Notes: a model not told the origin generated them from the letters alone. A DNA stretch of 64,000 bases from Elusimicrobiota bacterium (GCA_016209035.1 JACQWX010000001.1:32157-96156); one strand, 5' to 3'; shown: positions 1 to 64,000, counted from the stretch's first letter. Translations and numbers: made by a program.

Positions 1-1179
1 GGTGCCCAGGTCCCAGGGCTCGGCGATGAGCTTGACGGCGCTCAGGACCGGGTCCTGGGCCACGGCCGTGAAGAAGGCCGAGTACTTGTCGTAGCCTCCG
101 GCCTCGCGTCCCAGCACGGACGCCAGGTCGAACCGGAAGCCGTCCACCCGCATGGTCTTGACCCAGTAGCGCAGGGAATCCATGATGAGCCTGACCACGG
201 CCGGGTCGGCGGCGTTCAAGGCGTTGCCGCAGCCCGTGAAGTTGTGGTAATGCCGGCCGGGAGCCTCCCGGGGGCCGGAGAGGCTGTAGTAGCTCGGGTT
301 GTCGATGCCCCGGAAGGAGAGAGTCGGCCCCAACTCGTTGCCCTCGCCGGTGTGGTTGTACACCACGTCCAGGATGACCTCGATGCCGGCGCGGTGGAGC
401 TCGCGCACCAGCGTCTTGAACTCCCCCACTTGGCCTCCGGGCGAGCGACCCGCCGCGTAGGAGGACTCGGGAGCGAAGAAGCCCACCGTGTTGTAGCCCC
501 AGTAATTCGTCAGGCCCTTCTCCCTGAGGTGGTCCTCGACGTAGAACTCGTGGACCGGCAGCAGCTCCACGGCGTTGACGCCCAGTTTCTTGAGGTGCCC
601 GATCTTGTCGATGAAGCCCAGGTAGGTCCCGGGATGCCTGACCCCGGAGTTGCGGTTGGCGGTGAAGCCCTTGAGGTGCGCCTCGTAGATGATGAGGCTC
701 TCGAGAGGGGTCTCCGGCCGGGCCACGCCCTGCCAGTCGAAGGCGTCGTCCACCACGATGCTCTTGGGCACCAGCCGGCTGTTGTCCGAATCCTCGTACG
801 AGAGGTCCAAGGCCCTAGACTTGGGGTCGTAGCCCAGCAGGCAGTTGCGCGTGTTCCTGAACTTGCCGCTCATGGCCTTGGCGTAGGGGTCCATCAGCAG
901 CTTGTGCTCGTTGAAGCGCAGGCCGCGCTCCGGCTGGAACGGCCCGTGGACCCTGTAGCCGTAGAGCTGGCCGGCCTTGGCCCCGGCCACGAAGGCATGC
1001 CACACGAACCGCGTCCGGTCCTCCATGCGCACCACCGCCGAGGGCTTCCCCGCCGGGTCGTCGAATAGCGCGAGCTCGACCCCCTCGGCGTGCTTGGAGT
1101 AGAGCGCGAAATTCACGCCCTCGGGCGCGAGCGTCGCGCCCAAGGGATAGAAACGACCCGGCGAGTTCTTGACCGCCAT
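1..1179 (-). CDS. glgX: Glycogen debranching enzyme GlgX / isoamylase-type GH13 (C-terminus beyond the window edge)
   Basis: Open minus frame from ATG at 1179 to the window edge: MAVKNSPGRFYPLGATLAPEGVNFALYSKHAEGVELALF...EVILDVVYNHTGEGNELGPTLSFRGIDNPSYY...MRVDGFRFDLASVLGRE. GH13 motifs DVVYNH and GFRFD. Missing from the ORF track because no stop lies inside the window. Confidence 0.9.
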   Translation of the reverse strand, partial: MAVKNSPGRFYPLGATLAPEGVNFALYSKHAEGVELALFDDPAGKPSAVVRMEDRTRFVWHAFVAGAKAGQLYGYRVHGPFQPERGLRFNEHKLLMDPYAKAMSGKFRNTRNCLLGYDPKSRALDLSYEDSDNSRLVPKSIVVDDAFDWQGVARPETPLESLIIYEAHLKGFTANRNSGVRHPGTYLGFIDKIGHLKKLGVNAVELLPVHEFYVEDHLREKGLTNYWGYNTVGFFAPESSYAAGRSPGGQVGEFKTLVRELHRAGIEVILDVVYNHTGEGNELGPTLSFRGIDNPSYYSLSGPREAPGRHYHNFTGCGNALNAADPAVVRLIMDSLRYWVKTMRVDGFRFDLASVLGREAGGYDKYSAFFTAVAQDPVLSAVKLIAEPWDLGT

Positions 1180-1192
1180 GGCGTCAAGGCTC

Positions 1193-1768
1193 CTAGACCG
1201 CGACCCTGCCTTCGACGCCCCGCGCGGCGGCGGTCCACCAGTCCTTCTTCCAGGACTTGTTCCACCAGGACCGCATGGGCACCATGGTCTCCGTGGCCCA
1301 GCCGGCCTTGTTGAGCTGGGCGACCTCGCCCCAGACCTTGTCCCAGGAAGACCCGCCGGCCCACATGAGGTAGTCCCAGTCGCCGGGGACGGAGGCTACG
1401 CTGGTCACCCAGTCCCATTTGGTCAGGCCTTTCATCTCGCCGTTGAGATGCGGCGAGCGCAGGAACACCCACGCCCCGACCGGCCACTCCCACCACCACT
1501 TCCCGTTCTTCATCCCCTTGTAGACGAAGTGGGTCGAGGTGGCGGTCACGCCCTTCATGCCCCTGATGTCGACGACCTTGTCGTAGAGGTCCTGCCAGGA
1601 GCCCGCGTCGACCCAGACCACGAGGCCCCAGTTCCCGGTCACCATCCAGGCGCCGATCGTCTCGGGCCAGGACTGGACCTTGCGCCAGACGGTCTCGGCC
1701 GTCGCCCAATCCGCCTTGACCAACAGGTACGCCGACCGCTGGTCCCACTCATTCCATGCCATGTTCAC
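1193..1768 (-). CDS. Uncharacterised tryptophan-rich protein with two repeated halves (possibly Lrp/AsnC-like alpha-beta folds)
   Basis: 191-aa ORF with 26 Trp by my count; halves share V(T/P)G(N/D)W...W and W(Q/K)D(L/V)... patterns. Confidence 0.7.
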   Translation of the reverse strand: MNMAWNEWDQRSAYLLVKADWATAETVWRKVQSWPETIGAWMVTGNWGLVVWVDAGSWQDLYDKVVDIRGMKGVTATSTHFVYKGMKNGKWWWEWPVGAWVFLRSPHLNGEMKGLTKWDWVTSVASVPGDWDYLMWAGGSSWDKVWGEVAQLNKAGWATETMVPMRSWWNKSWKKDWWTAAARGVEGRVAV

Positions 1769-1843
1769 GCCTCCCTAGTTCACGAGTGTACGCCTGCCGT
1801 CAGATTATGATAGCAATTCACAATATCCTATCATGTCAGGGAG

Positions 1844-2995
1844 ATGAGGAGCGACGCCGCAGCGCTGGTCTTGGCCGCCTTGCTGGCCGGCTGCGGCCAC
1901 GCGCCTTCCGCGCCCCCTCCCGCGCCGCCGGACCTGTCCCGGGGACAGGTACCCCGGCTCTACGGCCCCGAAGCCCTGCGCCAATCGCTCAACAGCCTGC
2001 TCGCCCGGCCTTTCGACGACACCGTGGCCGTCGAGGTCCTCTACGCCACCAACAGGGCGCTCAAAGGCGACCCCGCGGAATGCGACGACGACGGGTTCGG
2101 CGTGGACCTCTCCACGGCCGCCAGCTACGGGCTCTGCCAGCTCAACGTACCCAAGCGGCGCGGCGTCGGAGGCTTCGAGGTCGCGCCCAACCCCCGCGCC
2201 GACACCCACCGGTACTTCCGGACCCTGGCCCACGAGTCCCTCGACGCGGCGGCCTTGGCCGAGCGCCTGGGCCGGCAGTCCGGCCGCGACCCCCTGGTCT
2301 TCGTCCACGGCTTCAACGTCAAGTTCCAGGAGGCCGTGCTGCGCGCCGCCCAGATCGGCTACGACCTCAAGTACCAAGGGCCCCTCGTGCTGTTCTCCTG
2401 GCCCGCGGGGTCGAGCGAGGGGATCCTTGAGTCCGCCCTGATCACGCGCACCTACGACGTCAACCGCGGCAACGCGGCCAAGGCCGTCGAGCCCGCGGCG
2501 GAGTTCTTCAAGCTCCTGGCCGGCTCGTCGACCACCTTCCACGTCATGGTGCACTCCATGGGGCACCAGGTCGTCCTCCCGGCCCTGGCCAAGGCCGCCA
2601 AGGATTGGGACCGGCCGCGCATCGGGGAGCTCATCCTCAACGCCCCCGACATCCAGCTCAGGGACTTCCAGCGCCTCGTCCACAACCTGCGGAAGGCCGC
2701 GGAGCGCATCACGGTCTACTGCTCCTACAACGACAACGCCATCGCCGCCTCCGAGACCTACAACAAGAACCGCCGCCTCGGGGCCTGCGAGCGCGTCCCG
2801 GGAGTGGACGTCGTCAACGTCGGCGAGATCGACGCCCCGGCGCTCGGCATCGGAGGCCTGGGCCACGGCTACTACGCCTCGCGCCCCATCCTAACCGACA
2901 TCCATCAGGTGCTGCTCGGCATCGAGGCCTCCAAGCGCCTCTTCATCCGCCGCAGCGAGCCCAACAGCACGGAGGACTACTACCTGCGGCCGTAG
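1844..2995 (+). CDS. Alpha/beta hydrolase, DUF900-like lipoprotein
   Basis: Lipobox LAGC; EVLYATNRAL, VFVHGFNVKF and HVMVHSMGHQV motifs typical of DUF900 esterases. Confidence 0.8.
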   Translation: MRSDAAALVLAALLAGCGHAPSAPPPAPPDLSRGQVPRLYGPEALRQSLNSLLARPFDDTVAVEVLYATNRALKGDPAECDDDGFGVDLSTAASYGLCQLNVPKRRGVGGFEVAPNPRADTHRYFRTLAHESLDAAALAERLGRQSGRDPLVFVHGFNVKFQEAVLRAAQIGYDLKYQGPLVLFSWPAGSSEGILESALITRTYDVNRGNAAKAVEPAAEFFKLLAGSSTTFHVMVHSMGHQVVLPALAKAAKDWDRPRIGELILNAPDIQLRDFQRLVHNLRKAAERITVYCSYNDNAIAASETYNKNRRLGACERVPGVDVVNVGEIDAPALGIGGLGHGYYASRPILTDIHQVLLGIEASKRLFIRRSEPNSTEDYYLRP

Positions 2996-3085
2996 CGCCC
3001 CAGGACGCCCGTCCCGCCGCTCCCCGGCGACACCGGCGACCCCCGGGATGAAATTCGTCTCTGCGGGCAGGCGAGGCCCGATCGC

Positions 3086-3125
3086 TTGACGCTGGCCGCC
3101 GCAATTCATATACTTACCGGTAGGT
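3086..3125 (+). promoter_or_regulatory. Sigma70-type promoter (TTGACG-17-TATACT) overlapped by a TetR-like palindromic operator ACTTACCGGTAGGT
   Basis: -35 at 3086-3091, -10 at 3109-3114, 17-bp spacer; imperfect palindrome 3112-3125 centred on CCGG, just upstream of the ATG at 3130 of the TetR ORF. Confidence 0.65.
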
Positions 3126-3129
3126 AGGT

Positions 3130-5049
3130 ATGAAATCCAGTCTCCCCGCCCGCAGCCCAAAGGCCGCCGACATGCGCACCCGCATCCTCAAGACCGCCAT
3201 CAGGCTCTTCGCCGAGCGAGGCATCGACCGGGTCTCCATCCGGGAGCTCGTCGCCGAGCTCGGGGTCAGCAAGCCGGTGCTCTACTACTATTTCAAGGAC
3301 AAGGAGGACCTCTGCCGCGAGGTCTTCCTCCGATACGCCCAAGAGGCCGGCAAGGTGCGCGAGGAAGCCGGGGCCATGGCCGCGGCTTCCTTCGAGGACC
3401 GGCTGGCCGCCGCGCTGGAGGGCCACCTGAGGTTCTTCAAGGCCAGGCCCTTGGCCGTCCAGTTCGCCATGCAGACCTTCACCTGCCCGGGGTCCAAGGG
3501 CGTGCGCCGGATCGTCGACGACTTCGCGGCCCGCCACCGGCGCGGGCTGCGCGACCTCCTGCGGGGCTGGGAGCGGAAAGGCGACCTGCGGGCCGGGACC
3601 TCCGACGACGTCCTGCATCTCCTCGACGGCGTCATCACCCACTTCGCCATGAGCCTCTACCGCGGCCGCGCCGCCGGCTTGGACGCCGGCCTGCCGAGGA
3701 GGCTCGCCAGGCTCATCTGCCGCGGCGCCCGAGCGGCCGGCAGGCTCGCCTGCATCGCCCTCGCCCTGACGGCGACGTGCGTGACCGCCGCGCGGGCCGA
3801 AGGTCCGCGGGACATCACCATCGAGGCTGCCGTGGAACTCGCGCTCCAGCGCAACACCTCCATCGTGATGGCCGAGAAGAACAAGGCGGTCTACGACGAG
3901 CGCGTCCGGCAGTACTACGCCAACGCCCTGCCGGACATCAGGGTCGGGGGGCAGTACTCCTACAACATCGAGAAGCCCTCGATGTTCATCGGCGGGGCCA
4001 AGGTCCCCTTCGGGGCGAACAACCAATACGCCGCGTCGGTCGAGGCCAGCCAGGTGCTCTGGTCCGGCGGCAAGGTGAGCCTCGGCGTGCGCATGGCCAA
4101 GCTCTTCTCCCAGACCGGCTCCGAGAAGGTGCGCGAGGCCCGCTCAGGGGTCAAGAAGGCGGTCCGCCAGCTCTACTACAGCATCCTCCTGGCCTCGGCC
4201 ACGGTGGACATCCAGCGCGAATCCCTCGCCACGGCCCAGAGCCACCTGGCCACCATCGAGGCCAAGTTCAAACAGGGCATCGCCAGCGACCTCGCCGTGC
4301 TCAGGCAGAAGGTCGAGGTCGCCAACACCGAGCCCTCCCTCACCAAGGCCCGCAACCTCTACGAGAAGGGAACGCTCCAGCTCAACAACCTCCTGGGCAT
4401 CGACCCGGAGGAGACCCTGCGAGCAGTCGGGACCCTCCAGTGCCCATCCGGGGGCGGCAGCGGCCCGTCCGCCGACCTCGCGGCGCGCTACGCGACGGCG
4501 CTCTCCAACAGGCCCGAGGTCCGGGAAGCCAGGCAGCAATACGACCTCGCCCAGGAGAAGGTCAAGCTGGAGAGGTCGTTCCACTATCCGGACCTCTACG
4601 GCTTCTGGAACCGTCAGTTCCAGGGCCAGGACGACCGCGGCTGGCCCGACGACAGCCGTCGGACCTGGAGCATGGCCGCCGGGGTCAAGCTCTCCATCCC
4701 GGTCTTCAGCGGCCTGGAGACGGTCTCCAAGGTCAAGGCTGCCGGGCTCGAAGCCGAGCAGGCCCTCGAGGTCCTGGTCGAGACGCAGCGCCGAGTCAAG
4801 ATCGAGGTGAAGGGAGCCTGGCTCGACCTCCAGGAGGCCTCGGAGAGGGTCCGGTCCCAGGCTCAGGCGGTGGGCTCTGCGGCCAAGGCCCTGGCCGCGA
4901 CCGAGATGCGGTTCAAGGAGGGCCTGGCCGGCCAGCTCGAGCTCAACGACGTGACCCTGGCGCTCAACACCTCGCGCATGATCCACGCGCAGGCCATGCA
5001 CGACGCCTGCACGGCGTTCGCCGAGCTGCAGTGGGCGGCGGGGGAATGA
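3130..5049 (+). CDS. TetR/AcrR-type regulator fused in frame to a TolC-family outer-membrane efflux protein
   Basis: N-terminal HTH ILKTAIRLFAERGIDRVSIRELVAELGVSKPVLYYYFKDKEDL; internal hydrophobic segment LACIALALTATCVTAARA|EG; then TolC-like repeats (ITIEAAVELALQRN..., KFKQGIASDLAVLRQKVEVAN...LNNLLG, second repeat ...MRFKEGLAGQLELNDVTLAL). One uninterrupted frame. Confidence 0.85.
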   Translation: MKSSLPARSPKAADMRTRILKTAIRLFAERGIDRVSIRELVAELGVSKPVLYYYFKDKEDLCREVFLRYAQEAGKVREEAGAMAAASFEDRLAAALEGHLRFFKARPLAVQFAMQTFTCPGSKGVRRIVDDFAARHRRGLRDLLRGWERKGDLRAGTSDDVLHLLDGVITHFAMSLYRGRAAGLDAGLPRRLARLICRGARAAGRLACIALALTATCVTAARAEGPRDITIEAAVELALQRNTSIVMAEKNKAVYDERVRQYYANALPDIRVGGQYSYNIEKPSMFIGGAKVPFGANNQYAASVEASQVLWSGGKVSLGVRMAKLFSQTGSEKVREARSGVKKAVRQLYYSILLASATVDIQRESLATAQSHLATIEAKFKQGIASDLAVLRQKVEVANTEPSLTKARNLYEKGTLQLNNLLGIDPEETLRAVGTLQCPSGGGSGPSADLAARYATALSNRPEVREARQQYDLAQEKVKLERSFHYPDLYGFWNRQFQGQDDRGWPDDSRRTWSMAAGVKLSIPVFSGLETVSKVKAAGLEAEQALEVLVETQRRVKIEVKGAWLDLQEASERVRSQAQAVGSAAKALAATEMRFKEGLAGQLELNDVTLALNTSRMIHAQAMHDACTAFAELQWAAGE

Positions 5050-5083
5050 GGTCATCGAGGACATCGATGAGGAAGGTTCGACC

Positions 5084-5989
5084 ATGAAGATGCCGACTTG
5101 GAAACTGATCCTGACGGCGGCCCTGATCGTGGGCTGCGCCGTACTGATCCAAAGACACCGCAGCCGGACCAGGGAGCTCGCGCGCCTGGCCGCCATCGAC
5201 TCGGAGACCTTCCTCGTCCGGACCGAGAAGGCCCAGGTCCGCGACATCGAGGAGAAGCTCGTGCTCGTCGGCACGGTCAAGGCCCTCGAGGAGGCCGTGC
5301 TCTTCCCCCGGGTGGACGGCAAGCTCCGCAAGAACCTGGTCGCGGAGGGCCAGCCGGTCCTCCGCGACCAGGCCGTGGCCATGGTGGAGCGCGACGAGGT
5401 CGGGGTCGTCTACGAGCCGGCGCCGGTCCCCTCCACCATCGACGGCGTGGTCGGCAAGACCTACCAGGACCCGGGCGCCAACGTGACCCCCCAGACCCCG
5501 ATCGCGCTCGTGGTCAACCAGTCCCAGGTCCGCGTCAAGGTCGACCTGCCCGAGCGCTACCTTGGGCTGATCGCGGCCGGCCAGGCCGCGCACCTCTCCG
5601 TGGACGCCTACCAGGGCCGCAGGTTCAACGGGAAGGTATTCCGTGTCAGCCCGGTGGTGGACCCGGCCAGCCGCAGCGCCGCCATCGAGGTCCTGGCCGG
5701 CAACGCCGACGGCAGGCTCAAGTCCGGCATGTTCGCGGTTGTCGAGCTCGTGGTCGGCAAGAGGGCCTCGGCCCTCTCGGTCTCCGCGGACTCGGTCCAG
5801 AGCGACGGCCGAAACGCCTCCGTCGTGTTCCTCGCGGAGGGCGCCAAGGCCGCGGCCCGGCCCGTGACCGTGGGCGTCAAGACCCCGGAATACGCGGAGA
5901 TACTGCGGGGCATCAAGCCGGGGGACCTGATCATCAGCTCCGGGCTCTACGGCTTGAAGGACGGGAGCAAGATCGAGGTCATCGAGTGA
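5084..5989 (+). CDS. RND efflux periplasmic adaptor subunit (HlyD/AcrA-like)
   Basis: LVGTVKALEEAVLFPRVDGKL..., barrel-sandwich and beta-barrel style sequence; sits between the TolC-like and RND genes. Confidence 0.9.
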   Translation: MKMPTWKLILTAALIVGCAVLIQRHRSRTRELARLAAIDSETFLVRTEKAQVRDIEEKLVLVGTVKALEEAVLFPRVDGKLRKNLVAEGQPVLRDQAVAMVERDEVGVVYEPAPVPSTIDGVVGKTYQDPGANVTPQTPIALVVNQSQVRVKVDLPERYLGLIAAGQAAHLSVDAYQGRRFNGKVFRVSPVVDPASRSAAIEVLAGNADGRLKSGMFAVVELVVGKRASALSVSADSVQSDGRNASVVFLAEGAKAAARPVTVGVKTPEYAEILRGIKPGDLIISSGLYGLKDGSKIEVIE

Positions 5990-8900
5990 AGATCGTCGAA
6001 GTCTGCATCCGGCGGCCGGTCTTCACGGTCATGATGATCTCCGCCATCATCGTGCTCGGAGCCTTCTCCTACCCCAGGCTCGGCATCGACCTCTTCCCGA
6101 ACATCGATTTCCCCTTCATCCTGGTCCAGACGACCTTGAAGGGCGCGAGCCCCGAGGAGGTCGAGACCTCCATCACCAAGCCCATCGAGGAGGCGGTCAA
6201 CACCATCGAGGGCATCGAGGACCTCAACTCCACCAGCTTCGAGGGCTTCTCCCAGCTCTTCATCAAGTTCGACCTCGAGAAGAACGTCGACGTCGCCGCC
6301 CAGGACGTGCGCGACAAGATCTCCGGAATCACCCGCAACCTCCCTCAAGGCACGGACCCGCCGGTCGTGGCCAAGTTCGACATCGGCTCCATCCCGGTCA
6401 TGAACATCGCCGTCTACGGCGACATGGACCTCATCGAGCTCACCCATGTCGCCCGCAAGAGGATCAAGGAGAACATCGAGACGGTGCGGGGAGTCGGGGC
6501 CGTGGACGTCGCCGGCGGCCGGGAGCGCGAGATCCACATCGTGGTCAACCCCCTCAAGCTCTCGGCGCTGGGCATCGCCATCAAGGACGTCAAGGACGCC
6601 ATCGTCCAGCAGAACATCGAGATCCCGGGCGGCAGGGTCGAGGAGGTCAACAAGGAATACGTGCTCCGGACCCTGGGACGGATCGCGGACGTGGCCGACT
6701 TCAACAAGATCGCGGTCGCCCGCCGCAACGGCGTGTCGGTGCGGATCTCCGACGTCGGCCGGGTGGAGGACACCGGCCAGGAGGTGCGCAGCATCGCCTT
6801 CTTGAACGGCCGGCCCTGCGTGTCGCTGGTGGTGCGCAAGCAGTCGGGAACCAACACGGTCGCCCTCATCGACGGCGTCAAGGCTAGGCTCAAGGAGATC
6901 GTCCCCCTCCTGCCCCCGGGCGTCAAGACCAAGGTGGTGGGCGACCAGTCCGAGTTCATCAAGGGCTCGGTGAGGACCGTGGAGGAGCACCTTATCCTGG
7001 GGGCGCTGCTCGCGGCCCTCATGGTGCTGCTCTTCATGGGAGACCTGCGCTCGACTTTGGTCGCGGCCGTGGCCATCCCCACCTCCATCATCGGCACCTT
7101 CACGCTCATGGAGATGGCGGGGTTCACCCTGAACAACATGACGCTCCTCGGCCTGACCATCGCGGTCGGGGTCGTCATCGACGACGCCATCGTGGTGCTG
7201 GAGAACGTCTTCCGGCACATGGAGGAGCTCAAGAAGCCCCCCGCGCAGGCCGCGCTCGAGGGCACGACCGAGATCGGCCTGGCCGTCATGGCCACGAGCT
7301 TCTCGCTCCTGGTCATCTTCATCCCCCTGGCCTACATGGAGGGCATCGTGGGCCGGTTCATCAAGAGCTACGGCCTCACCATCGCCTTCGCCGTCAGCAT
7401 CAGCCTCTTCGTGGCCTTCACCCTCACCCCGGCCATGAGCGCCCATTTCCTCAAGCCCCACCCCAAGCGCAACCGCTTGAACGATATCTCGGACGCCTTG
7501 AACGACTTCCTGGCGCGCTGGTACACCGCCGCCCTGGAATGGGCCATGGCCCACCGCAAGACCATGGTGGCCGTCTCCGTCGCCATCATGCTCTCCACCG
7601 TGCCGCTCCTCACGCTCATCGGCAAGGACTTCCTCCCGCAGGACGACACCTCCAAGTTCACGGTCGAGCTCAAGGCTCCGGAGGGATCGAGCATCGCGTC
7701 GATGAGGCGGCTCATCGAGCAGGTCGAGAAGGAGGTGCGGCGCCTGCCCCATGTCCTCGACGTCCTCTCGTCGGTCGGCCAGAGCGAGGGCCACGAGATC
7801 CGCGGCTCCAACGAAGCCTCCATCCTCGTCGAGCTCGAGGGCATCGGCAAGCGGGCCCTGAACCAGGACGCCATCATCGAGACGGCCAGGCGCATGTTCG
7901 CCAAGTACACGACCCTGAGGACCGCGGTCAAGCCCGTCGGAGGGTTCGGGGGAGGCAAGGAAGGCGACATGGACTTCGTGATCGCCGGCCCTGACCTGGG
8001 CAAGCTCAAGGAGTACGCGGACGCCGTCGCCGCCTCCATCAGAAAGGAGAAGGGCATCGTGGACGTGGACATCAGCCTCTCCTACGCCAAGCCCGAACTG
8101 CGCGTCATCATCGACCGCGACCGCGCCCACGACCTGGGGGTCAAGGTCGAGGACATCGCCATGTCGCTGAGGACCATGGTGGGCGGCGAGGAAGACATCA
8201 CCAAGTACAAAGACGCAGGCGACCTCTACCAGGTCCGCCTGCGCGCCGACCAGAGCTACCGCGACCGCGTCGAGACCATCTCGGCCCTCATGGTGCCGAC
8301 CAGCCCTGGCAAGGTGGTCCGGCTCGACAGCGTGGCCAGCGTGGCGCCGGGCATGGGCCCCACCCAGATCGACCGCTACAGCCGCCAGCGGCAGGTCACG
8401 GTCCGGGCGAACATGGCGGGCAAGCCCGTGGGCTTCGCCATCGACAAGGCCAAGGCCGCCTTCAGGAAGCTCGGCGCCCCTCCCGACTACAGGACCGACC
8501 TCGTCGGCCGCGCCAAGGAGCTCGGCAACATGCTCCATGGGTTCCTGATGGCCTTCCTACTCTCCTTCATCTTCATCTACATGGTGCTGGCCAGCCAGTT
8601 CGAGAGCTTCGCCCACCCCATCACCATCATGGTGGCCCTGCCGCTCACCGTCCCCTTCGCCCTGCTGTCCTTGTTCATGGTGGGAGAGAACCTGGCCATC
8701 TTCAGCATCATGGGCCTATTCATGCTTGTGGGCATCGTGAAGAAGAACGCCATCCTGCAGGTCGACTACACCAACACCTTGAGGACAAAAGGCATGGAGC
8801 GCAACCTCGCCATCATCCAGGCCAACCAGACGAGACTCCGGCCCATCCTGATGACGACAACCACGCTGGTGGCCGGCATGCTCCCCGTGGCCCTGGGCGG

Positions 8901-9069
8901 CGGCGCGGGCTCGGGGACCCGGCGCACCATGGCCGTGGTCATCATCGGCGGGCAGCTGCTATCGCTCCTCATCACCCTGCTGATGACGCCCGTGACCTAC
9001 TCGCTCATGGACGACCTGCAAGGGTGGCTGCGCTCGAAGTTCTCACCCTCCGAACCCCAAAAGCGATAG
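5986..9069 (+). CDS. RND efflux transporter permease (HAE1/AcrB family)
   Basis: GTG start at 5986 overlapping the adaptor stop; VKIVEVCIRRPVFTVMMISAIIVLGAFSYPRLGIDLFPNIDFP; GVVIDDAIVVLENVFRH; full AcrB-like length. Confidence 0.95.
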   Translation: MKIVEVCIRRPVFTVMMISAIIVLGAFSYPRLGIDLFPNIDFPFILVQTTLKGASPEEVETSITKPIEEAVNTIEGIEDLNSTSFEGFSQLFIKFDLEKNVDVAAQDVRDKISGITRNLPQGTDPPVVAKFDIGSIPVMNIAVYGDMDLIELTHVARKRIKENIETVRGVGAVDVAGGREREIHIVVNPLKLSALGIAIKDVKDAIVQQNIEIPGGRVEEVNKEYVLRTLGRIADVADFNKIAVARRNGVSVRISDVGRVEDTGQEVRSIAFLNGRPCVSLVVRKQSGTNTVALIDGVKARLKEIVPLLPPGVKTKVVGDQSEFIKGSVRTVEEHLILGALLAALMVLLFMGDLRSTLVAAVAIPTSIIGTFTLMEMAGFTLNNMTLLGLTIAVGVVIDDAIVVLENVFRHMEELKKPPAQAALEGTTEIGLAVMATSFSLLVIFIPLAYMEGIVGRFIKSYGLTIAFAVSISLFVAFTLTPAMSAHFLKPHPKRNRLNDISDALNDFLARWYTAALEWAMAHRKTMVAVSVAIMLSTVPLLTLIGKDFLPQDDTSKFTVELKAPEGSSIASMRRLIEQVEKEVRRLPHVLDVLSSVGQSEGHEIRGSNEASILVELEGIGKRALNQDAIIETARRMFAKYTTLRTAVKPVGGFGGGKEGDMDFVIAGPDLGKLKEYADAVAASIRKEKGIVDVDISLSYAKPELRVIIDRDRAHDLGVKVEDIAMSLRTMVGGEEDITKYKDAGDLYQVRLRADQSYRDRVETISALMVPTSPGKVVRLDSVASVAPGMGPTQIDRYSRQRQVTVRANMAGKPVGFAIDKAKAAFRKLGAPPDYRTDLVGRAKELGNMLHGFLMAFLLSFIFIYMVLASQFESFAHPITIMVALPLTVPFALLSLFMVGENLAIFSIMGLFMLVGIVKKNAILQVDYTNTLRTKGMERNLAIIQANQTRLRPILMTTTTLVAGMLPVALGGGAGSGTRRTMAVVIIGGQLLSLLITLLMTPVTYSLMDDLQGWLRSKFSPSEPQKR

Positions 9070-9082
9070 AATAGCCCCGGCC

Positions 9083-10369
9083 GTGGAATCCCGACAACCG
9101 CCGACCTGGCTCCTCGTCTTCACCCGCCGCAAGATGGCCGGGCTCCTGGCCCTCGGCTTCTCGGCGGGCCTGCCCCTTCTGCTGACCAGCAAGACCCTGC
9201 AGGCCTGGATGACCATCGAGGGCGTGGACTTGAAGACCATCGGCTTGTTCAGCCTGGTGGGCCTGCCCTACTCGCTCAAGTTCCTCTGGTCCCCCTTCCT
9301 CGACCGCTACCTGCCGCCCTTCCTCGGCCGCAGGCGAGGGTGGATCGCCCTGGCCCAGGTGGGCTTGGCCCTGGCGATCTTCCTCATGTCCCTCTGCAGC
9401 CCCACGCAGGGCATCGAACGGCTGGCGTTCTTCGCCATCCTGGTAGCCTTCCTGAGCGCGAGCCAGGACATCGCCGTGGACGCCTACCGCGCGGACGTCC
9501 TGGAATCGCGCGAGATGGGGGCGGGCGCCGCCATCTACGTCCTCGGCTATCGTGTCGCCATGCTGGCCGCGGGTTCCGCGGCCCTCATCCTGGCGGACCA
9601 CCTGCCCTGGGCCTGGGTCTACCGGCTGGCGGCGCTCACCATGCTGGCCGTGGTCGCGGCCAGCGCCCTAGCACCGGAGCCCGCCTACCGGGAGCGCCCC
9701 CCCGAGACCCTCTCCGCCGCCGTGATCGAGCCCTTCGCCGACTTCTTCAAAAGGTCGGGCTGGCAGGGCGCCGCGATCCTGGGCTTCATCGTCATCTATA
9801 AGTTCGGCGACTACCTGATCTCGAACATGACGACGCCGTTCCTTCTAAAGACCGGCTTCACCCAGACCGATGTGGGCGCCATCCAGGGAGGCGTCGGGCT
9901 CCTGGCCACCATCGTGGGCGCCCTGGCCGGAGGCGCCATGGTCAACCGCCTGGGCATTAACCGCTCCCTGTGGGTCTTCGGGTTCCTCCAGGCCGCGAGC
10001 AACCTGACCTACTACTCCCTCTCGCTCTTTCCCGCCTACTGGTGGATGGTGGGGACCATCGTGATCGAGAACCTCTGCGGCGGCCTGGTCACGGCCGGGT
10101 TCGTCGCCTTCATGATGTGCCTGTGCAGCCCGCGGTACTCCGCGACCCAGTACGCCCTCCTCACGAGCCTCATGGCCTTGAGCCGCGACATCCTGGTCTC
10201 GCCCGCCGGAGCCATCGCCCAGGCCACGGGCTGGCCGAGCTTCTTCCTCATCACCATCGCGGCGGCCGTGCCCGGCATGGCGCTCATCCCCGTGTTCGCC
10301 CCCTGGAACAAAGACGAGCCCCTGGGCGCCGCCCCGCACGAGGGCGCCGGCCAAGCCGCAAGCTCCTAG
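9083..10369 (+). CDS. MFS transporter, AmpG-like (muropeptide permease family)
   Basis: GTG start; LLALGFSAGLPLLLTSKTLQAWMTIEGVDLKTIGLFSLVGLPYSLKFLWSPFLDRY; SASQDIAVDAYRADVLE. Confidence 0.9.
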   Translation: MESRQPPTWLLVFTRRKMAGLLALGFSAGLPLLLTSKTLQAWMTIEGVDLKTIGLFSLVGLPYSLKFLWSPFLDRYLPPFLGRRRGWIALAQVGLALAIFLMSLCSPTQGIERLAFFAILVAFLSASQDIAVDAYRADVLESREMGAGAAIYVLGYRVAMLAAGSAALILADHLPWAWVYRLAALTMLAVVAASALAPEPAYRERPPETLSAAVIEPFADFFKRSGWQGAAILGFIVIYKFGDYLISNMTTPFLLKTGFTQTDVGAIQGGVGLLATIVGALAGGAMVNRLGINRSLWVFGFLQAASNLTYYSLSLFPAYWWMVGTIVIENLCGGLVTAGFVAFMMCLCSPRYSATQYALLTSLMALSRDILVSPAGAIAQATGWPSFFLITIAAAVPGMALIPVFAPWNKDEPLGAAPHEGAGQAASS

Positions 10370-10387
10370 CCCGAGGCCGTCGTTCCG

Positions 10388-11749
10388 CTACGCCGGGACG
10401 CAGGCATCTTCCTGGGTGCGGACCCAGTCGAGAGCGCCATCGGTGTAGAACAAGGCGCGAAGCTCGGGTAGGTGCCGGAAACTCCCGGGCGCCATGCAGT
10501 AGCGGTTGCCCTTGCGCGCCAGCCAGCCCTTCTCCTGAGCCGCCTCCAAGACGCGGCTGAAGCGCGGCTTGATGCCCCAGCCGAAGGCTTCGCGGAACCG
10601 CTCCAGGTCCAGGTACCCGAAGCTCAAGGTCCAGAGGATCTGCTTGGCGAGCCGCTCGTCCTCGGGCAAGGAGTAGCAGTCCTCGGCGGGCAGAGCCGAG
10701 CCTTCCTGGACCGCCTTCATCCAGTCCCAGAGCCTCATCGGGGCGAACCACCAGCGGCAGCCCACCATGCTCGATGCGTATTGCCCCACCCCCAGGTAGG
10801 ACAGCCCGTCGAGGAGGCGGCCTTCGAAGTACGCCGACGAGCCCGTCTCCCCCCGGTGGAGCGAGAAGTTCACGGACCCGTAGGGCGCGTGGTAGCCCTT
10901 GGAGGTGAGGAACGTGTAGGCCTCCTCGTAGAGCTTGCCGTAGACCGCCGGCGATGGCGGCCTCGCCCCGGTCATGACGAACCCCCTGCCCTTGCCTCGG
11001 TAGAGGCAGTCATAGGTCGTGATGGAATCTGGCAAGAGCCCCGCGGCCAGCTTCAAGTCCGCGCGCCATTCGGCCAGTCCTTGGCCCGGCAAGCCGAAGA
11101 TGAGGTCGATGTTGATCCGCTCGAACCCGGCGTCCTTGAGATGCTTCAACGCGGACTCCACCTCGAGCCGCTGCTGTTTGCGGTTGATGCGCACCAGGAG
11201 GTCGGCTTCCGCGGTCTGGACCCCGAGCGAGACCCGTCCCACGCCCAGGGAGCGCATCATGGCGAACTTCTCCGGCTCCCTGGAAGCCGTCTCAGGGCCG
11301 GTCTCCACGGAGAGCGGCCTTTTGGCCGAGGAGCGCGCACGCCAGGGGCCAAGCGCCTTCAAGAGCCTGCCCATCTCGGCTTGAGGCAGGAGGGTCGGCG
11401 TTCCGCCCCCGATGTCGATGCCGTAGACCTTGCTCGACGCGGGCACGGTGTCGGCCAGGAGCCCAAGCTGGCGGATCAGCGTGTCCACATAGCCGGCGAA
11501 GAGCCCGGTGTCGCGCCTGGTGTCGATGGGGAAGTTGCAGTACAGGCACCTGGCCCGGCAGAAGGGGACGTGCAGGTAGAGCCCGAACTCCGAGAGGGAA
11601 GAGAGCCCGCCCTTGGAGGACAGGAAGTCCGCGATGTCGGCCGGAGCGCTCCTGAAGCTCTTTTGGAAATACTCCCTGCCGGGCGGGTACTGGATGGTGA
11701 AGGCGTGGGGCTTGTCGTGGGCGACGGCAAGACGCTGAATGAGGCTCAC
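10388..11749 (-). CDS. Radical SAM coproporphyrinogen III oxidase-like protein (HemW/HemN family)
   Basis: LYLHVPFCRARCLYCNFPIDTR (CxxxCxxC), GGGTPTLL, RVSLGVQTAEADLLVRINRKQ. Confidence 0.88.
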   Translation of the reverse strand: MSLIQRLAVAHDKPHAFTIQYPPGREYFQKSFRSAPADIADFLSSKGGLSSLSEFGLYLHVPFCRARCLYCNFPIDTRRDTGLFAGYVDTLIRQLGLLADTVPASSKVYGIDIGGGTPTLLPQAEMGRLLKALGPWRARSSAKRPLSVETGPETASREPEKFAMMRSLGVGRVSLGVQTAEADLLVRINRKQQRLEVESALKHLKDAGFERINIDLIFGLPGQGLAEWRADLKLAAGLLPDSITTYDCLYRGKGRGFVMTGARPPSPAVYGKLYEEAYTFLTSKGYHAPYGSVNFSLHRGETGSSAYFEGRLLDGLSYLGVGQYASSMVGCRWWFAPMRLWDWMKAVQEGSALPAEDCYSLPEDERLAKQILWTLSFGYLDLERFREAFGWGIKPRFSRVLEAAQEKGWLARKGNRYCMAPGSFRHLPELRALFYTDGALDWVRTQEDACVPA

Positions 11750-11756
11750 AAAGCGG

Positions 11757-11829
11757 TGGACCTAATCGGGATCGAACCGATGACCTCCTGCATGCCATGC
11801 AGGCGCTCTCCCAGCTGAGCTATAGGCCC
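11757..11829 (-). tRNA. tRNA-Ala (anticodon GGC)
   Basis: GGGCCTATAGCTCAGCTGGGAGAGCGCCTGCATGGCATGCAGGAGGTCATCGGTTCGATCCCGATTAGGTCCA folds as a cloverleaf; anticodon loop ATGGCAT. Confidence 0.95.
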
Positions 11830-11859
11830 TATACGCTGACATTATAGCAGTTTTTCCGT

Positions 11860-13252
11860 TCAGCGGTTTCGGACGGAACCTTTGAGCGGCTCCTCCCGGA
11901 GGGCATTCTCGACGGCCAAGGCCAGGGGCACAGGGACGGCGATCCCTCTCCTCCTGGCAGATCCCAAGTAGCGCGCGGCTCGGGCCGGGTTCCCGGCCCT
12001 GAGGTGATGGACGGCCAGGTTTGCATAGGCGTCGGCGTAGTCAGGGCGAAGCTCAATCGTCCGCTCCCAGAGCCGGAGCGCCTCCTGGACGCGTCCGGTC
12101 CGGTAGTAAAGCAGGCCCAGGTTGAAATGGGCGTGGTCGTAGAGCGGGTTGAACGAGAGTTCGGCCTTGATCTCCCTTTCGGCCTCGCGCCACCGGCCCT
12201 CGGCCAAGTCCTCCCTGCCGGCCAGGAAGTACATGGCCCCAAGATTGTTGCGGGCGAACGCCGACTGGGGGGAGTCCCGCACGGCCCTCTCCCAGAAGGT
12301 GATCCGGTTACGGTAGTGCCCGGTCAACTCGAAAGAGAGCCCCGCGCACAGAAGGAGCAGGGCAAAGCCGGTCCCTGCTATCGTCTCCCTGGACAGGCCC
12401 AGGGCCTTGGGCCAGTCCACCGAGCCCAGGAGGATGCCCAGGCCGAGCGAAGCCGTATAGCACCGTATCTCGATGATGTCCAGGCTCCCGGCCGGGTCGT
12501 TGGGCTTGACGAGAACCGGTAGGAAGAGGAGCGCGAACCACACCGTCCCGAACCAGGCTATCCGCGGCTCCCGAAATCCGCGCAGAGCGAGGAAACCGGC
12601 CACGAGGGCCAGGGAGACCGCGGGGAAAAGGGCGGCGTTTTCCCTTGTGAGAAGCGCGAGTGTCCACAAGCCGAGATGCGCCCACCAATGCGCGGGTCGG
12701 GTCGTTTCCACAAATCTCACGAAGGCCAGGAAGGAGGGGACGAGGATGACGAGGAGCAGGGTCTCGTTGCGGCCGGCAAGCCAGACCGTGGCCTGGGAAA
12801 AACCGGGATGGAGGAGCATGATAAGAGCGAAGAAAAGAGACCATCCCGGCGTTGAGCCGAGGCGGCCGAGGAGCCTGTGAGCGAGCAGGGCCGAGGCCAA
12901 GTGGAGGATGAGGTTGGTCAGGCGGTAGGGAAAGGGTCTTACCCCCCCAGAGGGTATCCAGCGCGAAAGAAACGGTCAAGAGGGGCCGGTAGTAGAACTC
13001 CCCGCCGGCGGCTCGGAAGACGTCCTCGCGGAAGGCCTCTAGGACGTAGGAACGGTCCGTCAAGAGATGGGCGCGGTCCAGGATCAACGCATTGTCGTCG
13101 AAGTAATTGAACCCGAACCACAGGCTTCGGCCGTAGACGAGCAACCCGATCCCGAGGATGCAGAGGGAAGGCCACGGGCCGCGGAGGAACCATGGGACCT
13201 CTTCCGCGGCCTGGGCTTGCGGGGCGACCCGGCGGGACGCAGGCCGCTTCAT
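11860..13252 (-). pseudogene. TMTC/DUF1736-like membrane protein with TPR repeats, split by a +1 frameshift in a G7 tract
   Basis: N-terminal part in ORF 12308-13252 (...FGFNYFDDNALILDRAHLLTDRSYVLEAFREDVFRAAGGEFYYRPLLTVSFALDTLWG) continues in another frame from ~12945 (VRPFPYRLTNLILHLASALLAHRLL...). The joined product parallels ORF 13565-15367. Confidence 0.75.
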
Positions 13253-13512
13253 CTGGGAGGAGTCTGCGCAGGCTCCCTGCGCAGGATCGTGTACGGGCCG
13301 AAGAGCCGGAAGAGAGCCGCCAGGAGGTGATACTGGCCGGGAGGGTAGGGGGTCCAGAAGTCTCGGTACGGTCTCTCACCGTCAAGCACGCGCGCGGCGC
13401 CGGAGATCATCACGCCCTCGTCGAGGACGTTGAGCCAGTTGTCATGCCCGGGAAGAACATAGATGAGAGTCGCGAGGGCCCCAGCCGCGCAGAGCGTCCG
13501 GCCGAACCTCAC
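13249..13512 (-). pseudogene. N-terminal fragment of a GT39-like (ArnT/PMT type) membrane glycosyltransferase
   Basis: 87 aa: YVLPGHDNWLNVLDEGVMISGAARVLDGERPYRDFWTPYPPGQYHLLAALFRLFG, then stops abruptly; the rest of the enzyme is absent. Confidence 0.6.
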
Positions 13513-13562
13513 ACGACGAACCCCATCTTCTCGAGCTTGGCGACCGTGCAGGAGGCGCGCAT
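13509..13562 (-). pseudogene. 17-codon ORF resembling a Mut7-C C-terminal tail (TVAKLEKMG)
   Basis: MRASCTVAKLEKMGFVV* compared with ...[15 protein letters not shown] at the end of the intact Mut7-C gene (15364-15840). Confidence 0.5.
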
Positions 13563-13564
13563 CC

Positions 13565-15367
13565 TCAAGGGTTTAACCGAACTGCAGGCAGGGGGTCGGG
13601 CACGGCCATGCCCCCGGCGCGCATCCGGTCCAGGACGGAGACCGCCTCTTTCTCGCGGCCCTGGCTGTAGTAGAGCGCGGCCAGGCTCACGTAGGCGTCG
13701 TGGTGGTCGGGGTTGAGCGAGAGGACCTTGGTCCAGAGCGCTTCGGTCTCCTTCATCTTCTCCTGCCTCATATAGAGGACCCCGAGGTTGTACATGGCGT
13801 TCACATAAGTCGGATGATACTTCAGCTCGAGGAGCAACTCCTTCTCGGCTTCCTCGATCCGGCCCCTCCTCAGCAGGACTAGGCCCAGGTTATTGTGCAC
13901 CATGGGCTCGGTGGGGTTCAAGGCCATGGCCGCCAGTAACTCCTTCTCCGCTCCGTTGAGGTCGCCCTCCAGGAAGTACATGGCGCCGAGGTTCCTGCGC
14001 GCCAGCGGCAGGCTCGGAGAAGCCGCGGCGGCCCTCGTCCAGAAGGAGATGCGGTCGCCGTAGCTGCGGGAGTAGGAGAAGGCCACGGTTCCATGGACCA
14101 GCAGGAACAAAGCCCCTACCTTGGGCGCCCAGCCGCTCCAGGACGACAACCCCCGGCTGAAGTTCGTCTCCAGCAGGACCAGGAAGAAACCCACGATGGG
14201 CGCGTAGAGCCTCTTCTCAGCCACGACCCCGGCCATGGTCGTGGACTGCAGGACCATGGAGGGCGCCAAGAAGGCCACGAACCAGACCGCGCCGAAAGCG
14301 GCCCGCTTCCACTCCAGGGGCCGCGACGGCATGAGAGCGACGGCCACGAGGCCCAGGCTAGCTATGCCCCAGCCCATCGCGGTGTCCCGCATGAAGGGCA
14401 GGCCCGAGAGGTTGAAGGGGAAGACGATCTTGCCGCACAGCTGGACCATGCCCGGCAGGTTCGCCCAGAAGGACTGGGCAGCTTGCAGGGCGCCGACGCT
14501 CACGGGGTGGGGGAGCGCCGCGCGGCGCAGGAAGAACCAGACCAGGAAGACGCCGAGCCACCCGGCTGAGAGCGCTCCCAGCCGGGGCCAAGGCCGCTCC
14601 CCCCTCTCGACGAGGATGAGGTAGGCCAGGCAGACCGGGGCGAGGACCACGGCGGTCTCCTTGCTGAAGAGCGCCAGGGCCCAGCACGCCAGATGGAGCG
14701 CCCCGGCCCGCCAACTCCCCTCCTGAGGGCGGCCGGGACGCTCGGCCTCCGGCCTTGACCGCGCCCCGGCCCGCCAGGCCCCTTGGGCCAGGCCCCCGCC
14801 GCGCAGGAAGACGATGAAGGCGTTCATCGAGGCCAGGACGAACATGCCCATGAGAGTGTCGTCGCGGGTGGGCACGTGCACGATGTTCTGGGTGAGCGCG
14901 GGACTGACCGCGAACGCGACGGCGAAGAAAAGGGCGCAGCGCTCGGGAGACCCAAGCCTGCGCAGGAGCGAGAGCAGAAGGCAGGAGGCGGCCAGATGCG
15001 CGAGGATGCTCAAGAGATGGAAGCCGCCGAACGAGTGGCCCCACAGATGCGCGTCGACGACCAGGGACACGGTGAACAAGGGCCGGTAATAGGTGTCGCC
15101 CTCGTGCGCCACGTGGAAGACGCCCTGGCGGAAGGCGTCGATGACGCTTGACCACCGTCTGAGGAAATGGAGGTTGTCCGCGATCAGGACTTGGTCGTCG
15201 AGATAGGTCAGCCCGAAGGAAAGAGCCTGGAAGTAGAGGGCCAAGCCCACCGCCGCCACCGCCGCGTAGGGCCGCCACCACGCAGCGGCCGGGACGCGGT
15301 CCAGGCCGGAGGCCGAGCGTCCCGGAAGCCATCTGGAAGGGCGTTGGCTGTCCGGGACCGGCTTCAC
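13565..15367 (-). CDS. TMTC/DUF1736-like multi-TM protein with C-terminal TPR repeats
   Basis: YLDDQVLIADNLHFL...YYRPLFTVSLVVDAHLWG...FSKETAVVLAPVCLAYLIL; repeated TPR units (MVHNNLGLVLLRRGRIEEAEKELLLELKYHP). Confidence 0.85.
   Translation of the reverse strand: MKPVPDSQRPSRWLPGRSASGLDRVPAAAWWRPYAAVAAVGLALYFQALSFGLTYLDDQVLIADNLHFLRRWSSVIDAFRQGVFHVAHEGDTYYRPLFTVSLVVDAHLWGHSFGGFHLLSILAHLAASCLLLSLLRRLGSPERCALFFAVAFAVSPALTQNIVHVPTRDDTLMGMFVLASMNAFIVFLRGGGLAQGAWRAGARSRPEAERPGRPQEGSWRAGALHLACWALALFSKETAVVLAPVCLAYLILVERGERPWPRLGALSAGWLGVFLVWFFLRRAALPHPVSVGALQAAQSFWANLPGMVQLCGKIVFPFNLSGLPFMRDTAMGWGIASLGLVAVALMPSRPLEWKRAAFGAVWFVAFLAPSMVLQSTTMAGVVAEKRLYAPIVGFFLVLLETNFSRGLSSWSGWAPKVGALFLLVHGTVAFSYSRSYGDRISFWTRAAAASPSLPLARRNLGAMYFLEGDLNGAEKELLAAMALNPTEPMVHNNLGLVLLRRGRIEEAEKELLLELKYHPTYVNAMYNLGVLYMRQEKMKETEALWTKVLSLNPDHHDAYVSLAALYYSQGREKEAVSVLDRMRAGGMAVPDPLPAVRLNP
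14710..14769 (+). repeat. Dispersed GC-rich repeat family 1, copy 1
   Basis: GCCAACTCCCCTCCTGAGGGCGGCCGGGACGCTCGGCCTCCGGCCTTGACCGCGCCCCGG; matches copies at 37680 and 15289(-). Confidence 0.75.
15289..15348 (-). repeat. Dispersed GC-rich repeat family 1, copy 3
   Basis: Minus strand GCCAACGCCCTTCCAGATGGCTTCCGGGACGCTCGGCCTCCGGCCTGGACCGCGTCCCGG; terminal part forms a CCGGGACGC...GCGTCCCGG stem. Confidence 0.7.
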
Positions 15368-15840
15368 CCGAAGATCCCCATCCTCTCGAGCTTCGCCACC
15401 GTGTTGGCCGTATGGGTCCCGTTCCAGTAGAGCTTCCCGCAGCCAGGGCAGCGGAAGAAGGCGGTGTCCAGCTCAGCCACCAGCGGGGGCACCCTGGGCA
15501 GGGCATCCTCCCTGGAAAGCGTCTGGAGCTCGACGTTGCAGACGGTGCAGCGGGAGAAGAGCCGGCCGCGGTCGGCCTTCAGGGCCAGGGAAGCGAGGAC
15601 GAACTTTAGCTGGTCCTCGAAGCCGGCCGGCGTTACCACGACCTTGGTCAACCCCCGCACCTCGGGGATGTTGGCGTCGCGGGTCAGGAAGACCCGGCCC
15701 TCGGCCTGCGCCATCTCCAGAAGGGCGCAGTCGCTCTCGCCTTTGCGCCCCACGCAGCGCGAATCGAACCCGAGCAGGACCAGCCACTTGGAGAGCCGGC
15801 CCAGCATGCTGTCGGCGAGGAACTTCACAGGAGGAGTCAT
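15364..15840 (-). CDS. Mut7-C RNase (PIN-like) domain protein with zinc ribbon
   Basis: [30 protein letters not shown]...[14 protein letters not shown]...[11 protein letters not shown]...[16 protein letters not shown]. The ORF-track upstream start overlaps tRNA-Leu, so I use the internal ATG. Confidence 0.88.
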
Positions 15841-15846
15841 GGGATG

Positions 15847-15928
15847 TGCGCGGGGGGGGACTTGAACCCCCACGGGTTTCCCCATACGCCCCTCAAACGT
15901 ACGCGTCTGCCAGTTCCGCCACCCGCGC
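15847..15928 (-). tRNA. tRNA-Leu (anticodon GAG)
   Basis: GCGCGGGTGGCGGAACTGGCAGACGCGTACGTTTGAGGGGCGTATGGGGAAACCCGTGGGGGTTCAAGTCCCCCCCCGCGCA; type II with a short variable arm; loop TTGAGGG. Confidence 0.92.
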
Positions 15929-15936
15929 TTGGAATC

Positions 15937-16326
15937 TTATGGAGCCTTCGCCGCCTTTCCTTTCGGGGCCTTCCCAGGAGGCGCCTGGACCGGCTGACCC
16001 TCGGAGGTCTGCGCAGCCGCCGCAGGAGTCGCGGGGGCCGCGGGCGATTGGATGGGGGCCGGCCGCAACGGAACCCGCGAGGTCACGCTCGTCAGGGACG
16101 ACCGGGTCGTCAGCAGGGTCAGGAAGAGGGATGTCAATGCGAAGAGGCCGGCAAGGACGCCCGTGAACTTCTTGATGAAGGTGGTGCCGGAGGGGGTGTT
16201 GATCAGGTCCCCCCCGCCCCCGAAGACCATGAGGCCCGCGCCCCTGCCGCCCTGGATCAACACGGTCAGGATGAGCACGACGCAGACGACGACATGGATG
16301 ACGATCAGGATTTTATAGACGATCAT
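15937..16326 (-). CDS. secG: Preprotein translocase subunit SecG
   Basis: [64 protein letters not shown]. Confidence 0.92.
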
Positions 16327-16354
16327 AGAGTGGGGTCAGGCCCCATTATATCAG

Positions 16355-17566
16355 TTAGAACGCCAGGGCCGCCAGGCCCGGCAGGACCTTGCCCTCCAGG
16401 AGCTCCAGGCTCGCCCCCCCTCCCGTGGAGCAGTGCGACATCTGGTCGTCGACCTTGGCGAGGTCCACGGCCGCCAGGCTGTCTCCCCCGCCCACGATGG
16501 TCGTCGCGCCCTTCTTGGTGGCCTTGGCCAGGGCCTTGGCCACCGCGAGGGTCCCCTTGGCGAAAGGCTCCATCTCGAAGATGCCCATGGGGCCGTTCCA
16601 GAAGATGGTCTTGGCCTTGGCGATCTCCTCGGTGAATATCTCGAGGGTGTGGGGCCCGATGTCCACTCCGATCATGTCGGGGGCGATGGCCATGGCCTGG
16701 GTCACGGTCATCTCCGCGTCGGGCTTGATCTCCTTGACCGCGATATGGTCCGCGGGGAGCAGGCACTGGATGCTCTTGGCGTAGGCCTTCTCCACGACGG
16801 CCTGCGCGTCGCCCACGTTGTCCTTCTCCAGAAGGGACTTGCCGATGGAGACCCCCTGCGCGTGCAGGAAGGTGTAGGCCATGCCGCCGCCGATGATGAG
16901 GGAATCCACCCGCTCGAGGAGCTTGTGGAGCACGCCGATCTTGTCGGACACCTTGGCGCCGCCGAGGATGGCCAAGAAAGGCCTCTCCGGGTTGCCGATG
17001 ACCCGATCGAGGAACTCGAGCTCCTTCTGCACCAGGAAGCCGATCCCCCCGGGCAGGTTCTTTGGGATGCCGGCCGTGGAGGCATGGGCCCGATGCAGGG
17101 TGCCGAAAGCGTCCTGCACGAAGACGTCGCCGTGGCGCGAGAGCAGCCTCGCGAACTGGGCGTCGTTGGACTCCTCGCCCGCGTGGAACCGCAGGTTCTC
17201 GAGGAGGAGCACCTCGCCGGGCCCCAAGGCCGAGGAGGCGGCCTCGGCCTTGGGGCCGACGCACTCCTCGCAGAAGGCCACGGGCTTGCCCAGGAGCGCG
17301 CCGAGCTCGGGGGCCACGGACTTCAGAGAGTACTTGTCCTCAGGCTTGCCCTTGGGCCGACCCAGGTGGGAGACCAGCGTCACCTTGGCCCCGGCCTCCA
17401 AGAGGTGCCGGAGCGTGGGGAGGGTCTCCCGGATGCGGCGGTTGTCGACGACTTTCCCCCCCTTCATCGGCACGTTGTAGTCCACGCGCGCGATGATGCG
17501 CTTGTTCTTCACGTCCAGGTCCTGGAGACGCTTGAGCTTCAGGGCCGGCCGGTCGCTGGCGGTCAT
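16355..17566 (-). CDS. pgk: Phosphoglycerate kinase
   Basis: MTASDRPALKLKRLQDLDVKNKRIIARVDYNVPM...SHLGRPKGK...GGAKVSDKIGVL...FWNGPMGIFE...STGGGASLELLEGKVLPGL. Confidence 0.97.
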   Translation of the reverse strand: MTASDRPALKLKRLQDLDVKNKRIIARVDYNVPMKGGKVVDNRRIRETLPTLRHLLEAGAKVTLVSHLGRPKGKPEDKYSLKSVAPELGALLGKPVAFCEECVGPKAEAASSALGPGEVLLLENLRFHAGEESNDAQFARLLSRHGDVFVQDAFGTLHRAHASTAGIPKNLPGGIGFLVQKELEFLDRVIGNPERPFLAILGGAKVSDKIGVLHKLLERVDSLIIGGGMAYTFLHAQGVSIGKSLLEKDNVGDAQAVVEKAYAKSIQCLLPADHIAVKEIKPDAEMTVTQAMAIAPDMIGVDIGPHTLEIFTEEIAKAKTIFWNGPMGIFEMEPFAKGTLAVAKALAKATKKGATTIVGGGDSLAAVDLAKVDDQMSHCSTGGGASLELLEGKVLPGLAALAF

Positions 17567-18585
17567 GCAGGGACGCCGACCTTCTTGCCGATGAACGTCA
17601 CGAGGTCGACCACGCGGCGGGAGTACCCCCACTCGTTGTCGTACCACGCGAAGACCTTGGCCAGGTTGTCGCCCACCACGTCGGTCAGCAAGGAATCGAA
17701 GACGGAGCTGTGGGACGTCCCCTGGAAGTCCCGGGACACGAGGGGCGTGTCGCAGTACAGCAGGTAGGGTTTGAGGCGAGGGGACTGCGCGGCATCTTTG
17801 AAGGCGGCGTTGATCTCCTCCTTCGTGGCCTTCTTCTCCAGCATGACCGAGAGGTCCACCAGCGAGACGTTGGGCGTCGGGACCCGGATGGCCAGGCCCG
17901 TGAGCTTGCCCTTGAGCTTCGGGAGCACCAGGCCGATGGCCTTGGCCGCCCCGGTCGAGGACGGGATCATGCTCCCGGCCGCCGCGCGGGCCCTTCTCAA
18001 GTCCTTGTGCGGGAAGTCGAGGAGGACCTGGTCGTTGGTGTAGGAGTGGATGGTGGTCATGACGCCGCATTTGATGCCGAAGGTCTCGTCGAGGACCTTG
18101 GCGACCGGCGCCAGGGCGTTGGTCGTGCAGGAGGCGTTCGAGATGATGTGATGCTTGGCCGGGTCGTAGAGGTCCTCGTTGATGCCCATGCAGACCGTGA
18201 TGTCCTCGCCCTTGGCCGGCGCCGAGATGATGACCTTCTGGGCCCCGCCCGTCGTGATATGGACCTTGGCCTTCTCGGCCTCGGTGAACTTGCCGGTGGA
18301 CTCCACCACGACGGTGGCGCCCAGCGACTTCCACGGGAGGGCGGCGGGATCCTTCTCCTTGAAGACCTTGACGAGCCTGCCGTCGATGCGCAGGTCGTTC
18401 CCCGCGGCCTCGACCGAGCCCGGATAGGCGCCGAAGGTCGAATCGTACTTGTAGAGGTGCGCCAGGGTCTTGGCGTCCGTCAGGTCGTTGACGGCCAAGA
18501 ACTCGATGTCGGGGTTGCCCGCCGCAGCGCGGAAAACCAGCCTTCCGATCCGTCCGAAACCGTTGATCCCCACCTTGATTCCCAT
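17563..18585 (-). CDS. gapA: Glyceraldehyde-3-phosphate dehydrogenase, type I
   Basis: MGIKVGINGFGRIGRLVFRA...ISNASCTTNALAPVAKVLDETFGI...WYDNEWGYSRRVVDLV. Confidence 0.97.
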   Translation of the reverse strand: MGIKVGINGFGRIGRLVFRAAAGNPDIEFLAVNDLTDAKTLAHLYKYDSTFGAYPGSVEAAGNDLRIDGRLVKVFKEKDPAALPWKSLGATVVVESTGKFTEAEKAKVHITTGGAQKVIISAPAKGEDITVCMGINEDLYDPAKHHIISNASCTTNALAPVAKVLDETFGIKCGVMTTIHSYTNDQVLLDFPHKDLRRARAAAGSMIPSSTGAAKAIGLVLPKLKGKLTGLAIRVPTPNVSLVDLSVMLEKKATKEEINAAFKDAAQSPRLKPYLLYCDTPLVSRDFQGTSHSSVFDSLLTDVVGDNLAKVFAWYDNEWGYSRRVVDLVTFIGKKVGVPA

Positions 18586-18620
18586 GCAGCCTCCTTATTT
18601 ACACACCATCCATGATAGCA

Positions 18621-19070
18621 TTACGCGGGCACCGCCTTGTAGCCGTAGCAGATGACGCCGGACTTCCCGACCTCGTTGATCTTGCGGAACTCCAGGCGCA
18701 CGGGGTCGCCGATGCGGACGTCCTCCGGCTCACAGTCCGCCACCTGCATCGTGAGCCTGACCGCGCCCGGCGTCTCTGGCGCGGGCGTGCCGCCTCCGCT
18801 GACCATGGGAAGCGGCCTCACCCCGTCGTCGAGCTCCACGACGGCCAGGACGTAGGGCACCTGCTCCCCGAACCCGCTCGGCGGGATCCTGATGACCGTG
18901 AAGGTGTGGATCCTGCCCTTGTCCGAGAGCCTCACCATCTCGAAGTCGGTGGAACGGCAGCTGTCGCACACCCCCCTCGGGGGCATGAAGACCTTGCCGC
19001 ACTTGCGGCACAACCCCGCCTCCAGCCTGTAGCGCTGCGGGATCTCCCTCCAATATCGTTGTGGCTGCAT
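18621..19070 (-). CDS. Zn-ribbon/OB-fold DUF35 protein (archaeal thiolase/HMGCS partner type)
   Basis: MQPQRYWREIPQRYRLEAGLCRKCGKVFMPPRGVCDSCRSTDFEMVRLSDKGRIHTFTVIRIPP; acyl-CoA-associated OB-fold features. Confidence 0.85.
   Translation of the reverse strand: MQPQRYWREIPQRYRLEAGLCRKCGKVFMPPRGVCDSCRSTDFEMVRLSDKGRIHTFTVIRIPPSGFGEQVPYVLAVVELDDGVRPLPMVSGGGTPAPETPGAVRLTMQVADCEPEDVRIGDPVRLEFRKINEVGKSGVICYGYKAVPA
18756..18818 (-). repeat. Dispersed palindromic repeat family 2, copy A (in frame inside the DUF35 gene)
   Basis: Shares AGGCCGCTT..., GCGGCACGCCCGCGCCAGARACGCC(G/C)GGCGCGG with 20245-20319; translates as ~20 extra residues ([20 protein letters not shown]). Confidence 0.65.
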
Positions 19071-19080
19071 GATCACCCTC

Positions 19081-20235
19081 CTAGACGCCCAGAATCGACA
19101 CGATCGAACTGCCGCCGGTCCCGCCCATGTTCTGGGCCAGGCCGATCTTGGGCTTGCCGACCTGCCGGTCACCCGCCTCCTGGCGCAGCTGCACCACGAG
19201 CTCCACGAGCTGGGCCACACCGGTGGCGCCCACCGGGTGGCCCTTGGACTTGAGGCCCCCGCTGGTGTTGACCGGGATCTTCCCGCCCAGCCCGGTGGCG
19301 CCGCTCTCCACGAGCTTCCCGCCCTCCCCGCGCTTCGCGAAGCCCAGGGCCTCGGTCACCATGATCTCCGCGATGGTGAAGCAGTCGTGCACCTCGGCCA
19401 GGTCGATGTCGCCAGGCTTGAGGCCGGCAGTCTTGTAGGCGCGCTGCGCCGCCTTCTCGACGGCCGAAAGCCTGCAGACGTCCTTGCGGGAGTGGAGCGC
19501 GATGGTGTCCGTGGCGTGGCCGACCCCGAGCACCTTGACCGGGGAGTTCTTGCCGAACTTCTTGGCCAGCTCCAGCGGGCACAGGACCAGGGCCGCCGCC
19601 CCGTCCGTGATGGGCGAGCAGTCCAACAGGCGCAGGGGGTCGGCCACCGCGGCCGAGCCCTCGACCTCCTCGGCCGTGATCTTCGCGTGGTACTGGGCCT
19701 CGGGGTTCTTGAGACCGTTGGCGTGGTTCTTGACCGCGACCAAGGACAGCTGGCGCCGCGTGGTGCCGAACTCGTGCATGTGCCGGACCGCCATCATGGC
19801 GTAGAGCCCGGGGAAGGTCGCGCCGTTGTAGCACTCGTACTCCTGGTCCGCGGCGGTGCCCAGCGTGTAGGTGGCCTCGTCGCCGCCCACGTCCGTCATC
19901 TTCTCCACGCCCACCACCAGGGCGACGTCGCAGAGGCCCGCGGCGACCTCCGCGTAAGCAGCCTTGAAGGCGGCGCCGCCCGAGGCGCAGGCAGACTCGG
20001 ACCGCGAGGCCGGCACGCCCGAAAATCCAAGATAATCCGCCACGACGCTCGCGAGGTGCTCCTGCCCAGCGCAGAGCCCTCCCGACATGCAGCCGACGTG
20101 GATGGCGTCCACCCCGCCGTCCTTGGTCTGTGCGAGGGCCTTGAGCGCCGCCTCGCACGACAGGTCGCGCAGGGACTGGCTCCACAGCTCCCCCCACCTG
20201 CTCATCCCGACCCCGATCACCGCGACATCTCTCAT
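19081..20235 (-). CDS. Thiolase (archaeal-type acetoacetyl-CoA thiolase / SCP2-like)
   Basis: [34 protein letters not shown]...[16 protein letters not shown]...[19 protein letters not shown]...[14 protein letters not shown]. Confidence 0.92.
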
Positions 20236-20244
20236 AGATGGCTC

Positions 20245-20319
20245 CCTGCCCGCGCCGGGCGTTTCTGGCGCGGGCGTGCCGCTTCGATCCGAACGGAAAG
20301 CGGCCTGCCCGCGCCGGGC
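20245..20319 (-). repeat. Dispersed palindromic repeat family 2, copy B (intergenic), bounded by a 16-bp direct repeat CCTGCCCGCGCCGGGC
   Basis: Direct repeats at 20245-20260 and 20304-20319; hairpin GCCCGCGCC-N10-GGCGCGGGC. Confidence 0.65.
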
Positions 20320-21389
20320 TATTCGTTCATGATGATCATCTTCCGGTACTTGAGGTAGGTGCCGTAGTCCACGTACCTCTTCCTCTCGTCGAGCATCTGC
20401 CGGGTCTTCAACGCCAGGCCCTGGACGGACTTCAGGCGCTCCGTGGCCCGGAACACGAACCCGTCGGAGCCCGCGCCCGAGCCGAAGGGGACGACCAGGA
20501 TCAGGTCGCCGGCCTTGGCCACGTCGAGCACCGCCGTGAGCCCCAAGGGGGAGGAGCCGGAGTAGGTATTGCCGAGCTTGTTCACGAGCCACCCCGTCGT
20601 GATCTGCCGCTCCTCGAACCCCAGGAGCTTGCCCGCCCGCAGGGGGAACTTGCCGTTCGGCTGATGGAACACGACGTAGGCGAAGTCCGAGGGCTTCTTC
20701 TTGGCCTTGGCCATCATGCCCTTGCCCGCGCTGACGATGTGGCGGAAGTAGGCCTGCTCGCCCGTGAACCGGCCGCCGTGCCTGGGGTAGAACATGTGCT
20801 CGCGCCGCCAGAAATCCGGCGTGTCGGTCATGTAGGCGTAGGTGTCGACAAGCTCCGCCACGACGAGGTCCCGGTCCGCGCCGAAAAGGTAGGCGGCCGC
20901 GCCCGCGGCGGCCGAGTACTCGAGCGCGTCGCCCGGCGCCCCTTGCGAGGTGTCCGCGCCGACGCCCAGGGCGTATTTGACCGCGCCGGACTTGACGAGT
21001 TGGCTGGCCACGAACATGGCCTCGGTGCCGGCCTTGCAGGCGAACTCGAAGTCCGCGGTGTGGCACTCGGGGGTGGACCCCAAGGCCTCGGCCAGGACCG
21101 TGCCGCTCGGCTTGACCGCGTAGGGGTGGGATTCGCTCCCGACGTAGGCCGCGCCGATCAAGCGCGGGTCGATGCCGGCTCTCTTGACGGCCTTGCGGCT
21201 GGCCTCGACCGACATCGTGATGGTGTCCTGGTCCGGCGAAGGGACGGACTTCTCCTCCAGCATGAGACCCTTCTTGTAGCTCTGGGCGTCCGTGCCCCAG
21301 ACCTTCGCGATCTCCTCGACCTTGATGCGATTCCTCGGGATATAGGCCCCGTAGCCGCAGATTCCTACCATGTCGCTCCCCCGGACCAA
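20319..21389 (-). CDS. Archaeal-type hydroxymethylglutaryl-CoA synthase
   Basis: [25 protein letters not shown]...[21 protein letters not shown]...[13 protein letters not shown]...[18 protein letters not shown]...[17 protein letters not shown]. Likely start is the second Met (~21371). Confidence 0.9.
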
Positions 21390-21439
21390 TGATTCATCAA
21401 ATGACGCCTCGTAGATTCAAGCCTATCCGGCGACAGGTG

Positions 21440-22126
21440 TCAATCGCCCGCGGACCGCAGGGGCCTGCGCAGGGCGACGACGAGGGTCGCCAGCAGGGCC
21501 ATGACCGAGAGCACGCCCCACAGGAAAGCCCACACGATCGGAGGGAGAGGCAGTATCTCCCGGGAGAACATGGCGGCGTCGTTGTAGCCGCGACCGAGCC
21601 GCATGAGGTTGCGAACGTCGAGGACCGCGTAGAGGCAGTTCGTCGAGCCGATGAAGCACAGAAGCAGGTCGTTGAAATCCTCGCTGAGGCGCCGGCCCGA
21701 CGCGAACAAGGCCAGCCCCGCCCCCGTACCGTAGAGGAAGCCCGGCCAGCTGCGCACGTAGGCGAGGCACGCCGCGACCAGGAGCGCGCCCAGGGCCATC
21801 GCGACCCACCGGTCCCAGCGCGTCCTGCACGCCAGCAGGAGGATCGCGCAGCCCGTCACCATGGAGCCGATGTAGCCCGCTGGGAGCACGACCCAGCGCC
21901 ACCCCCCGCTCACGTAGCAGAGCCCTCCGCCCATGCGGTCCACCGTGATCACCTCGATGCTGCCGCCGGTGAGGACCCCTGCCAGCCCGTGCCCCAATTC
22001 GTGGAAAAGGGTCACCAGGATGCGCAGAGGGTGGAAGACGGCGCTGTCCCAATAGAGGAAAGCGGCCGCGAAAAGGCCGGCAAGCAGGGCCGCGCGGCCC
22101 AGGGATACCGTCGAACGGTCGATCAC
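21440..22126 (-). CDS. M50B-like membrane metalloprotease
   Basis: GTG start; RILVTLFHELGHGLAGVLTGG (HExxH-like HELGH), multi-TM. Confidence 0.8.
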   Translation of the reverse strand: MIDRSTVSLGRAALLAGLFAAAFLYWDSAVFHPLRILVTLFHELGHGLAGVLTGGSIEVITVDRMGGGLCYVSGGWRWVVLPAGYIGSMVTGCAILLLACRTRWDRWVAMALGALLVAACLAYVRSWPGFLYGTGAGLALFASGRRLSEDFNDLLLCFIGSTNCLYAVLDVRNLMRLGRGYNDAAMFSREILPLPPIVWAFLWGVLSVMALLATLVVALRRPLRSAGD

Positions 22127-23100
22127 TACCGGTTGAGCAGCACGATCTCCAGGCGCTGCTCGGAGTAGGCCGCGCGGGCGGCGGAGACGGAGACCGCCTG
22201 AGAGCCGACCATGAGCTCGCGCAGGAGGCAGGCGGCGACGGCGTTGCCCTGGCTGTCGCCGAGATCCTTGGTCCCGGCGAATACCCGCACCGAGATGGGG
22301 ATGCCGCCCAAGCGCCGCTTGATGAGGTCCGCGGCCGAGCGCATGAGGTCCTGACCCGCAGGCTGGACCAGCTCGGCGCCGGATTTCCCCTTGCCGAAGA
22401 GGACGGCGGAATCGAGGCTGATGTGCATGCCCGACTCCTCCTGGTGCACGATCCCCTTGAAGAGGAGGGGCTTGCCGAAGCTCTGCCGGCGGGTGCCGCC
22501 GGGCTCGGTGAAGGTGTACACCGCCGAGTAGGAGCGGCCCGCCGCGATCCACTCGCCGACGCCGTTCTGCCCGTTCCAGACGATCTCCTCGGGCGGGTCG
22601 TCCGAGCCCTCGTAGCGGTGGAAGGCCCGCCCCTCCTCGTCGACGATCTCCAGCCTCCAGCCGTGCTCGTCGGCCTCCTTGGGCTCGAGCCGCTTCTGAA
22701 GGGCCTCGAAGAGATGCTCGCGCGGATGGAACACGATGCCCGGCCTGGGGCTGAAGGTCACCCGCCACGGCTGGATCACCCGCTCGTTCTTCAGGAACTC
22801 CGGGTGCGTGCGCCGCCACGACACGGTCAACGGCGAGATCGCCAGGAGCAGGGGTTCGTCGGGCTTGAGCGCGGGCCGGACGGACTCGAAGGCGTCGACC
22901 TCGATGTTGAGCGGGGGCTTGACCACGCTGACCCGGCTGCCCGAATCCTCGGCCCTGATGACCACCTCGGCCGGCAGGCTCGTGGGAGCCCGCGCCGGAG
23001 ACTCCCCCTGCGGCCGGAACGAGGCCGTGGAGATGTCCTGGCCGGACACGGACCCGAGCCCTGAGGCCGCGAGCACGACGGAGAAGAGGATTGATGTCAT
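22126..23100 (-). CDS. Secreted protein of unknown function, located in the TonB/ExbBD cluster
   Basis: Signal peptide MTSILFSVVLAASGLGSVSGQ; C-terminal DLGDSQGNAVAACLLRELMVGSQAVSVSAARAAYSEQRLEIVLLNR weakly OmpA-like. Confidence 0.65.
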   Translation of the reverse strand: MTSILFSVVLAASGLGSVSGQDISTASFRPQGESPARAPTSLPAEVVIRAEDSGSRVSVVKPPLNIEVDAFESVRPALKPDEPLLLAISPLTVSWRRTHPEFLKNERVIQPWRVTFSPRPGIVFHPREHLFEALQKRLEPKEADEHGWRLEIVDEEGRAFHRYEGSDDPPEEIVWNGQNGVGEWIAAGRSYSAVYTFTEPGGTRRQSFGKPLLFKGIVHQEESGMHISLDSAVLFGKGKSGAELVQPAGQDLMRSAADLIKRRLGGIPISVRVFAGTKDLGDSQGNAVAACLLRELMVGSQAVSVSAARAAYSEQRLEIVLLNR

Positions 23101-23102
23101 CG

Positions 23103-24191
23103 CTACTCCATGATGAACCTGAATGTGATGATCCCCCATTGCCTCTCGACCGAGCCGATGGCTGCGAATCTCCACTGCTTCAGGGATCCCATCGTCAGCC
23201 GGTCGAGCCGGCCGTACCCCGAGGTGCGCTCGACGCGCATGTCCGGGAGGACGGCGCCGTCCGGGGACACGTAGAACCTGATGGCCACGGCGGCCTCCGC
23301 CACGCCCATCTCCTTGAGCCACGCCGGGAACTCCGGCATCTCGGTATGGAGGACGCGCCGGTCCGCGAGAGGGCCCTCGATCTCGACGCCCTTCTTCCTC
23401 TCCTCGACGATGGCGTCCGCAGGACGCCGGCGCTGGGCGGGAGGCGCCACTTCGAGCTTCTTGCGCAGAGCCTGGGGATCAGGGCCGAGTTGAGGAACGG
23501 GAAAGACTTCGCGGACCGGTTGGGCCTTAAGCGACTCCATCTTGTCGCCGAGCTGCGCCCGCTCGGGAGGCGATGCCTCCCTCAACAGAGGGGCATCGAG
23601 AACGGCCATCGGCGGCCGGCGCCCGATGGGCTTGAGTATGGCCGCCTCCAGCCTCTGGACGGCCACGGCCTCGCGGCGCTTCTCCTCGAGCGCGATGGCC
23701 TGCGGCAGGTCGCGCACCTTGCGCGATCCTACCTCCTCGAGCCTGGGGGCCTCGGCCGGGCTTAAGACGCGCCGGGGGGACCCAAGCCTCGCTTCGACCT
23801 TGGCCGCCTCGACCCTCTTGCGGCCGAGGTCCAGGGATTCGACCCTCGCCTCGGCCTGACGCCGGCCCTTGTCGAGGATCCTCTCCGGCTCGGCCATGAG
23901 CGGCTTGCCCCGCTCCGGGAGCTTGACCTCCACTGTCTTGGGCGCGACCGCGCGCTCGACTGCGGGGAGCGCCATCTTGAGGAAGTTCCAAGTGGTCGGC
24001 GGGGCCTGGGCCTTCGGTCCGGGGGCCGGCAGGCTCGCGGCCCTGCGCACCTGCACGATGAGGTCCACGTCCGAGATGACCCGCAGGGGAGCCTTCTTGG
24101 CGTGCGGCACGGCCTGGAGATAGAGGAGCATGAGCCCGCCGTGCAGGGCGAGGGAGGAGATCGCGGAGACCGGCAGGCGCACCGCGGTCAT
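23103..24191 (-). CDS. TonB-like energy transduction protein
   Basis: N-terminal TM, charged central region, C-terminal AVAIRFYVSPDGAVLPDMRVERTSGYGRLDRLTMGSLKQWRFA. Confidence 0.82.
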   Translation of the reverse strand: MTAVRLPVSAISSLALHGGLMLLYLQAVPHAKKAPLRVISDVDLIVQVRRAASLPAPGPKAQAPPTTWNFLKMALPAVERAVAPKTVEVKLPERGKPLMAEPERILDKGRRQAEARVESLDLGRKRVEAAKVEARLGSPRRVLSPAEAPRLEEVGSRKVRDLPQAIALEEKRREAVAVQRLEAAILKPIGRRPPMAVLDAPLLREASPPERAQLGDKMESLKAQPVREVFPVPQLGPDPQALRKKLEVAPPAQRRRPADAIVEERKKGVEIEGPLADRRVLHTEMPEFPAWLKEMGVAEAAVAIRFYVSPDGAVLPDMRVERTSGYGRLDRLTMGSLKQWRFAAIGSVERQWGIITFRFIME

Positions 24192-24192
24192 G

Positions 24193-24603
24193 TCACTTCT
24201 TCCGTTCCGTAGCGATCGTCAGCTGCACCGCCCCCGCCTCCTTGGCGCGGTACATGATCTCCGTGAGCTTGCCGTGTAGGGCGTCCTCATCGGCCCTCAG
24301 GACGACCATCTTGGACTCGCTGCGCAGGACGCTCTCGCGCAGGTACGGATCCATGGCGTCGAGGGTCGCGAACTCCCGCTGGTCCAGGGCGAACCGGCCC
24401 TCCCTGCTCAGGGTGACGGAAATCTTGTCCCGCTCCTCCCCCTCCTGGGTGTGAGCCTTGGGGAGCTTCACCTTGATGACGGGGTCGGACATGAGCGGCG
24501 CCGTCACCATGAAGATGATGACCAGCACCAGGCAGACGTCCACCAGCGGGGTCACGTTGATCCCCGACATAATCTCATCTTCTTCGACGTCGGAAGTCCT
24601 CAT
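24193..24603 (-). CDS. exbD: ExbD/TolR-type biopolymer transport protein
   Basis: INVTPLVDVCLVLVIIFMVTAPLM. Confidence 0.93.
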   Translation of the reverse strand: MRTSDVEEDEIMSGINVTPLVDVCLVLVIIFMVTAPLMSDPVIKVKLPKAHTQEGEERDKISVTLSREGRFALDQREFATLDAMDPYLRESVLRSESKMVVLRADEDALHGKLTEIMYRAKEAGAVQLTIATERKK

Positions 24604-25040
24604 CCGCCTTGCGCGCCCTCCGGAGTCTTCTCCTCCTCCGTCCGCAGGATCGCAAGCTTCTGCGCCCCGGACTGCCGGGCGGTGTCGAGGATCTCGACCA
24701 CCTGGCCCACGCGGTTGCCGTCGTCGGCGGTGACGGTCACCATCTTGTCGCGGCTTTTGTGCAGCGCGGAGGCGATGGCGGCAGAGAGCCCCCCCTCCGG
24801 GACGGCCGTGTCGTTGACGGTGACCACGCCCGCCTCGGTGAGCTTGACCCGGACGTTCTCGTTGAGGTCCACCTTGCCCTCCGAGGCCTTGGCCCGCGAC
24901 TCGAGCACCTTGATGCCGGCCACCAGAGCGAAGGGAGCGACGGCCATGAAGATGATGACCAGGACCAGGCAGACGTCCACCAGCGGAGTGATGTTGATCT
25001 CCGTGATGGGCTCGTCAGCCTTCTGCGAGGAAACCGCCAT
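24600..25040 (-). CDS. exbD: ExbD/TolR-type biopolymer transport protein (second copy)
   Basis: ITEINITPLVDVCLVLVIIFMAVAPF. Confidence 0.93.
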   Translation of the reverse strand: MAVSSQKADEPITEINITPLVDVCLVLVIIFMAVAPFALVAGIKVLESRAKASEGKVDLNENVRVKLTEAGVVTVNDTAVPEGGLSAAIASALHKSRDKMVTVTADDGNRVGQVVEILDTARQSGAQKLAILRTEEEKTPEGAQGG

Positions 25041-25059
25041 CAGCGCTCGGACCGGGCCA

Positions 25060-25674
25060 CTACTTCGCCCCCAGGATGACCAGGAGCCTCGCCGAGGCCA
25101 CCTCCATGTCTGTCGAGACGGCCTTCACCTGCCGCATGAAATAGTTGTAGATGATGACCGCCGGGATGGCGACCACGAGTCCGGCCGCCGTGGCGACCAG
25201 GGCCTCGGCGATGCCCTTGGCGACCACGCTCGGCCCCCCGCCGCCGGCCAGGGCCAGGTCGCGGAAAGCCTTGATGATGCCCACCACCGTCCCGAAGAGC
25301 CCGATGAAGGGCGCGATGTTGCCCAGCGTGCCCAGGACGCCGAGGTAGCGTTCGAGCCTCATGCGCTCCTCGAGCCGCTTGGTGTGCAGGAGCTCCTCGA
25401 GGTCCCGGCGGCCGCGGCCGCTGTGGAGCAGGCCGTAGTGGATGACAACCCCCGCGGCGGAGCGCTGCCTGGCGGCGTACGCCTGGGCCTCGGCGAGCTT
25501 GCCGGCCTCGAGCAGCTTCTGGATGTGCGCGAGGATGGGGTCTCCGTGCCCCTTGGCCCGGCGGAAGCACCACCACCTCTCGATCATGAAGGTGATCGAG
25601 AGGACGGAACAGAACAGCAGGATGACCAGCGTGAAGCTGTCCCTCAGGATCGCGATCGCATTGACTTCACCCAT
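25060..25674 (-). CDS. exbB: MotA/TolQ/ExbB proton channel family protein
   Basis: LGTLGNIAPFIGLFGTVVGIIKAFRDLA...GIAEALVATAAGLVVAIPAVIIYNYFMR. Confidence 0.93.
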   Translation of the reverse strand: MGEVNAIAILRDSFTLVILLFCSVLSITFMIERWWCFRRAKGHGDPILAHIQKLLEAGKLAEAQAYAARQRSAAGVVIHYGLLHSGRGRRDLEELLHTKRLEERMRLERYLGVLGTLGNIAPFIGLFGTVVGIIKAFRDLALAGGGGPSVVAKGIAEALVATAAGLVVAIPAVIIYNYFMRQVKAVSTDMEVASARLLVILGAK

Positions 25675-25710
25675 ACGTTACCCCCCGAGAAACTACGACT
25701 CCTTCTCCCC

Positions 25711-28700
25711 TCATTGGATATCGTCCGACATCCCAGGAAGCTCCATGACCTTGGACTTCTTAGCCGGCGGCTTGGCCGCTGGCGTGGCCTTGGGCTGCGG
25801 CTCGGGCTCAGGCGAGCCCTGCCGGTCGGTGTCGATGAGCACCCGGGAGCCTTCATCGGGCTCGCCGGCCTCTTCCTGCGGCGCCGCCGCTTTGCGCGCG
25901 GGCCGCGCCGAAGGGGGCGCGGCCTTGCGGCCGGGCTTGCCCTTCGGAGCGGGCAGGGCCTTCTGGGTCCGCTCAGGCTCCCGGTCGATCACGGTCTCGT
26001 CGCGGGCAGCAGGCTTGGGGCGCCGGACGGACTTGAGCTTGCGCAGCTGGGCCGCCTTGGCCGCGACCTGCCCCGCCAAGGGCTGGCCGGCGCTGCGGGC
26101 GACGTCCTCGTAGGCGGACGCGGCCTGGTCGTACTCGGCGGACTTCTCATAGGCCTCGCCCAGCCTGATGAGCGCCTGCAGGCGGAAAGGGTTGTTGGCC
26201 GGCTGCATCGACCTCATGGACTCGAAGGACTTCCTCGCGTCCTCGGCCCGGCCGATGGTCTGGTAGATCTCGCCCATCCTGTAGATGGCCTCCAGCGGGG
26301 CGTCGGAGGAGGACTTGGAGCCGTCGCGTATCTCCTCCAGGGTGGAGAGCGCCGCGGCGAAATCCTTCCTGTCCTTCTGGATGGTGAAGATCTCCCAGAG
26401 GGCGTTCTGCCCGCTCTCATCCGACGTGCCGGCCGCGGCCACGTAGCGCTGGTAGGCGTACTGCGCCATGTCCAGCTTGTTCAGGGCCTTGTAGGAGAGC
26501 GCCTGGTTGAACTGGGCCGCCTTGACGTAGTCGGCGTCCGGATACTCCTCGATGAGCCGCGTGTAGTTGCGGATGGCGTCGTCGTATTTCTTGAGGTTGT
26601 AGTAGGCGCTGGCCAGATGGAAGAGGGCGAGGCTCCATTCCGTCCCCTTCTCGAAGTTGTTGAGCAGGCGCTCGAAGGCCGGGGCGGCCTCGGTGTAGTT
26701 GCCCATGAAGAAGTAGCTCTCTCCGAGGTAGAACTGAGCCTTGGCCAGGTCCGGATGGTTCGTGAAGTCCACGCTGAACCGCTGGAACTCGCGGGCTGCG
26801 CCGGGGAAATCCTTGGACTCGAAGCAGCGGCGCGCGAGCCGGGACTGCGCGTCGCCCGCCACCTTGTTGAGGGCGTTGGCCTTGACGACAGACCCCAACA
26901 CCGCGCGGAAATCAGAGGTCTTGGACCGGTCGAAGACCGCTTCCATGAGGTCCAGGGCGTCGGTCGTCTCGGGAGCCTCGGGGAAGCGGGAGATGAGGGC
27001 CTCGGCCTCGCGCAGCGTGTCGGCGTCGTCCTTGGCATTGTAGTACGACTGGGCGACCCTCATCATCGCCATGGCGAGCTTGGGGCTCTGGGGGTAGAGG
27101 GAGACGATCTCCTTGTAGGCGGCGACCGCCTCGCCGTACTTCTGCGCGCGGAACAGCGTATCGGCGATCTGGAAGACCGCCTGGGTCGTCTCCTTGGCCT
27201 GGGGGTAGCGGTCCTTGAGCTTGCGCCAGGTCTCGATGGCCTGGGTGTAGTAGCGCAGCTGGTAGAGGCTCTGCCCGGCGCGGTAGAGGGCCGCCGGGGC
27301 CTCAGGAGCGCCGGAGTTGTCGGCCGCGTACTTCTCATAGAGCTGGAACGCCTCGTCGAAGTTCTTCTGGTTGAACATGCTGTCCGCGATGCCCAGCTCG
27401 TTGGTCCCGGAGAAGGTGAAGGTCGAGGCCGCCACCGCCAGCATGTCCTGGAGCTTCTTGCGCTCCTGGAGCGCCTTGTGGTCCTCGCCCTTCATGGCCC
27501 AGCACCAGGCCAGCCCGTCGACCGCGTAGAAGGCGGCCGGATCGTCCGGGTAGACCTTGCGCACCATCTCGAAGATGACCTTGGCCTCGTCCACCTGGTT
27601 CAAGGCGAGGTACGCCTCCGCGACGTAGAGGTAGCTCAAGGACCGCCACTTGGATTTCGACGGCGGGAGGTTCCTGAAGATGAATTGGTACGAGGTCAGG
27701 ATGGAGTTGAAGGACTTGAGGCCGTGCTGCGTCTGCAGGATGGAGAACAACGCCTGTTCCGCCTGCTCGGAGGAAGGCGCGATCTCGATGACCCGCTGGA
27801 ACGCGGCCACGGCCTCCTGATGCCTCCTCAAGCCCAGGAGGGAGTTGCCCTGGATGATGTACACGTTCTTGGCCAAGGGATTGGCGGGGTAGAGGGAGAG
27901 GAAGTTGCCGCAGGTCGTCGCGGCCTGGGCGAAGTCCCCCACCTGGTATTGGGTCCACGACAGCTTGAAGTAGGCCAGGGGCAGGACCTTGAGGTCGCTG
28001 GCGGCCGAGCGGCCCTCGTACTGCGTGATGACCTTCGTGTAGGCGAAGAGGGCCTCCCTAACTTGGCCCGCTATGAGGTGCGACTCCGCGATGAAGTACT
28101 GGGCCAGCGGGGCGAAGAAGTCCTTGGGGTAGCGGTCCAGCACGGACTGGAAATGCGCCCGGGCTTCCACGTAGTCCTTCTTCTGGAAGTAGGAGGAGCC
28201 GATCCGGAACAGGGCCGACACCCGCAACGGCGACTCAGGGTAGAGCTGTATGAATTTCTGGTACTTCGAGATGGCGCCCGCGAAGTCCTCGGCCAGGAAG
28301 AAGGAGTCGCCGATGAAGAACTGGGCCTCCTCCTTGAGGTCGCTCTCGGGGTAGTCGCGGATGAGCTGCTCGAAGGCGGCCGCGGCGAGGAAGGCCCGCT
28401 TGGAGAGGAGGTAGGTCTTGCCCAGATAGAACTGCGCCTCCGCGGTCTTGACCCTCTTGAGCGCCTTCTCCGCGTTCGAGTAGTCGCCCTTGTGCAGGGC
28501 GACGATGCCTTGGGCGTAGAGGACGGCCGGCTCCTTGAGGAAGATGGGGTACGCCTCCCCGAGCAGGAAGAGGTTCTGCTCCGCGTCCGAGAACTTTTCC
28601 AGGCCGAGGTCGGAGTAGACGATGGCCAACATGGCCTCGGGCACGATGTAGGACTGCTCGTGCTCCTCGGCGACCTTGCGGAAATGCTCGATCGCCAGGT

Positions 28701-29220
28701 CCCAGTCCTTGTCGTCGTAGGAAGCCTCGCCGAGACGGTACTGGGCGGACGCCGCCAGCCCCGATTTGTCGTCCCCCAGCACGGCCTCGAAGGCCCTGCG
28801 GGCGTTCTCCAGGGCGGCGACCGCCGCGGGGTTCTTGGGAGCGAGCATCCGAGCGGAGGAGGTCTTCTTGGCGGCCGCCTCGGCCTTGAGGATGGCCAGG
28901 GCGTGCTCCATGTAGGCCTCGCCGATCATGAAATTGGCGTCCGCGGTCCTCAGGCTACCTGGGAACCTCTTCAGGAAGCTCGTGAAGGCGGCCACGGTCG
29001 CGGTCTTGTCCTGCCCGGTGTCCTGGAAGAGCTGCGCCGCCGCGGAGAAGGCCTCGTCCTCGGCCTTGGTCTGCCCCGAGGTCGTCTTCTTCTTGCCGCC
29101 GAGGAACGGAAGCCACCCGGCCTGGGCCGCGGCCGGGGCCATGGCCAGCGCGCCCGCCAGCAGCCAGATTTTCCCTTCTTTCAGCAGGGAAATGCCGCAG
29201 GCATGTCTTAGATGTCGCAT
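25711..29220 (-). CDS. Large periplasmic TPR-repeat protein (BamD/YbgF-like repeats)
   Basis: 1169 aa with a signal peptide and many TPR units (e.g. SQYRLGEASYDDKDWDLAIEHFRKVAEEH). Confidence 0.85.
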   Translation of the reverse strand: MRHLRHACGISLLKEGKIWLLAGALAMAPAAAQAGWLPFLGGKKKTTSGQTKAEDEAFSAAAQLFQDTGQDKTATVAAFTSFLKRFPGSLRTADANFMIGEAYMEHALAILKAEAAAKKTSSARMLAPKNPAAVAALENARRAFEAVLGDDKSGLAASAQYRLGEASYDDKDWDLAIEHFRKVAEEHEQSYIVPEAMLAIVYSDLGLEKFSDAEQNLFLLGEAYPIFLKEPAVLYAQGIVALHKGDYSNAEKALKRVKTAEAQFYLGKTYLLSKRAFLAAAAFEQLIRDYPESDLKEEAQFFIGDSFFLAEDFAGAISKYQKFIQLYPESPLRVSALFRIGSSYFQKKDYVEARAHFQSVLDRYPKDFFAPLAQYFIAESHLIAGQVREALFAYTKVITQYEGRSAASDLKVLPLAYFKLSWTQYQVGDFAQAATTCGNFLSLYPANPLAKNVYIIQGNSLLGLRRHQEAVAAFQRVIEIAPSSEQAEQALFSILQTQHGLKSFNSILTSYQFIFRNLPPSKSKWRSLSYLYVAEAYLALNQVDEAKVIFEMVRKVYPDDPAAFYAVDGLAWCWAMKGEDHKALQERKKLQDMLAVAASTFTFSGTNELGIADSMFNQKNFDEAFQLYEKYAADNSGAPEAPAALYRAGQSLYQLRYYTQAIETWRKLKDRYPQAKETTQAVFQIADTLFRAQKYGEAVAAYKEIVSLYPQSPKLAMAMMRVAQSYYNAKDDADTLREAEALISRFPEAPETTDALDLMEAVFDRSKTSDFRAVLGSVVKANALNKVAGDAQSRLARRCFESKDFPGAAREFQRFSVDFTNHPDLAKAQFYLGESYFFMGNYTEAAPAFERLLNNFEKGTEWSLALFHLASAYYNLKKYDDAIRNYTRLIEEYPDADYVKAAQFNQALSYKALNKLDMAQYAYQRYVAAAGTSDESGQNALWEIFTIQKDRKDFAAALSTLEEIRDGSKSSSDAPLEAIYRMGEIYQTIGRAEDARKSFESMRSMQPANNPFRLQALIRLGEAYEKSAEYDQAASAYEDVARSAGQPLAGQVAAKAAQLRKLKSVRRPKPAARDETVIDREPERTQKALPAPKGKPGRKAAPPSARPARKAAAPQEEAGEPDEGSRVLIDTDRQGSPEPEPQPKATPAAKPPAKKSKVMELPGMSDDIQ

Positions 29221-29336
29221 GGGTGCTAGATGATACCCTATCTTGGCGGCATAAGAAAAGGGATGCAGGGCCGTTGATTGGACACTGGGGCGGCGGCCGG
29301 GTTCCTAGCGCGGCAGGACGACGAAGGAGAAAGCGC

Positions 29337-29527
29337 TTAAGACCACGAGGCGACCAGCTCCCTCATCCCACGGACGAGCCCCGCGTCCGCGGCCGTCCAT
29401 TCCATGATCCAGAGCACGCCGGCCATGAGGGAGGCCATGAGCAGGCCGCAGTGGACCGGATGGAGCCCCAGCATGAACCTCGTGAGCCCGGGGAGCTCGG
29501 CCCCATAGGAACTCAAGCGGTTCTCCA
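29337..29527 (-). CDS. Small predicted membrane protein
   Basis: MENRLSSYGAELPGLTRFMLGLHPVHCGLLMASLMAGVLWIMEWTAADAGLVRGMRELVASWS. Confidence 0.5.
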
Positions 29528-29539
29528 TGGCCAGGAACG

Positions 29540-30307
29540 CTACTCGTCGCTGGAGCTGCGCTTGCCGGAATCCTCGGAAGCCTTCTTGCGGCGGTCGTTG
29601 TCGACCGAGCTCTTGAACACGCCGATCATCACGATCAGCCTGGGGTCCACGGCCTTGGGGTCGCGGATGGTCACGTCCCAGCGGTCCGTGAACCGGAGGA
29701 GGTTCTCCTTGAACCCCCGTCGGACCTCGGCCACCACGCGGCCGTCCGGCTGACGCAGGACCATCTCGGTAGAGAGCCACTCCACCTTCTCGGACTCCGC
29801 CGCCATGCGGCCTTGGCCGTCGAGGATGTTGTAGCTGGTATAGACCTTGAAGAGCGACTTGAGGATGTTCTCCTTGATGGTGCCGATCACCCGGCCCTGC
29901 GGGTCCGTCACGTCCACGGTCGAGCCCAGAGCGAAAAACCGGGCCCGCGCCTGGGCCACCCTGTCGCCCTGGCCGTCGAGGTACTCGAAGGTCTTGGTCA
30001 ACCGGAAGAACTTGCCCTCGATGAGGCCGAAGGCCTTGCCGGAGGGGTCCTTGAGGTCGAACTTCTCCACGAAGATGGTGAAGAACCTCTCGTAGATCGA
30101 GAACTGGGACGGGATCTGCGCAGAGGATGACTGCGCCTCGGCGGCTGTGGCCGCGGCCGCAACCATGTCGGTGGCCGGCGCGGGCCGGCCGGCGACCGCC
30201 TTGCGGAAGGCGGAGAGCTCCGGCAGGTCCGGGCTTTGGAACTCGGGGAAGACCTGGGCGGAGGCGACCGCGGCGGACAACAAGGGGACCAAGAAGAGGT
30301 AGCGCAT
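29540..30307 (-). CDS. Secreted LURP-one/tubby-like fold protein
   Basis: Signal peptide; repeated 'D.QG.V...' strands (VTDPQGRVIGTIKENILKSLFKVYTSYNILDGQGRMAAESEKVEWLSTEMVLRQPDGRVVAEVRRG). Confidence 0.55.
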   Translation of the reverse strand: MRYLFLVPLLSAAVASAQVFPEFQSPDLPELSAFRKAVAGRPAPATDMVAAAATAAEAQSSSAQIPSQFSIYERFFTIFVEKFDLKDPSGKAFGLIEGKFFRLTKTFEYLDGQGDRVAQARARFFALGSTVDVTDPQGRVIGTIKENILKSLFKVYTSYNILDGQGRMAAESEKVEWLSTEMVLRQPDGRVVAEVRRGFKENLLRFTDRWDVTIRDPKAVDPRLIVMIGVFKSSVDNDRRKKASEDSGKRSSSDE

Positions 30308-30470
30308 GCCTCCATTATAGGGCTTGTGCGGGTCCCAGAATCAAGAGGGCCTTCCCGTCGGATTTCGGCCCATCCCTCCCCTAGGTCCATGGACTCATGA
30401 GGCGAAGCGCTGATTCGCCTGGGTGCGCCGAAAATTTGTAGGTAGCCGGCCTTGCACCCTCGTCAAGCGG

Positions 30471-30779
30471 TCAATAGAAACGGCGCTTCCCCGCGCAAAG
30501 ACCAACCGAGCGCCTTTCCAGCCTGCGGTCGCGCTCCTCGGCAAGAAGGTCGCCCGCTTCCTCCGCAAGCTCCGTCGCGTCGATCAGGAGGCGATAGCCA
30601 AGCCCTACGAAGAGCTTGCCCCAGGTCGAGAGCTTGGCGTCTTCGCCCCGCTCGGCCCGATGGACGACCGAAGCGTTGACGCCGGCATGCTCGGCAAGCT
30701 GCCGCTGAGAGATTCCGCGTTCCAGCCGCAGTTCTTTGAGCAACGTCGCCATGCGACGCGCCGTTCCTTGGGAGTCCAT
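30471..30779 (-). CDS. XRE-family HTH regulator (HipB-like)
   Basis: MDSQGTARRMATLLKELRLERGISQRQLAEHAGVNASVVHRAERGEDAKLSTWGKLFVGLGYRLLID. Confidence 0.85.
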   Translation of the reverse strand: MDSQGTARRMATLLKELRLERGISQRQLAEHAGVNASVVHRAERGEDAKLSTWGKLFVGLGYRLLIDATELAEEAGDLLAEERDRRLERRSVGLCAGKRRFY

Positions 30780-30830
30780 ACTGTCTATACGAGATGACCC
30801 CCGAAAAGTTCCCACCCCCCCAGAGCCTTG

Positions 30831-30932
30831 CCTCCCTTGGTCCGTTGCTTCAAAGCAACACGGCTCGGAATAGATGCGTTATATCGCTGCGTTCGGGATG
30901 GATGTTGCAGCAAAGCAACGGACCAAAGGAGG
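30831..30932. repeat. 20-bp inverted repeat (one mismatch) with 62-nt spacer, nested in the mobile element upstream of the XRE gene
   Basis: CCTCCCTTGGTCCGTTGCTT (30831-30850) vs AAGCAACGGACCAAAGGAGG (30913-30932). Confidence 0.8.
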
Positions 30933-31074
30933 CGCCCCTGCTGGAGTAAGCCAGACAAGGCCCCCCGGCATCCCCAAGCTTCCGGTCATGCGCCCGGTCT
31001 GGCCGGCTACCTGCAAATTTTCGGCGCACCCATTCGCCTTGACAAAAGGAGCCCGAGGGAGGCAAGATGGGAGG

Positions 31075-31263
31075 ATGAAGAAAAGCCCGTCGCCTTTCTG
31101 CGCCCTCCTGGCCGCAGTCTCGATGGCCGCGCCGCTCCAGGCCCTTGGCCAACCGGAGGTCTTCGTCCAGCTGGGGCACGTCGAGAACGTGGCCTCCATC
31201 GGCTTCTCCCCCGACGGCCTCCGCGTCCTGGCCTCGGACGTGGGCGGCCAGGTGGCTAGATGA
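31075..31263 (+). pseudogene. Secreted single-WD40-blade fragment
   Basis: MKKSPSPFCALLAAVSMAAPLQALGQPEVFVQLGHVENVASIGFSPDGLRVLASDVGGQVAR*: signal peptide plus one WD40 unit, then stop overlapping the next ATG. Confidence 0.55.
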
Positions 31264-31631
31264 CGCGGCTGGCCTTGCCGGTCCTCCTGCTGGGCCTCGC
31301 CGCCGCCCCGCCCGCTTCGGCCATGCAGGACACGCGCCTCGCCTGGGGCCGCAACGACACCAACTGGCACATGGGCGTGTCCTTCGGGGTGAGCCTGCTC
31401 GGCACGGAGCTCCTCGAGCTGGGCGGCTGGAAGCCCTGGAAGGCCGCCGCGGCGAGCTCTCTGGCGGTGGCGACCGCGGCCGTGGTCAAGGAGTTCCTCA
31501 TCGACCGGTCGCCCTCCGGCAGCGACCTCATGGCCGACGGCATCGGCTTGGGAGCCCACGGCCTCCTCCAGTTCACCATCCACTTCGATTGGCCCACGAG
31601 CAAGGCGCCCGACGACAAGACCGACCAATGA
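31260..31631 (+). CDS. YfiM/DUF2279-like exported protein
   Basis: Signal peptide; NDTNWHMGVSFGVSLLGTELLELGGWKPWKAAAASSLAVATAAVVKEFLIDRSPSGSDLMADGIGLGAH. Confidence 0.55.
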   Translation: MTRLALPVLLLGLAAAPPASAMQDTRLAWGRNDTNWHMGVSFGVSLLGTELLELGGWKPWKAAAASSLAVATAAVVKEFLIDRSPSGSDLMADGIGLGAHGLLQFTIHFDWPTSKAPDDKTDQ

Positions 31632-31718
31632 CGGAACCTGTCGCTGCCGCGAGCGCGGCCGCCGACGCGAAGACCGGCTTTCAGTTCGGATGGACCGAAA
31701 CCGTCGCGGGAAGTCCGC

Positions 31719-33473
31719 TCACCAAGCCGGCTTGAGACTCTTCGATTCCTTCTCGGCCAGGACCTTGGCCAGGAAGTCGGCCTCGGTCACGCCGTTGAAC
31801 TGGCGGCCGTCGCGCAGGCGCACGGCGAGGGTCTTGGATTCGACGTCCTTGGGCCCCAAAACGACCATGTAGGGGACCTTGTCCACCTGCGCATCGCGGA
31901 TCTTGTAGCCGATCTTGTGGGAGGCGTCGTCGACCTCGGCGCGCAGGCCCGCGGCCGCGAGCCGCGCCGAGAGTCCCTTGGCCGGAGCGTTCTGTCCGTC
32001 GGTGATGGTCAGGACGCGGACCTGGACCGGCGAGAGCCAGAGCGGCAGGGCGCCCGCGAAGTGCTCGATGAGGAAGCCGATGAACCGCTCGTGCGTGCCC
32101 AAGGGGGCGCGGTGGATGCACAGCGGGGTCTCTTCGCCGTGCTCGGCCGTGTGGTAGACGAGTCCGAAGCGCCTGGGCTGGGCGAAGTCCACCTGGTTGG
32201 TGGCCAGCGAGAACTCGCGGCCGATGGCGCTCCAGACCTGCACGTCGATTTTGGGCCCGTAGAAGGCCGCCTCGTTGGGGGCCTTCGCGTAGGGGACCTC
32301 CCCCGCGACCAGGGCGCGCTCTACCAGGTCCTCGGTCTTCGTCCACAGCTCGGGTTCGTCCACATACTTCTTGCCGAGCCCCTCGGCCGCGTGCGTGCTG
32401 AAGCGCATGAGGTACTTCTCGATGCCGAAGATCTTGAAATAGCCCAGGTACATCCGGCACACGGCCAGGAACTCGGTCTGGAACTGGTCGAGCGTCCAGT
32501 AGATGTGCGCGTCGTTCATCTGCATGGAACGTACGCGCATGAGGCCGAAGAGCTCGCCCGACTGCTCGTAGCGGTAGCAGGTCCCGTACTCCGCGAGCCT
32601 CAGCGGCAGGTCGCGGTAGCTGCGCAGGCTCGAGCCGAAGATCTTGTGGTGGTGAGGGCAGTTCATGGGCTTGAGGTAGTACTTCTCGCCCTCGAGCTCC
32701 ATGGGAGGGTACATGCTGTCCTTGTAGTAGGGGAGGTGCCCGCTGGTCAGGTAGAGGGACTCCTTGCAGATGTGGGGCGTGCGCACGCGGACGTAGCCGG
32801 CCTCGGCCTCGGTCTTCTTGGCCAGGGACTCGAGCTCCTCGATGATGACCGCGCCGCGGGGCAGCCACAAGGGCAGCCCCGGGCCCACGTCGTCGTCGAA
32901 GAAGTAGATGCCCAGCTCCCGGCCGAGCTTGCGGTGGTCGCGCTTCTTGGCCTCCTCGAGCATGGCGAGGTGCGCTTCGAGCGCCTCCTTGGTGTCGAAG
33001 GCCACGCCGTAGATGCGCTGGAGCATGGGGCGACCTTCGTCCCCGCGCCAGTAGGCGCCCGCCAGGCGGGTCAGCTTGAAGTGGCCGATCTTCCCCGTGT
33101 GGCCGACATGAGGGCCCTTGCAGAGATCCGTGAAATCGGAGTGCGTGAAGTAGCTCACCACGGCGTCGGGCAGGTCGTTGATGAGCTCGACCTTGTACTT
33201 CTCCCCCCGGGACTCGAAGTACTCGATCGCCTCGGCCCGAGGATGCTCGGACTTCCGGAAGGGATGCCTGGCCTTGGCGATCTCCCTCATCTTCGCCTCG
33301 ATCCTGGGCAGGTCCTCAGGCACGAAGTGGTGCGGGCCGTCGAAGTCGTAGTAGAACCCGTGCTCGATGGCGGGGCCGATGCCCAGCATCATCTCAGGGA
33401 AGAGCTGCTGCACGGCCTGCGCCATCACATGGGAGGCCGAATGCCGCAGGGCTTCGAGATTATTGGCGTCCAT
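31719..33473 (-). CDS. thrS: Threonyl-tRNA synthetase
   Basis: SASHVMAQAVQQLFPEMMLGIGPAIEHGFYYDF...PMNCPHHHKIFGSSLRSYRDLPLRLAEYGTCYRYEQSGELFGLMRVRSMQMNDAHIY. Confidence 0.97.
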   Translation of the reverse strand: MDANNLEALRHSASHVMAQAVQQLFPEMMLGIGPAIEHGFYYDFDGPHHFVPEDLPRIEAKMREIAKARHPFRKSEHPRAEAIEYFESRGEKYKVELINDLPDAVVSYFTHSDFTDLCKGPHVGHTGKIGHFKLTRLAGAYWRGDEGRPMLQRIYGVAFDTKEALEAHLAMLEEAKKRDHRKLGRELGIYFFDDDVGPGLPLWLPRGAVIIEELESLAKKTEAEAGYVRVRTPHICKESLYLTSGHLPYYKDSMYPPMELEGEKYYLKPMNCPHHHKIFGSSLRSYRDLPLRLAEYGTCYRYEQSGELFGLMRVRSMQMNDAHIYWTLDQFQTEFLAVCRMYLGYFKIFGIEKYLMRFSTHAAEGLGKKYVDEPELWTKTEDLVERALVAGEVPYAKAPNEAAFYGPKIDVQVWSAIGREFSLATNQVDFAQPRRFGLVYHTAEHGEETPLCIHRAPLGTHERFIGFLIEHFAGALPLWLSPVQVRVLTITDGQNAPAKGLSARLAAAGLRAEVDDASHKIGYKIRDAQVDKVPYMVVLGPKDVESKTLAVRLRDGRQFNGVTEADFLAKVLAEKESKSLKPAW

Positions 33474-33499
33474 TGAAACAGCGATCAGCCCCCTCGGCT

Positions 33500-33526
33500 A
33501 CTCTCCTCCCCGTGGGGGAGGAGAGT
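33500..33526. repeat. Perfect 12-bp stem, 3-nt loop hairpin (REP-like) between tRNA-Val and thrS
   Basis: ACTCTCCTCCCC-GTG-GGGGAGGAGAGT; no T-run on either side. Confidence 0.8.
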
Positions 33527-33533
33527 GAAAACG

Positions 33534-33605
33534 TGCCCAGTATAGGATTTGAACCTATGGCCTCTCCCATGTCAAGGGAGCGCGCTACCACTGCGCCAAC
33601 TGGGC
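33534..33605 (-). tRNA. tRNA-Val (anticodon GAC)
   Basis: GCCCAGTTGGCGCAGTGGTAGCGCGCTCCCTTGACATGGGAGAGGCCATAGGTTCAAATCCTATACTGGGCA; loop TTGACAT. Confidence 0.93.
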
Positions 33606-33637
33606 GAATCTGCCCGGTGTCATACTTTCCCGGGCCT

Positions 33638-33668
33638 CTACCACTGCGCCAACTGGGCGAATCTGCCC
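33638..33668 (-). repeat. Duplicate of the tRNA-Val 5' half plus upstream flank
   Basis: CTACCACTGCGCCAACTGGGCGAATCTGCCC identical to 33585-33615, 53 bp away. Confidence 0.88.
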
Positions 33669-33727
33669 CTACCGCCGCGGATGACAATGGTACAACATTT
33701 TTGCCCATCCTATGTTATGATATCGCC

Positions 33728-34207
33728 GTGACGCTCCCCAAGAAGGCCACGGTCGCGGCGCTCCTTCTGGCCGTCGCATCCGCCGCGGCCGGCTGCTCCC
33801 GCGAGAAACGCATGATGCCCGACATCCGTCTGCCCACCCTTGCGGGGGACAGGGCCGTCTCCCTCGCGGAATGTCCCGCGCCCAAGTGCCTGACCATCTG
33901 CCTGGCCCCGTGGTGCGGGAACTGCCGGACCCACACCCCGACCTTCCTCGGGCTGCGCGACTTGCTGGCGGGCCGGGGGGTCGTCACGCGCTTCGTCGTG
34001 GGCATGGACAGGCTCGACGACGTGAAGTCCTACGCCCGGGAACTCGGCCCTGACACGCTCCTGGACCCCGACGGCCAGTTCCCGACGAGCGGGATTCCCA
34101 GCTTCACCGTGTCGGACGCCAGCGGCACGGTGCTCAACACCGCCCGCGGCGTGCCGAGCTTCGTCAAGAACGACAAGGCCCTGGCGTGGTACCTGGGCCT
34201 GGACTAG
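33728..34207 (+). CDS. Thioredoxin-like lipoprotein
   Basis: GTG start; lipobox AAAGC; APWCGNCRTH active site; GIPSFTVSDASGTVLNTARGVPS. Confidence 0.75.
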   Translation: MTLPKKATVAALLLAVASAAAGCSREKRMMPDIRLPTLAGDRAVSLAECPAPKCLTICLAPWCGNCRTHTPTFLGLRDLLAGRGVVTRFVVGMDRLDDVKSYARELGPDTLLDPDGQFPTSGIPSFTVSDASGTVLNTARGVPSFVKNDKALAWYLGLD

Positions 34208-34226
34208 ACCGAAGTTCCGGCGTCAC

Positions 34227-35072
34227 CTACTTGAAGCAAGCCTCGAGCTCGGCGATGTCCTTGGGCGACAACCCCAGGTTCTCGCGCACGGCCGCCCCGC
34301 GCCGGGAGAGGACGGGGTCGAACTCCTCGTAGGACGGCACGTTCGCCGCATCGAAGAGCACCCCCAGCGGCGCCGCGTCAGCACGCGTCGTCCCGTCTCC
34401 GCCCTGCGGAGACGGGGCTGCGCTTCCAGTCAATTGGAGGCGCAGGTTCTCCGCTCCCGGAGGGCAGGAGCCCAGGACATGGACGAAGGAGAAACCCCTG
34501 TGCTGGACGGCCTGGGCCATGACCGCGGCCGAGGCGGCCGAGTCTTGCGCCAGGACCCTGGCCGCGAAGGTCGCTCCAGCGGCGAGCGCCAGCATCGCCG
34601 GCTCGAAAGTCCTCTCATCGGCCGGGAACCCTCGCGATCCGCTGTCCAGCATGAGGAAGGTGAGGTCCGCGTTGAGCCTCGCCGCGTGCATCAGATGCCC
34701 CAGGCCCGGGCCCGCGGTCTCGCCCTCCCCGCCCACCGCGATCACGAAGAGGTCCGGGTTGACGAGCTTGGCCCCGAGGGCGACCGGCAGGGCCCTGCCC
34801 GCAGGGACCCGCATGCCGTAGGAGAGCAGAGCCTCCGGGAGGCTGCCCGCGCAGCCTGTCCCCGCCACGCAGAGGAGGTCCTTGTTGGCCACGCCCAGGC
34901 CCGAGCAGGCCGCTTTGAGAGCTTCGAGGGCCTCCGCATGGCCGCAGCCCGGGCACCAGTCGGCCGGCCCGGAAGCGCCGAACTGTTCCGGTCCGAACTC
35001 GCGGGCCTCGTCCAGAGGCCTGCGGACGGGGACCGGGAACATCGCGGTGGCCTTCGGATGAGCCCTAGTCAT
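34227..35072 (-). CDS. 2-oxoacid:ferredoxin oxidoreductase, beta subunit
   Basis: DWCPGCGHAEALEALKAAC...VAGTGCAGSLPEALLSYGMRVPAGRALPVALGAKLVNPDLFVIAVGGEGE. Confidence 0.88.
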   Translation of the reverse strand: MTRAHPKATAMFPVPVRRPLDEAREFGPEQFGASGPADWCPGCGHAEALEALKAACSGLGVANKDLLCVAGTGCAGSLPEALLSYGMRVPAGRALPVALGAKLVNPDLFVIAVGGEGETAGPGLGHLMHAARLNADLTFLMLDSGSRGFPADERTFEPAMLALAAGATFAARVLAQDSAASAAVMAQAVQHRGFSFVHVLGSCPPGAENLRLQLTGSAAPSPQGGDGTTRADAAPLGVLFDAANVPSYEEFDPVLSRRGAAVRENLGLSPKDIAELEACFK

Positions 35073-36708
35073 GGAGCGCCTCGTCGACGCGGCGGACGCA
35101 CTCGGCGCCGTCCACCGCCCCCCCGTCGGGCCCGGAGCAATGCCGCTCCACCGCGACGCCGGTCTCGCCCCGGATGAGGCGGCACAGGGGAGCGGTCGGC
35201 TCGGACTCGACCGCCAGCAGCCGGCGGGCGGACTTCAAGGGGCCGGAGGCTTCCTCGGCCGGGAAGGGCCGCAGATAGCGCAGCGGGAAGACATTGACGC
35301 GGCGGGCGCCGCCGGCGTTGAAATGCCGCATCGCGTGGCGCATGGGGCCGCAGGCGCAGCCGCAGCCGACCAGCGTGATCTCGGCGTCGGAGGGTCCTTC
35401 CAGGAGGCTGGGCTTCAAGCCCCGGGTCAGGGAGCGCCCTTTGCGGTCGAGCTTGTCGGCAGATCCCCGGGCGTCCGCGAGGAACATGAGCCCGTCGTGG
35501 CCTGGGACCGCCCGAGGAGAGACGCCGGTCTCGGTCTCGGCATAGCGGTCGAAGGGAGCCTCGGCCGAAGGCCCCTGGGCCGAAGGCCCAGGGGCCGCAG
35601 ACGCGCCCGGCTCGTCGGCGGGAACCGCCCACAGGCCTCGATCGATCCCCGCGTCGAGGCGCAGGCTCTCCACGGTCTGGGTCTCCCCGGCCAGGAACCT
35701 GTCGAGGAGGAGGAGCACGGGAGCCTGGAACCTCTCGGCCAGGTTGAAGGCCTCGACCGTGGAATCCAGGACATCCGTCGAGCCGGCGGGCGAGAGGACC
35801 GCGCACCCGGCCCCGGCGCAGAAGCGCGAGCCTGCGGCGCCCAAGGACGCGACCACGACCGGGATCTCAGCCCTTTGCGCGAACTCCATCCCTTCCACCG
35901 CCGAGGCCGCGTCCGCGACCACGGCCAGCCCTCGCGCTCCCGCGTGCCCGGCGCCGATGGCCGCGTACACGGCGGCCCCCGCGTCCTCGGCGGGCCTGAC
36001 GATCATCCCGTAGCGGTGCGCCCTCGGGGCCAGCCAGCGGAGCGTCGCGGACGACTCGGTCCCCGGCCCGGCCGCCAGGAACTTGCAGCCGGAGGCCAGG
36101 GCGCCCAAGGCCAGGCCCTGGCCTCCGGAAAGGGCCGGGCGCCGATGGTCCGAGCGCTGGAGCCTCAAGCCCGACTCGGGCGAGGCCGCTCCCGCGCGCT
36201 CGAAACCGGCCTTGGCGGCCGAGAGCTCGGCCGCGAGGGCGTCGCTGGCAGCCCCCTTGCGGGCATCCCGGAGGGCCTCATCGAGCGTGCCCAGGTCCAT
36301 CCCGGCCAAGCGGGCCAGGGCGCCCAGAGCCGCCAGGTGCCACCGGTCAACCTCGATCTTGAGCTCGGAGCACGCCAGCCCGATGGCCGCCGCGTGGCGC
36401 CGCAAGCCGCCGGCCTCGATCCTCACCCGGTCGCCGTCGAAGAGGACTCCCCCGGTCGCCTCGCCGGCCTTCTCCCGGGCCGCGCCCTGGTCGAACGCGA
36501 CCAGGAAGGCGCATCCCTCGCCGGGCACATGGACCCGGTCGGGACTGGCCGTCATCTTGAAGACGACGCGGCCGCCCATCGAAGGCGACTCGGACCCAGA
36601 CGACGCGCAGACATGGAGCCCCGAGCGGCTGAAGAGCCTGACCAGGACCTCGCCCATGAGGCCCACGCCCTGCCGTGCGGGGCCGAGGATCCAGATGCCC
36701 AGGTTCAA
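35065..36708 (-). CDS. 2-oxoacid:ferredoxin oxidoreductase, gamma-alpha fused subunit
   Basis: N-terminal IWILGPARQGVGLMGEVLVRLFSRSGLHVCASSGSESPSMGGRV (gamma) then GGQGLALGALASGCKFLAAGPGTESS... (alpha). Confidence 0.88.
   Translation of the reverse strand: MNLGIWILGPARQGVGLMGEVLVRLFSRSGLHVCASSGSESPSMGGRVVFKMTASPDRVHVPGEGCAFLVAFDQGAAREKAGEATGGVLFDGDRVRIEAGGLRRHAAAIGLACSELKIEVDRWHLAALGALARLAGMDLGTLDEALRDARKGAASDALAAELSAAKAGFERAGAASPESGLRLQRSDHRRPALSGGQGLALGALASGCKFLAAGPGTESSATLRWLAPRAHRYGMIVRPAEDAGAAVYAAIGAGHAGARGLAVVADAASAVEGMEFAQRAEIPVVVASLGAAGSRFCAGAGCAVLSPAGSTDVLDSTVEAFNLAERFQAPVLLLLDRFLAGETQTVESLRLDAGIDRGLWAVPADEPGASAAPGPSAQGPSAEAPFDRYAETETGVSPRAVPGHDGLMFLADARGSADKLDRKGRSLTRGLKPSLLEGPSDAEITLVGCGCACGPMRHAMRHFNAGGARRVNVFPLRYLRPFPAEEASGPLKSARRLLAVESEPTAPLCRLIRGETGVAVERHCSGPDGGAVDGAECVRRVDEALHD
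35570..35596. repeat. Perfect 12-bp stem hairpin in the linker of the gamma-alpha subunit gene
   Basis: GGCCCCTGGGCC-GAA-GGCCCAGGGGCC; encodes a Pro/Ser/Ala linker (ASAAPGPSAQGPSAEAP). Confidence 0.75.
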
Positions 36709-37067
36709 GGCCGCGTCTTCCTCCTCGGGTGGCGCGCGGTGATGGTGGAGCGCATGCCGCCCCGGGCCGTGAACGCTCCCGTCACCTCCGCCCAGACGGG
36801 CCGGGCGGCCCGGACCACGTCGTCGAGGATGCGGTTGACCGCGTTCTCGTAGAAGACGCCTAGGTTCCTGTAGGCCAGGATGTAGTACTTGAAGGACTTA
36901 AGCTCCACGCAGGAGCGGTTCGGCTCGTAGCGCACGGTCACGGTCCCGAAGTCCGGGAGCCCCGTCTTCGGGCACACCGAGGTGAACTCCGGGACCTCGA
37001 TGCGGATCTCGTAGCCCCGGTACTGGTTCGGCCAGGCCTCGATGGCCGGCAAGCAGACCTTCTTCAT
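36705..37067 (-). CDS. queF: NADPH-dependent 7-cyano-7-deazaguanine reductase QueF
   Basis: [56 protein letters not shown]. Confidence 0.95.
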
Positions 37068-39322
37068 GTCGTCCTCCTCAACCTCAGCGAATTCAAAACG
37101 ACCGAGATGGAGCTCAGCGTCATGGCCGCAGCGGCGTACTGCGGCCGGAGCATGATCCCGAAGAACGGGTAGAGGGCTCCGGCGGCGACCGGGATGAGCG
37201 CCACGTTGTAGGCGAAAGCCCAGAAGAGGTTCTCCCGGATGACCCTCCTGATGCGGCGGCCGAACTTGAGGGCCCGGGTCAGGTTGCCGAGGTCGGGCTT
37301 CATCAGGGTCATGTCCGCCGATTCCACCGCGATGTCGGTCCCGGACGCGAGCGCGACCCCGATGTCGGCCAGCGAGAGCGCCGGGGCGTCGTTGAAGCCT
37401 TCGCCCACCATCGCGACCCTCAAGCCCCCCGCCATGAGCCTGCGCACCACCTGCGCCTTCTCCTCGGGGAGGACCTCGGCGAAGACCTTGGCGATGCCCG
37501 CTTCCCGGGCGCAAGCCTCCGCGGTCTCCTTGCGGTCGCCGGTCACCAGCATCACCTCTACGCCCATCTCCTTCAAGCTCGCCACGGCGGACTTGGCCGT
37601 CGGCCGCAAGGCGTCGGCCAACACGAACGCTCCCAGCCATGCGCCGTCCGCGCAGACCCCCAGGACCGAGCCGCCGGCCGCCAACGTCCTTCCCGAGGGC
37701 GGCCGCGACGCTCGGCCTCCGGCCTCGACCGCGCCGCCGTGGTCGGCGAGCCGCGCCGCGTCCCCCGCCGGCGGGGGGCCGACCTCCCGGGTCAGCCACG
37801 GCACCGTCCCGACCAGGACCTGCCTGCCCGCCACGCTCGCCCTGACGCCGCGGCCCGGGACGGCCTCGAACCGCTCGACCGGCTCGGGCTCGGCGCCCGC
37901 GAGCCCTGCATGGGCCACGACGGCCGCGGCTAGGGGATGCTCCGAACGCTGCTCCGCGGACATCGCCAGCGCCAGCAGGCGGTCGGCCCCGCCCTGGAAG
38001 ACGACCGTCTCCACGACCTTGGGCCGCCCTTCGGTCAGGGTCCCGGTCTTGTCGAACAGGACGGCGTCGAGCTTGCCGATGTCCTCGAGGACGTCTGCGT
38101 TCCTGATGAAGACGCCCATCTCCGCCGCCTTGCCCATCCCCGCCATGAGCGCCAGAGGCGTGGCCAGGCCCAGGGCGCACGGGCAGGCCACGGCCAGGAC
38201 GTTCGCCATGGAGGTCAGGGCCAGCAGGATCCGCTCGGGCTCCGGCCCGTACATCGCCCACAACAAGGCGCTCGCGACCGCGATCAGGATCACGACCGGG
38301 ACGAAGACCGAGGCCACCTTGTCGGCGAGCTTCTGGATCCTGGGCTTGGACGACTGGCTCTCGCGCACCGCGTCGACGATCCTCGCCAGAGCCGACTCAA
38401 CGCCTGGCCGCTCGACCCTGACGTCCAGCGAACCCTGCTGGACCACGGTCCCGCCCCAGACGCGGCTGCCCACCGCCTTCTCCACGGGGAGGCTCTCCCC
38501 CGTCAGCAGGGATTCGTCCACGGCGCTCGACCCCTCCGCCACGACCCCGTCCATCCCGATCTGCTCGCCGGGGCGGACCCTGATGACCTCGCCGACCCGC
38601 ACGGTCTCGATGAGGACGATCTCCTCGGAGGGGGCGGCCCGCAGCACCCGGACGCTCTTGGGCGAGAGGCGCATGAGCCTGGCCACGGCCTCGCTGGTCT
38701 TGCCCCTGGTGCGGGCCTCGAGCCAGCGGCCGAGCGTGACGAGGGTCACCAGGCCGGCCACCGCGTCCCATTGGGTCACCCGGGCCTCAGAAGGCAGGGA
38801 TTCGGGGAATAGGACGACGAACGAGCTGAAGAGGAACGCCACCCAGGTGCTCAGGGACACGAGGGTGTTCATGTCCGCGGCCCGCCGGAGCAAGCTGCGC
38901 GCCAGGCCTTGATGGAAGTGCCATCCCCCCCACACCTGGAGGGGCAGGGCGAGCAGGAGTTCGGTGTACGGCGAGAGCCCAAGCCTTTGGCCCGCCATGA
39001 GCGGGGCGGATAGAGTCGCCCCGAGGACGAACCGCCAGAAGAACCTGCGCTCCTCGTCCCGCTGCGACGAGAACCCCAGCGCCTCGGCTTCGATGCGGCT
39101 CTCGCTCTTGCCCAGGACGTCGTAGCCCAGGGCCTCGATGGCCCTGGCTACGAGCCTGAGGTCCAAGCCCGGGCGGCAGGACAAAGAGACCGTGCGCGAG
39201 GGCATATCCACGCGGACCGACTCCACGCCGTCGATCTTCCCGACCGCGGCCTCCACGCGGGCCACGCAGGAGGCGCAATGCATGCCGCCCACGGTGAAGA
39301 CGGCTACTGGCTCCGCTGCCAC
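37064..39322 (-). CDS. Heavy-metal (Cu+-type) P1B ATPase with N-terminal HMA domain
   Basis: [67 protein letters not shown]. Confidence 0.93.
37680..37738 (+). repeat. Dispersed GC-rich repeat family 1, copy 2 (in frame inside the P-type ATPase gene)
   Basis: GCCAACGTCCTTCCCGAGGGCGGCCGCGACGCTCGGCCTCCGGCCTCGACCGCGCCGCC; encodes [20 protein letters not shown]. Confidence 0.72.
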
Positions 39323-40122
39323 TCAGCCTCGAAGCCCGCGAGGTTCCGCCAGCCCCCGGGGAAGCCCATGCCGACCGCCTCGTCGAGGGTCCTGCCGTCC
39401 TTGACCGCCGCGAGGAACTGGGAGAACCCGATCCTGCCTCCCCGCTCGATCATGAACCGGACCATGCTGTAGGCCTGGGCGTACCAGGCGTTGACCTGGT
39501 ACTCGGCCTCGGTGAGGGGCACGAAACGGATCATGTGGTCCATTGAGAGCGGAGACTGCCGGACCTTGTCGCGCAGCAGGGGGAACGGGTCCCTCGTGCC
39601 TTGGGGGCCCGCCACGGCCATGGCCTCCTGGTGCACGGCCAGGCCCTCGTTCACCCAACGCAGCGCCGGGTCGGCCCGGCCCATGTACTCGTGGAAGACC
39701 AGGTGGGTCATCTCGTGGGCGATGACGCCCGGCAGGTGCGGCCCGTGGAAAGTATAGATGGCGTTGCCGACCGTCACCCCGCCCGACCACGACGGCTGCT
39801 CCGTCTTCTTGCGGAACTCGTCGGCCGTGGCGTAGACCACGATCCGGTAGAGGCCCTTGGGCCGAAACGAGTAGAGGTTGGTGTCCAACATGACGCGCTT
39901 GTACGACTCCTCGGCGCTCTCGGCCGCCTTCCGGGAGGCCTCGGAACCGTAGGCGCGCACCGAGAAGTGCAGGCTGTCGAGCTCGGAGGCCCCGGGGTCC
40001 AAGGGCTCGAACGGCCCCGTTGTGATGGCGCCGGGCCGGCTCTCGTAGGACGGCATGGGCCCCTGGAAGGGGACGCAGGCGGCAAGCCATGCCGCGCAAC
40101 CCGCCGTCAGGACGGCTTTCAC
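39304..40122 (-). CDS. Peptidase MA-like gluzincin lipoprotein
   Basis: [16 protein letters not shown] lipobox; [35 protein letters not shown] (HExxH). The ORF extends upstream to 40164. Confidence 0.75.
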
Positions 40123-40164
40123 GAGCGGTATTGTACAAAGAGTTCCGCCGGCGCCGGATGACAT

Positions 40165-42942
40165 CTACTCCACCCGAACTTTGTCGGACAAGCCAAGATC
40201 ATCGAGAATCTGGCGGATATCGGACTCAAACGCATTTGCCGCCTCGTTTTCCACCGTGACCGTGAACTCGATGCCGATCTGGAGTTCCCTGCCTGACCGC
40301 AATTTGGGCAGAATCCTGGTCCCGATTCGATTCCAGACCTCGGACGGGACCTTGCCCGCGAGATGGAACGTCCTCGTTTTTGCGTCCTGTTGTATGCTTG
40401 GAGACTGGCAGACCGGCTCCTGCTGCGGCGTCAATCCATGGTATGGTTCCCGCTCTAGGATCGGCTTGGCTTGCGGGGTCGGCGACGCCTCCGGTTTTGC
40501 GCCGGTCTTCAACCCCTGAGCGCATGACTTCGTGAGCAGGAAAACGTCCGGCTCGAAGCAGACCTCCTCAATCCCCAACGGTTCGCCGAGCCACACCCGT
40601 TCATACACCCCCTCCGCTTTTCGGCCGGAGGCAAATCCGAAGTCGCCCCGGATTACGAACTCGACTATCTTGCCCCGCAGGATTCCATCCGGATCAATCA
40701 ATCGTGTCAGCGAGCCATTGAGGAAACTCTGCCGAAGGCTTGCAAGCGGCCACGCGCCCGACTCCTTCAGGGCAGGAGGCCAGTTCCGCTCGATGTATCC
40801 CGCTCCCACGGATTCGTCCAGAAGCGCCTGACTTTTCAGGGCGGTGATGACACGGCCGCATAGCGTCTCGCCGCTGGATGAATGTCCGGCCCCGAGGTCA
40901 ATGACCTTGAGCCCGTCGGTTTCTCTGGCGTCCGCGATGACGGCGAACCGGTATCCGCCCCAGACCTCGTCCTTGGCGGCTTCCTCTGCCGCCAGGGCCT
41001 TGGACTGGATTTCGGCGCGGTCCGCGCGGTCAAAGTCGCCGCCGAGAGTGCCGTCGGAGATCTCCCGCGCCACCCGTTTCCAGGCCAGCCACATCTCGAC
41101 GCTGTCGCGCAGGTCGCGGCCCGGCTTCTTCAAGCACCACACGAGCGACCCCGGATAGAGTCTCGGGGACTTGCCCCGCAAACGGGTCCACTGCGCGATC
41201 TCTTGGCGAAGCGCGGTCTTTCCGGTGCATTCGTGGGCCGGGTCCATGGCCACGGGCGCGAGTCTCGGGGTGTCCTGGACGGCGGAGCCGTCCTCCGGGA
41301 ACGGGATGACGGGAACGCTCGCCCCGCGCCTGAATTCGTCCTCGACCAGTTTTCGCATGGCGGGCCTGATCTCGGAATCCTCATCCAAAGATGCCCGCCG
41401 GTCGCTCACCACCTTCTTCATGGTAGGCTGGTGGCTGATCTTGAATCCGTCCGAGCCGACCTTGCGGATGAAGTAGGACTTGTCCTCCAACGCGAATGCG
41501 GCGTTATCCACGGACGTCGTATCCACCTCCGGCTCGCCGAGCGCGAACCGCAGCTCGGGCAGGTGCGCCACTTTGTCCACCTGCCCGCCGGAGGATTCAA
41601 ACAGAACCGCGGTGGCCACGCGCCGGTGGATGTTCTTCAAGTTTCCCTGCGTATCGGCGTCAAGCGCCCGGGCGTGGGACTGCGTTCCCGAGATGTCCGC
41701 GTCAATCGCCGCCACCAGCCGGGTCTCCCCAAGCTGCCCAAGGATGATGCTTTGAAACTCATGCGCCTCCAGCGGCGCGGACCCGAGCGTGATTAGAGGC
41801 TCGCGCCGGGCCAGTTGGTATCCTTCCTTGTAGGCCCAGGCAATCCACTGCGCCAGCATGGCGAGCGTCCCGCGTGTTTGCTGATACTGCGGCAACGCCT
41901 GCCATTTCCTCTGGAACACGGAAAGCGTGGCCGGATGGAATGGATAGCAGGTCTCAAATCGCTCGCGCAGGTATTCCCGCGCCTTGACTTCCGTGGCCGC
42001 GGTGTCTACGGCCGTCCATTCAGGCGGGAGCTGCGCCCGGCGCTCAAAACACCAATCCGCGTAGGTCTTGGCGATGTTCTTGCGAATCCTATCACTCCCG
42101 ATGTCATCGAACAAGCGCCGGCGGACCACTTCGCTGATCTCGGTCTCATCGTTGGCGATGAGGTCCTTGGCCACGCGGCGGACGATCTTCGTGATCCTGT
42201 CCTGCCATTGCATGTCCCAATCGGTCATTTCAACCTGGCTTCTCGGCAAACTGATGACCGCAGCACCCCGGACGGTGCCGGTCGTCGCCACGGTCAGGTT
42301 CTGTAGGAAGGCGTGGAATTGGTCGGCCATGCCCCGGTGGCGGTTCAGGTAGTTCAGGACTTCGTCAAAAAGGATGAGCACCGGGCCGCCGGCCGCCTGG
42401 AAAACGCGGGCGATAGCCTCGGTCCCCGGCGGCGTCGTCTTGGCCGAAGCCCCAAGCTCCTTGACTCCCTTGTCCCCGGCCAGTTGCCGGGCGACGTCGA
42501 TCCAGGGCGTCTCCCGGCCTTCCTTGGGGTCCCATGCGTTGCCGACGAAAGCGGCTACCCTGGCCTCAGGCACGGCCTTGAGGCCGGCCTCCTTGATGAG
42601 GTCGCCGACCCCGGGATACTCGACCGCCTTCTTCCCGTTTGAAACGATGTGATATAGAGCCGTCAGCGTGTGGGTCTTGCCGCCTCCGAACTGTGTAATG
42701 AGCGTCATGACCGGCGCGGTGTTCGCGGTCTCGCCTGAGAGCCTCCTCAGCACCATGCCGGCGTGCTCCCTCAGCGCCCGGGTGAAGCAGGTGCGGGCGA
42801 AGAAATGCCTGGGTTCCCTGTAATCCTCGGGGGCGGTCTTGGCGATGACCTGCTCCAGATGAATGGCGAACTCGTCGGGGTTGAACGAGCGGCCGTCGCG
42901 GACTTCCTTGCGCAGCGTAGCGATCTTGTGCCAGGGTTCCAT
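40165..42942 (-). CDS. DUF499-type (COG1483) AAA-like ATPase of a defence-island system
   Basis: MEPWHKIATLRKEVRDGRSFNPDEFAIHLEQV...FFARTCFTRALREHAGMVLRRL...VMTLITQFGGGKTHTLTALYHI...GPVLILFDEVLNYLNRHRG. Confidence 0.85.
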   Translation of the reverse strand: MEPWHKIATLRKEVRDGRSFNPDEFAIHLEQVIAKTAPEDYREPRHFFARTCFTRALREHAGMVLRRLSGETANTAPVMTLITQFGGGKTHTLTALYHIVSNGKKAVEYPGVGDLIKEAGLKAVPEARVAAFVGNAWDPKEGRETPWIDVARQLAGDKGVKELGASAKTTPPGTEAIARVFQAAGGPVLILFDEVLNYLNRHRGMADQFHAFLQNLTVATTGTVRGAAVISLPRSQVEMTDWDMQWQDRITKIVRRVAKDLIANDETEISEVVRRRLFDDIGSDRIRKNIAKTYADWCFERRAQLPPEWTAVDTAATEVKAREYLRERFETCYPFHPATLSVFQRKWQALPQYQQTRGTLAMLAQWIAWAYKEGYQLARREPLITLGSAPLEAHEFQSIILGQLGETRLVAAIDADISGTQSHARALDADTQGNLKNIHRRVATAVLFESSGGQVDKVAHLPELRFALGEPEVDTTSVDNAAFALEDKSYFIRKVGSDGFKISHQPTMKKVVSDRRASLDEDSEIRPAMRKLVEDEFRRGASVPVIPFPEDGSAVQDTPRLAPVAMDPAHECTGKTALRQEIAQWTRLRGKSPRLYPGSLVWCLKKPGRDLRDSVEMWLAWKRVAREISDGTLGGDFDRADRAEIQSKALAAEEAAKDEVWGGYRFAVIADARETDGLKVIDLGAGHSSSGETLCGRVITALKSQALLDESVGAGYIERNWPPALKESGAWPLASLRQSFLNGSLTRLIDPDGILRGKIVEFVIRGDFGFASGRKAEGVYERVWLGEPLGIEEVCFEPDVFLLTKSCAQGLKTGAKPEASPTPQAKPILEREPYHGLTPQQEPVCQSPSIQQDAKTRTFHLAGKVPSEVWNRIGTRILPKLRSGRELQIGIEFTVTVENEAANAFESDIRQILDDLGLSDKVRVE

Positions 42943-42945
42943 AAA

Positions 42946-43539
42946 TCACCTTCCTGCCGTCGTCCATGATGCCGGCGGCCAAGCCGCCGGCGGCTGTCCC
43001 ATCTGCCGCAGCAGATCGCCGACCGCCTTGACCAAGTGCCGGAATGACCGGCTTCGATGGTACGCCTGGGCCATGTCGAATACCGCGCTCAGGGCCGCCT
43101 GATCCTGGGTTTCACGATATGGCCTTTCCATCAGCTTCTCCAGGGCTTCCTTTGCCCCGCGCGGCCGTTCCGGGTCCGTATCCCACTTGGCTTCCCTTGC
43201 AATTCCTCTCCGGCCTCTAAGCGAATCAAGAGCGGCAAGAAACCAAGCCTCGTATTCCCGGTGAGCCAGGGCGATCGCGAAAGGCACGCCACCGGCCCGG
43301 ACCGCCGCCCATCGGCCCAACAGCGGGCCGAGCTCCGCCGGGCAACCGTCCTCATCCTCAAAAAGAACGAGAATTCCGCCGCAATTCTCATACATGAGGG
43401 CCAGTTCCACGGAAGTTTGAAGGCCGTGCTCGCTCAGGAGGGCGCTATCGCGAGCGCCTGCTTCGCAGGCCAAGCGGCGAAGCAGAACCGGCACCGCATC
43501 AGCCTCGCCATGGCCTTCGACAATCGGCTGGATGTTCAC
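42946..43539 (-). CDS. DUF4276-like TOPRIM-type protein
   Basis: MNIQPIVEGHGEADAVPVLLRRL...GGILVLFEDEDGCPAELG...AHREYEAWFLAALDSLRG. Confidence 0.78.
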   Translation of the reverse strand: MNIQPIVEGHGEADAVPVLLRRLACEAGARDSALLSEHGLQTSVELALMYENCGGILVLFEDEDGCPAELGPLLGRWAAVRAGGVPFAIALAHREYEAWFLAALDSLRGRRGIAREAKWDTDPERPRGAKEALEKLMERPYRETQDQAALSAVFDMAQAYHRSRSFRHLVKAVGDLLRQMGQPPAAWPPASWTTAGR

Positions 43540-44732
43540 GCTACTTCCTCGAAAAGGTCGCCATTGCGCAGCGCCTCATCCTCTTTGAAAAGGGGCTCCG
43601 GAAGAAGCGCGTTGGAGCGCAGCAACTCACCGGCGCCCATCAAGTGCTTCCGCAAAGCCTGGCGAGAGCTTGACGCCAGGGGCCGAACGACCGATGCTCC
43701 TTCGGACCAATTCGCAACGCGAAGGCAATCGTCGTTGACCCAGTCGGCGTCCAGGAGCTCCGGGCTGTGCGTGGTCACCACCACTTGGACACGGGATGAT
43801 GCATCACGCAGGAGGTCCAGTATGGCGCCGAGCGCGCCCGGATGGATGGTGGCTTCCGGCTCTTCAACCACCAGGATCGAAGGCGCGGGGCGCTGGAAGA
43901 CCGCCATCAACAGGCCGACGGCTCGCAGCGTGCCGTCAGACATGCTGAAGGCCTCCAACTTCAGCTTGCCCTTGTTCCCCCAAGTCTGGGCGAATTCCAT
44001 CGTCAGCTTGTTGCCGTGCTTCTTGGGCTGCACCGAACGGGTATTGGGAACGATTGTGGCCAGAAACTCGCAGACGTCGTCGATCCTGCCCCCCTTCTTG
44101 CGCACGATCTCCTGAAGCACGCTGGCCGCATTGCTGCCGTCGCTCTTCAAGGAGGCGCCTTGGTCCGGATCCTGCATGTCGCGCAAACGCGCCGGCTCGA
44201 TGGCATATCGCCTCATCCCGCTGAAAAGCCTCAATGCCGGAGCGAAGCGGTCGTCTCCGCCGACAATGGGAAGGCAAAGGGCGGTCGGATCAAGCGCGGG
44301 CTTGAGCCCTTGGACGTTGGTTTCAAAGACTCTCTTTCGATCGTACCAGAAGCGATTCCCGTCGGCATGGCGCGTCAAACACTGCTCCCGCACGACCTCG
44401 AAACCATACCCCGGCAGGGCCCTGACTTCAAAGGCGAATCGCCCTCCGGCCATGTTGCCGTTGATCGGCCCGAATTCGAATCCCAAACCAAGATTGGGCG
44501 GATAACTCCGGCCGGAAGTCATGTTGCGCACTGCCGCAATCCCTCCCCGCTTGTCGAACGCGGCCTGCAATTGCAGGGACATGCAATCAGACATGAAGGC
44601 GAAAATATCGGCGAAGTTGCTCTTCCCCGCGCCATTGCGTCCCACGATGAAAAGCGGGTTCTCAAACTCCACCATGTCCGCGGGAAAGCTGCGGAATCGC
44701 TTTATCACCAGCCGTTTAACCGAAACTGACAT
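43536..44732 (-). CDS. OLD-like AAA_21 ATPase
   Basis: VIKRFRSFPADMVEFENPLFIVGRNGAGKSNFADIFAFM; C-terminal PSILVVEEPEATIHPGALGAILDLLRDASSRVQVVVTTHSPELLD. Confidence 0.88.
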   Translation of the reverse strand: MSVSVKRLVIKRFRSFPADMVEFENPLFIVGRNGAGKSNFADIFAFMSDCMSLQLQAAFDKRGGIAAVRNMTSGRSYPPNLGLGFEFGPINGNMAGGRFAFEVRALPGYGFEVVREQCLTRHADGNRFWYDRKRVFETNVQGLKPALDPTALCLPIVGGDDRFAPALRLFSGMRRYAIEPARLRDMQDPDQGASLKSDGSNAASVLQEIVRKKGGRIDDVCEFLATIVPNTRSVQPKKHGNKLTMEFAQTWGNKGKLKLEAFSMSDGTLRAVGLLMAVFQRPAPSILVVEEPEATIHPGALGAILDLLRDASSRVQVVVTTHSPELLDADWVNDDCLRVANWSEGASVVRPLASSSRQALRKHLMGAGELLRSNALLPEPLFKEDEALRNGDLFEEVA

Positions 44733-44769
44733 GATGCGCCTCCTCGTATATTATGCCACACGGCGCGAG

Positions 44770-45396
44770 TCATTCGTTCCCGCCACCACTGGCTGAGTAA
44801 ACGGCTCGCAGATTGGTTCGCAGATCGTCCGCGAAGCTCTTCAACGACCGGTCGTTCTTGCCTGCCCGGTACAGGTCCATGCGCTCGACCAGTTCCTGGG
44901 CAAACTCGATTCCTCCCAGGGTGGCGGGATGACCGGCCTTCCGAATCGCCTTTGCGAGCGCGTTCTTGTAGTAGTCCCGCGAACATTTCTTCTTGGCAAC
45001 CGTCGGCCAAAGACCGACGACCTCCTTGAACGACTCCGGATCGGCCAGATACCAGCGCTCCACGTGGGGATCAGGACAGGCCACGACCAGCCGGCTGGAG
45101 AAGGGGGCATGGGTGGCGCCTTTGATGGCCTTCTTCGCCTTCGCGAACGTCGAGCAGTTGCCGTCGATTCCGGCGATCAGCAGGTCCGGGGCGGTCGCGC
45201 CGGCTGCGCCCTTCCGCACGAGATCCTGGTAGCGCCCCAACTCGGCGACGGCCCGGCCGTGTCCTCCACGCCCGGATCTCACCCGTGGCGTGACCGCCAC
45301 ATCCTCCTCCCGTGCGATCCGCCGCAGCATCGGGACCAGAAAGGCCTCGTGCGCGCGGTCCTCGACGAAGATGTCCACCGCGACAGGGCTACTCAT
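44770..45396 (-). CDS. TOPRIM/DUF4276-like putative effector
   Basis: AVDIFVEDRAHEAFLVPMLRRIAREE...PDLLIAGIDGNCSTFAKAKK...VVACPDPHVERWYLADPESF; overlaps the upstream ATPase stop. Confidence 0.65.
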   Translation of the reverse strand: MSSPVAVDIFVEDRAHEAFLVPMLRRIAREEDVAVTPRVRSGRGGHGRAVAELGRYQDLVRKGAAGATAPDLLIAGIDGNCSTFAKAKKAIKGATHAPFSSRLVVACPDPHVERWYLADPESFKEVVGLWPTVAKKKCSRDYYKNALAKAIRKAGHPATLGGIEFAQELVERMDLYRAGKNDRSLKSFADDLRTNLRAVYSASGGGNE

Positions 45397-46624
45397 CGAG
45401 CATCCCTCTCAGGAGCAGGGTCTCGAAGAGGCCGTCCTCCGTTCCAGTCGTGAGCGCGTCGGCGATCTCCCGATCTTTGAACAATGGGCCCGTGACATCG
45501 AAGGGCCCAACGACCGTCGCCTGCCCGTCCCGTCGGACGTTGAACAGCCCGATGTCCCCAGGCCGCGAGCGAGCGCCTTTCAGTACGGCATCGCAGAACA
45601 GCGGCGAGTGCGTGGTGACGACGACCTGGCGCCCCTGTTCCAAGGCCAGGGAGAGCAGGAGCTGGACGATCAGATCGAGCCGGCGGGGATGGACGCCGTT
45701 CTCGGGTTCCTCAAAGGCGAATAACGACCCGCCCCACGGGTTCACCGCGATTGCGCAGAGCGCGAGAACCCTCAGCGTGCCTTCCGAGATGATGCGCGAG
45801 GAGTAGTCGACGCCGCCCTGCCGGAAGAGAATATCGAGCGTGCCGCGGCGTTTGTCGAGATCGACCGTGAGATCCTCGACGCTTGGCACGATCGAGCGGA
45901 GGGTCCGCGAGACCGCTTGGAAGTGCTTCGGATAATCGGCTCGCAGCCGATACAGAAACGGGGCGATCTCGCCGCCGAGCACTCCGATGTCGCGCACGTC
46001 GGACGGGGGCTGCGCCGCACGCATGGCGACGCGGGGGTCGAGGTAGTAGGTTCGCCACCCCGACAGCTCGAGCCGCGTTCGTTCGATGGACCGGTAGAGA
46101 GGAGCGCCCAGCCTGGGATCCGACAGGACCGCATAGTTCTGTCGGAGAGGTTCATTGCGCGGCTTGCCTCCCTCGACCTTGCGCCGCACACGAAGCTTCC
46201 CCTCGATCTGTTCGATGGCGGGCGTATCCTTCGGCCTGCCGTCTTTCCCCAAGGCTGACAGGTACTCGTCGGCTACGGCGAGAGCGCCGGAACCCGGAAC
46301 GATCTCCACCTCGACGCGATATCGGTAGACGTCCTTCTCCCGCGTCAGGTCCGCCTCGATTGAGAAGCGCCCGGACGGAGCCGCGAGCAGCTCGGCCAGT
46401 CCGCCGGAGGGGAACAGGAAGGCTTCAATCGGGTATCCCCGGATCGGCTCGCTGAGGGCGTCGGCGAGCGTGCGTTGCGTGCCGATCCGCGAGAGCGCCT
46501 GGACGGCATCCAGCAGGTTGCTCTTTCCGGCGGCGTTGGGACCGAAGAGCACCGCCATTCGAGGGAACTTGACCTTCACATCCTTCAAGGACTTGAAGCC
46601 GCGGACCGCGAGACTTCTCAGCAT
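45389..46624 (-). CDS. OLD-like AAA_21 ATPase (second)
   Basis: MLRSLAVRGFKSLKDVKVKFPRMAVLFGPNAAGKSNLLDAVQAL; LFAFEEPENGVHPRRLDLIVQLLLSLALEQGRQVVVTTHSPLFCD. Confidence 0.88.
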   Translation of the reverse strand: MLRSLAVRGFKSLKDVKVKFPRMAVLFGPNAAGKSNLLDAVQALSRIGTQRTLADALSEPIRGYPIEAFLFPSGGLAELLAAPSGRFSIEADLTREKDVYRYRVEVEIVPGSGALAVADEYLSALGKDGRPKDTPAIEQIEGKLRVRRKVEGGKPRNEPLRQNYAVLSDPRLGAPLYRSIERTRLELSGWRTYYLDPRVAMRAAQPPSDVRDIGVLGGEIAPFLYRLRADYPKHFQAVSRTLRSIVPSVEDLTVDLDKRRGTLDILFRQGGVDYSSRIISEGTLRVLALCAIAVNPWGGSLFAFEEPENGVHPRRLDLIVQLLLSLALEQGRQVVVTTHSPLFCDAVLKGARSRPGDIGLFNVRRDGQATVVGPFDVTGPLFKDREIADALTTGTEDGLFETLLLRGMLDE

Positions 46625-46634
46625 GGGTTCCTCC

Positions 46635-49600
46635 TCATCTCGGGACAGCCAGGAGCATCGCGTCGATCAATCGCTTCTCTTCGCTGCCTGATGGATAAAG
46701 CGCGGACAGGGCGTTCGCCAGGCGCACGAAGTCCGGACTGCGCTCAACCTCGGCCTTGATGAGCGCCCGCAAGGCGTTCGCCTGGCCCCCGGCCTGGAGC
46801 AGCATCGCCGCGTGCACCCGGTCGAGCGTGGTCGCGGCATGCTCCGTCTTCATCTCGATGTCCCGAGCGTCCACGGCGATCCGCCCGCGACGGCCGCGAA
46901 TCTTGGGCGCGCGTTCTTCCTCCAATTCAGGGAAGAGCAACTGCTGGAGATCTTTCTCAGGATCGCTTTCCAGCCAGTCTGCCGCGGCATCCGACCCGCC
47001 CTCGCCGAAGATCTGCTTTGCGCGTTCGGACACCGCCAGCAACCTGACCACGCCTTTGCGGGTCTCAATGATCCGGCCTTCCCACCTTGGGAGTTCAATC
47101 CCCAGCGGCTGTGCGAACCGGCGCGCCACGTCGAAGACGAGGCTGAACCCCTTGGGCTTGGCCTTAGGCGCCGGCTCATCCTCATCATCGCCGCCGGCTT
47201 CCTCATCGTCTCTAGAACCATTGGAAGAAGCCGCCGAACCGTTCGTGCTCTGGAGCGTCCAGAGAAAAAGGGCGGTAAGCCGCGCGTCTTCCTCGACCGC
47301 TCCGGCGGCTCCGTTTCGAGCCTTGGCCTCTGCCGTCCCAAGGACCTGCTCCAAGGCCGAGCGCCCCACGACCTCCCATACCTTCGCAAGGTATTCGGCC
47401 AGTTTGACCTCCCGGCCTTCCGCGGTCTCGACCTTCCGGTACCTGCTGAAAATCTCCAAAGCCGGGCCGATGCAGGCGAAAACAAGGTCCGCGCCGCGGA
47501 TTCCCTCGCCCTGTAGCCTCTCCATCCAGTCCCCCACGCGCTTGGGCAGTTCGCGCAGCACTTCTCCCCAGTCGCCGACTGGGGCGTCCTGTGGACGGGG
47601 GCGGCAAACCAGGTGAACGCTGGTAGCGAGGGCCGCGGACTCCTGGGAACGCAGACGGCCGGGGCGCTCCGTCGCGATAGGCCACGAGCCGGTAATCGTC
47701 CATCCTCCGCGGATCATGCCGGAGAGCAGCGCTTCCCAGCCTTCCGTTGTCTTGTGGGCGAACACCACGGCGCCGACGCCGTCCTCTCGCAGTACCCGCC
47801 GGCCTTCGGCGAAGGCACGGGCCATCGTCTCCTCGAACCACGCGCGATCCTTTGGACGCCCATTTACTTTCTTGGTCTCGTCCTGCACCGCCTCCCGCAT
47901 CTTGGGCGATAGCGGATTCGCTGGATCGAAGGAATCTCGTAGCCAAGGTTGGCCAACAAGAGAGCGCTTCAGCCAGACGAGAAAGAAATCGGACAAGTCA
48001 GAGTATGGAATAGCGTCATAGTACGGTGGGTCGGTGAACCAGATGGGGACTGTCTGATCAGGAAGCGGATGCTCGACCGCGTCGGCAAGTTGGACTTGCC
48101 CCGCAACGGATCCCTGGCATCCCCCGATCACTTCGCAAACCCATTCGATTGCTGCCGTGAAGTTGGACGCGAAGTCGCCTGTCGCAACGATCTCCGCGAA
48201 GTCCCACATCATCGGAAGGGCCTGCCGCCCGAATGTTCCTGCCACGGCCTCGACAGTCGTACGCCAACGCACCAGGGAAGAGGACTGCTCAGTACAACGA
48301 CTGACCGCGAGGGACAGCGCAGGCGAGACGTTCGTTGCCGCCGAGTCATGCACGTGGGAGCGTTGCAGCGTCATCAGCGCCACCTTCTGCCGCGCCGTGA
48401 AGAGGTCGCCCCACTGAAGCATGCCATATCGCTGAACGCGAAATCCGAGAGTCCCGACAGGTGGCAGTGGTTCATCCGGCACGGGGCAAAGCCCCTTTTT
48501 GCCCCCCCGTTCCCATCCATCGAGAATCGTCTTTAGGCGCGTCTGCGCCTTCCACACTGCTTGGTAGTCGCTTTCAACTGGCAGACGGTAATTGCGTCCT
48601 TGCATGCCGGACTTGAGCGTAACCACAGCCAGCATCCGCGCGCCGCCGGTGCGGCTACCCTTGGCATCGAAAATTGTGTCCCCGCCACCGCGTTGGTCCG
48701 CTAGTTGCGCCCGGACGCGCTCCGGCGACAGCACGTTGCCGCAGGCAAGGCACGTCGCCTTGGCTCGGGCAACAGTTCCGCCCGGGACTTCCTTCTCGTT
48801 CTTCGGTTCAAAGACCTCGAATTCTATCCGTGGCGGCTGCCCCTTAGGCCGAACTGCTCTGTGCCTTAGCGCACGCCGACGGTTCGCCTTGGCGCACAGC
48901 CAGAATGACCGTGCAAGAGGTATCTCCGCGCCGCAGTTCGGCGATTCGCAGCGCACGGTCCGCGCCCAGAGGTAGGCGATGGGAGTGGCCCCGTCCGGGT
49001 CCTTGGGGTAGAACTCGGCCAGTTCTTCCTCCGCGGCCTCTTTGATCTTCGCCCCCACGCGGCGGAGTTCTTCGGCAAGTTCCCGCCCGTGTCGGGGGAT
49101 GTCCTCCAGCATGGTCTTGAGAATGAGGCAAGCTACCGGGTTAAGGTCGCTGGCAAAGGCATCGCAGCCTAGGCGCAGCGCCTCAAGCGGGATGGAGCCG
49201 CCACCGGCAAACGGGTCAACGACTAGAGGGGGCTCCTTCCCATGCGCGGCTTTGACCAGGCCTCGTCCGACCTCCAGGTAGGCGGGTGCAGAGGAATGGT
49301 CCCAGTTCGCAAAATCCGCGATGAACTTGAGAAGGGTCCGGCGAAGGCCTTCATCCGTCTCGAGCAAGGCGTCCCAGCCGTGCGGCCTGCCCGACATGCC
49401 CAGCAGGATCTTGCGCGCTTTGTCTTTGAAATCCTTGGGGCAATTCTTATCGTCCGGATCTGGCAGGAGCAATGCAAGAAGCATCGCCCGGCACGCGGCC
49501 AGCGGCCTTCGCGCCCACCAAAGGTGAAGCGTACTGGGGTGCCCGTGGCGAATTGATTTTTCCCGCGCCGAATGGGCCGAGACCGCTGCAATGGGGAAAT

Positions 49601-49637
49601 CCACCTCCGCCAGGCGTTTGCAGTCTTTTGGGATCAT
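46635..49637 (-). CDS. DUF1156-type (COG1743) DNA adenine/cytosine-N4 methyltransferase
   Basis: MIPKDCKRLAEVDFPIAAVSAHSAREKSIRHGHPSTLHLWWARRPLAACRAMLLALLLPDP; VVDPFAGGGSIPLEALRLG; WFTDPPYYDAIPYSDLSDFFLVWLKR; Zn-ribbon-like cysteines. Confidence 0.9.
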   Translation of the reverse strand: MIPKDCKRLAEVDFPIAAVSAHSAREKSIRHGHPSTLHLWWARRPLAACRAMLLALLLPDPDDKNCPKDFKDKARKILLGMSGRPHGWDALLETDEGLRRTLLKFIADFANWDHSSAPAYLEVGRGLVKAAHGKEPPLVVDPFAGGGSIPLEALRLGCDAFASDLNPVACLILKTMLEDIPRHGRELAEELRRVGAKIKEAAEEELAEFYPKDPDGATPIAYLWARTVRCESPNCGAEIPLARSFWLCAKANRRRALRHRAVRPKGQPPRIEFEVFEPKNEKEVPGGTVARAKATCLACGNVLSPERVRAQLADQRGGGDTIFDAKGSRTGGARMLAVVTLKSGMQGRNYRLPVESDYQAVWKAQTRLKTILDGWERGGKKGLCPVPDEPLPPVGTLGFRVQRYGMLQWGDLFTARQKVALMTLQRSHVHDSAATNVSPALSLAVSRCTEQSSSLVRWRTTVEAVAGTFGRQALPMMWDFAEIVATGDFASNFTAAIEWVCEVIGGCQGSVAGQVQLADAVEHPLPDQTVPIWFTDPPYYDAIPYSDLSDFFLVWLKRSLVGQPWLRDSFDPANPLSPKMREAVQDETKKVNGRPKDRAWFEETMARAFAEGRRVLREDGVGAVVFAHKTTEGWEALLSGMIRGGWTITGSWPIATERPGRLRSQESAALATSVHLVCRPRPQDAPVGDWGEVLRELPKRVGDWMERLQGEGIRGADLVFACIGPALEIFSRYRKVETAEGREVKLAEYLAKVWEVVGRSALEQVLGTAEAKARNGAAGAVEEDARLTALFLWTLQSTNGSAASSNGSRDDEEAGGDDEDEPAPKAKPKGFSLVFDVARRFAQPLGIELPRWEGRIIETRKGVVRLLAVSERAKQIFGEGGSDAAADWLESDPEKDLQQLLFPELEEERAPKIRGRRGRIAVDARDIEMKTEHAATTLDRVHAAMLLQAGGQANALRALIKAEVERSPDFVRLANALSALYPSGSEEKRLIDAMLLAVPR

Positions 49638-49650
49638 CTTTCTCGCGCCC

Positions 49651-51126
49651 CTAACGCCGGGCAACTCCGCCCTTCCGCTTGAGGCCCAGGCCGAAGAGAA
49701 ACAGGTCAGGAATGTCCAACCGTCCATCGTGGCGTTCTCGAAATATGCCGACCTCGATGAGGTAGCCAACGAAATCCCGAGCGGAATCAGCGGGCAGGGA
49801 TGCCTGTGCGTCTTGCCCCTTCAGCGCATCCCACGACCGCTCCAGAACGCGCTCCACCTGCCTGCGGTCCCAGGGCACTTCCCTGGTGGCTGAGTCCTTA
49901 CTCAGAGACGCGCCAAGATGCTCAAGCCACTTCCATTCATCAGATGAATCCTTAACGTGCTCCTCTGAAACGGTTTCCAATGCTCGACGAAGTCGGCCTG
50001 GTTCAATAAGAATCGGCCACTTTGGATGAGTTCCCGTCTTGCGTTGTACCTCAGAGGCCGATTCAATCAGACGCACCAGCGGGCGAGGAATCGCCTGTCC
50101 GCGGCCATCGCGGATATGGTCAAGCAGCCATCGGTAGGTCAGGCCCTTCTTGACGTTCGCGCCCATGGAGGGGCCGATCATTCGATCAATCAAGGGCCTG
50201 GCCTGCTCAGGGCTGTCAATCTTTGGAATTTCCCCCAGTTCTGAATCGCTATCGAATTCGATTTCCGCCTCGCGGCAATAGGACAACAACTCCGTTGAGG
50301 TGTTGGCCATCCGCTTTGTCAACATCGCATAGAGATTGCGGTCGCTCCAGGATATCTCGACGCGGTTGGCGGCCAATTTCGAAAAGTCCGCGCCCGCGGA
50401 AGTCCCGATGCGTTGGTAAAGGTCGGTCCGCAGGAAGATCTTCGCACGAAGGCGGCGCCAGCGGCGCGTATAGTTGGCCCAGAAGGCGGCCAAACCCTGC
50501 ACGGCCGACTGCACGGCTTTCCAATCGCTGAGACCCAAGGTATCCAGTTCATCGTAGACGATGAAGACTCGGCGGTCATCATCAACGAGTTCCTGGTCCA
50601 AGGCGTCCAAGGCGGCAATCGGCGCGTTCCCTGCCTTCCTGAACGCCTTTAGGACGGCATCGGCATCACTTGCCACTGCCTGAAAGAGAGCATCCAATCT
50701 CGCAGTATCTGGGAGCTTGTCGCGGAGTAACCGAACCATGTACGCGAACCAAAGCTCAAGAAATGCCTCGCCGGTGACTTTGCCGGCAAACTTCTTCAAG
50801 CCCAGGGCATCGGGGAATTGGGCTTCGGCAGGATAAGCAATGACCAGGTCCGTGCGGTCGGGTGGCGGAAGCCTTAAGCTCAAGAAGCGTTTCGATAGCA
50901 CCGGCAGGAGATTCTTCTCGCAAACCGCTCGAAAGAGCGCCGTCTTGCCGGCGCCGCGCGGACCAATGACCAGTACCACATCAGGATCAAAAGCCCGAAG
51001 ATGCTCCTCTACTGGAAAGAATCTCTTGGGGAGGTTTTGCGCATCCTCTCCTTCGGCGCGACCCCTGCTCCCCATGAGGGTGAGGGAACTAAGCAAATCT
51101 GTCTGCTGCTGTGTTGCGGATGTCAT
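49651..51126 (-). CDS. P-loop ATPase (Sll1717/STAND-like)
   Basis: DVVLVIGPRGAGKTALFRAVCEKN (Walker A); RRVFIVYDELDTLG (Walker B-like). Confidence 0.75.
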   Translation of the reverse strand: MTSATQQQTDLLSSLTLMGSRGRAEGEDAQNLPKRFFPVEEHLRAFDPDVVLVIGPRGAGKTALFRAVCEKNLLPVLSKRFLSLRLPPPDRTDLVIAYPAEAQFPDALGLKKFAGKVTGEAFLELWFAYMVRLLRDKLPDTARLDALFQAVASDADAVLKAFRKAGNAPIAALDALDQELVDDDRRVFIVYDELDTLGLSDWKAVQSAVQGLAAFWANYTRRWRRLRAKIFLRTDLYQRIGTSAGADFSKLAANRVEISWSDRNLYAMLTKRMANTSTELLSYCREAEIEFDSDSELGEIPKIDSPEQARPLIDRMIGPSMGANVKKGLTYRWLLDHIRDGRGQAIPRPLVRLIESASEVQRKTGTHPKWPILIEPGRLRRALETVSEEHVKDSSDEWKWLEHLGASLSKDSATREVPWDRRQVERVLERSWDALKGQDAQASLPADSARDFVGYLIEVGIFRERHDGRLDIPDLFLFGLGLKRKGGVARR

Positions 51127-52463
51127 TCCTTTGTCCTCCCTGGAAACCGCGCGGCGATGCGTTCCGCCAGCATCATGTATTCAGGCGATTGAGCCAGATG
51201 GTCAGCAACATCCTCCAGTTTGTCGAAGTGGGCCAGTTTCTGATCATAGGATATTGCAATTGGAGCATGAGGGGCGTCGCTTGCCTCCATGTCCCGGACG
51301 TACCAGAAACGGTCCTCCTCTGTGTCCGCTGGATCTGGAGCGTAATAGCATTCGGAGAAAGCATCCCGGGCGAGATCCGAGAAAACCGCCTTCGATGTCG
51401 TCGCGGCTTTCGAATCCTCTGGCACCATGGCTTGCACCAGCAGGCAGTCTAATTGCGCCTTGTTCTCCAGCACCCGATCCGCGCCGATACGCCCGAGCAC
51501 GAGTTTCAGTCCCTGCCAAGTCTGCTGGGAGGTCGTCCCGAAGAGAACATGGAGGTGGGCCATGCCTCCGAGCAATGCGCCGGAGGGTTCTGAGAGTCCC
51601 GTCCGCGCGTCAAGGAGCAACCAGTGGGGGTTGAGTTCGGTCCGTATCTGCTCAAATAGCTGGGTCAGTACGTGTTTATCCTGGGGCGGCGGAGGCTCGA
51701 AATCTGCGCGAGCGAGCTTGCTCAGGTAAAGGTCATCGAGCGTTCCCGCGGGCACCACAAGGATCTCGCCTGAACCGGTGATTTCCCTGCGGCGGCAAGC
51801 GTGGTAGTAATCGCGCAGATCAACCGATTCCAAGGGACGCTCCAGGAGATAATCCAGCCCTCCCCATCTCGCGATGGTTCCCTTTTCATCAGCCGCGATC
51901 AGCGATCCGACTCCTGGAGCATCCAAATCCAAATCCACAACTGCAACGCGTTCTCCCAATCGGGCGCGCTGGATAGCAAAGGCCGCGAGAGTCGTGCTAC
52001 GCCCTACCCCTCCCTTGAAGGAGTAGAAAACCAAGATAGGCGGAGCCTGCTCCCCTTCTTCTCTCTGGGGGATCCATGGGGGTTCGGAGAGGCTTTCAAA
52101 CCAGGCGCCGCGATTGCGCCGGCGGTCTGTTGTGCGTACCTTATCGCTGCCGGAAACGCCCCTGCCCTCAGACCATGCTTTGTCATAAACGATGCGGTCA
52201 GCGGCCTCGGCTTTCGTCGCGTCCCATGCTTCGCCGGTCCAAAAAGCCGATCCGACGGCTTTAAGCGCGGCATCCAGCTTCTGGCGGAGCTCTTGACGGG
52301 TTGCGTCTTGGGAATCGGATCGCGCCCAAAAGACAAGCCGCATCTTTCCGAAAAGATCATCTATGAGGGCTACCCTTTCGATGGTGGAGTTCTGGGAGAC
52401 GAATGTCTTCAGGGCCGCTTCCGGGTAGTCGTCGCCATTCGCCTGCCGTATCCTAGATGCCAT
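51123..52463 (-). CDS. ParA/MinD-like ATPase with extra N-terminal domain
   Basis: PPILVFYSFKGGVGRSTTLAAFAIQRARLGERVAVVDLDLDAPG (deviant Walker A); ~150-aa N-terminal extension. Confidence 0.8.
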   Translation of the reverse strand: MASRIRQANGDDYPEAALKTFVSQNSTIERVALIDDLFGKMRLVFWARSDSQDATRQELRQKLDAALKAVGSAFWTGEAWDATKAEAADRIVYDKAWSEGRGVSGSDKVRTTDRRRNRGAWFESLSEPPWIPQREEGEQAPPILVFYSFKGGVGRSTTLAAFAIQRARLGERVAVVDLDLDAPGVGSLIAADEKGTIARWGGLDYLLERPLESVDLRDYYHACRRREITGSGEILVVPAGTLDDLYLSKLARADFEPPPPQDKHVLTQLFEQIRTELNPHWLLLDARTGLSEPSGALLGGMAHLHVLFGTTSQQTWQGLKLVLGRIGADRVLENKAQLDCLLVQAMVPEDSKAATTSKAVFSDLARDAFSECYYAPDPADTEEDRFWYVRDMEASDAPHAPIAISYDQKLAHFDKLEDVADHLAQSPEYMMLAERIAARFPGRTKE

Positions 52464-52513
52464 AGCGATAGCGGGAAAAGGAAGCGCCCGGCATCCGAAT
52501 CCTCGATTCGGTC

Positions 52514-52680
52514 ATGGCCGTTCTCCTCCATACGGCGGGGTATCCTCGCGGACCTGCATCGGTTTGGTCATGGCGTTGACTTCCATCCAGTAGTGCTGGA
52601 CCTTCTTGACCTCGTGCCAGGGGAAGTGGGCCGGGTCCTTGACGGGCTCCTGGAGGACGGGCTTGGCGGCGCAGCCCCGA
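52514..52680 (-). repeat. Duplicated fragment of the helicase-gene 3' end
   Basis: Near-identical to 54744-54905 (catacggcggggtatcctc.cg.acctgcatcgg.ttggtcatggcgt.gac.t.catccagtagtgctggaccttcttgacctcgtgccagggg...). Confidence 0.9.
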
Positions 52681-53290
52681 AAGCGCCCACTATCGCCTTC
52701 TCCCCGGCAGGGGTAAGCCGGTATTTCTGCAAGCGGCTGTTGGGCTTGTCGGGCAGCGTGTATTCAATCCATCCGGCCGCCAATGCGGGGTGTGGATAGT
52801 TGGCCCGAAAGGTCGGGCGATGCCTGATTCGTAACGCAGAACGCAGTTCCCCCGCGGACATCTCCCATCGAGCCAGGCAGGCCAGCAACCGCCCCACTGG
52901 GTCGGTTGACTGGGTCGCCGACTGGGTCGCCGACTGGGTCGCTGACTGAGTCCCCGATCGGGCATCAGCTATCTCCGCCGCGTCCTCCGCGACCAATCGG
53001 GTTTTGAACATTACAATAAGGAAGCCCTGCCGATCCTCGAAAGTGGGAGCCGGTGTCCCATGGTTCTTGCACATGGCAATGACGCGATTGGTACCGCAGC
53101 CCCAGACCTCCACCGCGCCGGTGCGGTGGAAGGCTCCGGCGATTCCCTCGGGAAAACGCGCGCCCAGCGGCATGGTCCGTTCGAGGAACGCCATGCCCTC
53201 GCGCACCATGGCGAAGGCGTTCATGTGCTCCTGCCGGTTGTCCACGATCTCCCCGGGGATGGCATATTCGATCATCGGACCACTTCCCAT
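52568..53290 (-). pseudogene. Mosaic truncated AlbA_2/COG2865 paralogue lacking the AlbA_2 domain
   Basis: GEIVDNRQEHMNAFAMVREGMAFLERTMPLGARFPEG|IAGAFHRTGAVEVWGCGTNRVIAMCK...TQSATQSATQSATQS...: internal deletion relative to ORF 53272-54747; a different C-terminus then runs into the helicase fragment out of frame. Confidence 0.8.
52896..52955. repeat. 12-bp minisatellite encoding (TQSA)n linker
   Basis: Five 12-bp units, consensus GACTGGGTCGCC. Confidence 0.85.
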
Positions 53291-54747
53291 CGTCCGCCTT
53301 TGTCGGGACCGATGCGCTGGATGCGGCCGTCTTTCTTCAATTTGCTGATCTGTTTTTCCACAGCGCGTGAAGTCAATCCCAAAGTGCCGGCAATCTCCCG
53401 GGCGCAGGCCAATGGGTTCCGCATCATCAGGGCCAGTACCTTCTCCGAACTTTTCTCCGAACTGTTCTCCGAACTTTTCTCCCTACTTTTCACCTGTCGG
53501 TCTAGCGGCTCTACCCCCGACTGGACCCCTGAAGTTGCCGCCGTGGCTTCGGCCACCAACCGCGCTTTGAACGTCACGATCAGGAAACCCTGCCGTTCCT
53601 CAAACAGGGGCGGCGGCGCGCCATGTTTCTTGCACATCGCGATCACCCGGTTGGTGCCGCGGCCCCAGACCTCCACAGCGCCGGTGCGGTGGAAGGCTCC
53701 GGCGATCAATGGATTGACCGGCTTCGAATCATGCCGCCCTGAAAGCTGTTCCACCGTGATGCCGGTCGGAAGGCGGCCGAAACTCCGAATCTCGATCCGG
53801 TCGTCGAAGATCACGATGGCGACGTAGCCGGAGTAGTGGGAGTAGTCGCGGTGCATGACGGCGTTGAGAAGGATTTCCCGGAGAGCGTCCAGCGGAACCG
53901 GGAAGCGATCCTCGCGGAATATCTTGCCCTCGGGAAAACGCGCGCCCAGCGGCATGGTCCGTTCGAGGAACGCCATGCCCTCGCGCACCATGGCGAAGGC
54001 GTTCATGTGCTCCTGCCGGTTGTCCACGATCTCGCCGGTGATTTCCGTTCCCCGGAATCGCCCCATCTTGAGAAGACATTGGGGCCAGTCCGGCAGGAAT
54101 CTCTTTCCGTAAAGCGCCTGGGCGGCCTGCGTGAGCACGCCCGCCGCCCGCAATCCCAGCCGGTCGAGAATTTCGCCGATGTCGCGGCTGGTATCCGGCG
54201 AAATCCGGTTTTGCTGGATGGCCAGCTCGCGCGTCCGCAGGATTCCCTTGCGGTCCAGGTCCTTCAGCGCCAGTCCGTCGGCGGAAAGGTTTTCCCAGCG
54301 GCGCTTGGCGTGGCCTCGCTCCACCAGAAGACGCTCGTATTTGGCCTGCGGCATCCGGCGCGTCGTACTGCTTACGCGCTCATAGGCGCGGCCTTCATGG
54401 GCGAAAGGCCGCATGTCCCGCCCGCCTTCCACCGCAACGACGATGACATCACGGCCCGACTTGACCTTGACACGGTGGATGGAGACATGGGCGGGAGGCT
54501 CGAAGCGGTCGGCGGCCTGCGCGACGTCGCGGAGCGTCTGGTCCGAGACCTCCTGCCCCTCGATTGTCCCGTCGGGCCGGACGCCGAAGAGCAACGTGCC
54601 GCCGGAGCCGTTCAGGAAGGCGCAGAGCGTCCGCATGCCTTCCTTCAATTCGCCGGTCGAGCGCTTGAATTCCAACGCCGGGCCTTCCCCCTCCTTGACA
54701 AGTAGGGCGATTTGCTTCGCGTTGGCGGGAATCCCGACAGCCGTCAT
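53272..54747 (-). CDS. AlbA_2 (Schlafen-like) domain, COG2865-type putative transcriptional regulator/ATPase
   Basis: KEGEGPALEFKRSTGELKEGMRTLCAFLNGSGGTLLFGVRPDGTIEGQEV; ALREILLNAVMHRDYSHYSGYVAIVIFDDRIEIRSFGRLPTGITVEQL; C-terminal wHTH. Confidence 0.9.
   Translation of the reverse strand: MTAVGIPANAKQIALLVKEGEGPALEFKRSTGELKEGMRTLCAFLNGSGGTLLFGVRPDGTIEGQEVSDQTLRDVAQAADRFEPPAHVSIHRVKVKSGRDVIVVAVEGGRDMRPFAHEGRAYERVSSTTRRMPQAKYERLLVERGHAKRRWENLSADGLALKDLDRKGILRTRELAIQQNRISPDTSRDIGEILDRLGLRAAGVLTQAAQALYGKRFLPDWPQCLLKMGRFRGTEITGEIVDNRQEHMNAFAMVREGMAFLERTMPLGARFPEGKIFREDRFPVPLDALREILLNAVMHRDYSHYSGYVAIVIFDDRIEIRSFGRLPTGITVEQLSGRHDSKPVNPLIAGAFHRTGAVEVWGRGTNRVIAMCKKHGAPPPLFEERQGFLIVTFKARLVAEATAATSGVQSGVEPLDRQVKSREKSSENSSEKSSEKVLALMMRNPLACAREIAGTLGLTSRAVEKQISKLKKDGRIQRIGPDKGGRWEVVR
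53439..53486. repeat. 12-bp minisatellite encoding (S-E-K/N-S) linker
   Basis: Four units, consensus TTTTCTCCGAAC. Confidence 0.82.
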
Positions 54748-57170
54748 GGCCGTTCCCCTCCATACGGCGGGGTATCCTCCCGCACCTGCATCGGCTTGGT
54801 CATGGCGTCGACCTGCATCCAGTAGTGCTGGACCTTCTTGACCTCGTGCCAGGGGAAGCGGGCCGGGTCCTTGATGGGCTCCTGGAGGATGGGCTTGGCG
54901 GCGCAGTTCGTGACCACGTAGAGCCAATAGCAGTCCCGGCGGTCCTCGGCCACGCGGCGCTCGTTGGGCGTAAGGAGGATGGTGCCCGAGGCGTCGCCCA
55001 AACCCTTGACCTCGATGAGCCGCAGCTCCCCGGAGCCTAGGTCAAGGCTCGTCACGTCGTAGCCGAGGTTCTTCTCGTGGACATCGCAAACCTGGCGGCC
55101 CTGGGCCTTCTCATGTTCAATCACCACCCGCATGGCAGCGGCCTCGGTTTCCGGGTTGGGCTGGAGCCTGCGCACTTCCGGAGTCTCGCGTTCGGGGTGC
55201 GGCAGGACGATGACGCTCGTGATGCGCTCGACGGCTTGGAGGGACAGGGAGCGCTGCCGCTCCAGTTCCTGCCTGCGCCGGTCGCGGCGGGCGGAAAGAT
55301 CAGCGTGCCGGGCTTCAGCCTGGGACAGCCTTCCCTCCGCGCCGGGAAGTTTCTTCTCGACATCCGAGGCGGCCTTGCCGATCTCCTCGTCAGCCCTCTG
55401 AAGAAGCTCGGTCAGGGACAGCTCCACGTGAGACGCGATGCGATCGACCTCGGAGAGCCGCTCCTTTCGGGTATCCTCAAGAAACGGCTGGAAGGCCGCC
55501 CTCTGGAGCCATGATGTCTCCTCCGGCGCGACCGCGACGCCCGGCATGTTCGAGGGAGCATTCGCGGGCGTGAAATTGCCGAGCAATCCCGGCTCTCGAA
55601 GAGAGGGCTCCTTGCCTTGCGCCACTTCGACGGCGAACAGCCGCTCGTGGATGACCTGCCCCAGCCCGTCGACAACGCGGGCGCGGTAGAAATCAAGGCG
55701 CGCAGGGCGGTCATGCTGGATGGAGTAAAAGCAGGCCCCCTTGCCGAACGCCTCCACGGCCTGCGCCTGGGCCGCGAGCCCGCGAAGGTCCGCGATTTCC
55801 TCGCGGACCTGCTGAGCGTTGCCCGCGAGGGTCATGGCTTCCAGCATCTTTTCCAGACGCTCGCGGTCCGCCTCCTCCATTTCATCGAGTTCGTCGGGAG
55901 CCGGGAGGTCCGGGGGGGCCTGCCGTGCAAGCTCCTGGGCGCGCTTCAAGCCCTCCTCCAGGCGTCGGGCGCGGTTTTGGAGACTGTGCCGCATGGCATA
56001 GGTGCTGGAGGCCAGCCTGCGCTGGTACAGGGACATCAGGAACCCGACCGCCCATGCGCGCGGATCGTCGCCAAGGGCTGCGGCCTTGGCGCTTTGGCGC
56101 TTGACGAAGCGCGTGACTTCCTGGTAGAGCTTGAACTCCAGACCGTCCATCTGGAAGTCCACGGTATGGGTGATGCGCTTGGTGAAGATCTTTTCGGCCG
56201 CCCACGTGCCGTCGGGCCTGCGCTCCGGGAAATAGACCATGGCCTCCTTGGTGCGGCGCAGGTAGAACGGCGCACGACGGCGGTCCATGGCTTGCCTGAT
56301 GGACTTCACGTCCGCGTACGCATCCGCGTCGAGCAGCTGAAGGAAGAGGCTGAAGTTATCGGGATCGCCCTTGTGCGGCGTCGCGGTCAGCAGAAGCAGG
56401 TGGTCGGACGTGTCGCGGAGAAGCTCGCCGAGCTTGTAACGGAGGCTCTTGTGGGTCTCATCCGCCGCCGACATGCGGTGGGCCTCGTCCACGATGACGA
56501 GGTCCCATTGGACCTGCCGCAGGCCCGGCAGGACGTCGTGGCGCTTGGCGAGGTCGAGCGACGTGATGACGCGTTTTTGCTCCAGCCACTGGTTCACGCC
56601 GAACTGCTCCCTGATCTCAGCCCCCTTCAGCACCAGGAACTGCTCGGCGAACTTCTCCTTGAGCTCGCGCTGCCACTGGAAAGCGAGGTTCGCGGGGCAG
56701 ACAACGAGGATGTGCTCGGCCAGCCCACGAAGCTCCAACTCCCGGATAAGAAGCCCCGCCATGATGGTCTTCCCGGCTCCCGCGTCGTCAGCCAGCAGGA
56801 AGCGCACCCGCGCGAGCTTGAGCAAGCAGTCGTAGATGGCCTCTAGTTGGTGGGGCAGAGGGTCCACGCGGGAAATGGAGAGCCCGAAAAACGGGTCGAA
56901 CTCGTAAGCGATCCCAAGAGCGTGAGCTTGGATGCCCAGCCTGAGTAGTTGCCCGTCGCCGCCGTAGGTGAAGCCTGCATCGAGGATCTTCAGCTTCTCG
57001 ATGTCGTGTACGGTCAGCGTGACCTTGCGGAACCGCTCCGTCTGAAGGCCGACCATGCCGGCGATCCAGGTGCCGGGACCGCCGGGGCGCACGGTCTCCA
57101 CGCGCATCGGCTCGCTGAAAAGCGGGCCCGTGACTACTTGGCCCTCCTGGATGGGTGGAGCGCTATTCAT
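54744..57170 (-). CDS. SNF2/DEAD-like superfamily 2 helicase with C-terminal DUF3883-like domain
   Basis: PLPHQLEAIYDCLLKLARVRFLLADDAGAGKTIMAGLLIRELELRGL; WDLVIVDEAHRMSA; LLLTATPHKGDPDNFSLFLQLL; C-terminal EKNLGYDVTSLDLGSGELRLIEVKGLGDASGTILLTPNERRVAEDRRDCYWLYVV. Confidence 0.92.
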   Translation of the reverse strand: MNSAPPIQEGQVVTGPLFSEPMRVETVRPGGPGTWIAGMVGLQTERFRKVTLTVHDIEKLKILDAGFTYGGDGQLLRLGIQAHALGIAYEFDPFFGLSISRVDPLPHQLEAIYDCLLKLARVRFLLADDAGAGKTIMAGLLIRELELRGLAEHILVVCPANLAFQWQRELKEKFAEQFLVLKGAEIREQFGVNQWLEQKRVITSLDLAKRHDVLPGLRQVQWDLVIVDEAHRMSAADETHKSLRYKLGELLRDTSDHLLLLTATPHKGDPDNFSLFLQLLDADAYADVKSIRQAMDRRRAPFYLRRTKEAMVYFPERRPDGTWAAEKIFTKRITHTVDFQMDGLEFKLYQEVTRFVKRQSAKAAALGDDPRAWAVGFLMSLYQRRLASSTYAMRHSLQNRARRLEEGLKRAQELARQAPPDLPAPDELDEMEEADRERLEKMLEAMTLAGNAQQVREEIADLRGLAAQAQAVEAFGKGACFYSIQHDRPARLDFYRARVVDGLGQVIHERLFAVEVAQGKEPSLREPGLLGNFTPANAPSNMPGVAVAPEETSWLQRAAFQPFLEDTRKERLSEVDRIASHVELSLTELLQRADEEIGKAASDVEKKLPGAEGRLSQAEARHADLSARRDRRRQELERQRSLSLQAVERITSVIVLPHPERETPEVRRLQPNPETEAAAMRVVIEHEKAQGRQVCDVHEKNLGYDVTSLDLGSGELRLIEVKGLGDASGTILLTPNERRVAEDRRDCYWLYVVTNCAAKPILQEPIKDPARFPWHEVKKVQHYWMQVDAMTKPMQVREDTPPYGGERP

Positions 57171-57371
57171 TCAAACATTTCTCGCAGGTTTCTTGTGCTT
57201 TTGCCCCTGCGCCTTGGCAACTTCCTCTCGGACGAAGAACCAAGCCGACCGGCCGCCGAGCCGGCGCCAGGGCCTGATCTTGCCTTTTTCAATCCAAGCG
57301 TAAAGGGTCTGGCGGGTGACCCCGAGCAAACTGCATGTCTCTTGGGTTGTCAGTATATCATCCGGTTTCAT
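57171..57371 (-). CDS. Small MerR/excisionase-like HTH protein
   Basis: DDILTTQETCSLLGVTRQTLYAWIEKGKIRPWRRLGGRSAWFFVREEV. Confidence 0.85.
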   Translation of the reverse strand: MKPDDILTTQETCSLLGVTRQTLYAWIEKGKIRPWRRLGGRSAWFFVREEVAKAQGQKHKKPARNV

Positions 57372-57511
57372 GGCGACGCCATTCTACAACAGATTTAACC
57401 GATTAGTAAAATTGGCCTTCCGCCCCGCCGTGAGCCTCTCCGCTTATTTAAGGAGTATAATGGGCATCATCCAATGAAAACTTTGATATCGGGGGCGGTC
57501 GGAGCGCTGGC

Positions 57512-58888
57512 GTGGAGACCCTGACGGTCCGCATCGAGAGGATGGCCCCCGAGGGCTCCGGCATCGGCCGCGTCCAAGGGCGGGTCGTGTTCGTGCCCTT
57601 CGCGGCGGCCGGGGACCTCCTCGAGGTCGAGGTCACGGCCGCCAAGCCGACATACCTTCGGGCCCGCATCCTGAGAGTGCTCGAGCCCGGGCCGGGCAGG
57701 GTCATGCCCCGCTGTCCCCTCCATTTCGACCCGTCCCGTTCGGGCCCGGCCTGCGGGGGCTGCGACTGGCAGCACCTGGACGGCGAGCGCCAACTCCAGG
57801 CGAAACGGGACATCGTGGCGGACGCCCTCAAGCGCATCGCCAAGACGGGCCTGGCCCCGGTCGAGCCCGTCTTGCCTTCGCCTCGCGCCTGGACCTACCG
57901 CAACAAGGTCCAGGTGCCCTTCGGCCGCGCCCCCGACCCCGGAGCCCCTGCGCTGGCGGGGTTCTACTCAGCCGGCTCCCACCGCATCGTGCCGCTCGAG
58001 GAGTGTCCGGTGCAGACCGACCTTTCGGTGCGCATCCTGCGCCGCGTGCGGGACTTGGCCGCGGGGTTGGGCTGGCGCCCTTACGAGGAAGACACGGGGC
58101 GCGGGTGGCTGAGGCATCTCTTCATCAGGACGAACTCCGAGGGCCAGGCTCTCGTCGCCATCGTGACCAGGGACGAGTCCCTGCCCAGGGGTTCGGAGTT
58201 CGTCCGGGAGGCGCGGTCTTCCTTCCCGCAGGTCGTGGGCCTCTACCAGAACGTCCAGCCCCTGCGGACCTCGGTCATCCTGGGCCCGGTCTGGAAGAGG
58301 CTCTGGGGAAGCCGGGGGCTCAAGGAGCGCGTCGGCCGTCTGCGCTTCATCTGCTCCCCCGGGTCCTTCCTGCAGGTCAACTCGGAGGCGGCCGCGCTCC
58401 TCTACGACCAGGCCCTGGCCGCCCTCACCGAGGGCGGTCGAGCCTTCCCCCTGGCCTTCGACGTCTACTGCGGCGTGGGCGCCATCTCCCTTTGGATCGC
58501 GGGGCGGACGGGCCGCGTGGTCGGCATCGAAGGTAGCAGGACCGCGGTCCAGGATGCCATCCTCAACGCCCGGGCCAACGGCGTGCGCAACGTCAGGTTC
58601 CTCGCCGGCCGGGCCGAGGGCCTCCTGGCCAAGGCCATCCGCGAGGCGGCCGGCCCTGCCGCGGCCGTGGTGGACCCTCCCCGCGGCGGCCTCACCCCCC
58701 CGGTCCTGAGGGGCCTGACGGCCAGGGCCATCGAGCGCGTCGTCTACGTTTCCTGCGACCCCGCCACCTTCGCCAGGGACGCAGGCTACCTCGGCCGGTC
58801 GGGATTGCGCCTTCGCAGGGTCCAGCCCCTGGACCTGTTCCCGCAGACCTCCCACGTGGAAATCGTGGCGCTATTGGATAGGACTTAA
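57512..58888 (+). CDS. 23S rRNA (uracil-C5)-methyltransferase, RlmD/TrmA family
   Basis: VETLTVRIERMAPEGSGIGRVQGRVVFVPFAAAGDLLEVEV; CPLHFDPSRSGPACGGCDWQHL (Fe-S Cys); VVDPPRGG; VYVSCDPATFARD. Confidence 0.93.
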   Translation: METLTVRIERMAPEGSGIGRVQGRVVFVPFAAAGDLLEVEVTAAKPTYLRARILRVLEPGPGRVMPRCPLHFDPSRSGPACGGCDWQHLDGERQLQAKRDIVADALKRIAKTGLAPVEPVLPSPRAWTYRNKVQVPFGRAPDPGAPALAGFYSAGSHRIVPLEECPVQTDLSVRILRRVRDLAAGLGWRPYEEDTGRGWLRHLFIRTNSEGQALVAIVTRDESLPRGSEFVREARSSFPQVVGLYQNVQPLRTSVILGPVWKRLWGSRGLKERVGRLRFICSPGSFLQVNSEAAALLYDQALAALTEGGRAFPLAFDVYCGVGAISLWIAGRTGRVVGIEGSRTAVQDAILNARANGVRNVRFLAGRAEGLLAKAIREAAGPAAAVVDPPRGGLTPPVLRGLTARAIERVVYVSCDPATFARDAGYLGRSGLRLRRVQPLDLFPQTSHVEIVALLDRT

Positions 58889-58952
58889 GGCCTAGGCCGC
58901 GCTGGGACCATAGCCATTTGCCAAGAACCGGCGGACGCGGTATGCTATCTGC

Positions 58953-60524
58953 ATGAGTAGAACGAGGTGCCCCATGAGAAAGCCGTGGTCGATCAGCGCC
59001 CTGGTCATCCTCTCCTATCTCGCGGCCGCTTCCGTCGGCGCGCAGCAACGCCAAATCCCGAAATGGGAACCAGTGATCGAGGACTGGGGCGCCTGGCATG
59101 AACTCACTTTCACGGATGAGACGAAGGCCTTCCAGAGCGTCTGGTGCTATTGGGAGAGCTGCGGGCTCCAATCCAAGGCGAAACAGGCGAACCTCTACGT
59201 CTTCAAGGAGAGGCACCGCCACCCCATCAAGGACGGCACCATCGTTGTCATGGACTCCGAGTTCTCTCCTTATGTATTGACCCGCAAGGGCAAGAAATGG
59301 GTCGTGACCAAGCCTGGGACCAAGTTCGAGGCGAGTTTCACCAGCGTGCAGAGCTTTATCCCCCCCCAGATGAAGATACTGGTCAACAGCCCAACCAAGA
59401 TGGCGGAAGACGCCGTCGCCAAGGCTGAGCGGCTCGCCAAGGAGAAGGCTGAGAAGGAACGCCTCGCCAAGCAGAAGGCCGAGAAGGAACGGCTCGCCAA
59501 GGAAAAGGCCGCCAAAGAAGCGAAGGAGAAAGCCGAGAAGGAACGCCTGGCTAAGGAAAAGGCGGAAAAGGAAGCCAAAGAGAAGGCCGAGGCTGAGCGC
59601 CTGGCCCGCGAGAACGCCGGCAAGGAACCCGCCAAGGAGCCGGCGAAGGAGCCCGCCAAGGAGACCATCGCGGCCGAGGAGCTCACTGCTTTCGAGATCA
59701 TGGTGCTCAAATCCGGCGAGACCGCGGACGGGAAGAAGAAGTTCGACGAGGACTATGCCGCGGCCGTGAAGAACAAGGACGCCAAGAAGGAGGAGTACAA
59801 CAAGTTCATCGAGGCCGCCAAGGCCAAGGTCATGGAGAAGGCCCTGGCCTACGTGCATCCCTCATGGGCGCCCAAGAATCCCAACGCCCCCAAGGTCTGG
59901 GACCGCTTCGACACCCTCGAGCAGGACTATATCGAGCAGCGGCTCAAGGAGTTGGGTCCCAACGCCAAAGCCGACTTCGACAAACAGCTGGCGGCGGCGG
60001 AGAAAGACCCCAAGAAGGCCCAGTCCTTCGTCGAGCTCTACCGCAGTCTGGCGAAGGAGGATTTCAGGACCTACACCGGCGCAGGCGCCAGCAAGCTCAC
60101 GGCCAAGGAGCAGCTGGAGAAGATGCGGAACATCATGGCCAGGCTCGACGGCGTGACCGACATCGATGCCGCCCGGAAGATCCTCGACGACGCGGTCCAG
60201 GGCAAAGGCACCGACAAGCCCGTGGACAAGCAGCCGGCCGGCAAGGAAGAGGCCAACCAGACCATCCCGCCGAAGGGGAACCTCGGCAACAGCCCCTCCA
60301 AGGCGCCGGCCACGCTGGTCCCCCCTCCCAAGGGCGCTGACGGCGGCGAGGACGCCGCGAAGAAAGGGACGGATTGGAAGAATTGGACCAAGAGGATAGG
60401 CTCGACCGCCTTGTTCGCGGGCGCGCTCGCCATCATCGGCTCGATCTTCGGAGCGCCCCTGCTCTTCGCCGTCGTAGGCATCGGGCTCGGGGTCCTCTAC
60501 AACTGGCAAGTCGAGAAGTGGTAG
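58953..60524 (+). CDS. Exported coiled-coil K/E/A-rich protein, unknown function
   Basis: Signal peptide (ISALVILSYLAAASVGAQ), heptad-like AEKERLAKEKAEKEAKEKAEAERLARE repeats, C-terminal TM. Start may be 58974. Confidence 0.7.
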   Translation: MSRTRCPMRKPWSISALVILSYLAAASVGAQQRQIPKWEPVIEDWGAWHELTFTDETKAFQSVWCYWESCGLQSKAKQANLYVFKERHRHPIKDGTIVVMDSEFSPYVLTRKGKKWVVTKPGTKFEASFTSVQSFIPPQMKILVNSPTKMAEDAVAKAERLAKEKAEKERLAKQKAEKERLAKEKAAKEAKEKAEKERLAKEKAEKEAKEKAEAERLARENAGKEPAKEPAKEPAKETIAAEELTAFEIMVLKSGETADGKKKFDEDYAAAVKNKDAKKEEYNKFIEAAKAKVMEKALAYVHPSWAPKNPNAPKVWDRFDTLEQDYIEQRLKELGPNAKADFDKQLAAAEKDPKKAQSFVELYRSLAKEDFRTYTGAGASKLTAKEQLEKMRNIMARLDGVTDIDAARKILDDAVQGKGTDKPVDKQPAGKEEANQTIPPKGNLGNSPSKAPATLVPPPKGADGGEDAAKKGTDWKNWTKRIGSTALFAGALAIIGSIFGAPLLFAVVGIGLGVLYNWQVEKW

Positions 60525-60527
60525 GGC

Positions 60528-61007
60528 CTATTTCTTCGCGTCTTCCGGCTTAAGGCCCCAGGCCAGGCAGACCGCGCCGACCGTGATGCAGGAGTCAGCC
60601 ACGTTGAACGCGGGCCAGCGCAGGGCCGGCGAGACCCCGAAGTCCAGGAAATCCACCACGAAGCCGTACGCGATGCGGTCGTAAAGGTTCCCCAGCGCGC
60701 CTGCGATCACCAGGAGCGCGCCGTATTGGAGCCAGCGGTTTTCCTTCGGCCATCTCCTGCGCCAGTAGAGAAGCCCGACCAGAAGGACCGCGGCCACGGC
60801 GATGAAGAGCCCGTTCCTCCGCGGCCCCATGCCGAAAGCCGCGCCCGTGTTCTCCACGTAGGTCAAGCGGAAGAACGGAAGCACCGGGATGCCTTCGATG
60901 GGACGCAGGCTCCGCAGGGCCCAGGCCTTGGTCAGCCGGTCCGCGAGGAAAAGCCCCGCGACCAGGAGAGGCTCGATCAGCCGAGCTGCCGGGCGCATCG
61001 GGCGCAA
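60528..61007 (-). CDS. lspA: Lipoprotein signal peptidase
   Basis: LFLADRLTKAWALRSL...VENTGAAFGMGP...ALLVIAGALGNLYDRIAYGFVVDFLDFG...FNVADSCITVGAV. Confidence 0.95.
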   Translation of the reverse strand: MRPMRPAARLIEPLLVAGLFLADRLTKAWALRSLRPIEGIPVLPFFRLTYVENTGAAFGMGPRRNGLFIAVAAVLLVGLLYWRRRWPKENRWLQYGALLVIAGALGNLYDRIAYGFVVDFLDFGVSPALRWPAFNVADSCITVGAVCLAWGLKPEDAKK

Positions 61008-63805
61008 AGTTGGGGCTGGCTCGGCTCAGAACCGATGTCGGTCTGATAACGCCAGCAGCGCGGGCACTTGGAGCCGGGCGCTTGAAGGACCTCGACCGAA
61101 AGCTCCTCCGACCCGTCCTGGACCTCGACCTCCGACACGATGAAGAGCTCGGGCCAGTGGACGCCCTGGATGCCGGAGGCCCCGCCTCCCTTGAGGACCG
61201 CCTTGGCCTGGAGGGAGCCGCCGATCTTGCCCGCGGCGCGAGCTTCCTCCAGGGCCTTGAACACGACCGACCGGATGCGCAGGATGGCCTCCCAGCGTCG
61301 GGCCAACTCCGGGTCGGACCAGGAGGCATCCGGCGGTTCCAGGTCCGCCAGGAACACGCTCTCGGCGTTCTTCAACGACGGAGGCAGGCAGCTCCACGCC
61401 TCCTCGGCCGTGAAGGAGATGATCGGCGCGAGCAACTGGTTGAGCCTGCGCGCGAGCTCCGCCATGACCCATTGGCTGGCCCGTCTGGCCGGGTGGTCCG
61501 GAGCGAAGGTGTAGAGCCTGTCCTTGAGCACGTCCAGGTAGAAGGCCGACAGGTCGAAGGCGCAGAAGTCCACGAGCTCGCGGCCGGCCGCGCGGAAGCG
61601 GTAACAGCGGTAGTGCTCGAGGACGGCCGTCTGGAGGGCCGCGAGGCGGTGCAGGACATAGCGCTCGAGCTCCGGCAGGGATTCGGGCCTTCGGCCGTCG
61701 AAATCGTGGAGGTTGCCGAGCAGGTAGCGCAGGGTGTTCCTGATCTTGCGGTAGGCGTCGCGAGGCCCCTCGAGGAGCTTGTCCGAGATGCGGACGTCGT
61801 CCGTGAAGTCCGACAAGGCCACCCACATCCTCAGCACGTCGGCGCCGAGCTTGTGGATGACGTCCTGAGGGGCCATCGCATTGCCCGCGGACTTGTGCAT
61901 GGCGTGGCCGTGCTCGTCGAGGATGAAGCCGTGGGTGAGCACCTCGCGGTACGGCGCCCTCCCCTGAAGCGCGACCGACAAGACCAAGGAGGCCTGGAAC
62001 CAGCCCCGGTGCTGGTCCGAGCCCTCGAGGTAGAGGTCGGCGGGCTCCGAACCCTTGGGCCTGACGCCCAGCCAGGACGCGCCGGAATCGATCCAGACGT
62101 CCAGGATGTCGCGCTCCCTTGTCAGCGCCGCGTGCCCGCACGCGGCGCACTTCGTCCCGTCCGGAAGGAACCGCCATTCCAGGGCTTGCGCCGAGTCCTT
62201 CCGGCCCGCGCCTGACGCCGCCCTGACCGGCCGGCCCATGTCCTCGAACCAGAAGTCGGAGCCGTCCGACGCGGTCTTCTTCTCGATCGCTTCCAACACC
62301 GCGTCGTCCGTCATGGGCTTGCGGCAGGCCGCGCAGTAGAGGACCGGGATGGGCGTGCCCCAGACCCTCTGCCGGGAGATGCACCAATCGGGGCGGGAGG
62401 TGACCATGCCCGAGATGCGGGCGCGGCCTTCCTCCGGCACCCAGGCCACCTCGTCGATCGCCTTCAGGAGCGCCCGGCGCAGGCCTTCGTGCTTCACATC
62501 GAGGAACCACTGCTCCGTGGCCCGGAACACGATGGGGTTCTTGCACCGCCAGCAGTGCGGGTAGCTGTGCTCGACGCTCGCAGCCGTCAGCAGGAGACCC
62601 TTGGCTCCCAAGGCGGCGGCAGCGGCCTCGTTGCCCTCCCTGAGGACGCGCTTGCCGGCCAAGCCGTCGGGGGCGTCGGCCGTGAACCGGCCGGCCTCGT
62701 CCACGGGCGAGAGGAGGTCCAGCCCCTGAGCCCGGCCCGTCTCGAAGTCCTCTTGGCCGTGGCCGGGAGCCGTGTGCACGATCCCGGTGCCGTCCTGGGA
62801 GCTGACGTAGTCGGCCAGCACGGCCTTGCTCTCTTGATCCGGGTGGAAGGGTCTCGAGCAGCGCACGAGCGCGACGATCTCCGAGCCCGACCATGAGCCC
62901 TCGACGCGTACGACCTTGGCCCCGACCTCGGCAGCCACGGCGTCGAGCCTGGCCTTGGCCAGCACCCAGAGATGGTCGGCCTCGGCCCAATGGACCCGGG
63001 CCAGGACGTACTCGAGCTTGGGGTGGAAGGCCAGCCCGGTGTTGGCGGGCAGGGTCCAGGGCGTCGTGGTCCAGATGAGCGCCCGGGCCTTGGACAACGG
63101 CCCCGAGGCCCCGGCCATCGGCTGGAAGGCGACGTGGATCGAGCGGGAAGTCTTGTCCTTGTATTCGACCTCGGCCTCCGCGAGCGCGGTCTCGCAGTGC
63201 GCGCACCAGCAGACTGTCCTCAAGCCCCGGTAGACGTAGCCCTTTCCCATGAGCACCCGGAAGGCGTGCAGGGTCTTCGACTCGTACCCGGGGGACATGG
63301 TCGTGTAGGGGTGCGGCCAGTCCCCCATCACGCCCAGGCGCTTGAAATCGTCCCTCTGGATCCCGATGAACCTGCCTGCGAACTCCGCGGCCTGCCGGCG
63401 GAAAGCCGGCAGGTCCTGGATGGCGCGCTTGGAGACCTTGAGCTCCTTGAGGAGCGCGGTCTCGATGGGCAGGCCGTGGCAGTCCCAGCCCGGGACGTAC
63501 GGCGTCTTCATCCCCATCAAGGCCCTGGACTTGACGGCCATGTCCTTGAGGATCTTGTTGAGGGCGGTGCCCATGTGGATGGGGCCGTTGGCGTAGGGAG
63601 GCCCGTCATGCAGGACCCATTCGGGGCGGCCGTCGCGGGTCTTCATGAGCCTCTCGTAGAGCCCGAGCTTCTCCCAGGACTCCAGGACCAGCGGCTCACG
63701 GCTGGCAAGGTCCCCCTTCATGGGGAAGGACGTCTGCGGGAGGTTCACCGGCCAGGAAGGCGCCGCCTTCCTGGCCGGCTCTTTTCTCGTATCTTCGTTC
63801 TCCAT
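60977..63805 (-). CDS. ileS: Isoleucyl-tRNA synthetase
   Basis: WVLHDGPPYANGPIHMGTALNKILKDMAVKSRALMGMKTPYVPGWDCHGLPIE; HAMHKSAGNAMAPQDVI; C-terminal CPRCWRYQTDIG...LCARCARQL. Confidence 0.97.
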   Translation of the reverse strand: MENEDTRKEPARKAAPSWPVNLPQTSFPMKGDLASREPLVLESWEKLGLYERLMKTRDGRPEWVLHDGPPYANGPIHMGTALNKILKDMAVKSRALMGMKTPYVPGWDCHGLPIETALLKELKVSKRAIQDLPAFRRQAAEFAGRFIGIQRDDFKRLGVMGDWPHPYTTMSPGYESKTLHAFRVLMGKGYVYRGLRTVCWCAHCETALAEAEVEYKDKTSRSIHVAFQPMAGASGPLSKARALIWTTTPWTLPANTGLAFHPKLEYVLARVHWAEADHLWVLAKARLDAVAAEVGAKVVRVEGSWSGSEIVALVRCSRPFHPDQESKAVLADYVSSQDGTGIVHTAPGHGQEDFETGRAQGLDLLSPVDEAGRFTADAPDGLAGKRVLREGNEAAAAALGAKGLLLTAASVEHSYPHCWRCKNPIVFRATEQWFLDVKHEGLRRALLKAIDEVAWVPEEGRARISGMVTSRPDWCISRQRVWGTPIPVLYCAACRKPMTDDAVLEAIEKKTASDGSDFWFEDMGRPVRAASGAGRKDSAQALEWRFLPDGTKCAACGHAALTRERDILDVWIDSGASWLGVRPKGSEPADLYLEGSDQHRGWFQASLVLSVALQGRAPYREVLTHGFILDEHGHAMHKSAGNAMAPQDVIHKLGADVLRMWVALSDFTDDVRISDKLLEGPRDAYRKIRNTLRYLLGNLHDFDGRRPESLPELERYVLHRLAALQTAVLEHYRCYRFRAAGRELVDFCAFDLSAFYLDVLKDRLYTFAPDHPARRASQWVMAELARRLNQLLAPIISFTAEEAWSCLPPSLKNAESVFLADLEPPDASWSDPELARRWEAILRIRSVVFKALEEARAAGKIGGSLQAKAVLKGGGASGIQGVHWPELFIVSEVEVQDGSEELSVEVLQAPGSKCPRCWRYQTDIGSEPSQPQLCARCARQLG

Positions 63806-64000
63806 CAGCCTCTTCCCAGGATAAGGAGATGACGATGATAGCATTTCAGGTGGACACCATCCAGAACTTCCCCGCCGCAAGATAGCCGGCGGCCTTGATC
63901 ACGAGGGACAATAGTCCCCCATGCTCGGCGCCTCCAGGATTGGGAGGAGGCAGGCGAGGACGTGAAGCCTTACCTGCCCGTGTCTCTGCGACCCCCTTAC

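Follow-up and report, generated by a model that had tools for sequence, protein, structure and literature searches.

The 17-kb block examined here, from the genome of an Elusimicrobiota bacterium, raises the question of whether a dense run of defense-like genes is one system or several, and how its parts came to stand together. The block comprises 12 ORFs at positions 40165 to 57371 of the window (i.e., the whole 64,000-nt stretch of DNA that was analyzed, to which all coordinates refer unless a locus is named). The ORFs are tightly packed and co-directional on the minus strand, in the order HTH_17, helicase, AlbA_2, partial AlbA_2, ParA-like ATPase, P-loop ATPase, DUF1156 methyltransferase, two AAA-DUF4276 pairs, and DUF499 ATPase (Table 1). 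A preliminary description had listed at least 11 minus-strand ORFs, overlapping or close together, with a small HTH gene first and a DUF499 gene last. All of them were recovered, with two changes: the start of the DUF1156 gene was corrected to 49637, and the ORF at 52568 to 53275 proved to be a relic (see below).

The block, its insertion site, and its Hma core

Several ORF junctions in the block are overlaps of 4 to 8 nt or gaps of <15 nt. The overlaps (hmaA/AlbA_2, AlbA_2/relic, ParA/ATPase, and AAA/DUF4276 twice) suggest translational coupling of the neighboring genes. The block is less GC rich than the flanking genes (G+C content, 0.56 to 0.65 versus 0.68 to 0.72; GC3, 0.64 to 0.84 versus 0.91 to 0.93). 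Its neighbors, a gluzincin lipoprotein gene and rlmD, are divergent and lie only 39 to 136 bp apart in 16 related genomes, including a congener (G213) against whose sequence the left junction of the block is readable. Given that these two genes adjoin in 16 relatives, the block is, by gene neighborhood, an insertion between them. The position, the lower G+C content, and the horizontal acquisition proposed in the preliminary description are thus borne out.

Two features were observed beside the insertion. A TATTGTACAAA motif upstream of the lipoprotein gene (40133 to 40143) is common to the congener (L128 spacer), and the Hma block starts just past it. An ORF at 58953 to 60524 contains a long AEKERLAKEKAEKE-type repeat stretch rich in Lys, Glu, and Ala.

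By homology, the core (hmaA, hmaB, and hmaC) is the Hma system of PADLOC (PMC8565338, Payne et al. 2021), a tripartite core that has also been described as the DUF499-centered BREX-related (BR) Type-1 system (PMC12839542). The window encodes the DUF1156 N6-methyltransferase (HmaB, with DPFAGGG and DPPY motifs intact in the alignment) and the DUF499 AAA+ ATPase (HmaC) of that system. HmaA shows clear homology to the Hma helicase (361 bits) and carries NOV_C, with Helicase_C deleted; by descent it is an Hma member, albeit an incomplete enzyme. A standalone DUF3780 gene, the marker of BR Type-2, had no match among the block proteins scanned with Pfam. No PADLOC match to the BREX markers PglZ and BrxC was found in any of the 11 ORFs scanned, and no match to DISARM DrmB/DUF1998 was found in the block ORFs scanned with PADLOC and Pfam. 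In PADLOC, HmaA matched BrxH only via the common helicase domain, which also accounted for the only matches to DrmD and DrmA. We rejected a BREX or DISARM identity because PglZ, BrxC, and DrmB are lacking, in agreement with the earlier view that the block resembles these systems without being either.

The cargo between the core genes is largely catalogued as well. Two HEC-01-type (Hma-embedded candidate) pairs, each with an AAA_21 ATPase and a DUF4276 partner inside Hma, and a PDC-M28B/C pair are already catalogued Hma cargo. The partner in the first HEC-01 pair is divergent, as its score of only 24 bits indicates, and the PDC-M28A component had no PADLOC match among the block ORFs scanned. 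The block previously described as a layered, defense-like composite therefore consists of a known chassis carrying cargo that is, for the most part, catalogued: the layering and the defense-like character stand, and the idea of a single unnamed system does not. Outside the catalogue are the deleted helicase, the AlbA_2/RecG_C slot-1 gene with its relic, and a copy of the hmaA 3' end between cargo modules.

Table 1. Features of the Hma block, with window coordinates
Feature	Position	Strand	Evidence
Small HTH_17/MerR-like gene, 65 aa, probable operon regulator	57175..57371	-	Pfam HTH_17 47.9 bits
hmaA: SNF2/DEAD RecA1 + NOV_C (DUF3883), 808 aa, second RecA domain missing	54744..57170	-	PADLOC HmaA 361 bits in two stretches; NOV_C 73.8 bits
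Junction of in-frame hmaA deletion	55740..55765	-	GGCCGTGGAG-like microhomology
Slot-1 cargo: SLFN_AlbA_2 + HATPase_c_4 (RecG C-terminal) + winged HTH, 491 aa	53272..54747	-	Pfam 72.2/76.8/27.6 bits
Relic of second AlbA_2 gene	52568..53275	-	Self-repeats; Pfam Fic-like_C 90.1 bits
Scar: 164-nt, 94% copy of hmaA 3' end (54743-54906)	52511..52674	-	Self-comparison
PDC-M28B, KGGVGR-type ParA-like ATPase, 446 aa	51123..52463	-	PADLOC 196 bits; NF047398 160 bits
PDC-M28C, Sll1717-family P-loop ATPase, 491 aa	49651..51126	-	PADLOC 220 bits; NF047389 105 bits
hmaB: DUF1156 N6-adenine-type DNA methyltransferase	46635..49637	-	PADLOC HmaB 384 bits; Pfam DUF1156 85 bits
Slot-2 cargo 1: HEC-01A-type AAA_21 ATPase	45389..46624	-	PADLOC HEC-01A 174 bits
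Slot-2 cargo 1: DUF4276 partner, HEC-01B-like	44770..45396	-	PADLOC HEC-01B 24 bits; DUF4276 30.1 bits, just below cut-off; 79-81% to L073
Slot-2 cargo 2: HEC-01A AAA_21 ATPase	43536..44732	-	PADLOC HEC-01A 336 bits
Slot-2 cargo 2: HEC-01B DUF4276 (TOPRIM-like)	42946..43539	-	PADLOC HEC-01B 176 bits; DUF4276 36 bits
hmaC: DUF499 AAA+ ATPase	40165..42942	-	PADLOC HmaC 290 bits; Pfam DUF499 48.6 bits

Loss of the second RecA domain from HmaA

The helicase had been taken for a complete SF2 enzyme, a claim that fails because window HmaA has no Pfam match to Helicase_C and its RecA2 domain is deleted. Residues 1 to 474 and 475 to 808 align to residues 38 to 511 and 847 to 1180, respectively, of the full-length homolog in L012 (1,181 residues). 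The 335 missing residues amount to an in-frame deletion of about 1,005 nt (~1 kb), and the missing stretch holds the whole Helicase_C domain (84.9 bits, at 481 to 597 in L012). The second RecA region is kept in all 60 relatives that span it. The nearest Elusimicrobia relative (L013) carries GGCCGTrGAG at both breakpoint positions, and the window junction reads GGCCGTGGAG; on these grounds, the loss looks like a microhomology deletion. Otherwise, the window has open reading frames for RecA1 with its Walker motifs, NOV_C, HmaB, and HmaC. An HmaA protein without the second RecA domain should be dead in translocation, and we infer that DNA translocation by window HmaA, and hence restriction by HmaA, has been lost.

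The deletion is read from one assembly, and most of the sequences compared are metagenome-assembled genomes. An assembly artifact that hides a fully active Hma core would fit the fragmented state of the genome (136 contigs) and the presence of the domain in 60 of 60 relatives. Such an artifact is nonetheless improbable, given that the junction is in frame, that the microhomology is too short to mislead an assembler, and that separate hmaA deletions occur in the same genome and in the nearest relative. In L013 (1334 to 4580), HmaA lacks 71 RecA2 residues and has a frameshift; this lesion is independent of the window deletion. The window genome contains another Hma locus, distantly related and from a different clade (L135; G000 contig C17, reverse complement of 5205 to 11592), in which hmaA has a deletion of ~460 nt with a frameshift. 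Both Hma loci of this genome thus carry deleted helicases. In L135, the N terminus of HmaB (115 aa) is also fused in frame to the C terminus of HmaC (441 aa) with the removal of ~4.3 kb, and the intervening AAA cargo gene is intact.

In the predicted division of labor, HmaB would mark self DNA, HmaC would scan and assemble, and HmaA would restrict. Defense in the window genome probably rests on the cargo (i.e., the AAA/TOPRIM nuclease-type pairs, M28, and AlbA_2). As the lost helicases suggest, cargo can survive its host system.

Cargo slots and core-gene scars

A scan of a genome collection anchored on HmaB yielded 80 loci from many phyla (54 to 73% identity). Across these loci, the order hmaA, slot 1, hmaB, slot 2, hmaC is kept, and the cargo in both slots is variable. 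A length of ≥600 nt was reached by slot 1 in 58 of 66 loci and by slot 2 in 47 of 69. Nearly all slot ORFs of ≥150 aa are co-directional with the core (119/122 in slot 1; 93/101 in slot 2). Among the families listed (the top 25 per scan), AlbA_2 was found in 12 of 97 slot-1 and 0 of 93 slot-2 cargo proteins, UvrD/GajB-like helicases in at least 8 slot-1 proteins, and DUF4276 and PIN in at least 12 and at least 6 slot-2 proteins, respectively. AlbA_2 is slot-1 specific across the relatives surveyed. It occurs frequently in other parts of these large genomes as well, and the relevant feature is therefore its preference for slot 1. A related Hma locus on plasmid pVV8 of the laboratory strain Thermus thermophilus HB8 (L103, 3900 to 16487), in which hmaA is inverted, Fic adjoins hmaB, and slot 2 contains HicAB and HTH genes, is a possible experimental model.

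Slot 1 of the window contains the AlbA_2 cassette, the relic, and the M28 ParA/ATPase cassette. Two HEC-01-type AAA/DUF4276 cassettes fill its slot 2. The nearest relatives of the AlbA_2 cassette are in Planctomycetota (L024 and L107), that of the first HEC-01 cassette is in Rokubacteria (L073), and that of the second is in Verrucomicrobia (L077); the M28 cassette had no close match in the other Hma loci surveyed. Judged by these relationships, the window cassettes assort independently, with their nearest relatives in different Hma loci of different phyla. An origin of slot 2 by tandem self-duplication of a HEC-01 cassette was rejected, since the two are divergent and neither is the closest relative of the other. 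The AlbA_2 gene of L024 (5584 to 8819; 78 to 82% like that of the window) is interrupted by ~1.7 kb with an opposite-strand transposase-like ORF.

Slot 1 of the window also holds a duplicated end of hmaA. This scar separates the AlbA_2 relic from the M28 cassette, ahead of the M28 genes, and includes the Shine-Dalgarno-like GGAGG of hmaA and the overlapping stop/start ATGA. The relic has a 116-nt stretch that is 98% like AlbA2_1, an internal deletion, and a Fic-like_C tail; its C terminus is an out-of-frame read of the copied hmaA 3' end. From this composition, the ORF is a chimeric relic. No scar was found in slot 2 of the window, where only a short spacer separates the two HEC pairs. A tblastx self-comparison of the window gave mostly noise.

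For 94 loci in which a slot could be evaluated (308 kb of slot sequence), we then searched the slots for fragments of the core genes of the same locus (blastn, E ≤ 1e-6). Not counting the window scar, 24 core-gene fragments were detected, all on the operon strand and all derived from the two core genes adjacent to the slot in question. For 22 of them, the source was the slot-facing tenth of the gene (expected, ~14%; Poisson-binomial P = 2.4e-17). A search of 614 kb outside the operons gave 13 matches, which lay mostly on the opposite strand and never showed the slot layout; nine represented one hmaC stretch in a single locus (L082). A protein-level search added scars in L021, L033, L034, L071, and L085. 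Altogether, scars occur in approximately 17 loci (the window and ~16 others; about a sixth), a count that includes the borderline L022 (near the 10% limit) and a decayed relic in L112, and ~77 of the 94 evaluable loci have no detectable scar. Weak mid-gene matches (L020, L033, L034 slot 2, L037, and L059) were set aside as low complexity or chance. A partial hmaB in L098 was not counted because it may be an insertion-interrupted gene; there (7843 to 12598), ~1.6 kb of DNA, perhaps inserted as a mobile element, interrupts hmaB, and ~21 residues are duplicated where the gene is broken.

The scars are 34 to 248 nt long, and several are hybrids. In slot 1 of L058, the first 34 nt of hmaB stand almost directly before the last 247 nt of hmaA, in frame (MIPKDCKRLDEA-TGMILLTPNER...), flanked by an NTase/HEPN pair and a Fic + UvrD pair. 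In slot 2 of the same locus, an hmaC 5' end adjoins an hmaB 3' end between DUF1828/1829 and DUF433/DUF5615 genes. Slot 1 of L114 has an hmaB 5' end next to an hmaA 3' end. Slot 2 of L108 has two scars: one is an hmaC 5' end followed by an hmaB 3' end, and in the other a HEC-01B-like gene breaks off after 18 codons, where a common GAGGCC links it to hmaB. Microhomology at the nonhomologous joint was read by eye in L108 (GAGGCC) and L058. L108, L112, and L114 belong to an independent draw of Planctomycetota genomes. The scars in L112 (a 6.4-Mb contig) and L025 (a 2.9-Mb chromosome record) argue against assembly chimeras.

Accumulation of cassettes and comparison with known systems

The facing-end scars in ~17 loci and the microhomology joints point to an array built by homology-facilitated illegitimate recombination. 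The recurrence of such scars across loci suggests that Hma loci accumulate cassettes by recombination at core-gene ends, and we consider it likely that the block is an Hma defense operon serving as a chassis for stacked defense cassettes, with scars from additive integration. A new cassette would arrive on DNA from another Hma locus. Homologous recombination within a core gene would anchor this DNA, and illegitimate (microhomology) recombination would join its other end. Because the second end is joined illegitimately, the new cassette would be added beside the old one without replacing it, and the old core-gene end would be left between new and old cargo. The retained end would also preserve a ribosome-binding site and an overlapping start for the next gene. 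Given that most loci are scar free, ordinary homologous replacement or decay must be commoner.

Slots could instead grow if microhomology led to tandem duplication of a unit (core 3' end, cargo, core 5' end) and the cargo in one copy were later swapped by ordinary homologous recombination. The hybrid scars (hmaB 5'/hmaA 3' and hmaC 5'/hmaB 3') resemble the expected duplication junction, and several scars (window, L058, and L073) are closest to their own core gene. Those in L034, L071, and L090, however, are closer to a foreign HmaA than to their own, all inspected loci carry unrelated cargo on either side, and in L108 the joint truncates a HEC-01B-like gene, as an incoming end would. We therefore regard tandem duplication as possible but unlikely. 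Insertion by a transposase or site-specific integrase, with the scars as target-site duplications, is very doubtful: IS elements occur in a few slots (ISL3 in L104 and the transposase-like ORF in the L024 AlbA_2 gene), but the scars vary in length (34 to 248 nt), derive from either of the two adjacent genes, and lack both a fixed end and a recombinase gene. A single coevolved 11-gene composite, as which the co-directional and tightly packed genes might be read, is scarcely credible, given that the set, expected to co-travel, is found together in no other surveyed locus and that relics and scars separate its independently assorting modules.

If additive integration is generalized, Hma loci may be integrase-free cassette arrays, in which the core-gene ends flanking the two slots act as universal recombination anchors. 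Any cell that received DNA from another Hma locus, even one in a different phylum, could then add new immune modules to a pre-wired operon, and over time the array may survive as a cargo platform after loss of the core restriction enzyme, as the deleted helicases of both Hma loci in this genome would illustrate. On this generalization our judgment is evenly balanced. Defense genes embedded in Hma have reportedly already been used to discover new immune systems. The scars physically record the boundaries of cassettes and the order in which they arrived, make the mechanism of cargo acquisition testable, and can define new cargo units without a catalogue (e.g., the slot-1-specific AlbA_2). Our literature search returned no description of such core-gene scars and no account of how Hma cargo gets in, although work on Hma-embedded defenses may hold either. 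Recombination is not mentioned in PMC12839542.

The system in the window is a known one (i.e., chassis plus catalogued cargo) with variant features: the deleted helicase, AlbA_2 as slot-1 cargo, and scars that mark cassette boundaries. It shares with Hma/BR Type-1 the hmaA helicase with NOV_C/DUF3883, the DUF1156 N6-methyltransferase, the DUF499 ATPase, and their identical order, and it differs in that HmaA lacks RecA2, the two slots contain four cassettes and a relic, and a core-gene scar lies within slot 1. Its two AAA_21 + DUF4276 pairs and its ParA-like + P-loop ATPase pair match the HEC-01 and PDC-M28 models of PADLOC-DB 2.0, whereas the tandem arrangement of two divergent HEC-01-type cassettes departs from HEC-01, and the AlbA_2 cargo has only weak matches and no strong model in the PADLOC cargo catalogue. 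In the RptR island, a Type I restriction-modification island with embedded DarTG (PMC12255303), defense genes are likewise nested in a defense operon led by a small regulator gene; the core is different, the cargo is single, and core-gene scars are not described in the parts of that report considered here. A parallel in mechanism is provided by type VI secretion system (T6SS) effector-immunity and Rhs orphan arrays, in which successive modules are added at a conserved gene, gene ends are left behind, and homology-facilitated illegitimate recombination has been proposed (PMC5361080, PMC8189183). Hma loci resemble these arrays in their modules stacked at a conserved gene with leftover gene ends, and differ from them in being anchored both upstream (by 3' ends) and downstream (by 5' ends), in carrying antiphage cargo, and in exchange across phyla.
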